A DNA stretch of 64,000 nt from the NCBI GenBank assembly GCA_017994935.1, contig JAGOJU010000015.1, positions 1 to 64,000 of the forward strand, read 5' to 3'. The DNA comes from Opitutaceae bacterium (GTDB taxonomy: Bacteria > Verrucomicrobiota > Verrucomicrobiia > Opitutales > Opitutaceae). A program made the translations under genes and the position numbers. Positions within the stretch are counted from its first letter, which is position 1. Each line of letters begins with the position of its first letter. Below, in pieces: positions 1 through 64,000 of the stretch. The notes below the pieces were generated by a model. The model had not been told where the DNA came from. It was given only the letters and a program-made list of their open reading frames with translations, and searched no databases.

Positions 1-1376
1 ACTTTGGGCACATGAAAATCTGCGGGCATGTGGTCCCCGGCTACCAGTGGCTCGACGGCAGCGTCGGCGAACTCCCGCAATGATCCGGACAATCTGGCAA
101 CAATCTCGGGGTTTCCTGCCGCCACATCGGTCGTTTCACCTGGGTCTGCCGAAAGATCGAATAATTGGGCGCCCTTGCCCGAGCCGCTGGGATCTCCGTG
201 CAGGATCAATTTCCACCGCCCGGCCCGCACCGCGCCGCGTCCCCCTGACTTTACTCGTGAAGGCTCTGCGTTGAGCAGAATGCATTCGTGGGGGGAGGGA
301 CCCTTTTCCGCCAACGTTTTCCACGCATCGAGTCCGTCCAGCGCAGGCAGTCCCTCGAGAGATGCACCCGCGAGTCTGGCGAACGTAGGCAACCAGTCCA
401 CCATGTGCAGGGGCTCGTTCACCACGGTTCCAGCAGGAATGCGTCCCTTCCAGGATACACAGGCTGCCACACGTACGCCGCCCTCATACAGGGTGCCCTT
501 GGCGCCTCGCCATGGACCATTGTTGGTGATCTTCCCGGGCGACGGTCCGCCGTTGTCGCTGGAAAACACAAAAATCGTATTGTCCATCAAGCCTCGTTTC
601 CTGAATGCCTCGAGTATCCGGCCGATCGCGTCGTCGACCGCGGCCACCATGCCTGCGTAAATGCGGGAGTTGCCTTTGCGGTGACGATAAGGGGCGGTGT
701 ACTTTTCGGGGACTTCGAAAGGCCCGTGCGGCGCGTTGAACGTCACGCACAGGAACAGCGGCCGGCTCTGGTCGTGCTTTTCGACCAGACTCACCGCGTC
801 ACGCGCGATCAACTCCGTCGTGTACCCTTCCTCCCTGACCGCCTTCCCGTTTCGATGCCAGTCTAGCCCGCCTTCGCGTTCATGGGTGAAATAGTCGATC
901 GCTCCGTTGTAGTGACCATAGTGATACTCAAAGCCGCGCTGAAGCGGCAGGTACTCGCGGGCAAAATGACCCAGATGCCACTTGCCAAGCAGCAGGGTGC
1001 GGTAGCCCGACGCCCGGAGGATGTCCGCCATCGTCCTTTCCTTGAGGGAAAGCCCATACGATGCCCATGGCCGGATGACGCCCGTCTGAAGGCCGTAGCG
1101 GATGGGGTAGCGCCCTGTCATCAGGGCGGCCCGCGTCGGGGAGCACACGGGCTGCGCATAAAAGGAATCCAGTTTCGCTCCGGACGCGGCCAGTCTGTCG
1201 ATTGCGGGGGTACGAATGTCGGAACCGTGGTAGCCGACATCCGCCCAGCCAAGGTCGTCGACAAGGAAATAGACGATGTTCGGCCGCTGCGCCGGGCCGG
1301 CTGCCTGCGCGGAGCGCACCCCCTGTCCGATCAAGGCGAGCGCCAGCAGGAAGAGGAAAGACGTTTTCGTACTCAT
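1..1376 (-). CDS. Secreted sulfatase, 3' end cut by window edge
   Basis: Reading leftward from an ATG at 1376, the frame stays open to position 1 (about 458 codons), so the C-terminus lies outside the window. Residues 1-26 form a Sec signal peptide (MSTKTS then a Leu/Ala core). The sulfatase fold follows: metal-binding Asp40-Asp41 in 'FLVDDLGW', then CSPTR at about residue 78, the C-x-P-x-R motif whose Cys is converted to formylglycine, 'LLGKWHLGH' and the 'SSDNGGPSPG' metal-binding loop. The family hydrolyses sulfate esters, here presumably of a polysaccharide, in the periplasm or outside. An AGGGA element about 9 bases upstream supports the start. It diverges from the ArsR cluster across 1377-1538. 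The substrate cannot be told from sequence. Confidence 0.93.
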   Translation of the reverse strand, partial: MSTKTSFLFLLALALIGQGVRSAQAAGPAQRPNIVYFLVDDLGWADVGYHGSDIRTPAIDRLAASGAKLDSFYAQPVCSPTRAALMTGRYPIRYGLQTGVIRPWASYGLSLKERTMADILRASGYRTLLLGKWHLGHFAREYLPLQRGFEYHYGHYNGAIDYFTHEREGGLDWHRNGKAVREEGYTTELIARDAVSLVEKHDQSRPLFLCVTFNAPHGPFEVPEKYTAPYRHRKGNSRIYAGMVAAVDDAIGRILEAFRKRGLMDNTIFVFSSDNGGPSPGKITNNGPWRGAKGTLYEGGVRVAACVSWKGRIPAGTVVNEPLHMVDWLPTFARLAGASLEGLPALDGLDAWKTLAEKGPSPHECILLNAEPSRVKSGGRGAVRAGRWKLILHGDPSGSGKGAQLFDLSADPGETTDVAAGNPEIVARLSGSLREFADAAVEPLVAGDHMPADFHVPK

Positions 1377-1501
1377 TGGGTTCCCTAGCGCTAGTGCGCC
1401 GCACCGCGGCAGACAATGAGATTCATGGCGGGATGCGGGAAGATCGCGAGAGGGTCGAACCCTTGTTCCGGCGCTTTGATCCAACAGATCGTCCGGTCTT
1501 T

Positions 1502-1538
1502 TAATTTAGTTGTTGCTTAATTAAGTAATTATTGAAAT
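1502..1538 (+). promoter_or_regulatory. AT-rich promoter/operator with CTTAATTAAG palindrome
   Basis: A 37-base AT-rich island stands out from the GC-rich surroundings immediately before the ArsR start codon. It contains a perfect 10-bp palindrome, CTTAATTAAG, at 1516-1525, extending imperfectly to TTGCTTAATTAAGTAA. ArsR-type repressors bind AT-rich inverted repeats over their own promoters, so autoregulation is likely. This is inference from position and symmetry. No clear Shine-Dalgarno precedes the ATG at 1539. Confidence 0.5.
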
Positions 1539-1877
1539 ATGACCGGCATGCTCAGTCTGGAAGCCATTGCCGACCCCACGCGAAGACGGATTGTCGAACT
1601 GCTTGCCCGGGGTGACCGCACGGCTGGGGAATTGGTGAAGGCGTTCGATATCAGCGCGCCTGCCATCTCCCAGCATCTGAATGTGCTGCGCGAAGCCGGG
1701 CTCGTGAAGACACGTGCCGAAGGGCAGACCCGCATCCAGTCCCTCAATCCCGACGGCCTCGACCAGGTCGGCGCATGGCTCGAGAAGACGCGCTCCTTCT
1801 GGAGCCGCCGGCTCGATGCCCTTGAACGTGAACTTCGGGTCGCGGAAGAGCGCGACCGGAAAAAAAACAAGCCATGA
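1539..1877 (+). CDS. ArsR-family winged-helix transcriptional regulator
   Basis: This is a 112-residue protein of typical ArsR/SmtB length. The N-terminal 'ALADPTRRRI'-type segment (here 'AIADPTRRRIVELLARG') leads into a helix-turn-helix around 'ELVKAFDISAPAISQHL' and a wing ('LREAGLVKTRAEGQTR'). It has no Cys-rich metal site, so it belongs to the non-metal ArsR group usually paired with SRPBCC proteins. The C-terminus is basic and helical. The stop overlaps the ATG of the next gene by 4 bases (ATGA), which indicates translational coupling. A second ATG at 1548 is a possible alternative start. It probably represses its own cluster through the AT-rich palindrome upstream. Confidence 0.92.
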   Translation: MTGMLSLEAIADPTRRRIVELLARGDRTAGELVKAFDISAPAISQHLNVLREAGLVKTRAEGQTRIQSLNPDGLDQVGAWLEKTRSFWSRRLDALERELRVAEERDRKKNKP

Positions 1878-2446
1878 AATCAAACCCATCCAACGACAAT
1901 CATTCCTACGGCGAATTCACCGCGCACGGCGAAGTGCGCCTTGTCCGCATCCTGCCGGGCCCCATCGAGCGCGTCTGGGAGTACCTGACCGATCCCGAAA
2001 AGCGCGCGCGCTGGTTCGGCGGCGGCATCACGGAGCTTCACGAAGGTGGTAAGGTTGTGTTTGCCATGCGCCATGCCAGCATAGCCCCAGGTGAAACACC
2101 TCCGGATAGATACAAACATGTCCACGACCCGGGCGTGACCTTTGAGGGACGCGTGCTGCGCTGCGACCCGCCGAGGCTTCTGGTCTTCACCTTTGGTGGC
2201 GACGACTCGGAAGTAACCTTCGAACTGACGGCCCAGGGTCGGCAGGTGCTGCTCGTTCTCACGCACCGTGCCAAGGGGGAGGATCTTCCAGATCTGAGCA
2301 ACTACGCATCCGGCTGGCACACGCATGTCGCCCTGCTCATCGCGCTGCTCGAAGGTTCTGCACCGCCTCCCTTCTGGGCCACCCATGCGCAGCTCCAGCC
2401 GGCGTACGAGCAACGGCTTCGCGCCAAGTTCAACGGTCTGCAATAG
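1874..2446 (+). CDS. SRPBCC/AHSA1-like domain protein
   Basis: This 190-residue protein has a START-like helix-grip fold of the AHSA1 (Hsp90 ATPase activator homolog 1-like) group. The opening 'VRLVRILPGPIERVWEYLTDPEKRARWFGG' region, read as short pieces, is the characteristic first strand, helix and 'W' segment of the family. Later strands are near 'PPRLLVFTFGGDDSEVTFEL'. Such proteins bind hydrophobic ligands; many are uncharacterised and sit behind an ArsR gene, as here, with an ATGA overlap to the regulator. It is cytoplasmic with no signal peptide. The actual ligand is unknown. It is followed by a strong stem-loop at 2450-2495. Confidence 0.88.
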   Translation: MKSNPSNDNHSYGEFTAHGEVRLVRILPGPIERVWEYLTDPEKRARWFGGGITELHEGGKVVFAMRHASIAPGETPPDRYKHVHDPGVTFEGRVLRCDPPRLLVFTFGGDDSEVTFELTAQGRQVLLVLTHRAKGEDLPDLSNYASGWHTHVALLIALLEGSAPPPFWATHAQLQPAYEQRLRAKFNGLQ

Positions 2447-2449
2447 AGG

Positions 2450-2495
2450 TCGGCCCCGAATGTTTGTCGTCGCGACCACAAGCATCAGGGGCCGA
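2450..2495. terminator. Long imperfect palindrome / stem-loop after the SRPBCC gene
   Basis: Outer arms TCGGCCCC (2450-2457) and GGGGCCGA (2488-2495) pair perfectly. Inside them ATG/CAT, TTGT/ACAA and the self-complementary TCGCGA continue the stem, so almost the whole 46 bases can fold. No T-run follows, so a simple Rho-independent terminator is doubtful. The right half resembles the stem-loop at 4145-4177 (shared GACCACAA and CAT then GGGG), which suggests a repeated REP-like intergenic element. Confidence 0.5.
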
Positions 2496-2594
2496 AACTT
2501 GCGGACGTGCCGGATGTGATGTCCGATTGCCGGGTCCCCGTTCGTTGGAAGAGTGCAGGCAACGCATTCAGTGTCCCTGCGGAATAAAACGCCC

Positions 2595-3080
2595 ATGAAC
2601 AAACCGATCCCCCAAAATACAATCTGCCTGTGGTACAACAAGGATGCCCTCGATGCGGCACGTTTCTATGCCGCCACTTTTCCTGACAGCAGGGTGACCG
2701 CGGTCCACAAGGCGCCCGGAGACTATCCGTCGGGCAAGGAAGGCGATATCATCACGGTCGAATTCACGGTCCTCGGCATTCCCTGTGTCGGAATCAATGG
2801 CGGACCGGCGTTCACCCAGAGCGAAGCCTTTTCCTTCATGGTTGCCACCGACACGCAGGAGGAGACCGACCGGTATTGGAATACGATCGTCGGCAATGGG
2901 GGACAGGAAAGCGCCTGCGGCTGGTGCAAGGACCGCTGGGGATTGTCCTGGCAGATCACCCCGCGCGTGCTGCTGGAGGCGATAGCCGCCGGTGGTGCGC
3001 AGGCCAAGCGCGCGTTCGCAGCGATGATGGAAATGGGAAAGATTGATATCGCGACAATTGAAGCCGCACGAAAGGGCTGA
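2595..3080 (+). CDS. VOC-superfamily protein (PhnB-like)
   Basis: This is a 161-residue cytoplasmic protein of the glyoxalase/bleomycin-resistance fold, PhnB-like subgroup ('3-demethylubiquinone-9 methyltransferase'-type by older naming). Visible family features are the opening 'ICLWYNKDALDAARFYAATFPDS', the 'GIPCVGINGGPAF' strand, and 'ACGWCKDRWGLSWQITPRVL' near the C-terminus, each characteristic in position and order. The function in this group is mostly unknown. I chose the ATG at 2595; a GTG at 2553 in the same frame would add 14 residues of low family resemblance. It lies within the ArsR/SRPBCC cluster, which commonly carries such a gene. Confidence 0.9.
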   Translation: MNKPIPQNTICLWYNKDALDAARFYAATFPDSRVTAVHKAPGDYPSGKEGDIITVEFTVLGIPCVGINGGPAFTQSEAFSFMVATDTQEETDRYWNTIVGNGGQESACGWCKDRWGLSWQITPRVLLEAIAAGGAQAKRAFAAMMEMGKIDIATIEAARKG

Positions 3081-3185
3081 ACCCGCCCGCGAATATCGGG
3101 TCGGCCCACTGAACGACTCTCTCGGGCTTGAAGTTCACCCGGTTCCGGTCCACGCATTCTCACGGTAACACAACCCCAGTGCCCC

Positions 3186-3716
3186 ATGATCAAGATTATC
3201 CTCCTCGTCCTTGCGGCGATTGTTGTCGTCGTTCTGGTGCTCGCCACCTTTCAGCCTTCTGAGTTTCGCGTGACACGCAGTGCAACCCTTGTCGCGCCCG
3301 CTTCGGCCGTTTTTGCCGAGATCAACGATTTTCACCGGTGGCAGAATTGGTCACCGTGGGAAAAGATGGATCCCAATCTCAAACGCACTTTTGAGGGACC
3401 TGCCTCGGGCATGGGCTCAATCTACAGTTGGGAAGGCAACAAGAAGGTTGGCTCCGGGCGCATGACCATTGCCGCCAGCCTTCCCGCTGAACTCATCCGG
3501 ATCCGGCTCGAGTTTCTCAAACCTTGGGAGTCGAACTGTGTGGCCGAGTTCACGTTTGTTCCCGAAGGGGGCGGCACAGTCGTCGCTTGGACAATGTCAG
3601 GCCCCAACAGCTTTGTTTCCAAACTCATCAATGTGTTCATGAGCATGGACAAGATGATCGGCCGCGATTTCGAGAAGGGCCTGGCCAATCTCAAATCCAC
3701 GCTCGAAACCAGATGA
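3186..3716 (+). CDS. Membrane-anchored SRPBCC (polyketide cyclase-like) protein
   Basis: This is a 176-residue protein. Residues 2-22 (IIKILL.. through VVVVLVLATF) are a single hydrophobic helix, either a membrane anchor or an uncleaved signal. The rest is a SRPBCC fold: 'ASAVFAEINDFHRWQNWSPWEKMDP' has the family Trp-Pro-W pattern, and a 'GPASGMGSIYSWEGN' strand and a long C-terminal helix ending 'FEKGLANLKS' follow. The family binds small hydrophobic molecules; no catalytic role can be assigned. It is third in a co-directional run, 105 bases after the PhnB-like gene. That gap has no recognisable gene. Confidence 0.88.
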   Translation: MIKIILLVLAAIVVVVLVLATFQPSEFRVTRSATLVAPASAVFAEINDFHRWQNWSPWEKMDPNLKRTFEGPASGMGSIYSWEGNKKVGSGRMTIAASLPAELIRIRLEFLKPWESNCVAEFTFVPEGGGTVVAWTMSGPNSFVSKLINVFMSMDKMIGRDFEKGLANLKSTLETR

Positions 3717-3755
3717 CGCCTGTTCTGTCCGTTAACAATCAACCCCCCTGTCCCC

Positions 3756-4124
3756 ATGCCAAAGTACGTCGATGGATTCGTGATTCCTGTCCGCAAGCAG
3801 AAGCTGAAGCAGTACTTCGCGATCGCGAAGGTGGCCAGCAAGGTGTGGCGCGACCATGGCGCGCTCGACTACAAGGAATGTGTCGGTGAGGACCTTTCCT
3901 CAGCTGCCGAATTTGCGCTGCCTTTTCCCAAGGGAATCCGGACAAAGCCCCGTGAGACGGTTGTGTTTTCCTACATCGTCTACAAGTCGCGTGCGCATCG
4001 CGACAAGGTGAACGCCGCTGTCATGAAGGATCCCCGCATTTCGGCGATGTGTGACCCAAAGAAGATGCCCTTTGACTGCAAACGTATGCTCTACGGCGGC
4101 TTCAAGGTGGTGGTTGATGCCTGA
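3756..4124 (+). CDS. DUF1428 family protein
   Basis: This 122-residue protein matches the DUF1428 (YbaA-type) family along its length. It has the opening 'YVDGFVIPVRKQKLKQY', the central 'WRDHGALDYKECVGEDL', the 'VVFSYIVYKSRAHRD' strand, and the end 'PFDCKRMLYGGFKVVV'. The fold is a dimeric alpha/beta barrel (ferredoxin-like). The biochemical function is unknown for the family. It is the last gene of the ArsR-led cluster and lies 39 bases after the membrane SRPBCC gene. A stem-loop at 4145-4177 follows it. Confidence 0.93.
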   Translation: MPKYVDGFVIPVRKQKLKQYFAIAKVASKVWRDHGALDYKECVGEDLSSAAEFALPFPKGIRTKPRETVVFSYIVYKSRAHRDKVNAAVMKDPRISAMCDPKKMPFDCKRMLYGGFKVVVDA

Positions 4125-4144
4125 GAGCGAATGGGGGGAAGCCT

Positions 4145-4177
4145 CCCAATGTGCTTGGCAAGACCACAAACATTGGG
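4145..4177. terminator. Stem-loop between convergent DUF1428 and sulfatase genes
   Basis: CCCAATGT (4145-4152) pairs with ACATTGGG (4170-4177), and inside it TTGG can pair with CCA. It lies between two converging genes, where a bidirectional terminator would be expected. It shares GACCACAA-(G/A)-CAT-GGGG with the element at 2450-2495. There is no T-run. Confidence 0.45.
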
Positions 4178-4194
4178 GATTGCCCATTTCGTGC

Positions 4195-6240
4195 TCACTG
4201 AGCGCGCCAGGCCGAGTTCGGAATCCTGTGCATGGCGAACCCAGGGCCGCTCCATTCGAGATCAAGCTGTGAAATCCCGGAGGGCTTTCGCAGGCAGGAT
4301 AGCCGCACCGGATGCAGTCCGGCTGCGAGGCGGACGCTGCGCGTGACTGCCGTGCCGGGCCGATAGCCGAAATCGCAATCGATCACGAGGGCATCATGCA
4401 GCCGCAGGGAAGCCCGGGTGCTGGTGTCCAGTTGGAAAACATAGTCGCCATCAGCGGGGACTTCGAGGTAACCGGTGAAAAGCACACCGGAGGCATCGGC
4501 CATCTCTGCAAGGTTCAGATCGGGTTGTGCTGTGCGGCCGGTTGCCGTGGGTGACAGCGTGGCAAAATCGGGCACCCACGGAAAACGGCCGATGCAGGCC
4601 TGCCAATGGAGTCCGACGGATGATGTCGCGAGCTCAATGGCCGGCATGAGTTCGCGATCGTAGGGCCGTGGCGCGGTGGCGTCGGGGCGGCGCGATTGCA
4701 GCGAGATCGCGCGAAGGCGGCTTTGCATGCCCGCGTTGCCGGGTTGGTCCGCGAGGTTCGTGGCTTCCTTCGGGTCAGTCACGACATTGTAGATTTCAAA
4801 TGGCGCGTCAGGCGACTTCACATCGTAGCGGACACCAACAAGGTCACCCAGCCGGACGGCCTGCATCTGATTGCGTCGTCGGCCGCGATGCGAAGGGTCG
4901 AAGTCGGGATAGGAAGGCGTGACCCCGTTGACAAAATACTCGAAATAGAGCGGCCGGGGGACTTGCGAGGCGCGACCCCCGGCGAGTGCGGGCAGCAGCG
5001 AAATACCGTCGGCCCGTGCGGGTGGCGGGAGTCCGGCGAGCGTTGCAAAAGTGGGCAGCCAGTCCCATTGAGCGCTGGGTTCCGAGATGACCTGCCCGGC
5101 GGGAATGTGGGCGGGCCAGCGCACGAGTGTCGGCACGCGCGTGCCGCCTTCCCAGAGGTCGCGCTTGATGCCGTCGAAGGGACCGTAACTGCGGAAAAAC
5201 TCCGGCGTGAAAGGCTCGGGCAGCATGGATTCGGTCTCCGGCCCATTGTCCGAGGTGAAGACGACCAGGGTATTGGAGTCGATCCGGAGATCGGCGAGGA
5301 GCTGCAGGAGATCGCCGACAGCGTCATCGATCCGCCGAACGCTGGTGGCCTGGCGCTGATAGACGTTTCCCCATGGCTGACCGGTGCTTGCGGGGAGAAA
5401 TTCCGGATTTGTCCAAGAGTCGATGGTCCCGCTTGCCGTGTTGATCATATGGCCGGGTTTGCCGAGCCATTGCAGTCCACCCTTGAGTCCGCCGCCTTCA
5501 GGGTAGGCCTGCGTGGGCAGTTCGAGAACGGCGTGGGGCGTGTCGTACGCGAGGTAGAGAAAAAACGGCTGCGCGGGGGTCGTCGCGTTGTGCTCGGTGA
5601 TGAACCTCTTCGCGCGGGCGGTGAAGAGATCGGTCGTGTAGCAGCGATCCAGGCCCGGGGTGACATTGGTCCGGTCCTCCCAGACGAAGACCGGCCCCCG
5701 GGCTTTCGCCTTTGCCGCAAAATAGGGCGCCTCCTTCGGGTAGTGTTCGTGTCCGTCGATGTGACGGAGCACCCCATAAAAATGATCGAAGCCGCGGTTG
5801 AGCGGATGCGCAGGCGTATTGGGATCGGCTCCGGTGGGGCCGCCTCCGACCGGCTGGCCGTGAAGTCCCCACTTGCCAATCGCAGCGGTCGCGTAGCCCG
5901 CGCGCCGGAGAACCGTGGCGAGGGTGTGGTTGTCCTCCAGGGCCTTGTCGAACTGGTTGTCGCGCACGTTGGCGTGACCCTGATGGACGCCGAGAAGGAG
6001 TGAAGCCCGCGCCGGCGCGCATACGGGAGCCGCGGCATAGTGGTTGGTCAGTCTTGCGCCTTCGGCCGACATGCGATCGAGCGCGGGCGTCCTGAAGCGT
6101 TTCTGCCCGAAGCAGCCAAGATCTCCGTAGCCGAGATCGTCGGTCAGGATGAAGATGATGTTCGGGCGTTCAGCGGCTTTGGAGCCTGCGTAGGCGAGAA
6201 TGGCAGTCAGCAGGAACAGGAGACGAAAGAGGGCGCGCAT
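4195..6240 (-). CDS. Secreted sulfatase with C-terminal PA14-like domain
   Basis: This is a 681-residue protein. A signal peptide (residues 1-22) precedes 'NIIFILTDDLGYGD' with metal ligands Asp34-Asp35. CAPAR at about residue 74 is the formylglycine motif C-x-P-x-R. 'AIGKWGLHG' and 'TSDNGPETES' follow. The sulfatase part ends near residue 545. From about 560 to the end is a beta-rich region ('GYLEVPADGDYVFQLDTSTRASLRLHD', 'SCLRKPSGISQLDLEWSGPG', in pieces) typical of PA14/GLEYA carbohydrate-binding modules. The appendage probably tethers the enzyme to its glycan. It is the most distal gene of the long minus-strand block and starts 81 bases after the DUF1080-like gene. Confidence 0.94.
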   Translation of the reverse strand: MRALFRLLFLLTAILAYAGSKAAERPNIIFILTDDLGYGDLGCFGQKRFRTPALDRMSAEGARLTNHYAAAPVCAPARASLLLGVHQGHANVRDNQFDKALEDNHTLATVLRRAGYATAAIGKWGLHGQPVGGGPTGADPNTPAHPLNRGFDHFYGVLRHIDGHEHYPKEAPYFAAKAKARGPVFVWEDRTNVTPGLDRCYTTDLFTARAKRFITEHNATTPAQPFFLYLAYDTPHAVLELPTQAYPEGGGLKGGLQWLGKPGHMINTASGTIDSWTNPEFLPASTGQPWGNVYQRQATSVRRIDDAVGDLLQLLADLRIDSNTLVVFTSDNGPETESMLPEPFTPEFFRSYGPFDGIKRDLWEGGTRVPTLVRWPAHIPAGQVISEPSAQWDWLPTFATLAGLPPPARADGISLLPALAGGRASQVPRPLYFEYFVNGVTPSYPDFDPSHRGRRRNQMQAVRLGDLVGVRYDVKSPDAPFEIYNVVTDPKEATNLADQPGNAGMQSRLRAISLQSRRPDATAPRPYDRELMPAIELATSSVGLHWQACIGRFPWVPDFATLSPTATGRTAQPDLNLAEMADASGVLFTGYLEVPADGDYVFQLDTSTRASLRLHDALVIDCDFGYRPGTAVTRSVRLAAGLHPVRLSCLRKPSGISQLDLEWSGPGFAMHRIPNSAWRAQ

Positions 6241-6321
6241 GGTCGGAAACAGATGGTCAAGGCAGCGGGAAGTGACGGTGCAGGGTGGAACACGAAGCCC
6301 TGGAGCGGTTGGGCCCTCGCT

Positions 6322-7149
6322 TCAATGAACGGTTGGGTCAGACCGGACCGACCAGACGCGGAGGGTGTCGAATTGCACCTCCTGGGCGGGTGTAGCCCCC
6401 CAGACGCTGAGACGCAGATTGGGTTTGCTCGGATGAGCCAGACCGGGGCTTTTCAGATGGCCGACCTGCCTGTTGTCGATGTTGACCGTCAGGAGGTCGC
6501 CGATGATTGAGACCCGGAGGGAATACCAGCGGTTCTGCTCCAGCTTGAGCGGGAAATTGACAAGGGCATTTTTCGCGAGCCTGTCGCCCTCCGCTTTTTT
6601 CTGCGGATCGCCTGACCGACGCAGGGCGTAGATATCATTCCGCATGACCCCTTCCTTGTCGTCGTAAAGCGTGATTTGATTGGGCCGTACCGTGACGCGA
6701 CTGATGTGGCCCGCATGGGTGCCGCGGTAGCTGATGTCATCACACGCAAGGTTGAAGGAGCGTGCGCCGGAAAAACGAAACTTGATTTCAACAATCGCAT
6801 TTCCGTCCGGCAGCGGAAGGATGGCTGCGAGAGTCCCTCCGTGGTCGCTTCGTTCCTGACGTCCCTTGAGCAGGCCATCGGCCACGGTGAACGCGGGAAT
6901 CGGTGATCTCAACGCAGTGCCGAGGCCGGTGCGGTCGAAGTCGTCGGAGAAGACGAGTTTGTCCCTGACTCCGCTTTCCGGAACGGCAGCCCCGGCCGCG
7001 TGTGCCGACGTCGCACCCAGCAACCCGGTGAGAATGCAAAGGGAAACGATCGCCCGCCGCCCTGTGCGGGATGAGGGGACAGGCCCCTGCGCCGGAGGGG
7101 AAGGGCGCCAAACGTGGCTGATGCGACCGCGACTCGGGAGCGGCGTCAT
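6322..7149 (-). CDS. Secreted DUF1080/LamG-like beta-sandwich protein
   Basis: This 275-residue protein has a twin-Arg-containing hydrophobic stretch at about 31-50 ending 'ATSAHA', which looks like a signal sequence behind an unusually long N-terminal extension. The mature part ('DKLVFSDDFDRTGLG', 'NAIVEIKFRFSGARSFNLAC', 'NRWYSLRVSIIGDLLTVNID', in order) is a concanavalin-like jelly roll related to the DUF1080 / 3-keto-disaccharide hydrolase fold. Its ATG (7149) overlaps the TGA of the upstream sulfatase (ATGA), so translation is coupled. It could be a sugar-binding or hydrolytic partner of the sulfatases. I could not identify catalytic residues. Confidence 0.75.
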   Translation of the reverse strand: MTPLPSRGRISHVWRPSPPAQGPVPSSRTGRRAIVSLCILTGLLGATSAHAAGAAVPESGVRDKLVFSDDFDRTGLGTALRSPIPAFTVADGLLKGRQERSDHGGTLAAILPLPDGNAIVEIKFRFSGARSFNLACDDISYRGTHAGHISRVTVRPNQITLYDDKEGVMRNDIYALRRSGDPQKKAEGDRLAKNALVNFPLKLEQNRWYSLRVSIIGDLLTVNIDNRQVGHLKSPGLAHPSKPNLRLSVWGATPAQEVQFDTLRVWSVRSDPTVH

Positions 7150-8615
7150 TGGGTGCGTGCGCGTTCGCTGGCGAGCTTGGCAGCAAGCGATTTCACCCGC
7201 GCGGGTTCGGATTTTGCGAGATCGTGTGTTTCCACGAGGTCCGCAGCGAGGTTGTACAGCTGCGGGCCCGCAGCGGATTCAATCAGCTTCCAGTCACCTT
7301 CACGGATCGCGAGATAGGTGGGGCGGTTGCTTTGGAGGACCAGTGCGGGCCGTTGCGTTGCGTTCGCATTGAGTAGGAGGGCTGCCTTGAGATTGACTCC
7401 GTCGGGGGCTGCACCGGCGGAAATCCTTCTTCCCGCCAGATCGGCGAACGTGGGAAGCAGATCGACGAGGCCGAGCAGCGCGGAGGACTCGCGGCCCGCC
7501 GGGATATGACCTGGCCAGCGGGCGAGGAAAGGCACGCGGTGACCGCCTTCGTACAGGCTGCCCTTCTGCCCGCGCAGGATGCCGTTGGGTTTCTGGCGGC
7601 CATGCAGCGCGTTGGTGCCGTCGTCGTAGGTGCTCTTGATGGCACCGCCGTTGTCGGATGAGAAAATTACGAGGGTGTTCTGCGCGAGCCCCAGGCGATC
7701 GAGGGTTCCGAGCACCTCTCCCACCGTCCAGTCGAGCTGATGGATGACATCACCCCGCCATCCGCAATCGCTGGTGCCGCGGAAGCGTGGATTGGGAACC
7801 ATGGGTTCGTGGATATCGTGCGGGGTGAGAAGCAGGAAAAAGGGCTGTTCCTTCTTCTGACGTTCGAGGAACGTGACAGCCTGGCGGGTCAGGGTATCGG
7901 CAATGGTTTCGTCCACCCATTGGGCGCGGTGGCCGCCAGTCATGAAGCCGATACGGCTGATGCCGTTGACGATGGCATCGGAATGCGAGGCATCCCCCTT
8001 GATCTTGAGCCAGTCCTGATGCTCGCTGCCGATCGGCTCATTGCCGATCCGCCCCTTGTAGCTGACCGTGATCGGGTCGGTTGGCTCGAGGTCGACGACA
8101 CGATGATTCTGGACGAAAACGCAGGGCACGCGGTCGCCCGTGGCGGGGATGTAAAACGCGTAGTCGAAACCGAGTTCCATGGGGCCGGGTTTGATGTCGG
8201 TGTTGAAGTCCGGGGTCGTGGTTCCGAGTCCCAGATGCCATTTGCCGATCAGCGCCGTGGAGTACCCGGCGGATTTCAGCTCGGACGCGATTGTGGGCGT
8301 GCCCTGTGGAATGAGAAGGGTCGAGTCTCCTGGGGCGATGCCCGTGCCCGGAACGCGCCACGCGTACTTGCCGGTGAGCATGGCGAACCTCGTCGGCGTG
8401 CAGACGGAGGCGGTCGCATGCGCGTCGGTGAAACGGGCACCCTCGCGGGCGAGCCGGTCGAGGTTGGGCGTGCGGACATGGGTGGCGCCATAACAACCAA
8501 GGTCGCCGTAACCGACATCATCGGAGACGATCAGAATGATGTTGGGTTGCGTTGCAGCGATGACGGTGGTCGCGAGGAGCAGGCTGAGTGTCGTGAGCAG
8601 GTGGCGAAGATGCAT
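7146..8615 (-). CDS. Secreted sulfatase (arylsulfatase A-like)
   Basis: This is a 489-residue protein with a signal peptide (1-20, cut after 'VIAAT'). Metal ligands are Asp32-Asp33 in 'IVSDDVGYGD', and the formylglycine motif is CTPTR at about residue 72. 'ALIGKWHLGLG' and 'FSSDNGGAIKS' are also present. The C-terminal 'LYNLAADLVETHDLAKSEPARV' segment is the usual sulfatase tail. It sits between two other sulfatase-type genes in the same direction, 67 bases after the preceding one, and its stop overlaps the next gene's ATG. The regiospecificity is unknown. It closely resembles the sulfatase at 10393-11949 in motif layout ('KPGPMELGFDYAFYIPATGDRVP' against 'KPGPIEVGFDSAFFLPATVDRVP', in pieces), so the two may be paralogues. 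Confidence 0.95.
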   Translation of the reverse strand: MHLRHLLTTLSLLLATTVIAATQPNIILIVSDDVGYGDLGCYGATHVRTPNLDRLAREGARFTDAHATASVCTPTRFAMLTGKYAWRVPGTGIAPGDSTLLIPQGTPTIASELKSAGYSTALIGKWHLGLGTTTPDFNTDIKPGPMELGFDYAFYIPATGDRVPCVFVQNHRVVDLEPTDPITVSYKGRIGNEPIGSEHQDWLKIKGDASHSDAIVNGISRIGFMTGGHRAQWVDETIADTLTRQAVTFLERQKKEQPFFLLLTPHDIHEPMVPNPRFRGTSDCGWRGDVIHQLDWTVGEVLGTLDRLGLAQNTLVIFSSDNGGAIKSTYDDGTNALHGRQKPNGILRGQKGSLYEGGHRVPFLARWPGHIPAGRESSALLGLVDLLPTFADLAGRRISAGAAPDGVNLKAALLLNANATQRPALVLQSNRPTYLAIREGDWKLIESAAGPQLYNLAADLVETHDLAKSEPARVKSLAAKLASERARTQ

Positions 8616-8682
8616 GGGAGGCGGGATCAGTTGGGAAGTTTCAATGGGACCGGAGGACTGCCGTGTGGTCGTGGGGGAGGTT

Positions 8683-10281
8683 TCAGCGGGTGCCGGCGGC
8701 GGAGATGGCTTCCGCGATGGATTTCAGACCGAGCGGGTGCTGGCGCGCAAAACCATCAAGGCCGTCGACACCCCCCTTGGGCCAGTCGGCGCTGTCGGCA
8801 TATTGGCCGTCATCCTTGAACTCCTTCTGCAGGCGGGCGATTTCGGCCTTCAACTCCGCGAATTTGGCGGCGATCGCCGGCTGGCTCGCTTCCGCGGGAG
8901 AGAACAGGAGGTTGTGCTGTTCGTCCGGATCCTTCGTGAGGTCGAACATCTCGTAGGCATTCTGTTTCCAGTAATAGACGAGCTTGTGCGTCGCCGTGCG
9001 GACTCCGAGGTGGGCGTGCGTGTTGTGGTGGCCCGGGTCGTGATAGTAGCGGTAGTAGATTGAAGTCCGCCACTCGGCGGGCTTCTCGCCGTGCAGAAGG
9101 GGTGCCAGCGAACGGCCTTGCATGAATGCGGGGATCGGCAGGCCTGCCAGGTCCAGAAAAGTGGGCGCAAGATCGATGTTGGCGATGAACTCGGGAAGCA
9201 CGCTGCCGGCCTTGATGCCGGGACCCCGAACGAGAAGAGGCACCCGCAGGCCGGGCTCGTACATGAAGCGCTTGTCATAGAGCCCCAGGTCGCCGAGGTA
9301 CCAGCCGTTGTCCGCCGCGTACATGACAATGGTGTTTTTCGAGAGTCCGGTCTGATCCAGGTAGTCGAGCACCCGGCCGACTCCGTCGTCCACGCCCTGC
9401 ACACAGGCCAGGTAGTCCTGCATGTAGCGCTGGTATTTCCACCGGACAAGTTCGCGGCCCGTGAGGGTCTTTCCATTCACCGTGACCTCCATGGGTTTCG
9501 TCTGGAGCCACGCCCGGAGTTTCTCGCCCGTGAGGCCTGCGGGTGGCTCCATCTTCAGATCAAGGCGGGTGAGGTCGCGGGCGACAGTCTGCTGATTGAC
9601 GGGGAGTGCGGCCGGGCGGGTGGCATAGTCATCCCACAAGGTTTCCGGTTCAGGGATGACCCGATTCTTGAATAGCGCCTTGTTGCGCTCGTCGGGCTCC
9701 CAGGGGCGGTGGGGCGCCTTCTGGTGCAGCATCAGGAAGAAGGGTTTGTCCTTCGGTCGCGTGCGAAGCCATTCCAGGCCGAGATCGGTGGTGATGTCCG
9801 TGCAGTGACCGTTGATGCGAAGCTCCCCGCCCGGTACCAGGAACGAGGGATCGTGGTACTTGCCCTGCCCTACGAGGACGATCCAGCGGTCGAAGCCCAC
9901 GGGGTTGGAGCCCAGATGCCATTTGCCGATCACACCGGTATGGTAACCTGCGGCCTGGAGGTGCTTGGCGACGGTGTCACGCGAGCTGTCGAAGCGGTTG
10001 AACACGGGCACACCGTTGAGATGGGAATACTGTCCCGTGAGCAAGGTGGCGCGGCTGGGGGTGCAGATGGAATTCGTGACAAACGAGTTTGAGAATCGTG
10101 CTCCCTCCGTCGCCAGCCGGTCAATGTGAGGCGTTTGATTGACCTTTGATCCATACGCGGAAATCGCGTGCTGCGCGTGATCGTCGGAAAAGATGAAGAG
10201 GATGTTGGGACGATCGGCGGCAAAAGCCGCGGCGCACAGAAGGCAGGCGAGAACGGGAAGGCGGAGATGCATGGGAATCAT
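8683..10281 (-). CDS. Secreted sulfatase with long central insertion
   Basis: This is a 532-residue protein when started at the ATG at 10281 (10272 is an equally good start). The signal peptide is 'LPVLACLLCAAAFAA'. 'NILFIFSDDHAQHAISAYG' carries the metal Asp pair, CTPSR at about residue 73 is the formylglycine motif, and 'GVIGKWHLGSNP' and 'YAADNGWYLGDLGLYDKR' follow. The 'DDH' start and 'YLGDLGLYDKRFMYEPG' pattern place it in the group of N-acetylglucosamine/heparan-type or multi-sulfated-glycan sulfatases rather than the arylsulfatase A type of its neighbours, with an insertion between about 200 and 300. It is part of the minus-strand block, 111 bases after the previous sulfatase. Confidence 0.94.
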   Translation of the reverse strand: MIPMHLRLPVLACLLCAAAFAADRPNILFIFSDDHAQHAISAYGSKVNQTPHIDRLATEGARFSNSFVTNSICTPSRATLLTGQYSHLNGVPVFNRFDSSRDTVAKHLQAAGYHTGVIGKWHLGSNPVGFDRWIVLVGQGKYHDPSFLVPGGELRINGHCTDITTDLGLEWLRTRPKDKPFFLMLHQKAPHRPWEPDERNKALFKNRVIPEPETLWDDYATRPAALPVNQQTVARDLTRLDLKMEPPAGLTGEKLRAWLQTKPMEVTVNGKTLTGRELVRWKYQRYMQDYLACVQGVDDGVGRVLDYLDQTGLSKNTIVMYAADNGWYLGDLGLYDKRFMYEPGLRVPLLVRGPGIKAGSVLPEFIANIDLAPTFLDLAGLPIPAFMQGRSLAPLLHGEKPAEWRTSIYYRYYHDPGHHNTHAHLGVRTATHKLVYYWKQNAYEMFDLTKDPDEQHNLLFSPAEASQPAIAAKFAELKAEIARLQKEFKDDGQYADSADWPKGGVDGLDGFARQHPLGLKSIAEAISAAGTR

Positions 10282-10392
10282 GAGGCGGCGGGTAAAAACG
10301 ACCGGCAAGCGTAGTCGGAGGATGACGGATCTTTCAACAGTTTCCACCTTCACGAACACTGCAAGCGGGACGCACCGGATTGCACTGCGCCG

Positions 10393-11949
10393 TCAATCGC
10401 CCTGCCGGATCTCCTGGAGACGCGCCTTCATCGCGGCGACCCGATCGGGATGACGCGAGGCGAGGTTGGCCGACTCCGATGGGTCCTTGGCGAGGTCGTA
10501 GAGTTCATCCGCACGAATGATGGAATGCGTCCAGCGCTTGTCCTGGGGATCGGCGCCGGCGCCCATGCCGGAGACCTGCTGCTGGGGGCTTGCCGGGATG
10601 AGTTTCCAGTCACCCATCCGCAAGGCGAGCGTGTTGGAGATGGCCTGTTCGACGATCTCGGTGCGAATGGCGGGACCCCGTTTTCCAAGGAGAACGCGCG
10701 ATTGGTCGATACTGTCGCGTGCGATGCCCGTCGCGATCGGCTGGCCCGTGATGGCGCTCAGGGTCGCATAGAGATCATTCAACCCAAGAAGACGGTCGTC
10801 GACACCGGGTTTCACGTGGCCCGGCCAGCGGGCGATGAAGGGTATGCGGAGCCCGCCTTCGTAGGGAAGGTACTTCCAGCCGCGCAGTCCCCCCGCGGGC
10901 CGATGCGAGCCGTTCAATTCGGCAGACTGATCGTAATAGCCATCGTAAAGCACCGGGCCGTTGTCGGAGGTGAAGATGACCAGGGTGTTGTCCGCGACAC
11001 CCGAACGTTCGAGTGCGGCGACGACTGCACCGACGGTCCAGTCGAGCTGGACGATGGCATCACCGCGTCGCCCGAGTTTCGTTTTTCCCACGAAGCGGGC
11101 ATTGGGCGCGTGGGGCACATGGGGGTCATGCAGTCCCAGAAGGAGGAAAAAGGGACCCGACTTGTGCGCCTCGATGAAGTCCGCGGAGCGGCGGGCAAGG
11201 AGATCCGCAATATCCTCGTCGACCCAGCGTGCCGTGCGGCCGCCGGCCATGGAGCCGATGCGGCTGATGCCGTTGACGATGACATTCGAGTGGATGGCCT
11301 CCGCGCCCATCTTGAGAAGGTCGGGGCGTTCGGCACCCGTGGGTTCAGGATTTACCCGCTGCTGGTAGCTGACGCGGATCGGGTCGGAAGGATCAAGTCC
11401 GGAGACGCGGTGATTCTCGATGAAGACGGTGGGAACACGATCGACGGTGGCGGGAAGGAAGAAGGCGGAATCGAAACCCACTTCAATCGGACCAGGTTTG
11501 ATGTCGCCATTGAAGTCGATCGGATGCGTGCCGTCGCCGAGTCCCAGATGCCACTTGCCGATCAGACCGGTGAAATAGCCCGCCTTCCGGAGCTGGGTTG
11601 CCAGTGTGGGACGCGCCGGGTCAAGCGCGAGGGGAGCATCGCCGTCGAGAATGGAGGTTTTCTTCTCGGGCTGGCGCCAGCCGTATTCTCCCGAGAGAAG
11701 CGCATAACGGCTCGGGGTGCAGGTCGACGCGGGCGCATAGGCGCAGGTGAATCGTCGGCCCTGCCTGGCGAGGCGGTCTAGCTGCGGGGTCGGTATGTCC
11801 GTTGCGCCATAGCAGCCGATGTCGCCATATCCCAGGTCATCCGCGATGATGATGACAATGTTCGGACGTGAGGACGATGCGGCCGGAAGCAGTGCTGCGG
11901 CAGGGACCAGCGCGAGGGCGGCCGCCAAAAGGATTCGACGGAGGTTCAT
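10393..11949 (-). CDS. Secreted sulfatase (arylsulfatase A-like)
   Basis: This is a 518-residue protein. The ATG at 11949 is preceded by a good GGGAGGAG ribosome site and begins a signal peptide ('LLAAALALVPAAALLPAA'). 'IIIADDLGYGDIGCYG' holds the metal ligands, CTPSR at about residue 77 the formylglycine Cys, and 'LIGKWHLGLG' and 'FTSDNGPVLYDGY' follow. The start codon overlaps the TGA of the small membrane-protein frame (ATGA at 11946-11949), which ties the sulfatase to the symporter genes upstream. It is close in layout to the sulfatase at 7146-8615. It acts outside the cytoplasm on a sulfated sugar of unknown type. Confidence 0.95.
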   Translation of the reverse strand: MNLRRILLAAALALVPAAALLPAASSSRPNIVIIIADDLGYGDIGCYGATDIPTPQLDRLARQGRRFTCAYAPASTCTPSRYALLSGEYGWRQPEKKTSILDGDAPLALDPARPTLATQLRKAGYFTGLIGKWHLGLGDGTHPIDFNGDIKPGPIEVGFDSAFFLPATVDRVPTVFIENHRVSGLDPSDPIRVSYQQRVNPEPTGAERPDLLKMGAEAIHSNVIVNGISRIGSMAGGRTARWVDEDIADLLARRSADFIEAHKSGPFFLLLGLHDPHVPHAPNARFVGKTKLGRRGDAIVQLDWTVGAVVAALERSGVADNTLVIFTSDNGPVLYDGYYDQSAELNGSHRPAGGLRGWKYLPYEGGLRIPFIARWPGHVKPGVDDRLLGLNDLYATLSAITGQPIATGIARDSIDQSRVLLGKRGPAIRTEIVEQAISNTLALRMGDWKLIPASPQQQVSGMGAGADPQDKRWTHSIIRADELYDLAKDPSESANLASRHPDRVAAMKARLQEIRQGD

Positions 11950-12175
11950 GACTGCTCCTCCCGTGACTTGCGGGCGGCGCGGACACGGGTGCGGCGAACC
12001 AGCCATAGCATGACGATTCCGAACGCGGCGAAGATCAGACCCCAGAGCGAATTGACGTTCTGTCCGAGGGAATGACGCGCATAGACCTCGGGGGAGACGA
12101 GAAGACCGTAAACGGTCAGGAGGAGTCCGGAGGCGAGAAAAACAGACCGACAGGAAGGCGGATATCGAGACTCAT
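11946..12175 (-). pseudogene. Small two-helix membrane protein, frameshifted
   Basis: An ATG at 12175, 12 bases after the symporter stop, starts MSLDIRLPVGLFFS and would stop after 19 codons. In the +1 frame the protein continues as 'LASGLLLTVYGLLVSPEVY', then 'NSLWGLIFAAFGIVMLWLV' and a basic tail, ending at a TGA that overlaps the next ATG by 4 bases. Joined, this is a coherent ~77-residue protein with two hydrophobic helices. The shift lies in a run of five T (read on the minus strand, near 12137); a sixth T would restore one frame. Causes could be mutation, sequencing error or programmed frameshifting. It is probably an accessory of the SSS symporter, by position only. Confidence 0.7.
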
Positions 12176-12187
12176 GGGAAAACAGGA

Positions 12188-13924
12188 TTACCAGAAAATG
12201 ATGTTGAGGACGACGGAAGCGGCGAGCGCGGCGATTCCCAGAGGAACGGGACGTGCATACCAGGCGACGGAAGTATCTGCGGCCAGCCTTGGAGTGAGGG
12301 AGTAGACGAGCCCCTTCAGTTCCTCCTCCTTCCGGTTGGGGCGTGTGGCGAGCGAAACAAGAATGCATCCGAGGAAGCAGCCCGTGAACGCGAAGATCGC
12401 CATCCAGAAATTCTGGGCCATGGAACTGGCAAATGTGTGCTGCACCGAGAGCCATCCCCCCTTGAGGAGTCCGTGAGTTTCACCGACGGGAACGGTGCAT
12501 CCCTGGAAGAGGGCGGCGGACGTGGTGCCGAGGACAAGACCCCAGAAGGCACCGTGTCCGGTCGCGCGCCGCCAGAACATTCCCAGAAGGAAGACTGCGA
12601 AGAGCGGGGCGTTGACGAAGCCGAACACCAGTTGAACGGCGTCCATGATGTTGTTGAACTGTGCGGCGGCGTAGGCGCACGCGGCGCTGATCAGGAGGCC
12701 CACAACCGTGGTGAGACGGCCGACACGGACGAGATGCGCATCGCTCGCATCCGGCTTGAACCACCGCTGGTAGAGATCGTAGGTCCAGACCGTGTTGAAG
12801 GCGGTGACGTTTCCGGCCATGCCGGACATGAACGAAGCAACGAGCGCCGTGATGCCGACACCGAGCAGTCCATTGGGCAGGTATTTCGCGAGCAGCGCGG
12901 GCATGACCATGTTGAAGTCGGGCTGTCCGTCCGATGTGAGGGGGATCGGGAGGTCGGTGGCTCCTCCGCGATGGAACAGCGCGATGGCGATCAGGCCTGG
13001 AACGATGACGAGGAAAGGCATGAGCATTTTCGGAACGGTGGCGATGAGCGGAGTCCGCCTGGCGGCGCTCATGTCCTTGGCCGCCATGGCCCGCTGGATG
13101 ACGAGAAAGTCGGTGCACCAGTAGCCGAAGGAGAGGACAAAACCGAGACCCGCAACGACGCCGAACCACTCGATGCCGATCGGGTTGTCCGCGGGATGGG
13201 CGGTGTGCGCAAAGGTGGATGTCCATGCTCCGGGCATGCCGCGTCCCGCGGAATACGAGGCGAGCTGCCTCTCAAGTCCGCTCCATCCTCCGATGTCCTG
13301 GAGCCCGAGAAGCACCAGGGGGAGAAGACCGAGCACGATGAGGAAAAACTGGAGGACCTCGTTGTAGATCGCGGAGGTGAGTCCGCCGGCGTAGATGTAG
13401 ACGAGCACGACGAGACTCGAGGCGACGAGGCAGACATCGAAGTTCCATCCGAGGATCGCATTGAGCAGCTTTGCGAGGGCGAACATCGAGATGCCCGATG
13501 AGAAGACCGTCATGACAGCGAACGAGAGAGCGTTGAGCGCACGGGTCTTCTCGTCGAAGCGCAGCTTGAGATATTCGGGCACCGAGCGGACTTTCGAGCC
13601 GTAGTAGAAAGGCATCATGAAGAGGCCGAGGAAGACCATGGCAGGGATGGCCCCGACCCAGTAGAAGTGTGCCGAGAGCATGCCGTACTTGGCGCCACTT
13701 GCCGCCATGCCGATCACCTCCTGTGCGCCCAGGTTGGCACCGACAAAACCGAGGGCGCAGATCCAGGCGGGCAGGGAGCGCCCAGACTCGAAGAAATCGG
13801 AGCTGGTGCGGAGGTGCTTTCTCAGTGTCCAGCCGATGCCGAGGACGAAGGCGAAGTAGAGGCCCAGGATCAGGTAGTCGACCCAGGCGAGTTCAAGGAG
13901 GATGGAGGCGAGGGGAGGGGTCAT
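12188..13924 (-). CDS. Sodium:solute symporter (SSS family), sugar-type
   Basis: This is a 578-residue integral membrane protein with about 13-14 hydrophobic segments. The N-terminal 'WVDYLILGLYFAFVLGIGW', 'SSDFFESGRSLPAWICALGFVGANLGAQEVIGMAASGAKYG' (in pieces) and 'YIYAGGLTSAIYNEVLQFFLI' are SSS-family signatures resembling SGLT-type sugar carriers. It imports a small solute with Na+ across the inner membrane. Its ATG overlaps the stop of the phosphotriesterase gene (13921-13924), and the small membrane-protein gene follows after 12 bases. In this block it probably brings in the monosaccharide released by the sulfatases. The substrate is inferred from context only. Confidence 0.95.
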   Translation of the reverse strand: MTPPLASILLELAWVDYLILGLYFAFVLGIGWTLRKHLRTSSDFFESGRSLPAWICALGFVGANLGAQEVIGMAASGAKYGMLSAHFYWVGAIPAMVFLGLFMMPFYYGSKVRSVPEYLKLRFDEKTRALNALSFAVMTVFSSGISMFALAKLLNAILGWNFDVCLVASSLVVLVYIYAGGLTSAIYNEVLQFFLIVLGLLPLVLLGLQDIGGWSGLERQLASYSAGRGMPGAWTSTFAHTAHPADNPIGIEWFGVVAGLGFVLSFGYWCTDFLVIQRAMAAKDMSAARRTPLIATVPKMLMPFLVIVPGLIAIALFHRGGATDLPIPLTSDGQPDFNMVMPALLAKYLPNGLLGVGITALVASFMSGMAGNVTAFNTVWTYDLYQRWFKPDASDAHLVRVGRLTTVVGLLISAACAYAAAQFNNIMDAVQLVFGFVNAPLFAVFLLGMFWRRATGHGAFWGLVLGTTSAALFQGCTVPVGETHGLLKGGWLSVQHTFASSMAQNFWMAIFAFTGCFLGCILVSLATRPNRKEEELKGLVYSLTPRLAADTSVAWYARPVPLGIAALAASVVLNIIFW

Positions 13925-14883
13925 GAGGAGGGGCCGGCGAGCCAGCGAAAGGGATTGTCGATCCAGATGGAGTTGAGTTCGGCGTCACTGAAACCCTCCT
14001 CGCGGAGCCGGGCTGTGAAATGGGTGAGAAGGTAGGCGTAGCCGGGTCCGCCGCCGTAGGATTTGAGATACGACCGGCGGGCCATGTCGCCGCCGAGCAT
14101 GAGTCGGTCGAGAAAGCCCGCTCCGATCATCTCGCGCATGAGGCGGGTGAGCACGGATTCCGGCTGGTACTTGAAGCGGCTTGGCGTGTCGTATTCCAGG
14201 AAGACGCCGGTCTGGGCAAGTTTGCGGTGGAGCCACAGGTCGGCATTTCGATCCATGTGGCAGACGAGGATGCTCCGGGAGGGAACGCCGGCATCGTTGA
14301 GACGTTGGACCAGTTCGAAACACTCCATGCCGCGTTCGGTGTGGACGAAGACGGGGCAGCCGGTGCGCTGGTGTGCGCGCCCGACCACGCGGATGAGCCG
14401 TTTCATGACGTCGTCCACGTAGTTGTACTGCCCGGCGACTTTCATCGCCCCCGCTTTCACGCTGCAGCGTTTGACAATCGGCCCCTGATATTCGTTGAGA
14501 TCACAGCCCTGCTGGATTTCGGCGACGATCAGTTCCGTCATCTCGTCTTCGCTGTACCGGTTGCGCCAGTGGTCCGGCCAGTAGTAGTAGCTCTTGTGAA
14601 ATCCGGTGGGCACGATGATCGGGATGCCCGTGGATTCGGACACCTTGATGAGCTTGCCGACATTGCGTCCGGCGGAGACCGGCATGGTGTCGACCATTGC
14701 GCCGCCTCCGGCGTCGCGCCATTCGATGACGTCCTTGATGGCGCACTCGACACTATCGAGGCGGAAATCCGGGTCCTTTACGATGCCCTGGCTGGAGTCG
14801 ATGAAGAGATGTTCGTGGGAGTTGATGCGACCGAGCCGCTCCTTCGGGAGCGGCCCCAGGGTGGTTTCGATGGTAAGGCTCAT
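13921..14883 (-). CDS. Phosphotriesterase-family metallohydrolase (lactonase-like)
   Basis: This is a 320-residue cytoplasmic TIM-barrel amidohydrolase of the PTE family. Metal ligands are visible in order: 'NSHEHLF' (HxH, residues ~22-24), a lysine in 'CSVKAGAMK' suited to carbamylation, His in 'FVHTERGMECF', His in 'LVCHMDRNADL', and Asp in 'LMLGGDMARRSY'. Most PTE-family members in sugar operons act on lactones rather than phosphotriesters. A role hydrolysing a sugar lactone made by the FAD oxidoreductase of the same block is a reasonable inference. It begins 24 bases after the MetE-like gene and overlaps the symporter start by 4 bases. Confidence 0.88.
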   Translation of the reverse strand: MSLTIETTLGPLPKERLGRINSHEHLFIDSSQGIVKDPDFRLDSVECAIKDVIEWRDAGGGAMVDTMPVSAGRNVGKLIKVSESTGIPIIVPTGFHKSYYYWPDHWRNRYSEDEMTELIVAEIQQGCDLNEYQGPIVKRCSVKAGAMKVAGQYNYVDDVMKRLIRVVGRAHQRTGCPVFVHTERGMECFELVQRLNDAGVPSRSILVCHMDRNADLWLHRKLAQTGVFLEYDTPSRFKYQPESVLTRLMREMIGAGFLDRLMLGGDMARRSYLKSYGGGPGYAYLLTHFTARLREEGFSDAELNSIWIDNPFRWLAGPSS

Positions 14884-14907
14884 GGAAAGGGATGGAATGG
14901 AGGGCGG

Positions 14908-15972
14908 CTACCGGGGGGATCCGTTGATCTCCGCGCGGACGAGTCCCGCGGCGGCGGCGAGCGAGGCGGCCTTGCCTCGTGCGCCGGAGCGCGGTGTCTG
15001 GCTGAAGCCGCAATCAGGCGCCAGCGCGAGCTTGTCGGCCGGCAGGTGGCGAAGGGCGAGACGGATGCGTGCTGCGACTTCCGCGGGCGATTCCACCTGG
15101 TGAAGCTTCACGTCCACCACGCCGATGGATACCCGCTTGAACACCTCGGCCAGCGGGGCGACGATCCCTATGCCGTTCATTTCCACACCGGCGAATTCGA
15201 GGTGAACCTGGTCGACCTTGAACTTTGCGATGGTGCCGATCACGGGCGAATAATCGCGCCGGGCGTAGGGCCTTCCGGCGAAGTTGCCGAAACACAGGTG
15301 ACACCAGATTTCCGCTTCGGCCGGCTTGCGCACTCCGTCGACCACGGCGTTGAACAGTTTTGCGATGTCCACATCCTGGACCTTGTGAATTGCGGGCGTC
15401 GGCTCGTCGATCTGCACGAACCGCGCGCCGGCGGCGAAGAGCTGCCGGATTTCCTCCTGAAGAAACGGCACCAGTGCCCAGGCGGCCTCTTCGCGCGAAC
15501 GATACGGGTGACCCTCGCCGGTCAGGATGCGACCCGCCAGCGTGTAGGGGCCAGGCAGTGGCACCATGAGCGGCCGGGACGTGCGCTTCCGCGCGTAGCC
15601 AAACTCCTGCGTCGTCCCGAAACCGGCCGGCACGGTGAAGGGCCGCGTGGCGCGAAACCGGTGCTGCTGGTCATGACTCGTGGCACCGAGCAGGCGTGCC
15701 GGCGGCACGGGTTCGAGTCCGGGGATGAAGCCGTAAAAGGCTGCCGTGAAAAATCCCGCACGACGCATCTCGCCGTCTGAGATCACATCGAGCCCCGCCT
15801 CCTCCTGATCGCGGATCGCGAGGTCGACAGCATCGTTCTGGAGCTCCTCGAGGTCGATGGGACCGAACTCACCGCGTCGCACGCAGGCGTGACAGCAATG
15901 GTACCAGCCGGGCCATGCGTAGGAACCGATGACGTGGGTTGGGAGAAGGGGCAGTGGGGCGGGCTTGTTCAT
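14908..15972 (-). CDS. MetE-like (cobalamin-independent) methyltransferase, single catalytic domain
   Basis: This 354-residue protein matches only the C-terminal catalytic half of cobalamin-independent methionine synthase (MetE, ~750 residues). Zinc ligands are apparent: His225 and Cys227 in 'CHLCFGN', Glu259 in 'VHLEFAG', and Cys321 in 'APDCGFSQ'. 'FVQIDEP' (Asp189-Glu190) is the substrate-binding motif. Stand-alone MetE cores transfer methyl groups to thiols from varied donors, often unknown. Its place in a sulfatase/sugar-kinase block is unusual. A role in demethylating an O-methyl sugar or in handling a methylated intermediate is speculation. It is cytoplasmic and starts 79 bases after the ROK gene. 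Confidence 0.85.
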   Translation of the reverse strand: MNKPAPLPLLPTHVIGSYAWPGWYHCCHACVRRGEFGPIDLEELQNDAVDLAIRDQEEAGLDVISDGEMRRAGFFTAAFYGFIPGLEPVPPARLLGATSHDQQHRFRATRPFTVPAGFGTTQEFGYARKRTSRPLMVPLPGPYTLAGRILTGEGHPYRSREEAAWALVPFLQEEIRQLFAAGARFVQIDEPTPAIHKVQDVDIAKLFNAVVDGVRKPAEAEIWCHLCFGNFAGRPYARRDYSPVIGTIAKFKVDQVHLEFAGVEMNGIGIVAPLAEVFKRVSIGVVDVKLHQVESPAEVAARIRLALRHLPADKLALAPDCGFSQTPRSGARGKAASLAAAAGLVRAEINGSPR

Positions 15973-16051
15973 GGAAGGAATTCAACGGCTTTTCTGGAAC
16001 GGACTGCGGCGTCGCCCGGTGCCGACGCCGGCGAAGAACGCGAAACGTCAC

Positions 16052-17017
16052 TCATGCGGGGCCCTTTGCTTCGGTGGCGAAGTCGCGTCCGCTCAATGCG
16101 GCACCGATCCAGCCGGCGTCATCGATAAAGCGCGCGGCCCGCACCGGGATCGGGTAGTCGGGAGGGACGCGGAAAGCCGCGGCGTTGAGCGCGGCCTCCA
16201 AGGGGGGAAGAATGACATCGGCGGCGTGCATGGGGCCCCCGGCGAGCACGATCAGGTCCGGCGTGTAGGCATAGTAGGCATTGAGCACGACGGCGGCAAA
16301 ACGATTGAGCCAGCGTTCAAAGATGTCGGTGACGACCGGATCCTTGCGCCGCACGGCGCGCGCGATGTCGATGAATGCGATTTCGTGCGGCGCCTTTTTT
16401 CCGAGCAGCGAAGGAAGACCGCGGGCAAGATGATCACGCACGGATTGCACCAGCGCCGTGACGGAGGCGAGGCTTTCGCCGGTGCCGCGCGGACCCGTGA
16501 GGCAGCGGGGGCCGTTCACATCGATGACCATGTGGCCGCACTGTGTGCCGCGCTGCCAGTGGCGGTCGGTGAGCATGCGACCGTCAAGGACGACGCCCGA
16601 TCCGATTCCCGTGCCGAGAGTGAACACAACGAGATTCGCACAGCCCCTGCCGACGCCGGCATGCCATTCGGCCAGACAGGCCAGGCGCCCGTCGTTGTCG
16701 GCGATCACCGGCACCTTCCATCGCTGGCGCAGGTAGGGGACGGTTCGGTGGCGGTCGAGGCCGCTGATCTTGCCGGGAAGGTAGACGCATCCTACTGCCG
16801 GATCGACCGGACCCGTGATCGCGGCTCCGATGGCACCCAGCCTGCCGGACGCCTCCTGGAGCAGTCGGGTGACGAGTTGGTCGAGCTGTTTTTCGAAGGC
16901 ACGCAGGGATTGCCGGGACTGCGTGTCCTCCACGGCCCGCGCGAGGATCCGGCCTGCGTCATCGAGGACTCCGCCCTTGATGCGAGTTCCGCCGATATCG
17001 AGGCCGATCCAGTTCAT
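16052..17017 (-). CDS. ROK-family sugar kinase-like protein
   Basis: This is a 321-residue protein. 'IGLDIGGTRIKGGVLDD' is the N-terminal phosphate loop, 'GPVDPAVGCVYLPG' and 'IADNDGRLACLAEWHAG' (catalytic Asp) follow, and 'TLGTGIGSGVVLDGRM' completes the ASKHA fold. It has no N-terminal helix-turn-helix, so it is a kinase rather than a repressor. The usual ROK zinc motif CxCGxxGC is degraded: 'GPRCLTGPRGTGES' keeps only the first Cys. I start it at the ATG at 17017, whose ATGA overlaps the FAD gene's stop. It would phosphorylate the imported sugar in the cytoplasm. The changed zinc site suggests a diverged enzyme. Confidence 0.9.
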   Translation of the reverse strand: MNWIGLDIGGTRIKGGVLDDAGRILARAVEDTQSRQSLRAFEKQLDQLVTRLLQEASGRLGAIGAAITGPVDPAVGCVYLPGKISGLDRHRTVPYLRQRWKVPVIADNDGRLACLAEWHAGVGRGCANLVVFTLGTGIGSGVVLDGRMLTDRHWQRGTQCGHMVIDVNGPRCLTGPRGTGESLASVTALVQSVRDHLARGLPSLLGKKAPHEIAFIDIARAVRRKDPVVTDIFERWLNRFAAVVLNAYYAYTPDLIVLAGGPMHAADVILPPLEAALNAAAFRVPPDYPIPVRAARFIDDAGWIGAALSGRDFATEAKGPA

Positions 17018-18339
17018 TCGAGAATGGCTCCCTGGGAGCGGAGAGAGGAACGCAGGCGGGCGGGATCGACATCGGCGAAACTTCCGCCCTGGTTTGCCAT
17101 CAGGGAGGCGGCGACCCCCGCGGCATGTCCCATCACCATGCATTGTCCCATCGAGCGCACGCTGGCATGCGCGTCATGGGTGGCGGAAAAGCACCGGCCG
17201 GCAACCGCCAGGTTGTCCACTCCGCGGGGCACAAGCGTGCGATAGGGAATGCCGACACACTGGCCGTCCGGCAGGTAGTGCCAGCGCGTGCCGTCGCCCC
17301 CGTGGTGATCCTCGATCGGCGCACCGCAGAGCCCGATCTGGTCGTCAAACTGTCGGGCGCCGAGCACGTCATCCTTCGTGAGGCGGTAGAGTCCGTGGAC
17401 CCGCCGTGTTTCCCGGACACCGATCTGCGGGCCGAAGGTGGCGAGGCGGGCCTTGCCGTATCCCGGCACACGGTCGTGCAGGAACCGGATGTATTCGAGC
17501 GCCTGCTCGCGTCCGTCCATCTCCGCCCGGGTGAGGAGGTCGGGATCGGTCGCATTGATGACGATGCCGGCTGCCGTGCGCTCGAACGAGTTCAGGCGGG
17601 TCATGATGGTGGCGGTCATGCCCTCCACGGGAGTGATGTGATCGGAGCCCTCCCGGCGGGGAAGCCGGTAACCGAGTGTCGTCGCGGCCTCAGCCATGAG
17701 AGCATGCAGCCGGTCCTTGGTGACGGTCTTGCGCTGTGCCATGTCAACATTGGCGACGCGGAAGGAGGTGGTGAGGGTTTGCGCTGGCGCCTCATCGCCG
17801 GCGAGTTCGAAGGGAACGCCACCGAAGGAGCAGAGATCGGCGTCGCCCGATGCATCGATGAAGGCGCGCGCCCGGACCGCCTGGAGACCGGTCTTGGTTG
17901 CAATCACGAGAGCCTCGAAGCGTTCACGATTGCGGACGACGTCCTGGACGCTCGTGTGCAGAAGGACATGGGCCCCCGCACGGCGGACGAGACGCTCCCA
18001 GGCGATCTTGAGTTCGTCGGGATGGTAGGTGATGCCGGTGCCCGCGCCGAAAGTGTTCGGACGCTCGACCACGGGCCCGATGGCGCGCATCTCGGCCACC
18101 AGATCGTCGGGCACCCCCCCGACAACTTTGCGGTTTGTTTTCCCCGGAGTGTAGAAACCGTAGAATGTATCGAGGACGGCGGTGGAGGTTCCGCCGAGGA
18201 AGGGCAGCTTCTCGATCAGAAGCGTGCGGACGCCCGCACGGGCCGCGGCGATCGTCGCTGTGGCCCCTGCGGAGCCGGATCCGACGACCACAAGGTCAAA
18301 GTCACCGTAGATGGGAAGGGTTCTTGAATACGTGAACAT
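17014..18339 (-). CDS. FAD-dependent oxidoreductase (FAD_oxidored type)
   Basis: This is a 441-residue cytoplasmic flavoprotein. 'FDLVVVGSGSAGATATIAAARAG' gives the Rossmann GxGxxG motif near residue 15-22, 'LLIEKLPFLGGTST' the ribose-binding Glu and the GG doublet, 'ARAFIDASGDADL' the GD motif, and 'NLAVAGRCFSATHDAHASVRSMGQCMVMGHAAG' (in pieces) the C-terminal FAD motif. There is no signal peptide. It oxidises an unknown substrate, and context suggests a sugar or sugar lactone precursor. It begins 14 bases after the SIS gene and overlaps the ROK gene. The family (PF12831-like) is common in Planctomycetes/Verrucomicrobia sugar loci but is largely uncharacterised. Confidence 0.92.
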   Translation of the reverse strand: MFTYSRTLPIYGDFDLVVVGSGSAGATATIAAARAGVRTLLIEKLPFLGGTSTAVLDTFYGFYTPGKTNRKVVGGVPDDLVAEMRAIGPVVERPNTFGAGTGITYHPDELKIAWERLVRRAGAHVLLHTSVQDVVRNRERFEALVIATKTGLQAVRARAFIDASGDADLCSFGGVPFELAGDEAPAQTLTTSFRVANVDMAQRKTVTKDRLHALMAEAATTLGYRLPRREGSDHITPVEGMTATIMTRLNSFERTAAGIVINATDPDLLTRAEMDGREQALEYIRFLHDRVPGYGKARLATFGPQIGVRETRRVHGLYRLTKDDVLGARQFDDQIGLCGAPIEDHHGGDGTRWHYLPDGQCVGIPYRTLVPRGVDNLAVAGRCFSATHDAHASVRSMGQCMVMGHAAGVAASLMANQGGSFADVDPARLRSSLRSQGAILE

Positions 18340-18353
18340 CGCGGCGGCGGGCG

Positions 18354-19169
18354 TCAGGGCGTGGAGCGGTGGAGCGCCTGGGCATAGCGCCGGCGCTGGT
18401 CCCGAATCCAGGCATCGTAGGTGTCGCGTGTGTCGGCGACATGCATGTTGCGGAGAACCGGATGGCGGATCCCCCGGGAATCAAGTTCGCGCAGGGTGAG
18501 TTCATTCAGGCATTGGATGACACTCAGCGCACCGATGGAGGAAAGGGGGCACAGGGGATAGCGGCCCGTGTTTCCGGATACCAGCACGGTGGTGTCGCCC
18601 ATCGGCATGGCGTTGTCGAGGAGATGGACAATGCCTGGCGCCTCCTCGGCGATGTGCCAGAAGTTTTTTCCGGAGCTGTGTTTGGGCGCACCCTGGCGGG
18701 CCTGCTCGCGGCAGCAAAGCAGCACCAGCGGATTGGCGGGATGCAGCTGTCGCCAAGCGAGGGCGGTGTCGACCGCGGCCGCGGTCTGGCCGGTGGCGGA
18801 GATTGCAAGCAGCGGTTCGCCGGGTCCGACGTCCACCTCTGCGAGGAGCTGGCGGCCGAGTCCCTCGACCTTCTCAATCGTCTGATTGAGCCGGATGCCG
18901 TTGGGTCCGACGACGTCGACGAATGTCACGAGCCCCGTCTGCAGGATCGGGTGAAAGCCTGTGAGCGCGCCGATGCGGATGCACAACTCCTCGACCGCCA
19001 GGCGGGAATGTCCGTTGGCATAGACATGGACAACGCCGCCTCCGCCAAGTGCATCGGCGAAGAGCCGGGCGACGGCTGCGAGGGCCGGCTGTTGGGAGCG
19101 TAGGGAAAGCCGCACACGCTCAAGCTGGTCGGGGAAGTCGAGCTCCGGCGGGACAACGGAAGGAGGCAT
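18354..19169 (-). CDS. SIS (sugar isomerase) domain protein
   Basis: This is a 271-residue cytoplasmic protein with a phosphosugar-binding SIS fold. '[29 protein letters not shown]' (in pieces) is the first phosphate-binding loop, and '[20 protein letters not shown]' the second loop with its Ser/Thr run. '[12 protein letters not shown]' and '[33 protein letters not shown]' complete the fold. SIS enzymes isomerise or deaminate phosphosugars, so it could act on the product of the ROK kinase two genes downstream. It is the first gene of the block, so the promoter should lie in 19170-19243, next to the decayed AraC copy. Confidence 0.88.
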
Positions 19170-19182
19170 GCCCCGAGTCTAT

Positions 19183-19396
19183 GCCATTTTGCGGCTGGAA
19201 GCATCCAGAAACTACGCCCATTATTTCCGGAAAAATAGGGTACATGCCGGATGTCCGTTTCGAAACCTTTGGATTGACCGCGAGGCTGCTGTCGCCCCAC
19301 GCGAGGAGATGGAGCGGATCCATTTTCACAGTGAGTTTGATCAATGTGATAGTGGCGTGGGGGTCGATCTGGACAATACGCGCAGGTTGCTGGTGA
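19183..19396 (+). pseudogene. Decayed 5' copy of the AraC-type regulator gene
   Basis: Bases 19183-19345 repeat 21317-21479, the promoter and first ~35 codons of the intact AraC-family gene, with scattered substitutions and small indels. An ATG at 19244 gives [18 protein letters not shown], matching the intact protein, then leaves frame by a 2-base insertion ('MERIHFHSE' continues in another frame) and stops at 19396. After about 19345 the match to the intact gene is lost. Two short stretches (near 19350 and 19400) weakly recall later parts of that gene, as after internal deletions. It cannot make a regulator. The palindrome TTTCCGGAAA (19224-19233) just before the ATG is kept. Confidence 0.75.
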
Positions 19397-19494
19397 TGTT
19401 CGCAATGCCGCTGCTTTTGTCGCACTGCAAATCTCCAACCGGCGAAACAGGTTGTCTGCCCGTGCCGCATTACTTTTCCTCGCTCAAACTTCGC

Positions 19495-21183
19495 ATGACC
19501 TTGCTGAATGACTTCGTCAAAGGATCCAGGATCCTGCTGCTCTCGATCCTGACTGCCTGTTTTGGCGGCCATCTGCCTGCGGCGGCTGAATATGACCTGG
19601 TGATTTATGGCGGAACCTCAGCCGGGGTGGCGGCTGCGGTGCAGGCGAAGCGGATGGGCAAGACCGTCGTGGTGATCGAGCCCGGCCACCGGCTGGGCGG
19701 GTTGAGCAGCGGAGTCCTGGGCCAGACGGATATTGGCAACAAGGCGGCAATAGGTGGCATCGCGCGCGAATTCTATCAGGCTGTGCGCCGACACTACGAC
19801 GATCCGTCCGCGTGGAAATGGCAGAGGCACCAGGAGTACGAGGATGATGGCCAGACACGCACGACCGCGGGTGAGCTGGCGATGTGGACATTCGAGCCGA
19901 GTGTGGCGCTGAAGATTTTCAATGACTGGGCTGGCGGGAATCGAATCGACGTGGTTTACGGCGAGCGGCTCAACCGTCTGACCGGGGTGTCGCTGACACG
20001 CTCCATTCCCTGGCGTATCATGGCAATAGCGATGGAATCGGGGAAGGTGTTTCGCGGCCGCATGTTCATTGATGCGACGTATGAAGGCGACCTCATGGCC
20101 GCGGCGAAGGTCTCCTATACGGTGGGCCGCGAGGCGAACTCGCAGTATGGAGAGACAGCGAACGGCGTGCAGACGCTGTTGGCGAAGGCGCACCAGCTTT
20201 TCCCCGGTATCGATCCCTACCTCAAGCCTGGCGATCCCCGCAGCGGTCTTCTGCCGCACATCGATCCAAAGGGACCGGGCGAGGAGGGCGGCGCGGACAA
20301 ACGCGTGCAGGCCTATTGTTTTCGAATGTGCCTGACGGATCACCCCGACAACAGAATCCCTTTTGCCAGGCCGGAAGGCTACAATCCACTGTGGTATGAG
20401 TTGTTGCTGCGCAATTTTGAAGCCGGCGAGCGGAGGGTGCCGTGGATCAATTCCGCGATGCCCAACCGCAAGACGGACACGAACAACAAGCACGGTGTTT
20501 CCACGGATTTCATTGGTCAGAACTACGACTATCCTGAAGCTTCCTATGCGGAACGCGAAGAGATCGTGGCCAGGCACCGCCTTTACCAGCAAGGACTGAT
20601 GTGGACGCTGGCAAACAATCCCCGCGTGCCCGAGGCGGTGCGACGGGAGGTCGCGCGCTGGGGAATGACGAAGGACGAATTCGTGGAAGGCCACGGCTGG
20701 CAGGATCAGATCTACGTGCGGGAGGCGCGGAGGATGGTCAGCGACTATGTGATGACGCAGAACAACTGTGAGGGAAAAGCCGTGGCTGACGATCCGGTTG
20801 CTCTGGCGGCTTACACGATGGATTCGCACAACCAGCAACGCTATGTGGATGCGAGAGGCCATGTGCGAAATGAAGGTGACGTGCAGATCAAGGGATTCCC
20901 GCCGTATCCCATCAGCTACAAGTCCATTGTGCCGTCCGCCAGGGAATGCGCCAATCTGCTTGTGCCGACGTGCCTTTCAGCGAGCCACATCGCGTTTGGC
21001 TCGATCCGAATGGAGCCCGTGTTCATGGTGTTGGGGCAATCTGCCGCGACGGCCGCGGCCCAGGCGATCGACGGTAACAGGAACGTGCAGGACATCGACT
21101 ACGCAAGGCTGCGGGACCAACTGATCAAGGACAGGCAAGTGCTGGCCTGGCCGGGTCCGCGTGATTCCAAAGGCAAGCACTGA
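19495..21183 (+). CDS. Secreted FAD-dependent oxidoreductase
   Basis: This is a 562-residue protein from the ATG at 19495. A signal peptide ('[20 protein letters not shown]') precedes '[23 protein letters not shown]' with the GGTSAG form of the Rossmann motif, '[22 protein letters not shown]', '[16 protein letters not shown]' and the C-terminal '[36 protein letters not shown]' motif, all given in pieces. This PF12831-type group with 'YEGDLMA' is frequent in Verrucomicrobia and usually has a signal peptide, but its chemistry is unknown. The frame is open upstream to 19168, but those codons belong to the decayed AraC copy. It lies directly upstream of the intact AraC gene. Confidence 0.9.
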
Positions 21184-21316
21184 GCAGACCCCGCATCTCG
21201 GATCATTTTCGGGGACCCGTTGTCCGCCCCATTTGCCAGGAGTGGGTGCTGAGCCCGATCCGCGCCTTCCTGTAAGGACCTCCTTCGATCCCTGCTTTTT
21301 CGAGGTTTCCGACTAC

Positions 21317-21479
21317 GGCATTTTGTGGCTGGAAGCATTCAGAAACTACGTTCATTTTTTCCGGAAAAATAGGATACATGCCGGATGTCCGTTTCGAAAC
21401 CTTTGGATTGGCCGCGAGGCTGCTGTCGCCTCCGCGGGCGATGGAGCGGATCCATCATCACAGTGAGATCGAGATCAAT
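21317..21479 (+). repeat. Direct repeat shared with 19183-19345 (araC promoter and 5' end)
   Basis: This ~163-base stretch matches 19183-19345 in the same orientation, at very roughly 85 % identity by eye. It covers about 60 bases of promoter and the first ~100 coding bases of the AraC regulator. Both copies carry a CCGG-centred palindrome a few bases before the ATG: TTTTTCCGGAAAAA at 21356-21369, and the shorter TTTCCGGAAA at 19224-19233. Confidence 0.85.
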
Positions 21480-22205
21480 TACCTGCTGAAGGGGAACGTC
21501 ACCTATCTGCATCGCGGCGTGATGAGGAGGTTGATTCCCGGGCGGTTGACCCTGTTCTGGGGGTCGACTCCGCATACCCTGGTGGCGGCGGATCGCGGCA
21601 GCCGGATGGCCTGGATCACCGTGCCGCTGGCGTGGGTGTGGAGCTGGACCCTGCCGCCACGTTTTATCAGCGGACTGATGGAGGGCAACTGGTGGGTTGC
21701 GCCTGCGGACAATGCGGGGCGGTTTGCAGTGCTGGACTGGGTTGAGGAACTGACCGATGCGAATCACCAGCAGCAGAGGCGCCTGCTGTATGAACTTCAG
21801 GCCTGCCTTCTCTGGATGGCGGAGCGGGCGGATGTTGAGGGAAACGTGCGGGGAAATGCCCGTGTGAAGTCCGTGCCCAACAACCTGCGGCATGTCGAGG
21901 TGATGGCCCGGTGCATGGCAGAACGGTATCATGAGAAACTGACCATTGCGGAGATTGCCGGCTCCGCCGGCCTTCATCCGAACTATGCCATGCCGCTGTT
22001 TCAGCGTCTGTCGGGCATCACCATCGGCGACTATCTGCGCCAATGCCGTGTGACGAACGCGCAGCGTCTGTTGCTTCTCAATGATGACAAGGTGGTGGAC
22101 GTCGCGCTGGCCTGCGGCTTCGGCTCGCTGAGTGCCTTCTATGAAGTATTTGGTCGCTGCGTCGGCGAGTCGCCCCAGGCGTTCCGGCGACGCATGCGGG
22201 AGTAG
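21378..22205 (+). CDS. AraC-family transcriptional regulator
   Basis: This is a 275-residue protein. The N-terminal cupin-like sensor is marked by 'RIHHHSEIEINYLLKGNVTYLHRG' (in pieces) and 'LTLFWGSTPHTLV'. The C-terminal ~100 residues form two helix-turn-helix motifs: 'KLTIAEIAGSAGLHPNYAMPLFQRLSGITI' and 'VVDVALACGFGSLSAFYEVFGRCVGESPQAFRR', each in pieces, with the AraC signature. It probably senses a sugar and activates nearby catabolic genes. The palindrome TTTTTCCGGAAAAA, 8 bases before the ATG, may be autoregulatory. A broken duplicate of its 5' end lies 2.1 kb upstream, next to the start of the minus-strand sulfatase block. Confidence 0.93.
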   Translation: MPDVRFETFGLAARLLSPPRAMERIHHHSEIEINYLLKGNVTYLHRGVMRRLIPGRLTLFWGSTPHTLVAADRGSRMAWITVPLAWVWSWTLPPRFISGLMEGNWWVAPADNAGRFAVLDWVEELTDANHQQQRRLLYELQACLLWMAERADVEGNVRGNARVKSVPNNLRHVEVMARCMAERYHEKLTIAEIAGSAGLHPNYAMPLFQRLSGITIGDYLRQCRVTNAQRLLLLNDDKVVDVALACGFGSLSAFYEVFGRCVGESPQAFRRRMRE

Positions 22206-22368
22206 GGCACGTGTGCCGGGAGGATGGAGGACTGTCATGCGCGAGCGGTTTCAGGCAAATGCGAGGGCTGGATCCCATTCTGTCCACGGGTCGAGGTGAA
22301 CGGCGCCGGTTTTGGCAAGAGGCAGGTTTGTCCGAAAGGAGTCGCCAGCGTTTGAGTCTGCTGAGAGA

Positions 22369-23898
22369 ATGTTTCCCGTGAAACTTCGTGCCCCTGTCTG
22401 GAGTATTCCGGGATTGATCCTTCTTGGTGCCTCGTTTGCGGCTGCGGGAAGCGGATCGCGTCCGAATGTGCTCTTCCTCGTCGCCGACGACCTGCGACCC
22501 GAACTCGGGTGCTATGGCGTGCCGGTGGTGAGTCCGAACATCGATCGCCTTGCGTCGCAGGGCGTGCTTTTCGATCGCGCCTATGCGCAGCAGGCGGTTT
22601 GTTCGCCATCGCGGTCGAGCGTGATGACCGGTGCGCGGCCTGACACCACCAAGGTCTGGGACCTCGTGACGGATTTCCGTGCTGCGATGCCCGATGTGAT
22701 CACGCTCGGGCAGCATTTCAAGAATCACGGCTATTTTTCGCAGGGCATGGGGAAGATCTATCATGCGGGCTTCAACGATGCGGCGACGTGGAGTGTGCCC
22801 TGGGGAACTCCTGCCGCTCCGACATATGCCAGTGAGGAGAACATGCGGCTGCGCCACCGGACGGAAGATGCCGCTCCCCGCCGAGGGCCCAAGGGAGGAC
22901 TGCTCGCGACGCCGCCCGGTTCGCGCGGTCCAGCGTACGAAGGTGAGGACGTGCCGGACGACACCTTCACCGATGGCAAGACGGCGCGCCTCGCGGTCGA
23001 GACACTTCGCGGGCTGGCTGCGAAGAACGAACCGTTTTTTCTGGCTGTCGGTTTTGCGAAACCCCATCTGCCATTTGTTTCGCCCAAACGCTACTGGGAC
23101 CTCTACGACCCCGCGCGCCTTCAGCTTGCGCCCAATCCCTTCTATCCAAAGGGGGCGCCTCCGTATGCCATACTTTCTCCTGGAGGAGAGGTGCGTTCGT
23201 ACCACGGCATGCCCGTCGGGGAGATTCCGCCGGAGGTGGCGCGCCGGTTGAAGCATGCGTACTATGCGGCGACGAGTTATGTCGATGCGCAGATCGGGCT
23301 GGTGCTGGATGAACTGGAGCGCACGGGTCTCAGGAAAAACACGATCGTTGTCCTATGGGGCGATCATGGATGGAAACTCGGCGAGCATCACGCCTGGAGC
23401 AAACACTCCAACGTCGAGAACGACACGCGCGTGCCGCTGATCATTTCTGCGCCCGGTCTCTCGTCGGCAGGATCCCACACGCGTGCGCTTGCGGAGCTGG
23501 TCGACATCTACCCGACGCTTTGCGATCTGGCGGGCCTACCGCTGCCGTCGCACCTTGAAGGAAACAGCCTCAAGCCGGTACTCGAACAGCCGGGGCGCTC
23601 CTGGAAACCTGCGGCCTTCAGCCAGTATCCGCGTGGGGTCAGACGCGAGGGAAGCGCGAAGAATCTCCAGCTCATGGGATACTCCATGCGTACGGACCAT
23701 TACCGTCTGACGGTCTGGACCCATCGGGACGATCATTCCCTCATCGACGCTGTCGAGCTCTATGACTCCGTCGCCGATCCGCAGGAGAACATCAATATTG
23801 CGGGAGATCCCGGGCAGGCCGAAGTCGTCTCGCGATTGATGAGCCAGTGGAGGGCCGGCTGGCAGGGCGCGCGGATGGCGCTGGAGAAGCATCCGTAA
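22369..23898 (+). CDS. Secreted sulfatase (iduronate-2-sulfatase-like)
   Basis: This is a 509-residue protein from the ATG at 22369. A signal peptide (to about residue 27, 'SFAAAGSG') precedes 'VLFLVADDLRPELGCYG', metal ligands included, and CSPSR at about residue 78 for formylglycine. The 'DDLRPELGCYG' start, 'VITLGQHFKNHGYFSQGMGKIYH' (in pieces), 'KPHLPFVSPKRYWDLYDP' and 'WGDHGWKLGEHHAWSKHSN' are hallmarks of the iduronate-2-sulfatase-like (S1_7 type) group, which acts on 2-O-sulfated uronic acids and other glycan sulfates. It converges with the sulfatase at 23942-25531. The GCCTC/GAGGC hairpin (23907-23924) between them is a weak terminator candidate. Confidence 0.95.
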   Translation: MFPVKLRAPVWSIPGLILLGASFAAAGSGSRPNVLFLVADDLRPELGCYGVPVVSPNIDRLASQGVLFDRAYAQQAVCSPSRSSVMTGARPDTTKVWDLVTDFRAAMPDVITLGQHFKNHGYFSQGMGKIYHAGFNDAATWSVPWGTPAAPTYASEENMRLRHRTEDAAPRRGPKGGLLATPPGSRGPAYEGEDVPDDTFTDGKTARLAVETLRGLAAKNEPFFLAVGFAKPHLPFVSPKRYWDLYDPARLQLAPNPFYPKGAPPYAILSPGGEVRSYHGMPVGEIPPEVARRLKHAYYAATSYVDAQIGLVLDELERTGLRKNTIVVLWGDHGWKLGEHHAWSKHSNVENDTRVPLIISAPGLSSAGSHTRALAELVDIYPTLCDLAGLPLPSHLEGNSLKPVLEQPGRSWKPAAFSQYPRGVRREGSAKNLQLMGYSMRTDHYRLTVWTHRDDHSLIDAVELYDSVADPQENINIAGDPGQAEVVSRLMSQWRAGWQGARMALEKHP

Positions 23899-23941
23899 GC
23901 CAGGCAGCCTCTGCAAAGGGAGGCGGGGGATCGGACGACTT

Positions 23942-25531
23942 TCAGCGCCGGTTGGAAAAGGCCCGCATCCAGGAGACCTCGGGCCAGGTGTTGTCGATGA
24001 TCACTGGCTGAGGGGATCCCGGTGTGCTTCGACCGCGCTCGATGTCCGCGCACAGGCGTCTCGCGAGACGCTGCACGAGGTCGGGGTTCTGCTCCGCCAG
24101 ATTGGTCGTTTCCGCCGGGTCCTTCTCGAGATCGAAAAGCTGATAGCGCGGCAGGCTTGCCAGGTCCGTGGCCTCGGTCTTCAGCCAGCGGCTGGGTTTG
24201 TCGGTGGGTGGACTCCAGCCGCCGGAACCGGGCCACAACAGGAGTTTCCAACGCCCCTCGCGGATGGCGAAACGGCCTTCGCCGGAGTGGTTCACGATCG
24301 TATCGCGCCCGGTGGCGGACGCCTTTCGAAGCGAAGGCAGGAAACTCACGCTGTCCTCCGCCGCGTTCTCCGGCAGGCGCACGCCGAGCAGCGCTGCGCA
24401 TGTCGCAAACAAGTCGAGCTGACCGACCAGGGCGGGACTGCGCCTTCCGGGTTCGGTGACCCCTTTTCCATGGACGATGAAGGGTATGCGGTGGCCGCCT
24501 TCATAAAGATCGGATTTGTAGCCGCGATAGCCCGCGCTGGGATCGTGTCCGATTCGCTGCAGGTCTGACAGGCCGGCAGCGGGGGCGAAACCGTTGTCAG
24601 ACGTGAAAAGGACAAGGGTGTTGTCCTTGAGGCCGCTTTGGGAAATGGCGTCGAGGAGGCGGCCGACGTCGGCATCCACCTGCGTGACAAAATCACCGTA
24701 GTCCGTGGTGCCTGTCCTGCCCGCATATCCGGCCGTAGGTAGGGTTGGCGTGTGCGGTGCTGCGAGTGCGAGGTAGAGGAAGAACGGCCTGCCATCTCCC
24801 GCCTTCGCGCGGTTGCGCATCCAGTCCATGGCCTCCGCGATCAACTGCGGCTGAACCTCCTCCATCCGGAAGCTGCTGGCGATCGGACCCGCCCGCCAGA
24901 GACGAGGCGGATCGCTGTCGCCCACCTGGCCCGCAGGGATTTCCGTTGCCCGGTTGTCGCGCAGCCAGACGTAGGGCGGCATGTCCAGTGACGCACTGAT
25001 CCCGAAGAAGTGATCAAAGCCGTGAGCGAGCGGACCTCCGCCGAAGGACGAGCCGAAGTCCACATCTTGCGCCCGGGGTCCTGGGCGTCGCCAGGCGAGC
25101 CCGAGGTGCCACTTGCCAATGGCCGCAGTGGCATAGCCATGGGCATGCAGAAAGTCGGCGATCGTCAGCCGATTGGGCTCGAGCAGGGGCGAATCGTAGC
25201 CTTGCAGCACCCCGTGTTTCAATTTGCCCCGCCAGGCATAGCGGCCGGTGAGCAACGCATAGCGGCTTGGCGTGCAAAGCGCGGACGCGGAGTGGGCGTC
25301 GGTGAACAGCACACCTTCGCGGGCCAGACGGTCGATGTGTGGAGTCTGCCAGGCGCTGTGCGCATTATAGCAGGAAACGTCGCCGATGCCGAGGTCGTCG
25401 GCATAGATCACGACGATGTTCGGTCGGTCGGTTGACGATGCTGCCGGAGCCGTCACTCCCACGAGCGGCAGCAACAGTCCTGCCAGCAGAAGGTGCCGTG
25501 CGACGCCGGCACAGGACGGGAGCAGGTTCAT
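23942..25531 (-). CDS. Secreted sulfatase (arylsulfatase A-like)
   Basis: This is a 529-residue protein. A signal peptide (to about residue 31) precedes 'IVVIYADDLGIGDVSCYN' with the metal Asp pair; CTPSR lies at about residue 86, then 'AIGKWHLGLAWRRPG' and 'FTSDNGFAPAAG'. The C-terminal 'LFDLEKDPAETTNLAEQNP' tail is normal. Its ATG overlaps the stop of the toroid-protein gene (ATGA at 25528-25531), so it is the last gene of a TonB-receptor/toroid/toroid/sulfatase operon. It desulfates a sugar, presumably one handled by the two upstream proteins. It acts outside the cytoplasm. Confidence 0.95.
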   Translation of the reverse strand: MNLLPSCAGVARHLLLAGLLLPLVGVTAPAASSTDRPNIVVIYADDLGIGDVSCYNAHSAWQTPHIDRLAREGVLFTDAHSASALCTPSRYALLTGRYAWRGKLKHGVLQGYDSPLLEPNRLTIADFLHAHGYATAAIGKWHLGLAWRRPGPRAQDVDFGSSFGGGPLAHGFDHFFGISASLDMPPYVWLRDNRATEIPAGQVGDSDPPRLWRAGPIASSFRMEEVQPQLIAEAMDWMRNRAKAGDGRPFFLYLALAAPHTPTLPTAGYAGRTGTTDYGDFVTQVDADVGRLLDAISQSGLKDNTLVLFTSDNGFAPAAGLSDLQRIGHDPSAGYRGYKSDLYEGGHRIPFIVHGKGVTEPGRRSPALVGQLDLFATCAALLGVRLPENAAEDSVSFLPSLRKASATGRDTIVNHSGEGRFAIREGRWKLLLWPGSGGWSPPTDKPSRWLKTEATDLASLPRYQLFDLEKDPAETTNLAEQNPDLVQRLARRLCADIERGRSTPGSPQPVIIDNTWPEVSWMRAFSNRR

Positions 25532-26568
25532 TTATTCATCTTCTGCCTGTAGGCAGAAACACGGTCGGCGGCTGCCATGACGCTTTTGTCGTGATGAAGT
25601 GTTCCGTAGAGGGTGAGGGCCATTGCCACTTCCGTGTAGTTCACTCCCTTGCTCTTTCCGGAGAACGGATCGGGCTCCAGACCGACACCGGTACGCGTAT
25701 TGCCCCGGGCATCAACCTCGCCTGAAGGCAGGATCCGCGTCACCTGCCACGCAACTGCAGCTGGCAGCGCGGCTTCAAACTCAGGCAGGTCCAGATGAAG
25801 CGCCAGCACCTGTCCGAAGAGGATGGAGACCACATTGTAGCTTGAATCGCGTCCGCCACGCTCGATGAAAACACCCTCCTTGTCGCGCAGCGTCAGTGCG
25901 TGCGCGATGAGCTGGCGGGACTTGGCGAGCATGCGCGGATCGCCGAGTGCCAGGCCGCAGAGTCCAAATGCCTTTGCGGCAATGATGACACGGTTCACCG
26001 TGTGGCCCACCTTGGGAATGATGGTGTCGTATCCCGCCAGGATGAAGTCAGCGGCGCGTCGAAGCTTGGGAGTCAGGGCGACGAGGCGCTCATGAAAGTG
26101 ATGCTCGTAAGGCGACTGACGGATCACAAGGACGGCGCGCCCGAGCTCCTGCAGGAAAAAATAGGCGGTCTCCACCGCGGCCGGACCTTTCCCGGAAGTG
26201 CTGCCGTTCGGCTTGACGATCGCGTCGAATCCGCCATCGGCGCGCTGGTGGGCAAATGCGACATCGATGCCGCGCCAGCAGTCATCTGCGGAAGCCAGGT
26301 CACCCGCGACCACCGCAGCGATCACTCCCCGGCACGAACCGCGTTGCGGACCCACTTCGATCCAGAATCCGTTTGCGCGATTGCCTCCCGTAAAGCCGTG
26401 GGCATCGGGTTTGTCACCGGCACTGAGAGCCGCCAGGCGTCCGGGCGGAAAGGATCGAAGGATGTCATATTCGCTCACGCCGGTTCGTTCGGCGCCTTTG
26501 GCGGTCACCGCCAACAGCAGGCCGGCAAGGAGGAGGGGGAGTTTGAGGCAGCGGGGAAAAGTCATCAT
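25528..26568 (-). CDS. Secreted alpha/alpha-toroid protein of unknown function
   Basis: This is a 346-residue protein from the ATG at 26568, which overlaps the previous gene's TGA (ATGA). A signal peptide ('LKLPLLLAGLLLAVTAKG') is followed by a helix-rich body with repeats such as 'AFAHQRADGGFDAIV', 'AVETAYFFLQELGRAV', 'HTVNRVIIAAKAFGLCGLAL', 'RDSSYNVVSILFGQVLAL' and 'GVNYTEVAMALTLYGTL'. This pattern suits an (alpha/alpha) toroid as in heparinase-type lyases or GH88/GH105 hydrolases. It echoes the toroid half of its neighbour at 26565-28280. I cannot name the family. An enzyme or binding role in polysaccharide breakdown is inferred from the operon. Confidence 0.6.
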   Translation of the reverse strand: MMTFPRCLKLPLLLAGLLLAVTAKGAERTGVSEYDILRSFPPGRLAALSAGDKPDAHGFTGGNRANGFWIEVGPQRGSCRGVIAAVVAGDLASADDCWRGIDVAFAHQRADGGFDAIVKPNGSTSGKGPAAVETAYFFLQELGRAVLVIRQSPYEHHFHERLVALTPKLRRAADFILAGYDTIIPKVGHTVNRVIIAAKAFGLCGLALGDPRMLAKSRQLIAHALTLRDKEGVFIERGGRDSSYNVVSILFGQVLALHLDLPEFEAALPAAVAWQVTRILPSGEVDARGNTRTGVGLEPDPFSGKSKGVNYTEVAMALTLYGTLHHDKSVMAAADRVSAYRQKMNK

Positions 26569-28280
26569 GATATTTCGAGGGTGATCTTGAAAGGGGTGAG
26601 GCCGGTCAGATAGACACTCTGTCCGTCCCATTTCGGAAGGGCTCCGCGAAGCTGCGTCCACGTGTGTCCCGCCTGACCCGGACCGAAGGAAATCGAGTCA
26701 TCGCCGACCGTGTACCGTCCTGTTCCGGACTTCAGCAGGTAGGCATCAGCGATCCCCTTGACCGGCGTGACTCCCTCCAGTCGGCCACCGTGGCGGAAGG
26801 CGAGTTCGACCGCGACCGGCACGCCGTCGGTGCCGCTCAGCTCGAGCGCGATGCGAAAACGGCCGGATGCCTCTGTAAAGACTGCGCGAGCGAGAAGATG
26901 CTGGACATTGCTCTGTGCACGGGCGGCGCGTCCCCCGACCGCAAGCGTGCCGTTCGGTGCCATGCGCACATGCTCACCTCCTGCGATCTGTTCGCCGGAC
27001 AAAGGCTGAAAATAGGGACCTTCGAGCCGCTGCTCGAGCTGATAGCCTTTGTCGAGGAGCATCAGGCTTTCGCCTGAAAACTGACCCTTTCCAAAAAATG
27101 CGCTGGCACAGCGGACCGCCTCGAGAGCCGCGGCCCCCTTGCGAAACGAAAACAGGGTGGGATTCTGCGCGAGAATCGTGCCGCTGACCGCGCCGCGCCG
27201 GATGCGGGCGAGCTGCGAGGCGGGAAAAACCTTTGCGTAGTTCTCGGGCAGCGGTTGCGGCGCGGGAAGATCTGCCGCGAACTCGGGCTCCTCCAGGAAG
27301 GTCAGCAGTTCCCGGCCCAGCTGATCCTCGGCTGTCCGTTCAATCCGGGCAGCCATGGCTGCGAAGCGACCGTTGTTGTCGAGCCGGGCCAGCGTGCGAT
27401 AGCTGTAGTAGTAGCGGGCCATGCTGCCACGCTGGTACTTGTCCTGTCGCTTCGAAGCCTCGGTCACCACTTCACCATCGGGATGAACGTAGAAGAGTGT
27501 CATCTCCAGATTGCGCCTGACCGGTTCGCGCAGTTCAGGCCGGTCGAGATGGCGCGCGATGGTGAGGAGCGCGCGGTCGACGATGGGCGAGTAGACCGAG
27601 GTGCTTTTTTCGGTGTACTGGCCGTCCCCATCGATGTCGATGGTCTCGGCCAGCCATTGGTCGACACGGGCGACGTAGCGCGGATCGGGGAACTGGGAGT
27701 GAATGCAGGAGAGGGCGGCGCTGACGACCCAGCGGTGGTTCGGAGTGTGCACGCCTCCCGTCAGAAGTGCGTCGCCTGCGCGCCGGAGGAACGTCTCCAG
27801 TTGATCGCGAATCCGCTTTTCTGAAGGATCCGCCTCCCTGCGCAGAAGAGCGGCGAGTGGCCCGATCGACTCGACGACAAAGGCGGTGTCGGGTGGTGAG
27901 TGGAAGTTCGTTGCGACGAGGTCGATCGTGCCGTCCGCGTGCTGTTTCTCCAGGAGAAATGCCGCGGCGCGCTCGATCGAGGCGAGCAATGAGGGATCGC
28001 GGTGGTACTTGGATCCGGGCGCGTGGCGGGCGGTGGCGAGCACCGTGACCAGTCGCGCCGCATCGTGGGCGTTCGGTATGCCATAGGCGTCGACGACGAC
28101 CCCACGGCTACCCTGTTGCCGCAGCAGGTCTGGGATGAGGGCGTCGTTGGCGGCGGTGAGCCTTGCCTGGAGGGGCGAAATCGAGGAGGGAGCGGCCGAT
28201 CTGGCATTGGCGCGCGCGAGACCGAGCGCACCAAGCGAAACCGCCGAGGCCGTGGAAATCAGGAAGGAGCGGCGATGCAT
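26565..28280 (-). CDS. Tat-exported toroid/beta-sandwich protein, possible polysaccharide lyase
   Basis: This is a 571-residue protein from the ATG at 28280. 'HRRSFLISTASAVSLGALGLARANA' is a likely Tat signal (twin Arg then F-L). Residues ~50-350 look helical/toroidal ('RAAAFLLEKQHADGTIDL', 'PNHRWVVSAALSCIHSQFPD', 'STSVYSPIVDRALLTIARHL', 'MARYYYSYRTLARL'), and residues ~370-571 are beta-rich. That layout fits heparinase II/III or alginate-lyase-type enzymes, whose active sites use Asn, His, Tyr and Arg; the 'NHRW' and 'YYYSYR' segments are candidates. No family can be assigned firmly. It follows the TonB receptor by 99 bases and is coupled to the toroid gene by ATGA. Confidence 0.6.
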   Translation of the reverse strand: MHRRSFLISTASAVSLGALGLARANARSAAPSSISPLQARLTAANDALIPDLLRQQGSRGVVVDAYGIPNAHDAARLVTVLATARHAPGSKYHRDPSLLASIERAAAFLLEKQHADGTIDLVATNFHSPPDTAFVVESIGPLAALLRREADPSEKRIRDQLETFLRRAGDALLTGGVHTPNHRWVVSAALSCIHSQFPDPRYVARVDQWLAETIDIDGDGQYTEKSTSVYSPIVDRALLTIARHLDRPELREPVRRNLEMTLFYVHPDGEVVTEASKRQDKYQRGSMARYYYSYRTLARLDNNGRFAAMAARIERTAEDQLGRELLTFLEEPEFAADLPAPQPLPENYAKVFPASQLARIRRGAVSGTILAQNPTLFSFRKGAAALEAVRCASAFFGKGQFSGESLMLLDKGYQLEQRLEGPYFQPLSGEQIAGGEHVRMAPNGTLAVGGRAARAQSNVQHLLARAVFTEASGRFRIALELSGTDGVPVAVELAFRHGGRLEGVTPVKGIADAYLLKSGTGRYTVGDDSISFGPGQAGHTWTQLRGALPKWDGQSVYLTGLTPFKITLEIS

Positions 28281-28379
28281 GGAAAAGGGCGGATGTGGAC
28301 AAGGATGCGGCACTCTCTCACGTTGTCACGAAGCATGACACGAAATACGCCTGTCACGCCTGCCCCGGAAAAACTCGGA

Positions 28380-31300
28380 TCAGAAGTCCAGCGTCGTCGT
28401 CAGGATGAAGAGGCGTGGATCGATGATGCGGAACGAGGTGGGGCGGCCGAGCGGATCGACCGCGACAGGCTGGAGGCGTCCGTTCTCGAAGGCATTGCGG
28501 ACGTTCAACTGGGTGCGGACCCGGATGCGGTCGTTGGACAGCTTGAAGCGATAGGCCAGGCTGAAGTCGACATAGGTGCGGGCCTTGTCGAAGACAGGCT
28601 TGTCAGGATCGAGTTCGAGGATGACGCCATTCTCCGGTGCGCGGCCGAGGTAGCCGATGGCGGACTTGTCCTCCCAGCGGACAGCGCCGCCGATGCTCCA
28701 GTTGCGAAGGCGTCCCTCGGTGAAATCGTAGTTGGTGAGGGCGTTCCATCGCCACTCACGGATTTGCGCGCGCGATTTCCCGTCGTTGGCCACCTCGAAA
28801 AGGTAGGGTGCGCGGATGGAGCCCAGCCATTGGTTCATGGCGTAGTTGCTGTTGGCATTCCACCAGAGGTTTCCCTGGTCGTCCTTTGCGGACATCCACA
28901 CGGGCAGGCGACGCTCGAAATAGGCTTCCAGGTCACCACCGATGTTTGAATCGACCGACTTCTGCTGGGCGGCGTTGAACTTGATTCGCCAGTTGGGCCG
29001 CGGATTGTAGATTGCTTCCAGCTCCCAGCCCTTGGATTCGCGGTCGCCGGCCACACCGACGGCGCCGGTGAGGTCGGTCTGACGGAGGAAGGCGGGGTCG
29101 AGCTTGACCAGCTCGGTAGCCGCCTTGTCGTAGATCTGGTCTTCGCTGGCCGTGATGCCCTGCTGCTGGTAGCGCGCGCGGATCACGCCGATGGCCCAGC
29201 CCAGAAAGGACTGCGGAGTCTGCTGGCGTCCTCCTTCGAGAACATGCGTGCGGGATCCGACCGTGCCGAGCTGACTGAGACGTGCGCCGAGTTCCTTGAC
29301 CTCGTAGCGATTGATGCGCAGGGCGAGCTTCCCGTCGAGCAGCGTCACACCGATGCCGAAATCCTGTCCCTTGCTGGTGGGATTCGGCATCTGGATTCCG
29401 TTGATGTCATAGCGGATCGCCTCGGGAGAGAAACTGTCGGCCCAGTTGTAGTAGAAGCGGAGCCACGGCGTGGCCTTCGCGACCAGACCAAGTGTGTAGG
29501 TGTCGCCCTTCTCGACGGCATCGGCCGTGGGAAAATTCTTCAGGGCGCTGGAGTCGGCCGTGTAGAAGCCGGATGCGGCATCGATCGTCCATGCATCAGA
29601 CGTGTTGCTGCCCTGTTCGTCGCGGCGGTAGCCTGCGGTGGCAACCAGACGATCATCGATGAACGAGCCCTGGTAGGTGACGTTTGCCGACTCGATGTAG
29701 CGCGTGCGTGTCCGCGTATTGCTGATCGGCACCTCGTCCAGTCTCGCCTGTTCGGTAACCCACTGGTTGGTCTGGGCGTTGAACCAGGTGAAGGGGTAGG
29801 TGCCGGCCAGGTTGGCGATGGAGGTCGGGGCGTAGTCGACATTCTGGCCCTGCTTGTTGCCGAGATAGTACTGGAAGTAGGTGGTCGTTGACGCGGAACG
29901 GTTCGAAGGGGTGATCCAAGCATGATCCGATGCGATGAAGTCGTTGTAGCGGTAGTTCACGCTCTCCTGGCTGCGACGCTCGGCGTGGAGGTTGAGACGT
30001 TGCCTGCCGAGAAAATCGAATCGGTTGTCCCGCGACTCCGGAGTGAACTGATAGACAAGGTCCCCGCTGAAGGTCTCCTCGTACTCGGGAGTGCGGAGCA
30101 CGAGGGGACTTGCCGCCCCCACGTATGGACGGAGGAAGTTCTTGTTGGGGGAGCCATCGAGCAGGCGCTCGTTGACGTCGACAAAGATGATGGTGTCGTT
30201 TTCGCCGATCATGTCCCGCTCGTAGCGCTCGAAATCCTGGCGGAAGTAGCCGGCGCGGGCGGCGAGCAGGTGTCGGGGAGTTTCGATGAGGAACTGCTCG
30301 AATTCGACCATGTAGGTCGTGGCATCGTCCTTCACATAGTTTGGTGCCACGTAATTGATGCTGGACCAGTCGTAGAGCGACTTGTCGGAGACACCGGGTT
30401 CGAAGAACAGAGGGAAGTTCGTCTTGTCTCTGCGGAGGTCGGTGCCGCTCTGGAGAAGGCGCAGGTCGGTTGTCCAGCGGCGCGGAGTGGGCGTACCGGC
30501 GAGGCTGCCCGTGCGATTGACCCCCCAATAGCTGACGGAGCCATCGGATTCGACGAAGAGAGGGGTGCGCTGATAGAAATTGTTGCCCTGTGCCCAGAGC
30601 CCGGCGGGCAGGCTGCTGTCACGGGAGGCAGGGTAGGGACCCGAGGTGGTGCCATTGGAAAGGGTGACCATCCGGGTCACGGGATTCCATGTCGGCTGCC
30701 CTGCAGCCTGCCAGTCGGTGATGGTCTGGCGCGGGGTGAGGGCGTTGGGGCGCTGGGCTTCGTTGCGGTAGGACTCGACCGAGGCCTTGAGCGTGGTGCG
30801 CCGGAACGGCTGGTAGAACAGCGAGAACTGGCCGCGCCGGATCTCTTCGCGCGAGGGTTCGAGTTCGAATCCCTTGTCCTCCCAGACGCCGGCGACACGG
30901 ATGGCGAGTTTTTTGTCGATCAGCGGCCTGTTGAAATCGAAGGAGCCGCGATAGCCGCCGCGGTCGTCGACCCGGAAGGTGACGGAGGAAATGTTGCGGG
31001 AGGTGCGGGCGTAGGCGGGAACGAGATTGACGGCGCCCGAGCCGGAACCGAGGCCGAAGATGTTGGAATTGGGTCCCCGGGAGATTTCGATCGCCTCGAT
31101 GTTGTAGAGGTCGAGAGGGATGTTGCGGTTGCTGGCGAAATTTCCGATGGCCACATTGGCGGAACCGAGACCGCGGATCCGATTGGAGGTCTGCGGGCTG
31201 GCCTGGATGTCGTCATTGACTCCGCCGTCGCGATTGGGAGTCATCGCGGTGAATTGCCCGGTGCCCTCGGTGCTCGCCTCGTAGAGGAAGACGTCATTGA

Positions 31301-31589
31301 TGTCGTTCGCAGCGGTGTCCTCCAGCTGCAGCTTGGTGACAACCGTGATCGACGACGCGATGTCCTCGAGGTTCGTGTTGAGACGGGTGCCGGAAAGGGC
31401 GTTGGTGGCGAGATAGCCACGATCGCTCGTGGTGACGGTGAACGGTGAGAGATGAATCGCCTCATCCTCCTCCGGTTTTGCGGTTGAGGATGCGGTCTGC
31501 TGAGCGGAAAGGTTGCAGATCAGCAGGAAGGCAGCTGACAACGAAGGGATGAGGGGACGGAGGAACGGGTTGGAGGACGGCATGGTCAT
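28380..31589 (-). CDS. TonB-dependent outer-membrane receptor
   Basis: This is a 1069-residue outer-membrane beta-barrel receptor with a signal peptide to about residue 29. An 'EAIHLSPFTV' TonB-box-like segment follows, then the plug ('NALSGTRLNTNLEDIASSITVVT', 'VAIGNFASNRNIPLDLYNIEAIEISRGPNSNIFGLGSGSGAVNLV', in pieces). The barrel ends with Phe in 'RLFILTTTLDF'. It lacks an N-terminal STN domain. Such receptors in Opitutaceae number in dozens per genome and import oligosaccharides or chelates using TonB energy. It heads a minus-strand operon with two toroid proteins and a sulfatase, so an oligosaccharide ligand is likely. No SusD-like lipoprotein is adjacent. Confidence 0.95.
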   Translation of the reverse strand: MTMPSSNPFLRPLIPSLSAAFLLICNLSAQQTASSTAKPEEDEAIHLSPFTVTTSDRGYLATNALSGTRLNTNLEDIASSITVVTKLQLEDTAANDINDVFLYEASTEGTGQFTAMTPNRDGGVNDDIQASPQTSNRIRGLGSANVAIGNFASNRNIPLDLYNIEAIEISRGPNSNIFGLGSGSGAVNLVPAYARTSRNISSVTFRVDDRGGYRGSFDFNRPLIDKKLAIRVAGVWEDKGFELEPSREEIRRGQFSLFYQPFRRTTLKASVESYRNEAQRPNALTPRQTITDWQAAGQPTWNPVTRMVTLSNGTTSGPYPASRDSSLPAGLWAQGNNFYQRTPLFVESDGSVSYWGVNRTGSLAGTPTPRRWTTDLRLLQSGTDLRRDKTNFPLFFEPGVSDKSLYDWSSINYVAPNYVKDDATTYMVEFEQFLIETPRHLLAARAGYFRQDFERYERDMIGENDTIIFVDVNERLLDGSPNKNFLRPYVGAASPLVLRTPEYEETFSGDLVYQFTPESRDNRFDFLGRQRLNLHAERRSQESVNYRYNDFIASDHAWITPSNRSASTTTYFQYYLGNKQGQNVDYAPTSIANLAGTYPFTWFNAQTNQWVTEQARLDEVPISNTRTRTRYIESANVTYQGSFIDDRLVATAGYRRDEQGSNTSDAWTIDAASGFYTADSSALKNFPTADAVEKGDTYTLGLVAKATPWLRFYYNWADSFSPEAIRYDINGIQMPNPTSKGQDFGIGVTLLDGKLALRINRYEVKELGARLSQLGTVGSRTHVLEGGRQQTPQSFLGWAIGVIRARYQQQGITASEDQIYDKAATELVKLDPAFLRQTDLTGAVGVAGDRESKGWELEAIYNPRPNWRIKFNAAQQKSVDSNIGGDLEAYFERRLPVWMSAKDDQGNLWWNANSNYAMNQWLGSIRAPYLFEVANDGKSRAQIREWRWNALTNYDFTEGRLRNWSIGGAVRWEDKSAIGYLGRAPENGVILELDPDKPVFDKARTYVDFSLAYRFKLSNDRIRVRTQLNVRNAFENGRLQPVAVDPLGRPTSFRIIDPRLFILTTTLDF

Positions 31590-31678
31590 GGCGTGAAGGT
31601 TTAAGGGATGACTTCCGACAGCGGGGTGCGGCTTCTCGTCACCATGGAAGCCCTCCGTTTCGTGTCAGGCACGCGGTG

Positions 31679-31693
31679 TTGCAAGCGTTGCAA
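31679..31693. promoter_or_regulatory. Palindrome TTGCAAGCGTTGCAA before the TonB receptor gene
   Basis: This near-palindrome lies 90 bases before the receptor's ATG, in a 212-base gap (31590-31801). TGCAA and TTGCA arms flank GCG, a form seen in LacI/GalR-type operators. It differs from the CTGAAATCGTTCAG sites of the neighbouring regulon. The rest of the gap shows no gene. Confidence 0.3.
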
Positions 31694-31801
31694 TTGTTCG
31701 CCAGACAAGCGCTCGATCTGCGTCGCCAAGCGACGCGACATCTGAATGGGGAACATGCATCACCCACCGGCTGGTTGGAATTTCCATGCCGGGAAAGCCA
31801 G

Positions 31802-33661
31802 CTATGGCGGTGGAACGAGGGGGCGGAGAAGCGCGAATGGGGGTTCCAGGCCGGCGTTCTCAATGATGGTGCGGGCTGATTCCGGCCAGCGTTGACCAGG
31901 CCTGACATGGGCTGGCTCGATGCGATTGTCCGTTCCATCGTTGCGAAGCGCAGCCGTGTCGGTGTGGTTCTGCACAATAGTGTTACCCCGGATGTTGGGA
32001 TTCCAGATGAAGAGCCAGCGGAGGGCGTGGGAGACGACGTTGTCGTGGATGAGCAGACCCTCGGTGAACTGATCGGGATAGATCGCGCCCCCGGCCTTGG
32101 TGTTGGCGTCAGGCGGCAGCATGTATTCGACAAAGTTGAAGGCGATCTCGCTGCCTGGCTGGCGATCGGTCGTGTAGATGCCGCCGCCGTCATCGAGGCG
32201 CAGCATGAAGCGGCTGATGCGGTTGTGGAGGATGCGGTTGTGACCGGTGCCTTCGGGTGCGGGCGGATTTCCCCAGCCCCAGCCTACGCTGATGCCTGTG
32301 TAGGGGATGTCCGAAATCTCGTTGTGCGCGATGATAGTCTCGCTGGTATAGTAGGCGAGGATCGCCACGGAGCCGAAGTAATCTTCGCCGATGCGCGTCA
32401 TGAAGTTATTGGCAATTATATTGCGTCGTGGAATCATGCGGGCGCTGGCAGGTCGGGCAGCGTCGTTTCCGAGTTCGATGCCTCCGCCGGCAAGATCCGC
32501 GAATGCATTGCCTTCGATCCTGTTGTCGTCGCCCGTGACGAACTGCACGCCGGTGCCGCCAAGGTGGGAAAAGCGGCACGCTCTCACGGTGATGTGGTCG
32601 GCGAAGGTGGCCTGGATCGCAGCAGGCACGCGGTCTTTGCGCTGTTGGTGACGATATTGGGGGTCAGCGGCGCCGGCGAGATCGGCCGGCACGAGCGAAT
32701 TGGCCTGCACGTCGACAAATCCCGCGCGGTCCGGTCGCGTCCAGCCGGTGTGGGCGAAAATGAGGCCCTCGAAACGCAGGTGCTGTACAGGCGCCGCCAA
32801 GGTGCCGGCGAGTACGATGACGTTTTCCAGTTCGGGACGTATGACGGTCGCGCGAGCCATCTCCTCACCGGGGCGCGGACGGTAGCGCAGGATGCCGGCG
32901 ACGCGGTCGAGGTGAAACTCACCCTGGGCATCGAGAAACTCCTGGGCATTCTCCAGCCAGTAGCGACGCTTGAGATAGACGCGGTCGCCCTGGGGCTGCC
33001 TCGTGACGCCTTCCCATTCAAGCGAGTTGATCACGGCACGCACCTTGTCGCCATGCTCCTCGGTACGTGAGATGCGCAGACGCTTGTGCATCCAGGCAAT
33101 GAGGACGGAGACCTCGATCTCGTCGGATCGAAACATGACGTCAGCCAGTTCGCTGCGGGGCAGTTCAAAGCCGTCGGCCTGCCTTTCCGATGCGAATTCG
33201 AACATCTGTCCGGGGTTGGGACGGCGAGCGCGCACGGTGCGCAGGCCGTTGACCCAAAGCTGGCGGAAATCGACATTCCGACCGACCTCCGTTCGATATT
33301 GTCCCTTGGTTTCACTCGACCACCCGCCGATGATCCGACCAGCGCTAAGCACCACTTTGGCTCCGGGGGCGGCACGATAAACCACTTCAGCATCACGCCG
33401 GCCCGAATCCGCAGGTTCAAAACGGACCGGGGCGGCAAGTTCGTAAGTGCCGCCGCTCAGTTCAACGACCACATCGCCTTCGATGGAGGGATGTCTCGTC
33501 AGGTGGTCGCGCACGGCCTTCCTCGCACGGTCGAGTGTGGCAAAGGGCCGGTCGGCGCTGCCGTCGTGAGCATCGTTACCTTTCGGAGCAACGTGGAAAA
33601 GGGGATTGGCTTGTGCCTGAAGCAGAGCGGCAAGCAGGAGCAGTGTGGTCACTCGCGTCAT
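31802..33661 (-). CDS. Secreted right-handed beta-helix protein (possible polysaccharide lyase)
   Basis: This is a 619-residue protein. The ATG at 33661 overlaps the MFS stop (ATGA), and a signal peptide ('VTTLLLLAALLQAQA') follows. 'FHVAPKGNDAHDGSADRPFATLDRARKAV' (in pieces) is the DUF1565/beta-helix opening seen in PL- and GH-type right-handed parallel beta-helices. Many rungs follow ('ADHITVRACRFSHLGGTGVQFV', 'DNRIEGNAFADLAGGGIEL', 'ETIIAHNEISDIPYTGISVGWGWG', in pieces). The 'NGLRTVRARRPN' and 'GGWSSETKG' segments recall beta-helix proteins with GH110/GH120-like organisation, where alpha-galactosidases also occur. The catalytic residues are not clear. It is the last gene of the LacI-regulated minus-strand operon. 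Confidence 0.82.
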   Translation of the reverse strand: MTRVTTLLLLAALLQAQANPLFHVAPKGNDAHDGSADRPFATLDRARKAVRDHLTRHPSIEGDVVVELSGGTYELAAPVRFEPADSGRRDAEVVYRAAPGAKVVLSAGRIIGGWSSETKGQYRTEVGRNVDFRQLWVNGLRTVRARRPNPGQMFEFASERQADGFELPRSELADVMFRSDEIEVSVLIAWMHKRLRISRTEEHGDKVRAVINSLEWEGVTRQPQGDRVYLKRRYWLENAQEFLDAQGEFHLDRVAGILRYRPRPGEEMARATVIRPELENVIVLAGTLAAPVQHLRFEGLIFAHTGWTRPDRAGFVDVQANSLVPADLAGAADPQYRHQQRKDRVPAAIQATFADHITVRACRFSHLGGTGVQFVTGDDNRIEGNAFADLAGGGIELGNDAARPASARMIPRRNIIANNFMTRIGEDYFGSVAILAYYTSETIIAHNEISDIPYTGISVGWGWGNPPAPEGTGHNRILHNRISRFMLRLDDGGGIYTTDRQPGSEIAFNFVEYMLPPDANTKAGGAIYPDQFTEGLLIHDNVVSHALRWLFIWNPNIRGNTIVQNHTDTAALRNDGTDNRIEPAHVRPGQRWPESARTIIENAGLEPPFALLRPLVPPP

Positions 33662-34878
33662 GTGGTGACGAGAGCAGAGAGTTTCGACCTGGCACGCCAC
33701 AGCATGACGGCGGCGAGCGGGTGAAGGCAGGCGAGACCGACGAAAACTGGCACATAGCCTGCGCGGTCGATGAGGGGACCGGCGAGAGCGTTTGCGACCA
33801 GGCCGCCAGTGGCTCCGGTGGCGCCAAGCAGGCCGGTGATCGTCGCTGCAGAGGTCTTTGGAAAGATGTCTGCGACCAGCATGCTCTGGCCGAAAAACCA
33901 GATCTGGCAGACCATCGCCACGAGCGAAATCATTACGAGTGCCAGGGCAATGTTGGGTGCAAAGGTCGTGAACGCGCCGATAGGTGCGATCGTGGCCATG
34001 ATCGCAAACATGCCGACTCGTACCTTTACCGGTGAGATGCCGCGGCGGACATACCGGTCGGCGGTCCATCCGGCTGCGACCACCGCAAGGGAGCCGAGGA
34101 TTGATGGGATGGGCCCAAGCCAGCCGAGCTGCGCCAAGGTAAGCCCAAGCCTTTCCTGAAGATAGCCTGGCAGCCAGGAGAGGTGAAAATACCAGACCGG
34201 ATCGGTCATCGCGCGCGTGGCCAGCAGCAGCCAAACCCGCCGGTCCTGCAGGATCACTCGGATCGAGGGCGGCACGCACACGGGCTCATCCTCAATATTG
34301 CAGTCCGGCGGGTTGCGGTCGGACGCATACCACGCCGCTGCGAGCGCGAGGCCGATGATGCCCGGGACAATGAAGGCCCAGTGCCAGTTCCAATGGAGGG
34401 AAACCTGGGCCACTAGTGGCGGGGCCAGGATTGCCCCGGCAGTCATGCAAGGACTTAGCAGGCTCCATGCGAAGGCGCGCCGTTCCTTCGGAAACCACGT
34501 CATCATGACGCGAGTGATTGCTGGAAACGCTCCGGGCTCCGCAGCGCCGAGCAGCGCGCGGGATGCCGCGAGCTGGCCAAAGGTTCGAGACAGTCCGCTC
34601 AAAATGTTGGCCGCCGACCAAACTCCCGTGAAAAGGCACAGGCTTAGTCGGGTCCCGAAGCGATCCACCAGCCGGCCTCCCAGGATGTAGAAGACGACGT
34701 AGGGCACCATGAACGCCGTCAGGAGCCAGGAGTAGTGTGTGTCGGTCAGCCCGAGCCCGGTCTTGAGTGTTGCCTTGAGGATGGAGAGCGTCTGACGGTC
34801 CAGGTAGTTGAGCAGGCCGATGCCGAACAGGAGTGCGAGCAACAGCCAGCTTCGGCGGCCGAGGCTGGGGATGGACAT
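33658..34878 (-). CDS. MFS transporter, anion:cation symporter (hexuronate) type
   Basis: This is a 406-residue protein with about 12 membrane helices. 'GIGLLNYLDRQTLSILKATLK' is the opening helix typical of the ACS family (ExuT/GudP-like), and 'GGRLVDRFGTRLSL' is the loop 2-3 MFS signature. 'PGAFPAITRVMMTWFPKERRAFA' matches the ACS family signature. It imports organic anions such as hexuronates. It is paralogous to the carrier at 51436-52683. It is encoded between the LacI gene (84 bases after it) and the beta-helix protein (ATGA overlap), which suggests an acidic sugar as substrate of this locus. Confidence 0.93.
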   Translation of the reverse strand: MSIPSLGRRSWLLLALLFGIGLLNYLDRQTLSILKATLKTGLGLTDTHYSWLLTAFMVPYVVFYILGGRLVDRFGTRLSLCLFTGVWSAANILSGLSRTFGQLAASRALLGAAEPGAFPAITRVMMTWFPKERRAFAWSLLSPCMTAGAILAPPLVAQVSLHWNWHWAFIVPGIIGLALAAAWYASDRNPPDCNIEDEPVCVPPSIRVILQDRRVWLLLATRAMTDPVWYFHLSWLPGYLQERLGLTLAQLGWLGPIPSILGSLAVVAAGWTADRYVRRGISPVKVRVGMFAIMATIAPIGAFTTFAPNIALALVMISLVAMVCQIWFFGQSMLVADIFPKTSAATITGLLGATGATGGLVANALAGPLIDRAGYVPVFVGLACLHPLAAVMLWRARSKLSALVTT

Positions 34879-34962
34879 GGGAAAAGGCGCCGCGGAAGGT
34901 GGCGCAACGCGTGAGCAAGGGAGGAAATGGCTTACGAGCGAAGCATGTGCTGTTGAAACCGT

Positions 34963-36000
34963 TCAGGAAACCGCAGCCGCCTCGGCGGGCACGCGCCAGT
35001 CCCCTCGGATCTGGATCCATTGCGGATGGTCCGGAAGGCCAAAGCTACGGCTTTGTTCGAGTCCGGTAACGAGATCCACCGCGGCCCGGGCTGCGAGGTC
35101 ATAGCGCTGCTGTATTCCGGGCAACCCGAGAGGATCGTCCGCCTGCCAGTTGGCACACCAGACCCGGCCTGCCGCATGGAGCCTGAGAAGAGAGGGAATC
35201 CCGACCTGTGGCCACATCTCGCGCTGCAGCAGAAGAACGCCGTCGGGCACGTGCAAGCGAAGCCAGCCCGGGAATTCACGCGCCTTGCGCCGATCGAGCG
35301 CGAAGATCAGACCGGGGGCCTTTGCCTCGGAGGGGTGGTGCGTCATGAAAGCGGCCTTTACGGCGCTGTCGGTGCGGAGATTGATCTCCTCAGTCAGAAC
35401 GATTGCGGGTCGGGTCACTCCAAGTGCAGCCATGCGCTGGAGGGATTCGCAGACGGCATGGTAATGATCGTGGGCAACACGGTGAAGTTCGACAGGCCAG
35501 CGCGCGTGGCCAAGCACGACGCAGGCGAAATGCTCCCAGTCGAGGCGGTAGTCGGTGGTGACGCCTTCGATGCTCGGGGAGAAGATGACACTTCTGATTC
35601 CCCGGGCGCGGAGGATACCCGAGAGTCGCGCGCCGCCGAGACGATCCTCGGCGGGCCAGAACTCCTCAAGGTGGAAGCCGCGAAGCTGTGCGCGCAGGGC
35701 GGCACCTTCGCGCATCTGCACAAAAAAATTCTCGCGGCGCGTCTGAGCCCGGCGACCCTGTACCCAGACGAGCGCGATGCGGGACGAAGAGTGCACGGTG
35801 CGGCCGCGGCCGATATGGGCCATCAGCGCGGAGATCTGCGGGTCGGGGCGGTAGCCGAGCCGCGTGGCCAGACTCTGGATACGCTTGCAGGTTTCGGGAG
35901 GAATGCTGGGGTGGTTGCGCAGGGCGTAGGAGACCGTGGAAACGGCGAAGCCGGCCTGGGCCGCTATATGCTTGAGGGTGCAGCGGGGCAGAAATGACAT
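34963..36000 (-). CDS. LacI-family transcriptional regulator
   Basis: This is a 345-residue protein. The N-terminal helix-turn-helix and hinge are 'TLKHIAAQAGFAVSTVSYALRNHPSIPPETCKRIQSLATRLGY' (in pieces). A periplasmic-binding-protein-like sensor follows ('IRSVIFSPSIEGVTT', 'VTRPAIVLTEEINLRTDSAVKAAF', 'LRLHAAGRVWCANWQAD'). I start it at the ATG at 36000, giving a normal 7-residue lead to the HTH; an ATG at 36066 overlapping the SGNH gene stop is possible. A 14-bp palindrome (36004-36017) lies 3 bases before the start, and three more copies flank neighbouring promoters, so it probably represses itself and this locus until a sugar binds. Confidence 0.93.
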   Translation of the reverse strand: MSFLPRCTLKHIAAQAGFAVSTVSYALRNHPSIPPETCKRIQSLATRLGYRPDPQISALMAHIGRGRTVHSSSRIALVWVQGRRAQTRRENFFVQMREGAALRAQLRGFHLEEFWPAEDRLGGARLSGILRARGIRSVIFSPSIEGVTTDYRLDWEHFACVVLGHARWPVELHRVAHDHYHAVCESLQRMAALGVTRPAIVLTEEINLRTDSAVKAAFMTHHPSEAKAPGLIFALDRRKAREFPGWLRLHVPDGVLLLQREMWPQVGIPSLLRLHAAGRVWCANWQADDPLGLPGIQQRYDLAARAAVDLVTGLEQSRSFGLPDHPQWIQIRGDWRVPAEAAAVS

Positions 36001-36003
36001 TGG

Positions 36004-36017
36004 CTGAACGATTTCAG
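36004..36017. promoter_or_regulatory. LacI-type operator, copy A
   Basis: The minus strand reads CTGAAATCGTTCAG, with perfect 5-bp arms CTGAA/TTCAG around ATCG. It lies just upstream of the lacI-type start codon, suggesting autoregulation. It matches copies at 39448, 40411 and 40448. Confidence 0.6.
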
Positions 36018-36062
36018 CGGAGAGTCCGGGGGGGCGCAACGTTCCCGTGCGATGGCTGGCGA

Positions 36063-37310
36063 TCATGGTGCAGGGGTGGTTACGATGAGCACTCCGCCGA
36101 GTGTCAGACGGTTTGGAGTGTAGGGGCCGGGGGCGGTGATGGGTTTGCCCGCCTTTGCCTTGATCGCTGCCTTGTCCGAGGCGGGTTCCGTGAGTTCTAC
36201 CCGCACGCGGTGCCGGCCGGCCGAAAGCCCGGAGGGATAAAACCACTCGCGCTGCCGGCAGAACGTGGGGCTTACGAAGGCGTCGAAGAATGTGGCTTGG
36301 ACGGGCGGCAGCCCGTCGACAGTGACGCGGAAGCTGCCGCTGTCTGGAGCTGCCAGACCGAGTAGGCCGAAGGTTTTGCCCGTGAACCCGAATTCGATGG
36401 CGGCACCAGGTGTGGCGGTGCGCCACAACGGCGGCATCAGGTGCTTCGTGGCGCCGCGAAGGTTGGGGTCGTCGAGCGGAACCGGCTGCCATTCCCCTTG
36501 GCGCAGGACATCATCAAGGGTGCGCATGCCGGCTCCCTCCCAGTTGTCGGCGTGCAGAGGTGGCGGCATTTCATGCGGCGCAGCACGCAAGTTCGCGAGC
36601 AGGAGAGGCAGCGTGCGTTCAAGCGCGCCCAGATAAACCCGGTGGCCGGCGCCAGTGGGATGCACGCCGTCTAGCGAGAACGTGCGTGGATCTGCCGGTG
36701 CGTCCGGAGCCTTGAAGACGAGTTCGCCAGCTGCGAGACGTCGCGCAACTTCCACTCCGAGATGCAGGGATGGAATGCCGTAGTGCGTTGCGACGCGCTC
36801 CATCGCGCGGGCAGCGGCGGGAAAGCGCCCGGCCTGCAGGTCGGGAAGCACCGGTGATGACACGGTGTAGACAAACCAGATGTCGGTGGCCGGGTTTGCG
36901 CGCCAGGTTTGTCGGACAATACCCTCCATCGTCTGCTCGATACGCTCCGGGGGGACACTCGCATCGTTGACGGCAAATTCTACGAAGAGCAGGTCAGGAC
37001 GGTGACGCAGTACGTCCCTGCCAAGGCGGCAGGCGCCAAGATTGGAGCCTGTGCCTGGCAGCCCCGCGGCGATCTCCACGATCGTCGTATGGGGAAACTG
37101 CCGTTCGAGCAGGGCAGTCGTGAGGCTCCGCCAGCCTTCCGCAGCCGCGGTGATGCTGCCTCCGAGGTAGGCGACACGCAGCTCCCCGGTCGTGTGGGCG
37201 GCGAGATTTGGCAGGCCGCCACGCACGTGAAGCTCCGGCTCGCCACCGGGTGCTGCTAAGGCCAGGATCGCGGCTGCGAAGAGTCCTGACAGGAGGCGGG
37301 CGGCGGGCAT
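36063..37310 (-). CDS. Secreted SGNH-hydrolase (GDSL-like esterase) with C-terminal beta domain
   Basis: This is a 415-residue protein. The signal peptide is 'LLSGLFAAAILALAAPGG'. SGNH block I is 'AYLGGSITAAAEGW' (Ser nucleophile), an Asn-Asp pair is in 'LLFVEFAVNDASVPP' and block V is 'SLDGVHPTGAGH' (Asp/His). The catalytic domain ends near residue 230, and a beta-rich C-terminal domain continues to 415 ('AIEFGFTGKTFGLLGLAAPDSG'), perhaps carbohydrate-binding. It would remove acetyl or other acyl groups from a glycan. It lies 9 bases after the FAD enzyme gene and just before the LacI gene in the same operon. Confidence 0.88.
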   Translation of the reverse strand: MPAARLLSGLFAAAILALAAPGGEPELHVRGGLPNLAAHTTGELRVAYLGGSITAAAEGWRSLTTALLERQFPHTTIVEIAAGLPGTGSNLGACRLGRDVLRHRPDLLFVEFAVNDASVPPERIEQTMEGIVRQTWRANPATDIWFVYTVSSPVLPDLQAGRFPAAARAMERVATHYGIPSLHLGVEVARRLAAGELVFKAPDAPADPRTFSLDGVHPTGAGHRVYLGALERTLPLLLANLRAAPHEMPPPLHADNWEGAGMRTLDDVLRQGEWQPVPLDDPNLRGATKHLMPPLWRTATPGAAIEFGFTGKTFGLLGLAAPDSGSFRVTVDGLPPVQATFFDAFVSPTFCRQREWFYPSGLSAGRHRVRVELTEPASDKAAIKAKAGKPITAPGPYTPNRLTLGGVLIVTTPAP

Positions 37311-37319
37311 CGGCGGAGA

Positions 37320-39119
37320 TTATCCCGCGTAGGCGCGAATTTCAAACACGCGGGCTTGGTGCGCGCCGTGGGTTGCCTTCACGAGCAGGCGCAGCGAGGA
37401 TGTGGCGACAGGGGCGAAAAGCCGGTGGACACGTTTGCGTAGCGTGTTGCCTGTGACGCAGGCGATGGTGCGCCCATCGAGCAGCACCTCATAATCGCGC
37501 ACCAGTTCGGGCTGTGGCCCGCGGATGATCTTACGGGTGATGTGATCGCTGGCGCTAAGTGTCAGTTCGCGATGGAAACCGGAGTCAAAAGTGAGGTGGA
37601 TTTCGGAGACCGTGACCGACGACAGCCAGGTGAGTTCGATCCAGGCTGGCAGCGTGATGGATTCCCATCGGTGGGTGGCACCATCGGCCCAAGGGCCGAG
37701 TGCGGGAAAGAATTCGCGTGTGGCGCCGTCCGTCACCTGGGTGGCCGGCCCCGTTGCAGTTTCGTTGGCGGCAGTAACGCGGGCGGAGCGGGCAAGGTCA
37801 TCGGGGTCCGTGTTGCGCTGGCCAGGAAGGAAGGCGTCGTCGCGCAGCAGTCGTTGCTGCAGGCGGATCGTTTCCGCGGGTGTGAAATGGACGGCGATAT
37901 CGGTTGCCTTGGCGGCCGCGGCCATGGCGCCTGCGGTACCGACGGCCTGGCCCATGGTGGCGCAGGTCGCCATGACGCGAGTGCTGGCAAAGGCGACATG
38001 CGTGGCGCTGGCGTTGCGGCCGGCGAAAAAGAGATTGGCGATGTTGCGCGAATGAAGAGATCGCAGCGGGATCGAGTAGAGATGCCGCAATTCGACGTGC
38101 CTACAGGGCACCTCGTCAATGGCGTCGATGCCGTTCGGCGGATGCAGGTCGAGGGGCCAGCCGCCGTAGGCGACGGCATCGGGAAAGAGTCGTCCACCCT
38201 CAAGATCATCCTGTGTCAGCACATGCGGCCCGAGAAAGCGGCGGGACTCGCGCTTGCCAGGGACGGCGCCCACCCATTCGAGCGCCCACCGATCGGAATC
38301 AGGGTGGTTGCCGGAATTCTTCACATAGTCCCACAGACCGAGGGCGATTCGCAGCAATTCGTGCCGGATTGCTGCGTTGTCCTTGAGCGTGTCGAACTGG
38401 CCGCCCCATTCGGCCCACCAGTAACCGTATTCGTAGCCCTCGATCGGACGGAAAGTGAACTCGTGCTTGCAAAATCTGCGCACCCAGACCGGCGCCAGGA
38501 ATGGCTGCGAGGTGTCGTGTTTGCGCGCTGTGAACATGATCGAGCTGCCGAGCGTCTGCCGGTCAGCCACGTCCAGGGCGAGCGACTCACCGTAATCCGT
38601 CCTGGCCTCCCGGCCGACGGTGAAATCAGCACCTGATTCAAAGCCGAGCCGGCCGTCGCCCGAGCAGTCGGCGAACAGGCCGCTGTGGATCGTGAAGGAA
38701 TCCTCAGTCGATGAACGCAGGGCCTCGATGGTCCGAATGGAGCGCTGTCCTCCAGGCTGTGTGACCGTGGCGCAGCCAACGCAGGTGGTATCGAGCAGGA
38801 GCATGATGTTCGGCTCGGTGATCACCTTTTCGTAGAGCAGCAGGTCCCACTGCGAATAGGAGCGGTGCGGGTTGCGGGCGGCATCCTCGAGGCGCAATTC
38901 CTCGATGAGGCCGGATTCGCGGGCGCCTGGCCGGCGGCCGTGAAAATCAGCTCCGACAGCGTGCATCCGGATCTCGCTGCTGGCATTGCCGCCAAGAACA
39001 GAACGGTCCTGCAGCAGGACGACTCGGGCACCGTTGCGTGCTGCCGCGAGAGCCGCGCAGACGCCGGCGAGGCCGCCGCCTACGATGGCAAAGTCGGTGT
39101 GAAGCTCGTGACGGGTCAT
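37320..39119 (-). CDS. FAD-dependent oxidoreductase with C-terminal beta domain
   Basis: This is a 599-residue protein from the ATG at 39119. 'DFAIVGGGLAGVCAALAAARNGARVVLLQD' (in pieces) is the Rossmann FAD motif, 'SVLGGNASSEIRMHAVGAD' is the 'GGNASSE' hallmark of a large FAD_oxidored subgroup, and 'GLFADCSGDGRLGFESGAD' and 'NLFFAGRNASATHVAFASTRVMATCATMGQAVGTA' (in pieces) complete it. Residues ~480-599 form a beta-sandwich like F5/8-type modules ('LPAWIELTWLSSVTVSEIHLTFD'), an unusual extension for a protein with no evident signal peptide. The substrate is unknown. It is the first gene of the minus-strand operon led by operator copy B. Confidence 0.9.
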   Translation of the reverse strand: MTRHELHTDFAIVGGGLAGVCAALAAARNGARVVLLQDRSVLGGNASSEIRMHAVGADFHGRRPGARESGLIEELRLEDAARNPHRSYSQWDLLLYEKVITEPNIMLLLDTTCVGCATVTQPGGQRSIRTIEALRSSTEDSFTIHSGLFADCSGDGRLGFESGADFTVGREARTDYGESLALDVADRQTLGSSIMFTARKHDTSQPFLAPVWVRRFCKHEFTFRPIEGYEYGYWWAEWGGQFDTLKDNAAIRHELLRIALGLWDYVKNSGNHPDSDRWALEWVGAVPGKRESRRFLGPHVLTQDDLEGGRLFPDAVAYGGWPLDLHPPNGIDAIDEVPCRHVELRHLYSIPLRSLHSRNIANLFFAGRNASATHVAFASTRVMATCATMGQAVGTAGAMAAAAKATDIAVHFTPAETIRLQQRLLRDDAFLPGQRNTDPDDLARSARVTAANETATGPATQVTDGATREFFPALGPWADGATHRWESITLPAWIELTWLSSVTVSEIHLTFDSGFHRELTLSASDHITRKIIRGPQPELVRDYEVLLDGRTIACVTGNTLRKRVHRLFAPVATSSLRLLVKATHGAHQARVFEIRAYAG

Positions 39120-39447
39120 CGGCAGGAAAGAGTAGCAATGGAGGTGATAGGGAGGCGCTCGTTCATGGAACGTACACACGTGGGTTCCCCGCTGAGGTGG
39201 ACGCGGGCCGCGCGGCCAAGGGCATCGACATCCCGATTGCTGAAGATGGTGGGATCAGGCTTGGTCGCGTAAACGGCGTGGAAGCGGCGGCCAGGACCTG
39301 GCGGCAGTCGCTCACGGCTTCCGGAATGGGAGGCGAGCATCAGTACAGAGAAAGGAAGCAGGGTAAGAGAGCAACAGGCAGGTTGGGGACAAGGCAGAGT
39401 GCCGGGATTATCCCCAAGGCACCTGATAGGTTGCGACCTACACCGTG

Positions 39448-39461
39448 CTGAAATCGTTCAG
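39448..39461. promoter_or_regulatory. LacI-type operator, copy B
   Basis: The plus strand reads CTGAAATCGTTCAG, identical to copy A on the other strand. It sits between the terminator of the preceding minus-strand gene and the five-gene operon 39119-31802, so it probably controls that operon's promoter. Confidence 0.6.
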
Positions 39462-39547
39462 TAAGTGGCCCGACCGAGGTCCGGCTGCGACGCAAGGAGC
39501 GCCTCCCCGTTCGCCAGTGCCAGGTTGAGGAGGGGACCGCATCGGCG

Positions 39548-39581
39548 AAAAAAGAGGATGGCCACCGGCGGAGTCGGTGGC
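39548..39581 (-). terminator. Rho-independent terminator of the SGNH hydrolase gene
   Basis: On the minus strand GCCACCG, a 7-base loop and CGGTGGC form a perfect 7-bp stem, followed after a few bases by TTTTTT. It lies about 25 bases after the stop at 39607. Confidence 0.75.
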
Positions 39582-39606
39582 TGGAAGGCGCATTGAGGAT
39601 CATGTT

Positions 39607-40365
39607 TCAGGAGCGTTGCGAGGGCGGCGGTCTGGAAATTGGTTCTTTGCCGTGTGAGATCGCGGATGGGGGTGGCAGGATTTTCTCAAGAGCCTCAAAC
39701 CAACGGAGAGCCATTTTTTCCGCCCCGGCCGCATTTGGGTGCACCTTGTCTGCCACAGTGTCTGCCGACCAGTTGAACCCCGCCGTCTGATCGACCGGCA
39801 CGACGCGCTGGTCCGGGTGATCGAGCCTGTCCGCGAGCCGCGCCAGAGCGGTGTTCAAATCGGGGATATATGAATATTTGGGCAGCTTGCCCGCAGGTAT
39901 CACCTGGGCCAGCAAAACGGTAACATGTGGGTTCACGGCCCGGATGGCCGCAATGAGGCGTTCGGTGGCGGCGATGATTCCGGGCACGGGGTGCTCACCG
40001 GCGTTGTGATTGTGGCCGCTGTGGAGCAGCACGATGTCAGCGGGATGTGCGCGGAAATGTTCTGGCACGGTGTCCGCGAGGTATTCAGTGGTCCTTCCAC
40101 CGTAGGCCTCATGCGCAAGCGGCCCGGCGGGGCTCTCGCTGCGTTGCGTGCCGGTGAATTCCACAGCATAACCTGCTGCGAGGAGTTTTTCCCGGAGAGG
40201 GTAGCGGTAGTTGGCAAAGAGCTCCCCTCCGGCCGTAATGGAGTCGCCGACGGCCATGATGCGGACAGGGTGAATGGCCCCCCCGGCGCCTGATCCGACT
40301 GCGAAGGCGGCGAGCAGAGGCAGCCCCGCGAACATTCTGAACGAAAGGCGGAAAGGGCTGGGCAT
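39607..40365 (-). CDS. Secreted SGNH/GDSL-type esterase
   Basis: This is a 252-residue protein from the ATG at 40365 (preceded by GGAAAG). The signal peptide is 'FAGLPLLAAFAVGSGAGGA'. Block I is 'VRIMAVGDSITAGGE', 'ADIVLLHSGHNHNAGEHP' is the region of the Gly/Asn oxyanion blocks, and 'VADKVHPNAAGAEKMA' is block V with the catalytic Asp and His. It is a compact SGNH esterase, probably deacylating a polysaccharide. It is transcribed divergently from the TonB receptor, with operator copies C and D 46-96 bases upstream of its start, and ends at a terminator. It is therefore a single-gene transcript under the same presumed LacI control. Confidence 0.9.
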   Translation of the reverse strand: MPSPFRLSFRMFAGLPLLAAFAVGSGAGGAIHPVRIMAVGDSITAGGELFANYRYPLREKLLAAGYAVEFTGTQRSESPAGPLAHEAYGGRTTEYLADTVPEHFRAHPADIVLLHSGHNHNAGEHPVPGIIAATERLIAAIRAVNPHVTVLLAQVIPAGKLPKYSYIPDLNTALARLADRLDHPDQRVVPVDQTAGFNWSADTVADKVHPNAAGAEKMALRWFEALEKILPPPSAISHGKEPISRPPPSQRS

Positions 40366-40410
40366 GGGAAAATCTTTCCGTTGCGAAACTGTAGGGCGAC
40401 TGGTCGTATG

Positions 40411-40424
40411 TCGAAATCGTTCAG
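40411..40424. promoter_or_regulatory. LacI-type operator, copy C
   Basis: TCGAAATCGTTCAG matches copies A and B at 12 of 14 bases. It lies in the 278-base divergent gap between the SGNH gene (-) and the TonB receptor (+), 37 bases centre-to-centre from copy D. Confidence 0.5.
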
Positions 40425-40447
40425 CGGGCAGGGATTGGGCGGGTTTG

Positions 40448-40461
40448 CTGAGCGATTTCAG
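40448..40461. promoter_or_regulatory. LacI-type operator, copy D
   Basis: CTGAGCGATTTCAG matches the reverse complement of copy B at 13 of 14 bases. Paired with copy C in a divergent promoter region, it could serve both the SGNH gene and the TonB receptor/alpha-galactosidase genes, possibly with looping. Confidence 0.55.
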
Positions 40462-40643
40462 TAAATGGGGGATTTTCGGCGGCGCGTTGGAGGGCCATAG
40501 CAAAGATGCTCCAACCGATTTGCCATCGGAAATACCCCGTCACCGCCCAGCCGTTACCCGGCCAGTCGCCACGGTCTGTTTTCCGGAGCGGGTAAGCGCT
40601 TGCGGGCAGTTACCATCATTCACCATCAACCAGGCTGACTTTC

Positions 40644-43295
40644 ATGAAAAATTCCAACTCCGGATATTGGACGCTTGCCCTCACGCTTTTCCTTTCTGCC
40701 GGAATGATGCCCGCCGCAGCCCAGGTCGCCCCGAGGGCTCCGGCTGACGAGGTTGTCCAACTCTCCACCTTCGAGGTGCGGAGCAAGAAGGACTCTGCCT
40801 ACGTGGCCGACAAGTCTGTCGCAACCACCGGCTTCGCTGCCGAGCTGTCGAAGATACCGCTCGCGATAGGCGTCGTGACTTCTCAGTTTCTTGAGGATAC
40901 TGGCGGCGTCGGCTTCAACGGTGTCGCAAACTACCAGGCGGCCTTCACCACGGACCAGGGCGGCATGGACAACGGGACGCGCAATTCGGCGGGCATCGAC
41001 CCGACGGTCGGTGCGGTCACTGGCGGCGAGCCGCTGCGCACGCGCATCCGAGGCCAGCCGATTAACCTCAGCCAGCGCAACGGCCTGCCCATGAAGTTTG
41101 GCTTTGGTACGGAGAACGTCGACCGCGTCGAAATCGCCCGCGGGCCGATGTCAGTCTTCATCGGAGGTTCCACTCTTGGCGGAGTGATGAACCTTGTCAC
41201 CGCCAAGCCGCTGTTCGAGCCCGCTTACAAGATTGGAGTCCGGGTGGACTCGAACGAGAGTTATCAGTTTCGCGCCGATCTGACTGGCCCGATCATTAGG
41301 GAGAGGCTGGCCTACCGCCTGATTGCGCAGTTCAGCGACGACAATACTTGGCGTGACTTCAGCAACTCGAACACGGTCTTCGTCAATCCGCAATTGGCAT
41401 GGCGTGTCTTCCGGAACCTGGCTACCCGGCTGGAATATGCCCATCGGAATTTGCGTGGCAACATGGTGAGCAATTCGATGCAGTCCACGCAGAAGTATCA
41501 GGCGGATTACGACAATCCATCGCAGGCGCTGCTCAACCTAGGCAAGAACCGTACCGGCGCTCTTGCCGGCATTCCGTATACCGTGGCCGAATACCGCACT
41601 CGCATCGCGCGGACCTTCGCGAACTGGCGCCTGGACAACTTCACCGTCGACGGCCGCTGGCGGCCCTTGGGTGAGGGCGAGAGCTTCACGGCGGGCGACT
41701 GGGCGGCCGGCTATGATGCCAACCACTTTGGAGCGCATGATTCCTTTTCCACCAGATACGATCTGATCGAGAGCGAGACCAACGTGATGGTTGCCGATTG
41801 GCTTGAGGTGCGGCTCTTTGGTCGCTGGGCCAACCAGCACAGCTACACGACATTCTTCAGCAATGCGCTCCGTCGCTATCCCGACGGCAGCACGCCCCTT
41901 CTTTCGGCGACAACCACGGCTACCAAACGTCAGGAGATTCCGCTTAACGGCAAAATTGAAGCCGTGGTCTCGAAAGAATTCTTGAAGATCAATCACAAGC
42001 TACTCGCCGGCTATGAGGCAGCCTACAACCAGGCATGGTCGGTGATCCCCACGTTCAACTTCGCCAGCCTTGCAGCTGTGGCGGCTTCGCCAAATGTTGC
42101 GGCTTCTCCGGCGAGTCTGACAGCCTCGAGCATACTCAGCTACTTCGATCCCCGTGTGCATTCTGTGCCGAATTACGAGTCGATCCTGACTTGGGCCGAT
42201 GAGACCCTCGCCCCAGGCGTCACCGCCCAGAGCTATTCACGCATCTTCCCCGAGGCTGCCTATGCGGCCTACAGCGGCAGCTTCTGGCGAGACCGCATCA
42301 CGGCCTTCGCCGGTTACCGCAACAGCGAGATTCAGCAGTCGTCGTGGAATCTCGATCGGAATCGGGTGCGCCTTACCCGTTTTCTCAATACGGCCAAGAC
42401 ATCCACTCAGTCCCACACGCTCGGCCTTGTTTTCGAACCTGCCCCGGGTCTGAGTTTCTACGTGAGCCAGAACATCGGCACCGATGCCGTGCCCGCCGGT
42501 TCTCTCATCAACGCAGCCGCCGGTTTCACGTCGCTTGTTACTGCCGAGGAGCGGGCCGCCAATCCGGTGCCGGACCTCGAGGGCACGGGCCGCGAGGCGG
42601 GTCTCAAAGTCGAACTCTTTGACCGCAGGCTGATCGGCCGTGTCGGGGTGTTTGAACTCTCCCGCCGCAACACTGTGATCATCGACAACGAGCGCACCGC
42701 GAACGACCCGCGAAACGTTGGAACGGCGGTCGATCCTAACCCCGCCACGCAGAATCTTGCCCAGACGGCCAAGGTTCAGTGGAACCGCACGATCGACGGC
42801 AACAAATCGGCCGGCGTCGAGATCGGCTTCACCTGGATACCGAACCGCAATTACACCATGAGCTTCGAGGCCAGCCACCTCTGGACCAACAAGCTCACGC
42901 TTTCCAAGCCACTCGCAGGCACCGCAGTTACCTCCGGCGCGATGATAGACTACGCAATCCTCAACGGCCGCCCGCTTGACAATACGCCGGATGACACGCT
43001 TCGCATCTGGCAGAAATACAGTTTCACCGAGGGGGCTTTCAAAGGTGGCTGGACCGGCGTGGGTATCCGCTATCAGAGCGACTTCATGCCGCTGGCCAGC
43101 AGTTCCTCCTGGGGTACGGTGGTGCCCGGTTGGACAGTGATTGACCTGGCGTTTGGCTATCATTTGCCGGTGGCGGGCCGTCCGGTCGACCTCCAGCTCA
43201 ATGTCGAGAACCTGACTGACAAGCTCTACTCCGCCGGCGGCCGCACTTGGTCCAACCCGCGCACGATGACACTCTCAGCAACCACGCGCTTCTGA
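40644..43295 (+). CDS. TonB-dependent outer-membrane receptor
   Basis: This is an 883-residue receptor. A signal peptide ('LALTLFLSAGMMPAAAQ') precedes the 'DEVVQLSTFEV' TonB-box-like segment and the plug ('VATTGFAAELSKIPLAIGVVT', 'RTRIRGQPINLSQRNGLPMKFGFGTENVDRVEIARGPMSVFIGGSTLGGVMNLVTAKPL', in pieces). A 22-strand-type barrel ends with 'MTLSATTRF'. The 'RTRIRG' and 'VEIARGPMS' plug motifs are canonical. It probably imports a galactoside-containing oligosaccharide, as the alpha-galactosidase gene follows after 72 bases in the same direction. Operators C and D lie about 180-230 bases before its start. Confidence 0.95.
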   Translation: MKNSNSGYWTLALTLFLSAGMMPAAAQVAPRAPADEVVQLSTFEVRSKKDSAYVADKSVATTGFAAELSKIPLAIGVVTSQFLEDTGGVGFNGVANYQAAFTTDQGGMDNGTRNSAGIDPTVGAVTGGEPLRTRIRGQPINLSQRNGLPMKFGFGTENVDRVEIARGPMSVFIGGSTLGGVMNLVTAKPLFEPAYKIGVRVDSNESYQFRADLTGPIIRERLAYRLIAQFSDDNTWRDFSNSNTVFVNPQLAWRVFRNLATRLEYAHRNLRGNMVSNSMQSTQKYQADYDNPSQALLNLGKNRTGALAGIPYTVAEYRTRIARTFANWRLDNFTVDGRWRPLGEGESFTAGDWAAGYDANHFGAHDSFSTRYDLIESETNVMVADWLEVRLFGRWANQHSYTTFFSNALRRYPDGSTPLLSATTTATKRQEIPLNGKIEAVVSKEFLKINHKLLAGYEAAYNQAWSVIPTFNFASLAAVAASPNVAASPASLTASSILSYFDPRVHSVPNYESILTWADETLAPGVTAQSYSRIFPEAAYAAYSGSFWRDRITAFAGYRNSEIQQSSWNLDRNRVRLTRFLNTAKTSTQSHTLGLVFEPAPGLSFYVSQNIGTDAVPAGSLINAAAGFTSLVTAEERAANPVPDLEGTGREAGLKVELFDRRLIGRVGVFELSRRNTVIIDNERTANDPRNVGTAVDPNPATQNLAQTAKVQWNRTIDGNKSAGVEIGFTWIPNRNYTMSFEASHLWTNKLTLSKPLAGTAVTSGAMIDYAILNGRPLDNTPDDTLRIWQKYSFTEGAFKGGWTGVGIRYQSDFMPLASSSSWGTVVPGWTVIDLAFGYHLPVAGRPVDLQLNVENLTDKLYSAGGRTWSNPRTMTLSATTRF

Positions 43296-43367
43296 GCCGC
43301 TCTGCGCATTCCCGCCCCGCACAGCGGAAGTTGCGCGGCTTTCGTTGTGCCCTCTTGTCAGAGTGTC

Positions 43368-45524
43368 ATGCCGATCCTCACCCATGCTGAATACCTCCTT
43401 GGCGACCTGCTGGTCCGCTACCAGGCACCCGCGGACCGTCCGGCAGCATGGGGTATGGCGCTGCTGCCTGCCTGCCTGAAGGATCTCGCGGTGACGCCGC
43501 GGGCGTGGCTTGATACACAGGCCGTACTGGGGCTGCCGGCAGTTTGGAACCCGATCGCCGCCTGGGAGGTTGACCCCTTGGTCCATGCGCATGTGGCGGG
43601 CGATACCTTTCCCGGCGGTTATGCCCATGGCCGCACGCTCAGGCAATCCGCGACAACACGCGGCCTTGAGGTTTGCGGGCATGTCCGGGAGGGGCGCGAC
43701 GGTTTTGCCATGCTGCGCACAGTCCTGGCGGGAGGCAACGGACTCACCTGCATCCATGAAGTGATTCATCGCTGGGAAAGCGGCGTTCTCGAAATCCGTA
43801 CCACGGCGGAAAACCGTTCGGACCGGGCACTCACGCTTGATTTTCTAAGCGCTTTCTCGCTCGGAGGCATCACTCCTTTCGCGACCGATGATGCGCCGGA
43901 TCGGCTGAGAATTCATCGTTTTCGAAGCGCATGGAGTGCCGAGGGCCGGCTCGAAACGCGCAGCGTGGAGGACTTGCAGATGGAACGTTCCTGGAGCGGT
44001 CACGGGCTGCGTTCGGAACGTTTCGGCCAGGCAGGCTCGCTTCCAGTCAATGGCTGGTTTCCGTTTGTTGCCATCGAGGACACGGCGGCTGGCGCCACCT
44101 GGGCGGCACAACTGGCTACACCCGGGACCTGGCATATGGAGGTCAGCCGCTGCGCTGATCAGGTGGCGCTTTCCGGGAGCGGCGCGGACCGATTGCACGG
44201 TGAATGGCGCAAGGTGCTTTCTCCCGGAGAAAGTTTCGCGGCACCACCTGCGACTCTCACGGTGGTGGCTGGTGCCTTGCCCGAGGCCTGCGACCGGCTG
44301 GTGGCGGCACAGCGGGCGCGGGCAGGGTCGCGACCGCCGGGGGAGGATGCGATGCCTGTCGTCTTCAACGAATGGTGCTCCTCCTGGGGACATCCAACCC
44401 ACGAAAAGCTCGTACTTCTGGCCGCACGGCTTGAAGGCATGGGTGTGGGCTACCTCGTCATCGATGACGGCTGGGCCGAGCGCCCGGGCGACACATTCCA
44501 GCAGAACGGTGACTGGTGCGTGAACCGGCAGGCATTTCCCGACGGCTTGCGCGCGACGGCTGATGCAATTCGTTCCCACGGATTGGTGCCCGGCCTATGG
44601 TTCGAGTTCGAAGCTGTGAACCCCGGCTCTGCCGCGTGGCACGAGACCGCGCACCTTCTATACCGCGACGGCGTTCCGCTGCAGGTAGGCAATCGGCGCT
44701 TCTGGGATTTTCGCGACGCGTGGGTGCATGACTTTCTCGCGGAGCGTGTCCTGGCCCGTCTGCGCGACGATGGCTTTGGCTACCTCAAGGTCGATTGCAA
44801 TGATTCTATCGGCCCCGGGGTGGACGGGCTGGAGTCGCCCGGAGAGAACCTTCGCCAGCACCTTGCCGGTGTGCAGCGCTTTCTGGAGCGCCTGAAGGCC
44901 GAGTTGCCTGGATTGGTGATCGAGAACTGCTCATCCGGTGGCCACCGTCTTGAACCCTCGATGATGGCTCTGACAGCGATGAGTTCATTCTCCGATGCGC
45001 ATGAAACGCCCGACATTCCCATCATCGCTGCCAATCTAGATCCGCTCGTATGGTCCGGGCAGAAGCTGGTATGGGCGGTGTTGCGGCGGGACGATTCACG
45101 CCGGCGAATGGCCTATTCACTCGCGGCGGGTTTCCTCGGGCGTATGTGCCTGTCGGGCAATCTCGAGGAGCTCGACGCGGAGGCTGCGCAGTTCGTGCGC
45201 GAAGCAGTGGCCTTTTATCTCGAGGTGGCGACGGTTATCCGTGACGGCGAGTTCCGCGCACTACGCGACATAGGTTCCGCCTATCAGCATCCCACAGGCT
45301 GGCAGGTGATCACAGTGACAGCCGGAAATCGGCTGCTGGTGGTCTGGCACCGGTTCGGCGGGGCGATTTCGTCTCCGGAAGTCGAATTTCCATCGGTCAC
45401 TGGCTGGAGGGTGATGCGCGCGCTGGAACCGGAGACTGGCGCACGGATTTGGAGCAAGGGAACACTGAACTGGAGAGATGTTCCCGAGTGGTCCGGGGGT
45501 GTGCTGTTGCTCGCACCGGGCTGA
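43368..45524 (+). CDS. GH36-family alpha-galactosidase
   Basis: This is a 718-residue protein from the ATG at 43368 (a GTG at 43347 is in frame). The N-terminal beta-domain covers residues 1-320 and the catalytic barrel follows. The nucleophile is Asp476 in 'YLKVDCNDS', the acid/base Asp543 in 'SSFSDAHETPD', and 'LVIENCSSGGHRLEPSM' and 'YLVIDDGWAERPGDTFQQNGDW' (in pieces) are GH36/GH27 clan D landmarks. It releases terminal alpha-linked galactose. It has no signal peptide, so it should act in the cytoplasm on imported oligosaccharides, consistent with the TonB receptor upstream. It is one of the few enzymes here with a firmly predicted activity and sets a galactan theme. Confidence 0.9.
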   Translation: MPILTHAEYLLGDLLVRYQAPADRPAAWGMALLPACLKDLAVTPRAWLDTQAVLGLPAVWNPIAAWEVDPLVHAHVAGDTFPGGYAHGRTLRQSATTRGLEVCGHVREGRDGFAMLRTVLAGGNGLTCIHEVIHRWESGVLEIRTTAENRSDRALTLDFLSAFSLGGITPFATDDAPDRLRIHRFRSAWSAEGRLETRSVEDLQMERSWSGHGLRSERFGQAGSLPVNGWFPFVAIEDTAAGATWAAQLATPGTWHMEVSRCADQVALSGSGADRLHGEWRKVLSPGESFAAPPATLTVVAGALPEACDRLVAAQRARAGSRPPGEDAMPVVFNEWCSSWGHPTHEKLVLLAARLEGMGVGYLVIDDGWAERPGDTFQQNGDWCVNRQAFPDGLRATADAIRSHGLVPGLWFEFEAVNPGSAAWHETAHLLYRDGVPLQVGNRRFWDFRDAWVHDFLAERVLARLRDDGFGYLKVDCNDSIGPGVDGLESPGENLRQHLAGVQRFLERLKAELPGLVIENCSSGGHRLEPSMMALTAMSSFSDAHETPDIPIIAANLDPLVWSGQKLVWAVLRRDDSRRRMAYSLAAGFLGRMCLSGNLEELDAEAAQFVREAVAFYLEVATVIRDGEFRALRDIGSAYQHPTGWQVITVTAGNRLLVVWHRFGGAISSPEVEFPSVTGWRVMRALEPETGARIWSKGTLNWRDVPEWSGGVLLLAPG

Positions 45525-45927
45525 CATTGGCATCGTTCACCGGGAAGCCGTGGCAAGGATGGCAGGCTAGATGCTCGCGTGAAAGCGAGGTGCGGCTCGA
45601 CAACCGTGCGCGACCTCGAAGGCCATCATACGTGCAGCGACCAGACTGGGAAATCATGCCGGACATTTGTACGATTGCATCGTTCAATTGGGAATGTCTG
45701 ACAATGGTAGCACCGCTAATTGGGATTGAAACTGCGACAGTCGGACGTGCGGACAATATATGCCGGGGCCGCAGCGGATGATGTGGTCCCGGCGATCGGT
45801 GCATGGGCGGGAATCGTGCAGTGTGCGGGAGCGATGGTTGGACTTGTGACTCGATGCCGGAAGACCCGGCGGCCCGTGAATGAGCGCTCGACGGGCGCCG
45901 GGTTTTCGCCCTGTGGGGAGGAGCTGG
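45525..45927. other. 403-base region between convergent genes, no gene seen
   Basis: It lies between the ends of the GH36 gene (+) and the Gfo/Idh/MocA gene (-). Overlapping open frames are short and featureless. It contains ATCGTTCA twice (45532-45539 and 45679-45686), half of the operator motif, with ATTG..CAAT symmetry around the second. I see no strong terminator. Confidence 0.4.
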
Positions 45928-47349
45928 CTATGCCAATTGGCTGAGTCGTTGGGCGTCGGGGCGCAGGTCAATCAGGTCTGCTATCTTCACTGGCTTCCCG
46001 GTTGAGACGGAGACATTGGCGGCGATTCCGGTGAGGATGGATGCGGCGCCCTGTTCGTGGCCCGCAAGGCGGTTCCATGGATCCTTGGGCGGATTGGGGG
46101 AGAAGAGCTGTTCCGCGAGAATGCGATCCGCCCCGCCGTGGGGTCCCGTTGCGGGCGGCAGCTCGACGCGGTAGCTGGGCTGGAAATGCGGATATACCTG
46201 GATCCATTCTCCGGTGGCCTCAGCGCTGCCATGCCTTTCGTTGCGGAATTCTCCGCTTACGACCGCCCGGTTCATGTGTGATCCGACAAACTCGTGGTAC
46301 TCGAGACGGCCCCTGTCGCCGTTGATCGCCACACGCATGCCCTCGCGGGGACTGTAGGCGACAAGTGAATACACGAGCGATTCACCCGTGCGAAAGCGAA
46401 TGAGGGCGCCCATCTGGTCAAAGATGTCGATGTCGTCCCGGAAGACATTGCGGTCGCGCTGGTATCCGTCGTCCTTCTCGGCCTCCCGGTACAGTCGGCG
46501 AAAGCTTTCCGTCGCGTCGAGATCGAGGGCGAAGGGGTCGTCCACATCGGGGCGCCCGGTGTAGCGCGGGTAGGCAGCGAAGCGACCGTCTCCCCTGCCC
46601 TCCGCGTTCCGGCGCCCGTAAAAGGCGAGGTCCCCGTGCGCGAAGACCTGTGTGGGAACCGCATCCAGCCACCAGTTGACCAGGTCGAAATGATGCGTGC
46701 TCTTGTGCACGAAGAGGCCGCCTGACTCGGCCCTGTGGGCATGCCAGCGCCGGAAGTAGTCGGCGCCGTGGGAGGTGTCCAGAAGGTATTCAAGGTTGAC
46801 AGAGTGAATGCGGCCGATGGCACCGGTTGAGAGCAACTCCTTGACCTTCGTACGAAACTGGCCCCAGCGATAGTTGAAGGCCACGCGCACCTGGCGACCC
46901 GTCGTGCGCTGTGCCTCAAGAATCGCCTGGCACTTCTCCGCATCGATCGTCATCGGCTTCTCCGTGATGACATTGCAGCCGGCGCGAAGACTGCGGACGA
47001 TGTAGTCGTGATGGGTTGAGTCCTTGGAGCAGACAACAACGGTATCAGGACGCTGTTCCAAAAGCATGCGATCGAAGTCGGTTGCCGCGTAGGCCGGCGC
47101 GGGTGGATGCGACCACTGGCGCGCAAGCATCTCATTGTGATACGCCATGCGCGTCGGACTGACGTCGCACAGTGCCACAAGCGTGTTGAATTCGCGGTAG
47201 GTGGAGGCGACAGGTTCGGTAAAGGAAAGGGCGCGGCCTCCGGTGCCGACGATCGCGATGCGTTGCTTTTTCACGGTGCGGGAAGGGAGTTTTGGTGCTG
47301 CCGCATTTGATGCTCCCACGAATGCGGAATCTAAAGGTCGCGATGCCAT
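45928..47349 (-). CDS. Gfo/Idh/MocA-family NAD(P)-dependent oxidoreductase
   Basis: This is a 473-residue cytoplasmic enzyme. 'RIAIVGTGGRALSFTEPVASTY' has the GxGGR-type dinucleotide motif, 'NVITEKPMTIDAEKCQAIL' is the conserved EKP motif, and 'VRVAFNYRWGQFRTKVKELLSTGAIGRIHSV' (in pieces) and 'AESGGLFVHKSTHHFDLVNWWLD' with the catalytic His region follow. It oxidises or reduces a sugar or inositol-like compound. It diverges from the SSS symporter across 47350-47624, so the two may be co-regulated and share a substrate. The first 26 residues are non-conserved; a downstream start cannot be excluded. Confidence 0.92.
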   Translation of the reverse strand: MASRPLDSAFVGASNAAAPKLPSRTVKKQRIAIVGTGGRALSFTEPVASTYREFNTLVALCDVSPTRMAYHNEMLARQWSHPPAPAYAATDFDRMLLEQRPDTVVVCSKDSTHHDYIVRSLRAGCNVITEKPMTIDAEKCQAILEAQRTTGRQVRVAFNYRWGQFRTKVKELLSTGAIGRIHSVNLEYLLDTSHGADYFRRWHAHRAESGGLFVHKSTHHFDLVNWWLDAVPTQVFAHGDLAFYGRRNAEGRGDGRFAAYPRYTGRPDVDDPFALDLDATESFRRLYREAEKDDGYQRDRNVFRDDIDIFDQMGALIRFRTGESLVYSLVAYSPREGMRVAINGDRGRLEYHEFVGSHMNRAVVSGEFRNERHGSAEATGEWIQVYPHFQPSYRVELPPATGPHGGADRILAEQLFSPNPPKDPWNRLAGHEQGAASILTGIAANVSVSTGKPVKIADLIDLRPDAQRLSQLA

Positions 47350-47624
47350 GACAGTCAGAATGGCAGCGGACTGACTTCGGGCCGCCGGACCTTGCGGGAT
47401 CGTGTCTCTTGAGTTTGCGGCTGCAGCGAAGCTTCGTCCATGTGCCTAGGTTTGTGGAACAGGCAGGCAGGCAATCAAAGTGACAATTCTCGTGATGGAG
47501 AATGTTCCGCACGCATTGTCCCCAGTGTCCCGGTTCGAGACCTGACGGTGATTGCGTTTCTTTCGGAAGGATTATTGGCTGACGGGCGATATCGCCCCCC
47601 ACCTCCTGAAACCCCTCCCGCCCC

Positions 47625-49346
47625 ATGCTGCTTGGAAACCCCCACGTGATCGACCTCCTGGTGGTAGCGGCCTATCTTCTGCTGGTGACCTACATTGGCC
47701 GGCGGGCCACCTCTGCAGCGTCGAGTGAGGAAGGTTTCTTTCTCGCGGGCCGCAAACTGGGAAAGCTCTATCAGTTCTTCCTGAATTTCGGCAATGCGAC
47801 CGATGCCAATGGCGCCGTGAGCACGGCGAGCCTCGTCTACCAGAAGGGGGTCTCGGGCGTCTGGCTGTCGCTGCAGACGCTGTTCATGAACCCGTACTAC
47901 TGGTTCATGAACGCCTGGTTTCGCCGTGTGAGGCTCGTGACGGTCGCGGATCTGTTTGAGGATCGTTTCGGCAGCCGGGGCCTGGCCCGATTCTATGCGG
48001 TCTTTCAGATTTTCGCGACGGTGATCGTCATCATAGGATTTGGAAATCTGGTTGGGTACAAGGTCACTGCCTCACTGCTGGTGAAACCCGAGGCGCGGTG
48101 GACCGCGGCGGAGCGGGACTCGGTGAACGGATACCGGGAGTTCAAGCGACTCGAAGCTGCACGGAAGCTTGCGCCCGTATCCCCGGCGGAAACGGAGAGA
48201 TTCAGCGGGTTGCGCGACCAATACAGACGGGGCGAACTTCGCAGCGCGATCTCGTGGCTCGACGGCACGACCGGCAAGTGGACCTACTATCTCGTCTATA
48301 CGATGATCGTGGGCGCTTATATTGTCATGGGTGGCATGGCGGCGGCCGCGATCAACGAGGCGCTCCAGGGGGTGCTGATCGTGGTGTTTTCCGCGATCCT
48401 CATACCGTTTGGTCTGCAGGCTATCGGTGCCTGGAATCAGCTGGCCGTGCGTGTGCCCCAGGAAATGTTCAATCTCCTCGGCGGTGGGGCCCGGGGCATC
48501 GGGGGATGGGAATTTGCCGGCATTTTCCTCATCTCGATTGTGCAGATACACGGGATCATTGGAAACATGGCGGTATCGGGATCGGCCAAGGACGAATTTG
48601 CCGCGCGCTTCGGCGCCGTATCCGGCACGTATGCAAAACGCATCATGATCATCCTCTGGGCGCTTTGCGGTCTCATCGCCATCGCGCTTTACCAGGGCGG
48701 GACAACCCTGTCGGATCCGGACTCGGCCTGGGGGTCAATGGCCCTGCTGCTGCTCAAGCCGGGTTTCCTGGGCCTCATGATGGCGGGTCTGCTTGCCGCA
48801 AACATGTCGACCATTGCTGCGCAGACCATGGCGGTGTCGGCGCTCTTTGTGCGCAATGTCTACAGGTACCTCCGGCCGAAAACGACGGAGCGCGGTCTCG
48901 TTCTCGCCGGCCGCTGGGCAATCGTCGCCATCCTGGCCACTGGTGTGGTTGCCGCCGCGAACATGGATGACGTCTATTCCGTCGTGCAGCTGCTGCTGAC
49001 GGTGAATGTCCCCTTCGGTGCCGCGGTCATGCTCATCTTCTTTTGGAGGAGGCTGACCGCCCCTGCCGTGTGGAGTGCGGTTCTGGTGTCCGCCCTGCTG
49101 AATGTCGTTCTCCCGTCGTGGATCGGACCCGCTGTCGACGTGATTGCGCGCAATCCAGCGCTGACGGTGGAGGCCGGCGGCAGTCCGTTTTTTTTTGAAA
49201 GTGTCGTGCGCACCGATCCGGGGGATCCAGCGAGCCCGTCTCTCGGACAGAAGCGTTTCCATGCGGAACTCTATGTCCTCGACAAGCTGGGCCTTGACGT
49301 GGCTGCGCTGACACCGAGCGGACGCAACGCGGCGCGATTCATCTAA
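47625..49346 (+). CDS. Sodium:solute symporter, prematurely ended by in-frame TAA
   Basis: This is a 573-residue SSS-family carrier. 'VIDLLVVAAYLLLVTYIGRRA' (first helix), 'SSEEGFFLAGRKLGKLYQFFLNFGNATDANGAVSTASLVYQKG' (in pieces) and 'MMAGLLAANMSTIAAQTMAVSALFVRNVYRYL' are family features. It moves a solute inward with Na+. The frame is cut by TAA at 49344-49346 after 'GRNAARFI'. The same frame then reads on for 105 codons into a coherent hydrophobic C-terminus (49347-49661), so the full-length protein would be 678 residues. The TAA could be a TAC-to-TAA change. The divergent neighbour is the Gfo/Idh/MocA gene. Confidence 0.88.
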   Translation: MLLGNPHVIDLLVVAAYLLLVTYIGRRATSAASSEEGFFLAGRKLGKLYQFFLNFGNATDANGAVSTASLVYQKGVSGVWLSLQTLFMNPYYWFMNAWFRRVRLVTVADLFEDRFGSRGLARFYAVFQIFATVIVIIGFGNLVGYKVTASLLVKPEARWTAAERDSVNGYREFKRLEAARKLAPVSPAETERFSGLRDQYRRGELRSAISWLDGTTGKWTYYLVYTMIVGAYIVMGGMAAAAINEALQGVLIVVFSAILIPFGLQAIGAWNQLAVRVPQEMFNLLGGGARGIGGWEFAGIFLISIVQIHGIIGNMAVSGSAKDEFAARFGAVSGTYAKRIMIILWALCGLIAIALYQGGTTLSDPDSAWGSMALLLLKPGFLGLMMAGLLAANMSTIAAQTMAVSALFVRNVYRYLRPKTTERGLVLAGRWAIVAILATGVVAAANMDDVYSVVQLLLTVNVPFGAAVMLIFFWRRLTAPAVWSAVLVSALLNVVLPSWIGPAVDVIARNPALTVEAGGSPFFFESVVRTDPGDPASPSLGQKRFHAELYVLDKLGLDVAALTPSGRNAARFI

Positions 49347-49661
49347 GATGGCCTCTTCCCGTTTGTTGTCCTGCTGATCGTCAGCCTTGCAACCCATGCA
49401 CCTGATCCACGCCGCACCGCCCTTTTCTTCGGCAAGATGAAGACTCCGGTGGAGGCGACTCCTGAGGCGGATGCGGCAGCGATGGCGGCCACTGCAGAGG
49501 ACCCGCACCGGTTCGACAGGAGCAAGCTTTTTGGCGAGAAGTCCGCGTGGGAGTTTACCCGGTGGAACAAGGTCGATGCCGTCGGTTTTGTTGCGTGTCT
49601 TGGCGTGTCTGGCGGCATCCTGTTTCTTTTCTGGCTGCTGTTGCGTGCGGCGATGACCTGA
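49347..49661 (+). pseudogene. Detached C-terminal part of the symporter (after in-frame stop)
   Basis: In the frame of the symporter, directly after the TAA, the sequence reads 'DGLFPFVVLLIVSLATH', a membrane helix, then 'TALFFGKMKTPVEATPEAD', a charged stretch with 'FDRSKLFGEKSAWEFTRWNKVDAVGF', and a final helix 'LGVSGGILFLFWLLLRAAM'. This matches the tail expected for large SSS carriers. An ATG at 49437 could start a 74-residue peptide on its own, but no clear ribosome site precedes it and the helix before it would be lost. I treat it as the severed 3' end of the symporter. Confidence 0.7.
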
Positions 49662-49842
49662 GTGCCTTCGGATGATCCATGACCGGGGCGAAGTCGTCCG
49701 GATCGATCATGCGGTGCGTACTCCATGGGTGGCGACGGCTGAGGTTTCCGTGGAGATCTTGCGTGCGCGGAGTTCAGTGTGTAGCGTGCTTCACCACGAC
49801 GATGAATCGACACAAAGGCTGGCACAGGACGAGTGACTCTCC

Positions 49843-51258
49843 ATGAAGGACGCCAGCCCTGAGGTCCTGAAGCAGGAGGAGGCGGAAGGCAGCCGACCGG
49901 TCCGGCGGGGAGTGGTGTTCTCGATCGTCGCCCTGACGCTGCTGATGGTGTCGATCGATTCCACGATCGTGGCGACCGCGCTGCATGCATTGCAGAACGC
50001 CATGGATACCACGGTCAACTGGGCGGGCTGGACGCTGACGGCCTATTCATTCGGCTATGCGCTGATGCTGCCGATCTCCGGTGCGCTGAGCGAACGCTAT
50101 GGCCGCCGGCGCGTGTTTCTGGGATCTGTGATCGCGTTCACGGTGGCATCGTTTCTTTGCGGCCTTGCAGACAATATTGCCGTACTGATTGCCTTGCGGG
50201 CGATTCAGGCCGGGGGAGGGGCGGGGTTCATGCCTTCGGCCACGGCAATCATCGTCGACTATTTTGGAGATGCCCGCGATCGGGCTGTCAGCCTGTTCGG
50301 CAGCATCCTGCCGATTGGAGCGATGATCGGACCCGTGTTTGGGGGACTGTTTGTCACCTATTGGAGCTGGCGCGGGGTCTTTTTTGTCAATGTGCCGCTT
50401 GGCATCGCCGTCGCCGCAGCGGCCTTGCGCTACATTCCCCGCGACCCGCGGAGGCGCGGCGCGAAGGAGTTCAAGCTGGATATCGCCGGCATGGTGATGC
50501 TCGGCAGCGGACTGCTCATGGGAATGCTGGCGGTGAGCCATCTTGGAGGGGAGGGGGTCCGCCTGTTCTCTCTCTCGTTCATGATCCCGGCGGTCGTCGC
50601 TGGCGGCTCTGTTTGGATGTTCCTTCGCCACATTGGTCGCACAGGATCGCCCTTCATTGCGCCGGAACTGATCCGCGGCGCGAATTTTGGGGCCGTCAAT
50701 CTCGTCAATGTGATCTACACCGGAATGACATTGGGGGCGGTTGCGCTCATTCCGCTCTATGGTACCACCCGCTATCAGTTGAGTGCCTTTGATTCCGGCA
50801 CGCTCCTGCTGGCGCAGGGAATGGCGTCGGTGGTGGTCTCCCTTGCGGCTGCGCTCGCGCTTCGACGCACCGGTCACCGGTTGCCGCTGTATGTCGGAGG
50901 CAGCATCGTGGCACTCGGCATGGTGCTGCTGGCGGTGCCGCCGGCCATCGGTCTGTCACCCCATGCGTGGCTCGCGACAGCCGCGGGCGTGACGGGCATC
51001 GGCATCGGGGCGATCAACCCGGCCAGCCGCAATGCGGGACTGCAACTCGCGCCCGAGCGTTCCTCGACCCTTGCGGCCCTGCGGTCGCTCGCACTGCAGA
51101 TTGGATCGATCATCACGGTGTCCACGACCACCGCGATCCTGAGCAGCGTGAATGAGCCGGGCATGGCCCAGGCGTGGATCTACGCCATGATGGCGACGCT
51201 TCTTGTGGGCGCACTCCCTCTGGTTTCAAGGATTCCGGAGCATCACGGGAATTGGTAG
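49843..51258 (+). CDS. MFS drug:H+ antiporter, DHA2 (EmrB/QacA) type
   Basis: This is a 471-residue protein with about 12-14 helices. 'LTLLMVSIDSTIVATALHALQNAM' is the DHA2 opening helix with the D-x-T-I-V motif. 'LPISGALSERYGRRRVFLGS' is the MFS loop, 'ALRAIQAGGGAGFMPSATAIIVDYF' is motif C-like, and 'GPVFGGLFVTYWSWRGVFFVNVPLG' (in pieces) is also typical of EmrB. It exports drugs or other lipophilic compounds with protons. It begins 181 bases after the symporter remnant and 177 bases before the next MFS gene. It has no clear link to the sugar loci around it. Confidence 0.92.
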   Translation: MKDASPEVLKQEEAEGSRPVRRGVVFSIVALTLLMVSIDSTIVATALHALQNAMDTTVNWAGWTLTAYSFGYALMLPISGALSERYGRRRVFLGSVIAFTVASFLCGLADNIAVLIALRAIQAGGGAGFMPSATAIIVDYFGDARDRAVSLFGSILPIGAMIGPVFGGLFVTYWSWRGVFFVNVPLGIAVAAAALRYIPRDPRRRGAKEFKLDIAGMVMLGSGLLMGMLAVSHLGGEGVRLFSLSFMIPAVVAGGSVWMFLRHIGRTGSPFIAPELIRGANFGAVNLVNVIYTGMTLGAVALIPLYGTTRYQLSAFDSGTLLLAQGMASVVVSLAAALALRRTGHRLPLYVGGSIVALGMVLLAVPPAIGLSPHAWLATAAGVTGIGIGAINPASRNAGLQLAPERSSTLAALRSLALQIGSIITVSTTTAILSSVNEPGMAQAWIYAMMATLLVGALPLVSRIPEHHGNW

Positions 51259-51435
51259 GCTGACGGGGACATCGCAGCCTTTGAGGGCAAGGAATGGTTC
51301 TTGACTCAGCGGGGGTGACCTCCTTCAACATAGGATTACAATTCTGAATAATTATACAGAGCACGTTTTTGCCGCACCTCCTTCCCGGATGGGTGCCGTC
51401 CCATCAGAAAATCTCCCCGAGTCCCGCGGCGAGTC

Positions 51436-52683
51436 ATGAAGGCTCTTGAATCCCCGTTGCGTCGGCGCTGGTTCATTCTCGCGATCATCTTTGGGGCGAT
51501 CGTCCTGAACTATGTCGACCGCCAGATCCTATCGATCCTGAAGCCGACACTGAAGGCGGAATTTGGTTTTGATGACCGGGGATACGCGTTGCTGGTGAAC
51601 GTATTCACGGTCGGCTATGCGCTCATGTATCCCGTCGCCGGTTGGATGGTGGACCGTTTTGGTGCACGGATCGTGATGCTCAGCGGCATTTTCACCTGGT
51701 CGCTGGCCTGTCTGGGCGCTGGCCTCACTCGTGGCTTTGCTTCGTTTGCCGTCTTCCGCGGGTTGCTTGGATTGAGCGAACCGACGGCATTTCCGTCACA
51801 GTTGCGGGCGGTTACCCTGTGGTTTCCCGGTTCCCTGCGCGCCACGGCAAACAGCGTGTGTGTGGCGGGGGGCACGTTCGGCGCGATCATTGCGCCGCCG
51901 CTCGTGGCCTGGCTCGCGATTTCGTTCAACTGGCACAGTGCGTTCCTGGTTCCGGGTGCGCTCGGGCTTGTGGTGGCGGTACTCTGGTACCTCATCTATC
52001 GGGATCCGCCTGCGGAAATGTCCGCGCAGTCGTCAGGCACAGGTGGGCACGTGTCCGAGGCGAAGGGCTTCCGGTGGCTTGCCCTGTGGCGGACGCGATC
52101 CCTGTGGGCGATTCTTCTGATACGATTCATCAGCGATCCCGTCTGGTACTTCTGCCTATTCTGGCTGCCTGGCTACCTTCAGGAGCAATCCGGGCTGTCG
52201 CTTGCCCAGGTGGGCATGGTTGGATGGATTCCGTTCCTTGCGGCAGATCTTGGAGGGATCGCGAGTGCCGCCTGGTCGGATTGGATGGTAAGAAGGGGCC
52301 GTGCACCGCTGGATGCACGCAAGCGGATGCTTACCGCAATGGCATGCCTTGCACCGTTGTGCGCACTGACACCGCATTTTCCGCATCCCGCTGCCACGCT
52401 TCTGATCTTCAGCCTCGTCGCGGCAGCATGCCTGAGCTGGCTGTTCAGCCTCAGTGTCGTCATCGCGGAGGCATTCCCCACGGCAAATGTCGCAAGCGTG
52501 CTCGGCATTGCGGGGGGCTTCGGCGCAGCGGGTGCGGTTGTTTTCAATGGCTTTGTCGGGGAAATGATGTCCACGCTGGGCCCCGCACGCGTGTTTGCGG
52601 CCATGGCGGTGCTTCATCCTGTCGCGACACTGATCCTCTGGGTGATGGTTCGCCCGGAGCGACCCCGTTCCTTTCCTTCATGA
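51436..52683 (+). CDS. MFS transporter, anion:cation symporter type
   Basis: This is a 415-residue carrier with about 12 helices. The opening 'GAIVLNYVDRQILSILKPTLK' and 'VAGWMVDRFGARIVMLSG' are nearly the same pattern as in the carrier at 33658-34878, and 'SEPTAFPSQLRAVTLWFPGSLRATANS' (in pieces) is the ACS signature. 'ISDPVWYFCLFWLPGYLQEQSGLSLAQVGMVGWIPF' also parallels the other protein, so the two are paralogues. It imports an organic acid or acidic sugar. Its stop overlaps the ATG of the phosphodiesterase (ATGA at 52680-52683), which makes a three-gene operon with the FAD enzyme. Confidence 0.92.
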   Translation: MKALESPLRRRWFILAIIFGAIVLNYVDRQILSILKPTLKAEFGFDDRGYALLVNVFTVGYALMYPVAGWMVDRFGARIVMLSGIFTWSLACLGAGLTRGFASFAVFRGLLGLSEPTAFPSQLRAVTLWFPGSLRATANSVCVAGGTFGAIIAPPLVAWLAISFNWHSAFLVPGALGLVVAVLWYLIYRDPPAEMSAQSSGTGGHVSEAKGFRWLALWRTRSLWAILLIRFISDPVWYFCLFWLPGYLQEQSGLSLAQVGMVGWIPFLAADLGGIASAAWSDWMVRRGRAPLDARKRMLTAMACLAPLCALTPHFPHPAATLLIFSLVAAACLSWLFSLSVVIAEAFPTANVASVLGIAGGFGAAGAVVFNGFVGEMMSTLGPARVFAAMAVLHPVATLILWVMVRPERPRSFPS

Positions 52684-54044
52684 AAACACTGAGCTCCCTT
52701 CTCTGCCTTCTGGGATTCGTTTCCTCCCTCGCAGCGGCTCCCGACCGGAGCCTGCTGCTGATCTCGATCGATGGTCTGCGTCCGGATTCCATAAGCGAAG
52801 CGGACCGGTACGGGTTGAAGATCCCCCACCTGCGACTGCTGTGGAAAGACTCCGCTCACGCATCCGGAGTGAGGGGAGTCCTGCCATCCTCAACCTATCC
52901 GAGCCACACCAGCATTGTCACTGGAAACTGGCCTGCAGTGCATGGCGTCGCGGCCAACCGCCCTTTCGATCCGGATGACAAGTCCGTCAATCGCTGGTAT
53001 TGGTACAACGACGAGATCAAGGTGCCGGCGATCTGGGATGCCGCGACTGCTGCGGGCTACGAAGTGGCGAGTGTGAGCTGGCCCGTCACTGTCGGTGCAC
53101 CGGGCATCAAGTACAACATTCCGGAGTTTGCAGGGAACAAGACGGAGGAGGATGTGAAGATCATCCGGGGTTTTGCCGGTGGTGCATTCATGGATGCGCT
53201 GGCAGGGAAGGCAGGCATCTATCTCAACGACGCCAAGGATGGCGAACGTCGCGACTGGTCGCGCACGCGCTATCTCCTTGAGCTCCTGCGGCAGCATCGC
53301 CCCCGTGTGGCGCTGGTGCACCTCGTCGCCCTGGACCACGCGCAGCATGCCCACCGTCCTTTCTCCACCCAGGCCAAGGCTGCGCTGGAGGAGATCGATG
53401 CGATGGTGGGGGAGATCGTGAAGACAATGCGCGGCAACTATCCACACGCGGCGGTCTGCGTGGTGTCGGATCATGGATTCACCGCGGTCGACCATGCCCT
53501 GGCCATTGATGCGGCGTTTGTGAGGGCTGGCTTGATCACTCTCAAGGGCGGCGGCACGTCGATTGAATCTGCGGGACTCAAGGATTGGGTGGCGATGCCC
53601 TGGCTCTCCAGCGGCTCCGTGGCGATCGTGATGAAAAACCCGGGCGACGAGGCTGCAAGGCGGAAGGTCAAGGAAGTCCTCGATCGGCTCGCGGCCGATC
53701 CGGCAAACGGCATTCATGCCATTCTCGACCGGGAGGCCATCGCACGCCTCGGTGGCACGCCTAAGGCGGAATTCTGGATCGATCTGAAGACCAACTTCAC
53801 GTCAAGTTCCAGGATTGTCGGAGCAAACCTGATCGAACTGAAAACAGGGGGCACCCATGGGCATGTGCCGACTCACGCGGCAATGAATTCCACCTTTCTC
53901 CTTGCGGGTCCCGGCGTTCGCGCAGGTGACATCGGTGTCATCGACATGCGCAGCATAGCACCGACCCTGGCGGCGTGGCTGCGTGCACCCTTCCCGTCGG
54001 CTCCGTTGCCGCCGCTTGACCTTTTTTCGGCGACTGCAAGGTAG
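52680..54044 (+). CDS. Secreted type I phosphodiesterase/nucleotide pyrophosphatase-like protein
   Basis: This is a 454-residue alkaline-phosphatase-superfamily enzyme. A signal peptide ('LLCLLGFVSSLAAA') leads to 'SLLLISIDGLRPDSI' (metal Asp), 'LPSSTYPSHTSIVTGNWPAVHG' with the Thr nucleophile in the 'TYPSHTS' motif, 'VALDHAQHAHRP', 'VVSDHGFTAVDH' and 'GTHGHVPTHAAMNSTF' (metal His/Asp). This is the NPP-type pattern, with Thr rather than the sulfatase Cys, so it is not a sulfatase. It would cleave phosphodiester or pyrophosphate bonds of nucleotides or lipids/sugars. It is coupled to the MFS gene by ATGA and followed after 25 bases by the FAD enzyme. Confidence 0.9.
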   Translation: MKTLSSLLCLLGFVSSLAAAPDRSLLLISIDGLRPDSISEADRYGLKIPHLRLLWKDSAHASGVRGVLPSSTYPSHTSIVTGNWPAVHGVAANRPFDPDDKSVNRWYWYNDEIKVPAIWDAATAAGYEVASVSWPVTVGAPGIKYNIPEFAGNKTEEDVKIIRGFAGGAFMDALAGKAGIYLNDAKDGERRDWSRTRYLLELLRQHRPRVALVHLVALDHAQHAHRPFSTQAKAALEEIDAMVGEIVKTMRGNYPHAAVCVVSDHGFTAVDHALAIDAAFVRAGLITLKGGGTSIESAGLKDWVAMPWLSSGSVAIVMKNPGDEAARRKVKEVLDRLAADPANGIHAILDREAIARLGGTPKAEFWIDLKTNFTSSSRIVGANLIELKTGGTHGHVPTHAAMNSTFLLAGPGVRAGDIGVIDMRSIAPTLAAWLRAPFPSAPLPPLDLFSATAR

Positions 54045-54069
54045 TCAGCCGATCACCCTCCAATCCTGC

Positions 54070-55488
54070 ATGAATGCCTCAGCTTCAACGTCAATCCAGG
54101 AGCCTGCCCGCTCGGTGCCTGTTCGCGCCGAATACGATGTGCTTGTCGTCGGTGGAGGTCCATCGGGCCTCACGACCGCGCTTGCCGCCGCGGAGGACGG
54201 TCACAAGGTGGGACTCATCGAGAGCCGCAGCTTTGTCGGCGGCAACATGACCATCGGCCTGCCCGTGCTTGGATTCCTCGGGCAGAAAAAGAACCAGATC
54301 ATCAAGGGGCTTCCCCAGAAGTTCATCGATCGTCTGCGCCTCGTGAACGGCGCAAGTGAGCACCGCTGGTGTCCCCTGCATATGGGAATTACCCTGGTTG
54401 AACCCGAGGCGGTGAAGAAGGTGGCGCTACAGATGCTGACGGAGGCGGGTGTCGATGTGAATTTCTACACCTTTTGCGCAGGTGTGGTGATGGAGGGCGA
54501 CACGATTCGCGGCGTCATCACGGAGAGCAAGAGCGGGCGCGAAGCGGTCCTTGGCAGGATTGTCGTGGATTGCACAGGCGACGCCGATGTGGCGTTTCGC
54601 GCGGGAGTTCCCTGTGAGAAAGGCAGCAGGGAGACCGGGGGAATGCAGCCGCCGACGCTCATGTTCTGCCTTGCCGGGGTCGACACGGAGAAGCTGCGCA
54701 TGAGCATTGCGCAGCATACACGCACGTATCTGACGGACTTCATCCCGGCCGAGTACTTCGGCCAGAACAACCAGTTCATCGTTGTAGGCCTGCGCGAGCT
54801 CATTGCCCGCGCACGGGCCGAGCGTAAACTCAACATTCCGAACGAGAGGACCATTATCATCACAGGCCTGCGCGAGGGAGAGGTCTGGATCAACATGACC
54901 CGTGTCGCCGGTACGGATGGCACGGATGCGCGCAGTCTCACGGCGGGCGAGATCGAGGCGCGTCGCCAGATCGAGGACATCCAGCTCTACCTCAAGAACT
55001 ATGTGCCCGGTTTTGAGGCCTGCTATTTTGCCAAGACCGCACCGTTTCTGGGCATACGCGAAACCCGTCGTATTGTCGGCCAGTATACGATGACCCAGGA
55101 GGACGTGCTTGGCTGCCGGTATTTTGACGACAGCATCGCCGTCGCGAGCTATCCGATCGACATCCATCGGCCTGGAGACGAGGGGTGTACGTTGATCTGG
55201 TGTGGCGACTGTTACGACATCCCCTACCGCTCGCTGGTGCCGCAGCGGGTGAAGAATCTGCTTGTTGCGGGCCGCTGCATCTCAACAACGCACGAGGCGA
55301 TGGGTGCCATTCGAGTCATGGCGACCTGCATGGCAATGGGCGAGGCCGCGGGCCGCGCGGCAAAACTGGCGGTCCGTGCGGGCGTTGCTCCTGATCAGAT
55401 CGACGTCAAGGAACTGCAGGCTGAACTTCTCCGGCACGGCGCGTATCTGCGGCCCCGAAGCGAAGAACTGGTGCCTGGAATGAAGTGA
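54070..55488 (+). CDS. FAD-dependent oxidoreductase (FAD_oxidored type)
   Basis: This is a 472-residue cytoplasmic protein from the ATG at 54070. 'YDVLVVGGGPSGLTTALAAAEDGHKVGLIESRSFVGGNMTIGLP' (in pieces) has the Rossmann motif and GGNxT doublet. 'GRIVVDCTGDADVAFRAGVPCEKG' and 'LLVAGRCISTTHEAMGAIRVMATCMAMGEAAG' (in pieces) are the family motifs, and 'FLGIRETRRIVGQYTMTQEDVLGCRYFDDSIAV' matches the enzyme at 17014-18339. No signal peptide is present. It is the third gene of the MFS/phosphodiesterase operon and is followed by a hairpin at 55512-55548. The substrate is unknown. Confidence 0.92.
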   Translation: MNASASTSIQEPARSVPVRAEYDVLVVGGGPSGLTTALAAAEDGHKVGLIESRSFVGGNMTIGLPVLGFLGQKKNQIIKGLPQKFIDRLRLVNGASEHRWCPLHMGITLVEPEAVKKVALQMLTEAGVDVNFYTFCAGVVMEGDTIRGVITESKSGREAVLGRIVVDCTGDADVAFRAGVPCEKGSRETGGMQPPTLMFCLAGVDTEKLRMSIAQHTRTYLTDFIPAEYFGQNNQFIVVGLRELIARARAERKLNIPNERTIIITGLREGEVWINMTRVAGTDGTDARSLTAGEIEARRQIEDIQLYLKNYVPGFEACYFAKTAPFLGIRETRRIVGQYTMTQEDVLGCRYFDDSIAVASYPIDIHRPGDEGCTLIWCGDCYDIPYRSLVPQRVKNLLVAGRCISTTHEAMGAIRVMATCMAMGEAAGRAAKLAVRAGVAPDQIDVKELQAELLRHGAYLRPRSEELVPGMK

Positions 55489-55511
55489 CCCGATCCGATC
55501 AGAGCCGCGGG

Positions 55512-55548
55512 CCCCGGATTGTCTGAATATCAGACTGTCCGGACGGGG
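55512..55548. terminator. Hairpin between convergent FAD and sulfatase genes
   Basis: CCGGA, then GTCTG-AATAT-CAGAC, then TCCGG pair with a two-base internal mismatch. It fits a bidirectional terminator between genes converging at 55488 and 55549, though no T-run follows. Confidence 0.5.
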
Positions 55549-57015
55549 TCATTCGTAGTTCCATTTGTTGATCCACGGGTCCTGGGTTCTGGACTGGAAT
55601 GCCTTGAGCTTCGCAATGAGTTCGTTCCTCACCGCCTGGCTCGCCGGGTCATCGGCGAGGTTGACCACTTCGTCGGGATCGCGTTGAAGATCGTAGAGTT
55701 CGAAGCGAGGCCGGTGCAGAAAGTCGTCGATGCGGCGACGGCCATAGATTCCTGTGCCGGTTTTTTCGGCGCTGATCCATGTCGGTGACTCGATCAGGTC
55801 GAGCGCCGACGGATAGGTCAGGCCGTTCGCGATATTCCAGATCAGCTTGTAGCGTCGTGTGCGCACCATGCGCATCGGATAGTACATCGTGATCTCGTGC
55901 AGATTGTGCGACGCATAGACTTCGTCCCACCCCTTGAGTTTTCCGCCTTCGAGAGCCGGCCGGAAGGAACGGCCGTCAATTTGATCCTTTGGCTGGGGTG
56001 CACCGACAAAATCGAGAATGGTCGGCGCCAGATCCACCCATGAGATCATGGCATCCTCCACAATGCCCATCCTCGGCTGCCGCGGACTCCGGATGATGCA
56101 GGGCAGCCGAATGCCAGGATCGTAGAGCGTGGTCTTCGCCCCTGGAAACGCCTGTCCATTGTCGGAAATATAGATGATGAGCGTGTTGTCATATTTCCCC
56201 GATGCCTTCAGGGATTCGAGCAATTGACCGACTCCCTGGTCGAGCCGTGAGACGGACTGGTAATATTCCGCGAGCTCACTGCGGCACTCGGGGGTGTCCG
56301 GGAGGTGGGGAGGCACGATGACCTCTTCCTTTGTATAGACCACGGGGGTGATTCCGGGGTAACCCTGTGGCCGGTTGCCAAATCGGTTCGGCTTCGGGTA
56401 GGTCGCGAAGGTGGGACGTCCGTTAGGCAGGATTGCGTTCGCGCGATGGGGATCGTCGGTTGCGAAGTACAGGAAGAAGGGTCTGGGGTCGTTTGTGGTG
56501 AGGAAGCCATGGACCGCTTCGACCATCTCCACGGGGCTGCGGCCGATGGATTCGGGGTCGTTTGCCATGCCGCCGGAAAGAACCGTCTCAAACTTGAACA
56601 CCGACTCCGGCGCCAGGTGAAATTTTCCGACCCTGCCGGTGCGGTATCCTGCCTTTGCCAACCGCTGGGGCAGGCTCGTCACCGTATCGAACGATTGGAA
56701 ATGGTGCACCTGGTGTTGCAGGCCATACATGCCGTTGTGATGACCCTGGAGACCGGTCAGAATGACGGAGCGGGAGGGGCTGCAACTTGAGGTCGTGCAG
56801 AAGGCCTGGGTGAAACGGATGCCCTCGCGTGCGAGCGCATCGAGATGGGGTGTCCTGATTGCCGGGTTGCCGTAGCAGCCGAGGGCATCGGTGCCGTGGT
56901 CGTCCGCCACGATGAGAAGCACGTTAGGTCGGGGTGACTCCACCACGGGCCCGGACCGCAGGAGGGGAGCGCATGCAATCAGGACCACGCAGAGCATCCG
57001 TCTGGAGAATGCCAT
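55549..57015 (-). CDS. Secreted sulfatase (heparan N-sulfatase-like)
   Basis: This is a 488-residue protein from the ATG at 57015. A signal peptide ('MLCVVLIACAPLLRSG') precedes 'VLLIVADDHGTDALGCYG' with the metal Asp pair. CSPSR at about residue 78 is the formylglycine motif, and 'RTGRVGKFHLAPESVF' and 'IYISDNGQAFPGAKTTLYDPGIRLPCIIRSP' (in pieces) follow. The 'DDHGTDALGCYGNPAIRTP', 'GKFHLAP' and 'FPGAKTTLYD' patterns place it in the sulfamidase (SGSH, S1_8-like) group, which includes N- and 6-O-sulfoglucosamine sulfatases. It may form an operon with the TIM-barrel gene upstream (gap 57016-57277, which holds no gene). Confidence 0.94.
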   Translation of the reverse strand: MAFSRRMLCVVLIACAPLLRSGPVVESPRPNVLLIVADDHGTDALGCYGNPAIRTPHLDALAREGIRFTQAFCTTSSCSPSRSVILTGLQGHHNGMYGLQHQVHHFQSFDTVTSLPQRLAKAGYRTGRVGKFHLAPESVFKFETVLSGGMANDPESIGRSPVEMVEAVHGFLTTNDPRPFFLYFATDDPHRANAILPNGRPTFATYPKPNRFGNRPQGYPGITPVVYTKEEVIVPPHLPDTPECRSELAEYYQSVSRLDQGVGQLLESLKASGKYDNTLIIYISDNGQAFPGAKTTLYDPGIRLPCIIRSPRQPRMGIVEDAMISWVDLAPTILDFVGAPQPKDQIDGRSFRPALEGGKLKGWDEVYASHNLHEITMYYPMRMVRTRRYKLIWNIANGLTYPSALDLIESPTWISAEKTGTGIYGRRRIDDFLHRPRFELYDLQRDPDEVVNLADDPASQAVRNELIAKLKAFQSRTQDPWINKWNYE

Positions 57016-57277
57016 CGTGCAGGAAATTGAGTCTGGGAGAATTCTCATTGGTTGCGGAATGTCCTTTTGTACCCTTCGGCGAGGTCGCGCAATCCTTCAA
57101 GATCGCCGGCATGCTGCCGTTCGCCGGCAATGTCTGCCACGATCAGGGATTGTGGATGTGACCGTCGGTGCCGAGGAGCCTTCGTTTTCAGTCTGTCGGA
57201 ACACCTCCTGCGCGCTGGCGGATGGATTAACTGGCGCGGGTCGCGGTTGTCTTGATTCTCTGCCCGCGCTCCTGAAC

Positions 57278-58378
57278 TCAGTGCAGGAATGCCTTGGGCG
57301 GAAGCTCTGCATGCAGGCCACCGGCCGGGTCGCCTGCGACGGCTGGTCCGGCCAGGAATTTCTTAACCGCCTCGAAGCCATCGCGGGGATCGGTCGCCCA
57401 GAACAGGTAGTTCAGTTTCAGCGTGTCATGTGCGAGCTTGAGGTGGGCGCTGACGGGGAAAAGTTTCTCGTCCTGCGCCGTGATCACGATCGGCTTGCCA
57501 TCCAGTGTGGTGTCGCCGCGGTTCAGGTGCCAGCGCTTCTTGTCGGCCTCGCGGTAGTTGGTCGATTGAACAGCCGCACCCATGGGCACGGTGCCTGCGA
57601 GTTTCGCGTACAGCCGGTAGACCCCCTTCTGTGGATCCTTGAGCGAGGGTGACACGCCCGGGTAGACATCAGGTCCCCCCATGCCGACGCCGATCTCCTT
57701 CTCGTAGTCCGTCAGTCGATCCAGCAGCTTTGGCGGAAAGTTCGTGTATTGGATGACGACCGTGTTGGGAAACGCGTGGCGCAGCGTGGTCATGATGTGC
57801 TTCAACGCCTCGAGGTAGATCTCCTCGGTGTAGGTCTCGACGCCGGCTTGTGGCGATTTGTCCAGGTAGGCGTTGGGCGCCGACTCGGGCAGGTTGACGG
57901 CTTCAAGATTGGGATCACGGTCAAATTCCCTGCCCAGCGCCCTGATCACGGCGTCCAGCCGGTCGGCGACATTTCGGTTCCAGAGCACGGGATTGAACGA
58001 GCCTTTCACTGTGAGGTAGACGCCGCCGCCGTACTTGGGTCCTGTGATGTAGTCGGGAATGCTGCGGCTTCCCTTGGCGAATGCCTTGTGTGTGAACTGC
58101 ATCACCAGTTGGCGGCCATGCTTCCTTGCCAGGGCGAGATCCGTCCGCAGGGTTGAGAAGTCGTAGTGTCCCTCCGTGGGTTCGAACTCCCGCCACGAAT
58201 AGATCTTCTGCACCCCGCGGAAATGCGGCAGCTCCAGGACCTCCGGAGTCAGCGCATCGTGGCCGATGTAGACGTAATGACCCGGGTGCCATTTCGCCTG
58301 TAGCGGAGCGGCAACGCAGGAGGAGGCGGCGGCGAGCAGTGGAGAGAGAATGAGGATAAGGCACTTCATTGGATTCAT
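57278..58378 (-). CDS. Secreted TIM-barrel glycoside hydrolase-like protein
   Basis: This is a 366-residue protein. A signal peptide ('CLILILSPLLAAASSCVAA') precedes a (beta/alpha)8-type sequence: 'GVQKIYSWREFEPTEGHYDFSTLRTDLALARKHGRQLVMQF' (in pieces) is the second strand with the W-x-x-x-E-P-x-x-G pattern of GH5/GH42-clan enzymes. 'LEAVNLPESAPN' holds a candidate acid/base Glu, and 'GKPIVITAQDEKLFP' a possible second acid. The family is not named. A role as beta-glycosidase in the sulfatase locus is inferred. It is divergent from the alpha/beta-hydrolase gene, with 516 bases between them. Confidence 0.72.
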   Translation of the reverse strand: MNPMKCLILILSPLLAAASSCVAAPLQAKWHPGHYVYIGHDALTPEVLELPHFRGVQKIYSWREFEPTEGHYDFSTLRTDLALARKHGRQLVMQFTHKAFAKGSRSIPDYITGPKYGGGVYLTVKGSFNPVLWNRNVADRLDAVIRALGREFDRDPNLEAVNLPESAPNAYLDKSPQAGVETYTEEIYLEALKHIMTTLRHAFPNTVVIQYTNFPPKLLDRLTDYEKEIGVGMGGPDVYPGVSPSLKDPQKGVYRLYAKLAGTVPMGAAVQSTNYREADKKRWHLNRGDTTLDGKPIVITAQDEKLFPVSAHLKLAHDTLKLNYLFWATDPRDGFEAVKKFLAGPAVAGDPAGGLHAELPPKAFLH

Positions 58379-58894
58379 GAGGACATTTCTGGAATGGAAA
58401 ACGTACCCGCCCGATGCAATCTGAAGGATCGGCGGCCCGAGGTACTGTACGCGAATTCAAGTAGCGCTTCAACCCACGCAAACAAGGGGTTGTTCAATCA
58501 AAGGAGGGACGGGGTAGCTCTCAGCAAGTCGGCGGGGCCCGCTTCTACCGTTCATCGTCCGCCGCGGGCAGGGCCTGCCTGTCCTGTTGCTTCTGGTTGA
58601 AGTCCGTGTGATTGATGCGACGCGCGGGTTTGGGAAGAAGCGGTCAATCAGTTTTTGGGATTGAACTGTTTTCTGACCTCTTTGCAGCGCTTGATCCCGT
58701 GCGTTCTGACTGTAGTATGACCCAGATTTATGCGGACTATTTTGTCGCTCTTTGGATGCGGGGTGCAATTCAGCGGTCGGCGGGTTGCTGATACCACCCT
58801 TTTTGTAGAAATATCGCGAAGCACATTGCAATCGATCTCTTGTATGACAGTGCGAGCAGGTGCTGATTGCCTCCAGCGCGAAATTGGTGAAGCA
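58379..58894. other. 516-base divergent promoter region, no gene seen
   Basis: It separates the TIM-barrel gene (-) from the alpha/beta-hydrolase (+). It is less GC-rich after about 58640 (several T- and A-runs), as expected of promoter DNA. The frame upstream of the hydrolase is open from 58730 but has no signal-peptide-like start there. No palindrome matching the LacI operator was found. Confidence 0.5.
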
Positions 58895-60973
58895 ATGAAC
58901 CAATTCGCCCGTCTGGCCCTTTGGGGATCCCTATGCGTCTTGTCACCGGTCGCTCTGCTCGCAGCGGAGCCGGTCAAGGCGTCTCCGGGGAATCGCATGC
59001 TGACCGATTACTTCCGGCAGGAGGTCGATCGAATCCACGCCGATGCAGGACCGGCTCCGGCGACGCTCGACGACTGGACACATAGGCGCGAAGGTTATCG
59101 TACACAACTTCAGGAGATGCTTGGTCTGTCCCCTTGGCCGGAGCGCACGCCACTGCACGCTGTCGTTACGGGTCGAATCGACCATCCGGAAATCACGGTC
59201 GAGAAGGTGCAGTTCCAGTCCCTGCCCGGGCTCTACGTCACCGGAGACCTCTACCTCCCCAAACATCCTGTCGGCAAGGTGCCCGCAATCCTTTATGCCT
59301 GCGGCCATGCGGGCGGCTCTAAAACCCAGGGGCATGTGCCGTTCGGTGCCAAATCAGTCTACCAGTACCACGGCGCCTGGCTCGCGCGGAATGGTTATGT
59401 CTGCCTCATCATCGATACCATCGAGAATGGTGACATCCAAGGGGTGCACCGGGGCACAAAATGGTACGATATGTGGTGGTGGAATTCCCGTGGTTATACG
59501 CCCGTCGGCGTCGAGACCTGGAATGCCATGCGTGCCCTCGATTACCTTCAGTCCCGGCCGGAAGTCGACCGCGAGAAACTGGGCATGACCGGCCGCTCGG
59601 GTGGCGGAGTCACGACGTGGTACACCGCTGCGCTCGACGATCGCATCAAGGTCGCAGTCCCGGTCGCCGGCATCACCGACCTGCGCAATCACGTGTTGGA
59701 TCGGTGCATCGCCAACCATTGCGACTGCGTTTTCATGGTGAACACCTATCGCTGGGATTTTGACAGGTTAGCCATGCTCGTCGCGCCACGTCCACTGCTG
59801 ATGGTCGCCACGGATCGCGACCAGATCTTTCTCTTCGACGGCGTGCTGCGCGTCCATGCTGCCGTTTCGAACCTCTACCGGCTCTACGGTGAAGTGGAGA
59901 AACTCGGCCTGAACATCGGACCAGGTCAGCATCACGACTCGCAGTTGCTTCAGGTGGCCGGGCTGGGATGGTTCAATCATTATCTCAAAGGAGCCGATCC
60001 CGTGATCGAAAACGGTGCAAAATCACTGTTCAGGCCCGAGGACCTCGCGGTGTTTGCCACTCCGCCGAAGGACGAGCGCACGTCGACCGCACACGAGTTC
60101 TTTGTCCCTGCCGCTTCACCTACGGTACCCGCGAACATGAAAGAATGGGCGCACCAACGGCAATCCTGGCTGAGCAGCCTGCGGAAGGAATCGTTTGCGG
60201 CCTGGCCATCCGATGCCGAGCCGTTGGGCCTGCGGAGAGTTTCACAGAAGACGAAGGAAGGTCTCACACTCTCGCAGTGGGAGTTTGCCGCGCAGGGAGT
60301 GATGCGGCTGCCATTGTATGTTTTTGCCGGAGGACAATCCGGAATGAAACCAAGCGTGCAGCTGCACGTCCTCGACGAATTGGCCTGGAAGGAATTCCTT
60401 GCAGCGGCGAATGCGACCTGGCCGGAACTCGGTCCGGTAGATTCGGCGACAGCGGCATCTTCACGGTATCGGGCGCTCCTCGAGCGTGCGACGCGCGGTG
60501 AGATCACACTCGCCTGCCTGCCGCCCCGCGGCATAGGCCCGACGCAGTGGGCCGCCGACAAGCGCGAGCGCGTCATTTCGATGCGCAGTTTCATGGCGCT
60601 TGGGCAGACACTGGAAGGCATGCGGGTCTGGGATATCCTACGCGCGGTCGAAGCGCTCCGGCAGCCCGAAGTCCTGGGTGGCGCTGCAGCAGAGATGGAG
60701 TTGTCAGGCGAGCGGTTCCAGGCCGTCAACGCCCTGTACGCATCGCTTTTCGTCTCGGGCATTTCTTCCGTCGAACTGATTGCACCGCCCGCCTCGCATC
60801 GCGACGGCCCAGACTACCTCAATGTGCTTCGTTTCATGGATGTCCCGCAGGCTGCCGCACTTGCCGCAGAGCGATGCCGCTTGAAGTTCGTCGGCGCACG
60901 CGCGGACAAGTGGAGCTGGACGATCGACACCGTTCGCCGTCTCGGCTGGGCTGCGGATCGTCTACAATGGTGA
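58895..60973 (+). CDS. Secreted tandem alpha/beta-hydrolase (acetyl-esterase-like)
   Basis: This is a 692-residue protein from the ATG at 58895. A signal peptide ('LALWGSLCVLSPVALLAAE') is followed by an alpha/beta-hydrolase domain to about residue 390: 'VPAILYACGHAGGSK', and 'LGMTGRSGGGVTTWY' with Ser in the G-x-S-x-G elbow. 'LLMVATDRDQIF' (likely Asp) and 'GQHHDSQLL' (likely His) follow. Residues ~420-692 repeat the hydrolase outline ('GLTLSQWEFAAQGVMRLPLYVF', 'RSFMALGQTLEGMRVWDILRAVEAL') but lack a recognisable GxSxG. The enzyme probably deacylates a polysaccharide. Its stop overlaps the pectate-lyase-like gene by 7 bases. Confidence 0.85.
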   Translation: MNQFARLALWGSLCVLSPVALLAAEPVKASPGNRMLTDYFRQEVDRIHADAGPAPATLDDWTHRREGYRTQLQEMLGLSPWPERTPLHAVVTGRIDHPEITVEKVQFQSLPGLYVTGDLYLPKHPVGKVPAILYACGHAGGSKTQGHVPFGAKSVYQYHGAWLARNGYVCLIIDTIENGDIQGVHRGTKWYDMWWWNSRGYTPVGVETWNAMRALDYLQSRPEVDREKLGMTGRSGGGVTTWYTAALDDRIKVAVPVAGITDLRNHVLDRCIANHCDCVFMVNTYRWDFDRLAMLVAPRPLLMVATDRDQIFLFDGVLRVHAAVSNLYRLYGEVEKLGLNIGPGQHHDSQLLQVAGLGWFNHYLKGADPVIENGAKSLFRPEDLAVFATPPKDERTSTAHEFFVPAASPTVPANMKEWAHQRQSWLSSLRKESFAAWPSDAEPLGLRRVSQKTKEGLTLSQWEFAAQGVMRLPLYVFAGGQSGMKPSVQLHVLDELAWKEFLAAANATWPELGPVDSATAASSRYRALLERATRGEITLACLPPRGIGPTQWAADKRERVISMRSFMALGQTLEGMRVWDILRAVEALRQPEVLGGAAAEMELSGERFQAVNALYASLFVSGISSVELIAPPASHRDGPDYLNVLRFMDVPQAAALAAERCRLKFVGARADKWSWTIDTVRRLGWAADRLQW

Positions 60974-62268
60974 CTCTCATGCATCGCGTCTTCTCGATCA
61001 CTTTCGCGGTCGTTGCACTTGCAACGTCAGCCACACTGAATTTTGCCGTTCCGCCCAAGGATCCGGCGCACAATTGGGAAACTCCCCCAGGCTGGGCGGA
61101 GACGCGCGGCGGCGCAGAGGGAGAAACCATCCATGTCACTTCGCTCGCCAAAGAGGGACCCGGTACATTGGCCGAGGCGCTCGCTGCCCGGGGACCGCGG
61201 GTGGTTGAGTTCGCTGTGGCCGGCATCATAGACCTCGAGGGCAGGGGACTAAAAATCGACCAGCCCTTCCTCACCATCGCGGGTGAGACCGCTCCGAGCC
61301 CGGGTATCACCCTTGTGCACGGAGGCATTCAGGTCGCCACGCATGACGTGATCATCCGCCACCTTCGCGTGCGCACGAGCGACGGACCCAATGCCAGGTC
61401 CGCCCAGCCCGCCATGGATGGATTGGGAACCGGTGGTGGTGCCCATGACGTGATTGTCGATCACTGTTCGTTTGCCTGGGGTACGGACGAAAATCTCAGT
61501 GCATCAGGCCCGCGGTTCAATGGAGCGACTCCGGATGACTGGCGGAAGAACACCTCCCATCGGATCACCCTCAGCCACTGCATCATTGGCGAAGGCCTGC
61601 ACGCCCACAGCAATCCCAAGGGTACGCTGGTGCACGACAATACCCGGGAAATCGCGCTGATCGGCAACTTCTACATCAGTCAGAACGATCGCATGCCGCT
61701 CTTCAAAGGCGGAGTGAGTGCGGCGGCGGTGAACAATCTGATCCACAATCCCGGACGGAGGGTGATGCAATTTGGCCAGGTGCCTGGCCAGTGGGCGGGA
61801 CACGCACCGCAACGGGCACTTTTGAGCATGGTGGGAAATGTCGTGCACAAGGGGCCGAGCAGTGCGGAGGAGATGGCGTTTTTTGAGCTTTGGCCCGCCT
61901 ACGGGCTGTGTGATTTCTATCTCCACGACAATCTGTTTCTTGATGCCTTCGGACACCCTCTTCCCGTGGCAGCGGCATTTCGCGACAAGGAGCGACCTAT
62001 CGCGAAGCCCGATGCGATGCTTCCTGCCAGTTCGGGATTTCAGTATCACCTCACCCCCTACCATGCCTCGCCGGAAACCCGTCAGGTCAAGCAGCCGCCG
62101 ATCTGGCCTCCACGTCTGGTGGCACGGCCGGCCGCAGAAACGGCTGATTGGGTGCTGGCTACCGCTGGGGCGCGGCCATGGGAGCGCGATGCCGTCGATC
62201 GCCGCCTTGTTGAGGAAGCGAAAACGGGCGGCGGAAAAATCCTCCGCCTGGGCATGCCACCGGGATAG
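60967..62268 (+). CDS. Secreted pectate lyase-like protein (PL1 type)
   Basis: This is a 433-residue protein. The ATG at 60967 overlaps the hydrolase stop; an ATG at 60979 is also possible. A signal peptide ('VFSITFAVVALATSATLNFA') precedes a parallel beta-helix of PL1 type: 'GWAETRGGAEGETIHVTSLAKEGPGTLAEAL' (in pieces), 'HDVIIRHLRVRTSDGPN', and 'AHDVIVDHCSFAWGTDENLS', the conserved 'IDHCSxSWxxDE' landmark with metal-binding Asp/Glu. PL1 enzymes cleave polygalacturonate by beta-elimination, using Ca2+. It acts outside the cytoplasm and links this end of the window to uronic-acid-containing glycans. Confidence 0.9.
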   Translation: MVTLMHRVFSITFAVVALATSATLNFAVPPKDPAHNWETPPGWAETRGGAEGETIHVTSLAKEGPGTLAEALAARGPRVVEFAVAGIIDLEGRGLKIDQPFLTIAGETAPSPGITLVHGGIQVATHDVIIRHLRVRTSDGPNARSAQPAMDGLGTGGGAHDVIVDHCSFAWGTDENLSASGPRFNGATPDDWRKNTSHRITLSHCIIGEGLHAHSNPKGTLVHDNTREIALIGNFYISQNDRMPLFKGGVSAAAVNNLIHNPGRRVMQFGQVPGQWAGHAPQRALLSMVGNVVHKGPSSAEEMAFFELWPAYGLCDFYLHDNLFLDAFGHPLPVAAAFRDKERPIAKPDAMLPASSGFQYHLTPYHASPETRQVKQPPIWPPRLVARPAAETADWVLATAGARPWERDAVDRRLVEEAKTGGGKILRLGMPPG

Positions 62269-62594
62269 GAGGACCCTGCGCGGTGCATTGAAGGCAATGG
62301 ACCGCTTCCCATCGTCCGGCCATCAGGTATTCGCACCCGAAAGGGCTTGCGAGGGAATCTGCTTGTACCGGCTGGCCAGTCGGCACGGGTTGGGGCTATG
62401 GATGGTCGGCGAAACGGGAGACTGCCCTTTGCAGGCGCCTGCGGGAGATTCGGGGCCGGTCGAGGGAGAGGGAGTGACAAGTTATTTCGATAGTAGAATA
62501 GTTCTCGCGAACTCTGGATAAGTACCAAGCTTTCCCAGGAGGCATCGCATCCGATTTCTCCGTCGCTCCCACGTTCCCCTATGTTGCTCCAATC
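62269..62594. other. 326-base gap before the DUF1080 gene
   Basis: No gene is recognisable. Near its end, AGTTC-TCGC-GAACT (62500-62513) is a perfect-armed inverted repeat about 80 bases before the DUF1080 start. It is a possible operator, with a short AT-rich stretch before it (62480-62500). Confidence 0.4.
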
Positions 62595-63323
62595 ATGAAA
62601 CACCTTGCTTTCGTCCTCGCAGCCATTGCCGTGTCGGCTGCGGTCCATGCTGCCCGTCCTTCCCCGGGATTTCACCCGCTCTTCAACGGTCGCAATTTTT
62701 CCGGCTGGAAGCTGCCTGTCGGTGACAATGGTCACTGGAAGGTGCTCGACGGAGTGATCGACTATGACGCCCGCAGCGAGGCCGCGGATGACAAGCACCT
62801 GTGGACAACGAAGGACTACAGGGATTTTGTCCTGAGGATCGATTGGCGCATCAAGGAGACAACCGGGCTCTACAACATGCCCACGGTGCTGCCCGACGGA
62901 TCCTACAGGAAGGGTGCCGACGGCAAGGACATCCTCACACCGACTCCAAATGCGGACTCCGGGATCTTACTTCGCGGTTTCGGCAAGGCACAGGTCAACA
63001 TCTGGTGCTGGCCGATCGGCTCGGGCGAGGTGTATGGCTACCGGATGGACAAGAAGATGCCGCCCGAGGTGCGCGCCGGGGTGACGCCCAAGGTCCGCGC
63101 GGACAATCCTGTCGGTGAATGGAACCGTTTCGAAATAACCCTGAAGGGCGATCGCCTCACGGTCGTGCTGAACGGCAGGACCGTGATTGAAAACGCGCAA
63201 CTGCCGGGAATCCCCGAATTGGGTCCGCTCGGGTTGCAGCACCATGGGGGTTTCAAGGACGGGAAATACTCGCCTGCTTCAAGCCTGGTCCAGTTTCGCA
63301 ATATCAGCATCAAGGAAATGTGA
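62595..63323 (+). CDS. Secreted DUF1080 (3-keto-disaccharide hydrolase) protein
   Basis: This is a 242-residue protein. A signal peptide ('HLAFVLAAIAVSAAVHA') precedes 'GFHPLFNGRNFSGWKLP', the defining start of DUF1080. 'GHWKVLDGVIDYD', 'NADSGILLRGFGKAQVNIWCWPIGSGEVYGYRMDKKMPPEV' (in pieces), and 'WNRFEITLKGDRLTVVLNGRTVIENAQLPGIPELGPLGLQHHG' (in pieces) follow in the usual order. The family has a jelly-roll fold; some members hydrolyse 3-keto-glycosides made by sugar oxidoreductases. Gfo/Idh-type and FAD enzymes elsewhere in the window could supply such 3-keto sugars. Confidence 0.92.
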   Translation: MKHLAFVLAAIAVSAAVHAARPSPGFHPLFNGRNFSGWKLPVGDNGHWKVLDGVIDYDARSEAADDKHLWTTKDYRDFVLRIDWRIKETTGLYNMPTVLPDGSYRKGADGKDILTPTPNADSGILLRGFGKAQVNIWCWPIGSGEVYGYRMDKKMPPEVRAGVTPKVRADNPVGEWNRFEITLKGDRLTVVLNGRTVIENAQLPGIPELGPLGLQHHGGFKDGKYSPASSLVQFRNISIKEM

Positions 63324-63517
63324 TTCGAACGATTTCCTCGGGACCCAGCCCCTGTGATCATGCGGGAGGAAGCGCAGGCGTCTGTGGCAAACATGCCGTC
63401 ATTCAGAAGACCAATGCATCCTCTGTCTGGCTTGGAGATTCATGCAGGCAAGGATCTGGGTGCGCGTGGATCTGTTGCGGCGATGGTTTCGTGGCGTCCG
63501 GCAGGAAGTGAAACAAG

Positions 63518-63817
63518 ATGGCGCGCAGCCTCGGCTCGGCCATCGGTCGACTGATCCTCACCAACGATCCGGCAAAGATCATGCTGGCCGGCCCGCTGAC
63601 GGCGCTGGGCGATCACCTGTTGCACCCGGTGCGGATGACGGTCGATTCGCTCACCTCCGCAGAAAAGCGCCAGACCGCCGACATCGTGCACTCGGCGATG
63701 GGTGAGTTCATCGGAGCGCTCGGTGCGGCCGCCCTGGCCCTGCATGAGTGGAAACCCATGCCTGTGGCGGCGCGGCGGCTATCGAAATCCCGCAGGCTGG
63801 AAGCGGGAAAAGTTTGA
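63518..63817 (+). pseudogene. C-terminal fragment of a ROK-family protein
   Basis: This is a 99-codon frame whose central part ('LGSAIGRLILTNDPAKIMLAG', 'LTALGDHLLHPVRMTVDSLT', 'ADIVHSAMGEFIGALGAAALALHEW') resembles the last ~85 residues of ROK repressors/kinases ('L..ai..l.nl.nP..iiigG', 'ag..l..pi...', 's.lg...galGAA.la'). There is no N-terminal phosphate loop, no ROK signature and no upstream helix-turn-helix in any nearby frame: the same frame is closed by TGA at 63509-63511. It is therefore a remnant or a recombined tail. It ends with a basic stretch. The region 63818-64000 beyond it shows nothing recognisable. Confidence 0.45.
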
Positions 63818-64000
63818 GGTTTCAGCCTCGCCGCCGCATCCCCTGCTTGGGCCACTGACTCTCTCTTTGCGGGTTCTTTTCCTCGCAGGTTGCACCAGTT
63901 GCATCTCCTCCATCAATCCTCTTTCACCGTGTACGCCAGTGGCGGTCGACGCACAAAGAACAAACGCAAAGGCGTCAAACAGTGCTTCTCCAACGGGAAT

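Follow-up and report, generated by a model that had tools for sequence, protein, structure and literature searches.

Why would the catalytic half of a methionine synthase lie in the middle of an apparent sugar operon? The question is raised by a gene that we call METE, found in a 64,000-nucleotide stretch of DNA from an Opitutaceae bacterium (contig JAGOJU010000015.1, positions 1 to 64,000; hereafter the window). METE occupies 14908–15972 on the minus strand, starts with ATG and encodes a stand-alone MetE catalytic core of 354 aa, recognized by Pfam, alignment and a structure model. With a probability of about 0.4, METE is a folate-independent MetE-type core that forms an optional step of an oxidative Entner–Doudoroff-like sugar pathway and uses a non-folate methyl donor.

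Catalytic core and active site

The sole Pfam match of METE is Meth_synt_2 (PF01717; 93 bits, cut-off 21). The N-terminal half of MetE (Meth_synt_1) is missing, leaving a single PF01717 barrel, as a sequence-only reading of this DNA had proposed. Eight NCBIfam methionine-synthase models (PRK09121 included) match far under their cut-offs, the best being PRK04326 with 187 of 406 bits; TIGR01371, the model of canonical MetE, gives 70 bits (cut-off 930). An AlphaFold model (pLDDT 90.3, pTM 0.90, 54 sequences) predicts the fold of the MetE C-terminal barrel. Its top PDB match is MesD 3rpd (Z 38.0, 2.4 Å, 325 aligned residues) and MetE barrels rank behind, including the C-terminal barrel of Thermotoga maritima MetE, 1xdj (Z 35.5, 2.4 Å, 327 aligned). 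METE is under purifying selection: its dN/dS against two congeneric orthologues is 0.042 and 0.045, close to that of the neighboring PTE gene and below those of ROK, FAD and SIS in the same two congeners.

We aligned 101 PF01717 proteins including Escherichia coli MetE, with three fragments dropped; L002/L107 and L106/L109 are duplicates, each pair being one gene fetched twice. The close family is defined as the 67 aligned proteins more than 33% identical to METE, METE itself counted. Residues H225, C227, E259 and C321 of METE align with H641, C643, E665 and C726 of E. coli MetE, and S17, E68 and D189 with its homocysteine-binding residues 433, 484 and 599. The zinc ligands that the earlier reading had named are thus kept, with an exact match to the E. 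coli zinc columns in 67/67 proteins. S17 and D189 are also identical in all 67, and E68 in 66, the other having a gap. If columns are assumed independent, the chance that these seven preset columns are all near-invariant is 1.4e-7 (40 of 354 columns are near-invariant). Excerpts of PMC7857596 give the zinc and homocysteine roles of these residues in core methionine synthases.

The folate side differs. The folate residues of T. maritima MetE are Trp539, Glu583, Arg493 and a DMV motif (excerpts of PMC539065). The pterin Trp column (W561) holds R148 in METE and Arg in 48 of the 67 close family members. At the pterin Glu column (E605), METE has I195 and the family mostly I, D, C, V or M. The folate-tail Arg column (R515) holds D101 and is Asp in 67/67, in a region where the alignment is less certain, and the Met column of the DMV motif is Phe in 63/67. 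Because the pterin Trp is gone as well from 33 distant core forms in the alignment, its loss marks core enzymes generally and is not specific to METE. We read the protein as a probable combination of a complete acceptor half-site with an altered donor half-site. Given the predicted fold and the invariant residues, zinc-activated homocysteine is the most likely methyl acceptor, by analogy with MetE and MesA–D, and folate is an unlikely donor.

Among described systems, MesD, the core methionine synthase of aerobes, is the closest solved structure by both sequence and fold, with one barrel and the same zinc and homocysteine residues. METE is ~28% identical to 3rpd, which is a MesD protein and not the type sequence, and its phmmer score of 113 bits lies far under the limits that excerpts of PMC7857596 set for similarity to the MesD type protein (at least 390 bits by BLASTp, 560 bits by phmmer). 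MesX (PF08908) adjoins MesD, whereas METE is in a sugar operon in which no gene matches PF08908; genome-wide, PF08908 has no match in the own genome, but none in the control genomes either. Canonical MetE of E. coli and T. maritima has the same fold, zinc ligands and homocysteine site but consists of two barrels with the pterin Trp and Glu, in contrast to the one barrel of METE with pterin and folate-tail residues replaced. MesA, MesB and MesC resemble METE in having a single catalytic barrel and no folate domain. Their hosts are methanogens or Wood–Ljungdahl organisms (excerpts of PMC7857596): the MesA host is a methanogen, whereas METE is in a member of the Verrucomicrobiota, and MesB and MesC hosts have the corrinoid iron–sulfur protein CoFeSP (AcsC/AcsD), which is rarely matched strongly in METE-bearing genomes, where MetH is common. 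Judged by its sequence, METE would belong with the core MetE proteins, having a PF01717 barrel without Meth_synt_1 and retaining the zinc ligands and the Ser, Glu and Asp. The role of core MetE in aerobic marine bacteria is left open in the excerpts of two 2025 papers (PMC12478193; PMC12366255), and our search of the open-licence PubMed Central literature turned up no account of MetE cores encoded in sugar operons.

The operon within and beyond the genus

The minus-strand gene order is SIS, FAD, ROK, METE, PTE, SSS, with successive gaps of 14, -4, 79, 24 and -4 bases. The first gene encodes a SIS-domain (SIS_2) sugar isomerase-like protein (18354–19169; PF13580; 124.7 bits to PRK02947, cut-off 135). 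It is followed by an FAD-dependent oxidoreductase (17014–18339; PF12831) and a ROK-family sugar kinase (16052–17017; PF00480), whose inferred start at 17017 overlaps the FAD gene by 4 bases. Beyond METE are PTE, a phosphotriesterase-family hydrolase nearest to phospho-furanose lactonases (13921–14883; PF02126; PDB 3msr and 3pnz; 196 bits to NF045706, under its cut-off of 630), and a sodium:solute symporter, SSS (12188–13924; PF00474; over the TIGR00813 cut-off), which closes the tight run. The placement of METE between a ROK kinase and a phosphotriesterase-like gene, which the earlier reading had remarked on, is confirmed by the PF00480 and PF02126 matches on either side. A minus-strand sulfatase (10393–12006; PF00884) lies 181 bases downstream of SSS and is the first of several on that strand. 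Divergent from the operon, on the plus strand, are a second FAD oxidoreductase (19168–21183; PF12831) and an AraC/MelR-like regulator (21378–22205), the latter 92–93% identical in METE-bearing and METE-less congeners. A promoter and terminator scan, with counts near or under the shuffled expectation, gave no terminator-like site at either METE border.

Two congeneric genomes keep the window's gene order around METE (L024, matched to G007, and L025, matched to G005). A third congener, G008, has SIS, FAD, ROK, PTE and the AraC regulator at 82–92% identity but lacks METE, and its ROK stop overlaps the PTE start directly. The motif ATGAG flanks METE on both sides in the window and occurs once at the G008 ROK–PTE junction, so insertion and deletion of METE are both simple to picture. 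Beside that junction, the G008 symporter gene (L128:12312-12980) has lost its middle part and its frame, and of the second FAD gene a remnant is left. METE may therefore have gone with a decaying operon, which is a real alternative to gain. In more distant relatives (G259, G390, G509, G544 and G009), SDR, ROK, SIS and FAD genes, some with a KDPG aldolase gene, also occur with no METE at that position; G009 carries a METE copy elsewhere. Given these METE-less versions, METE is an optional module of the operon.

The close family of METE is rare in the phylum: of 387 Verrucomicrobiota genomes sampled, 8 have a member at E<=1e-30, the own genome included. METE has its closest relatives beyond the genus in Chloroflexota: a tree groups it and its two orthologues with five proteins of that phylum (SH-aLRT 95, quick method). 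Within this clade of eight (3 Verrucomicrobiota, 5 Chloroflexota), PTE lies beside METE in seven loci and FAD in six. The nearest Chloroflexota relatives are in SDR–FAD–PTE–METE–GFO clusters (GFO, Gfo/Idh/MocA protein), with FAD proteins 60–66% identical to the window's FAD and METE proteins 51–52% identical to the window's own. One such locus, L029, has the order KDPG aldolase, sugar-binding regulator, SDR, FAD, PTE, METE, GFO, DHDPS-family aldolase. In the Puniceicoccaceae locus L076 and in G288, METE is accompanied by SDR, SIS, FAD, a UlaG-like metallo-beta-lactamase-fold (MBL) hydrolase, two GFO, PTE and a transporter. Its neighbors in Anaerolineae include GntR, a fumarase-superfamily lyase, an amidohydrolase-2 lactonase relative, GFO, SDR, sugar ABC genes and a protein that we call C3. 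Three unrelated types of lactonase-type hydrolase (PTE, UlaG-like MBL and amidohydrolase-2) thus recur beside METE.

Locus ORFs in G+C-rich DNA were chosen by composition score. Within 6 kb of METE, a lactonase-type hydrolase is present in 26 of 71 close loci and an oxidoreductase in 35 of 71, versus neither in any of the 14 distant loci, a comparison that favors the sugar-pathway reading because the neighbor queries were drawn from close loci. The distant set comprised 17 rows minus three that are truly close (fragments L085 and L093, and L110 at 36.8%). Two observations count against the sugar-pathway reading: 23 of the 71 close loci contain none of the neighbor genes sought, and the operon of the METE-less congener looks partly decayed. 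Some Rokubacteria copies of METE lie near the housekeeping genes mreB and RNase E/G.

These clusters resemble those of phospho-furanose lactonase or Entner–Doudoroff type in sharing a PTE-family lactonase-like protein, oxidoreductases and a kinase, with KDPG aldolase present in METE relatives. No MetE-like member was found in the open-licence PubMed Central literature on such clusters.

A second, distinct conserved context occurs in Acidobacteriota/Aminicenantes (L043, L047 and L059), where METE lies after 2-oxoacid dehydrogenase subunits and before a FlK-type thioesterase and an enoyl-CoA hydratase. C3 is a highly conserved protein of ~326 aa found beside METE at L048:4941-5966 and in about 20 further loci, with the invariant motifs HWYCxHC, CGSGG and RPLDH. 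It matches nothing in Pfam, NCBIfam or the PDB, and a model of its fold (pLDDT 72.6) has no PDB counterpart at E<=0.001. Nothing therefore connects C3 to MesX, and a relationship between the two was rejected; C3 may be a partner that provides the methyl group in its loci.

Methionine synthesis and the methyl donor

The own genome assembly (4.13 Mb, 171 contigs, 89.9% complete) encodes MetH, split over two adjoining ORFs at C121:3995-7643. A full MetE or MetH elsewhere in the strain had been proposed as a check on METE; the split MetH answers it, alongside the lack of a MetE N-terminal domain in this genome. Of the 33 genomes that contribute loci with a close METE relative, 29 have MetH over the curated cut-off; the exceptions are G079, G080, G084 and G085. 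With MetH present in the own genome and in most relatives, METE is unlikely to be a housekeeping methionine synthase, and we judged it unlikely to be the strain's missing one.

The own genome also has a second PF01717 protein (G000:C89, about 87647-88666; L107:7648-8667). It is a core form with the same zinc and homocysteine residues but is only ~23% identical to METE, adjoins lipB and has no lactonase or FAD neighbor. It is kept through the genus and family despite MetH.

The proposed pathway takes its steps from the presumed roles of the operon genes. SSS would import the sugar, the FAD enzyme would oxidize it (SDR and Gfo/Idh/MocA proteins would do so in relatives), PTE would open the lactone, ROK would phosphorylate the sugar and SIS would isomerize it. 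Aldol cleavage would be a further step in relatives. In METE, the zinc ion would activate homocysteine as a thiolate, which would be methylated by some donor that is not methyl-folate, yielding methionine. Methyl transfer and the product are inferred, the identity of the donor most of all. A methylated intermediate of the sugar pathway is the putative donor, being the simplest that would explain the addition of METE to the operon. If the sugar were oxidized beside a methoxy group, the oxygen of that group would become a better leaving group, from which the zinc thiolate could take the methyl, making demethylation of an oxidized sugar onto homocysteine plausible. Against this, we know of no case in which a zinc thiolate demethylates a plain ether by SN2. 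In a more specific form of the idea, METE would be a homocysteine-dependent demethylase working without folate, corrinoid or oxygen: the oxidoreductases of the operon would convert an O-methyl sugar or sugar acid to a keto/enol form, which would give up its methyl directly to zinc-bound homocysteine. We hold this form to be unlikely. If it were true, growth on methylated sugars would yield methionine.

METE could alternatively be an ordinary core methionine synthase, fed as in MesB/MesC by a methyl-corrinoid protein encoded elsewhere, with the operon merely coupling its expression to growth on sugar. Its zinc and homocysteine residues are those of the described core synthases (excerpts of PMC7857596), and the own genome has stand-alone pterin-binding and corrinoid domains at C35:29353-32418. 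However, MetH is already present, a Pfam scan found no corrinoid gene among the operon genes, and the gene is as rare in the phylum as noted above. The CoFeSP subunit CdhD (PF03599, the one subunit sought) matches strongly in only 2 of 34 METE-bearing genomes (281 and 316 bits), G079 and G080 being the exceptions to MetH with strong CdhD; the remaining matches are weak, many of them in MetH or MetH-like pterin domains, and G000 (89.9% complete), G005 and G007 have none. A corrinoid donor unlinked to the operon is possible, but this explanation as a whole is doubtful.

The domains at C35:29353-32418 are separate from each other, lie outside MetH and are found in congeners too; judged by domain content, the locus appears to be a corrinoid methyl-transfer system.

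It is quite improbable that METE moves no methyl group and instead acts as a zinc-thiol alkyltransferase or lyase, joining homocysteine to, or freeing it from, a sugar-derived electrophile or thioether. The model for such an enzyme is epoxyalkane:CoM transferase, a relative. The zinc-thiolate site, the sugar oxidoreductase and lactonase neighbors and the fumarase-superfamily lyase accompanying METE in Anaerolineae would suit this chemistry, but none of them is specific to it, and the Pfam scan recognized no epoxide- or thioether-forming gene, nor any CoM gene, in the window's operon.

We give a similarly small chance to METE being an intact methyltransferase that came to lie between ROK and PTE by insertion, has no part in the sugar pathway and was retained, as a passenger, for some other benefit. 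Within the genus, it is at this site in just three genomes, and the 5-base repeats at both borders suit a simple insertion or deletion; against this speak its dN/dS of 0.04 and the fact that Chloroflexota link it to the same two families, FAD and PTE. Very improbable is a methyl-folate-dependent enzyme, as a lone barrel or with an unseen partner: the C-terminal barrel of MetE does contribute to folate binding (excerpts of PMC539065), but the stacking Trp, pterin Glu, DMV motif and tail Arg are all altered in METE, and PF08267, the MetE N-terminal half, is unmatched in the own genome, while a search of 10 genomes of the genus gave no match above its cut-off.

If METE does act as a folate-independent core in sugar oxidation, the presence of such cores in sugar-oxidation operons of several phyla, beside intact MetH, would represent a catabolic use of a methionine-making enzyme class. 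Because the genus contains this operon both with and without METE, the idea is open to direct test.

Substrate and glycan setting

The methyl groups of O-methyl sugars fit the logic of the operon and are a candidate substrate of METE. To our knowledge, bacterial removal of methyl groups from methylated sugars has been described for few cases. The known route for 6-O-methyl-galactose is an oxygen-using P450 (excerpts of PMC10033563). The sequence-only reading had suggested transfer of methyl groups to a thiol, perhaps from O-methylated sugars such as those in red-algal galactans. A homocysteine-type core inside a sugar operon agrees with the first part; the galactan context finds no support, as no agarase or carrageenase family is among the window genes scanned, whose Pfam matches are to sulfatases, a GH141 insertion domain, melibiase and a sub-threshold GH42, and as the nearest kin of METE beyond the genus belong to Chloroflexota. 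An inositol or uronate substrate was also considered, and the Gfo/Idh/MocA proteins of relatives give it no over-cut-off support, scoring far under the cut-offs for inositol and levoglucosan dehydrogenases. A search of the open-licence PubMed Central literature for O-methyl inositol together with methionine synthase returned nothing.

Two adjoining proteins of 377 and 582 aa without Pfam matches are encoded at 25531–28313, beside a sulfatase gene. Many sulfatase-like genes (three Pfam-checked) flank the operon at 3–12006 and 22312–25531, and beyond them are TonB plug proteins, a GH141 insertion domain and melibiase. From this gene content, the surroundings of the METE operon appear to be a sulfated-glycan utilization region.
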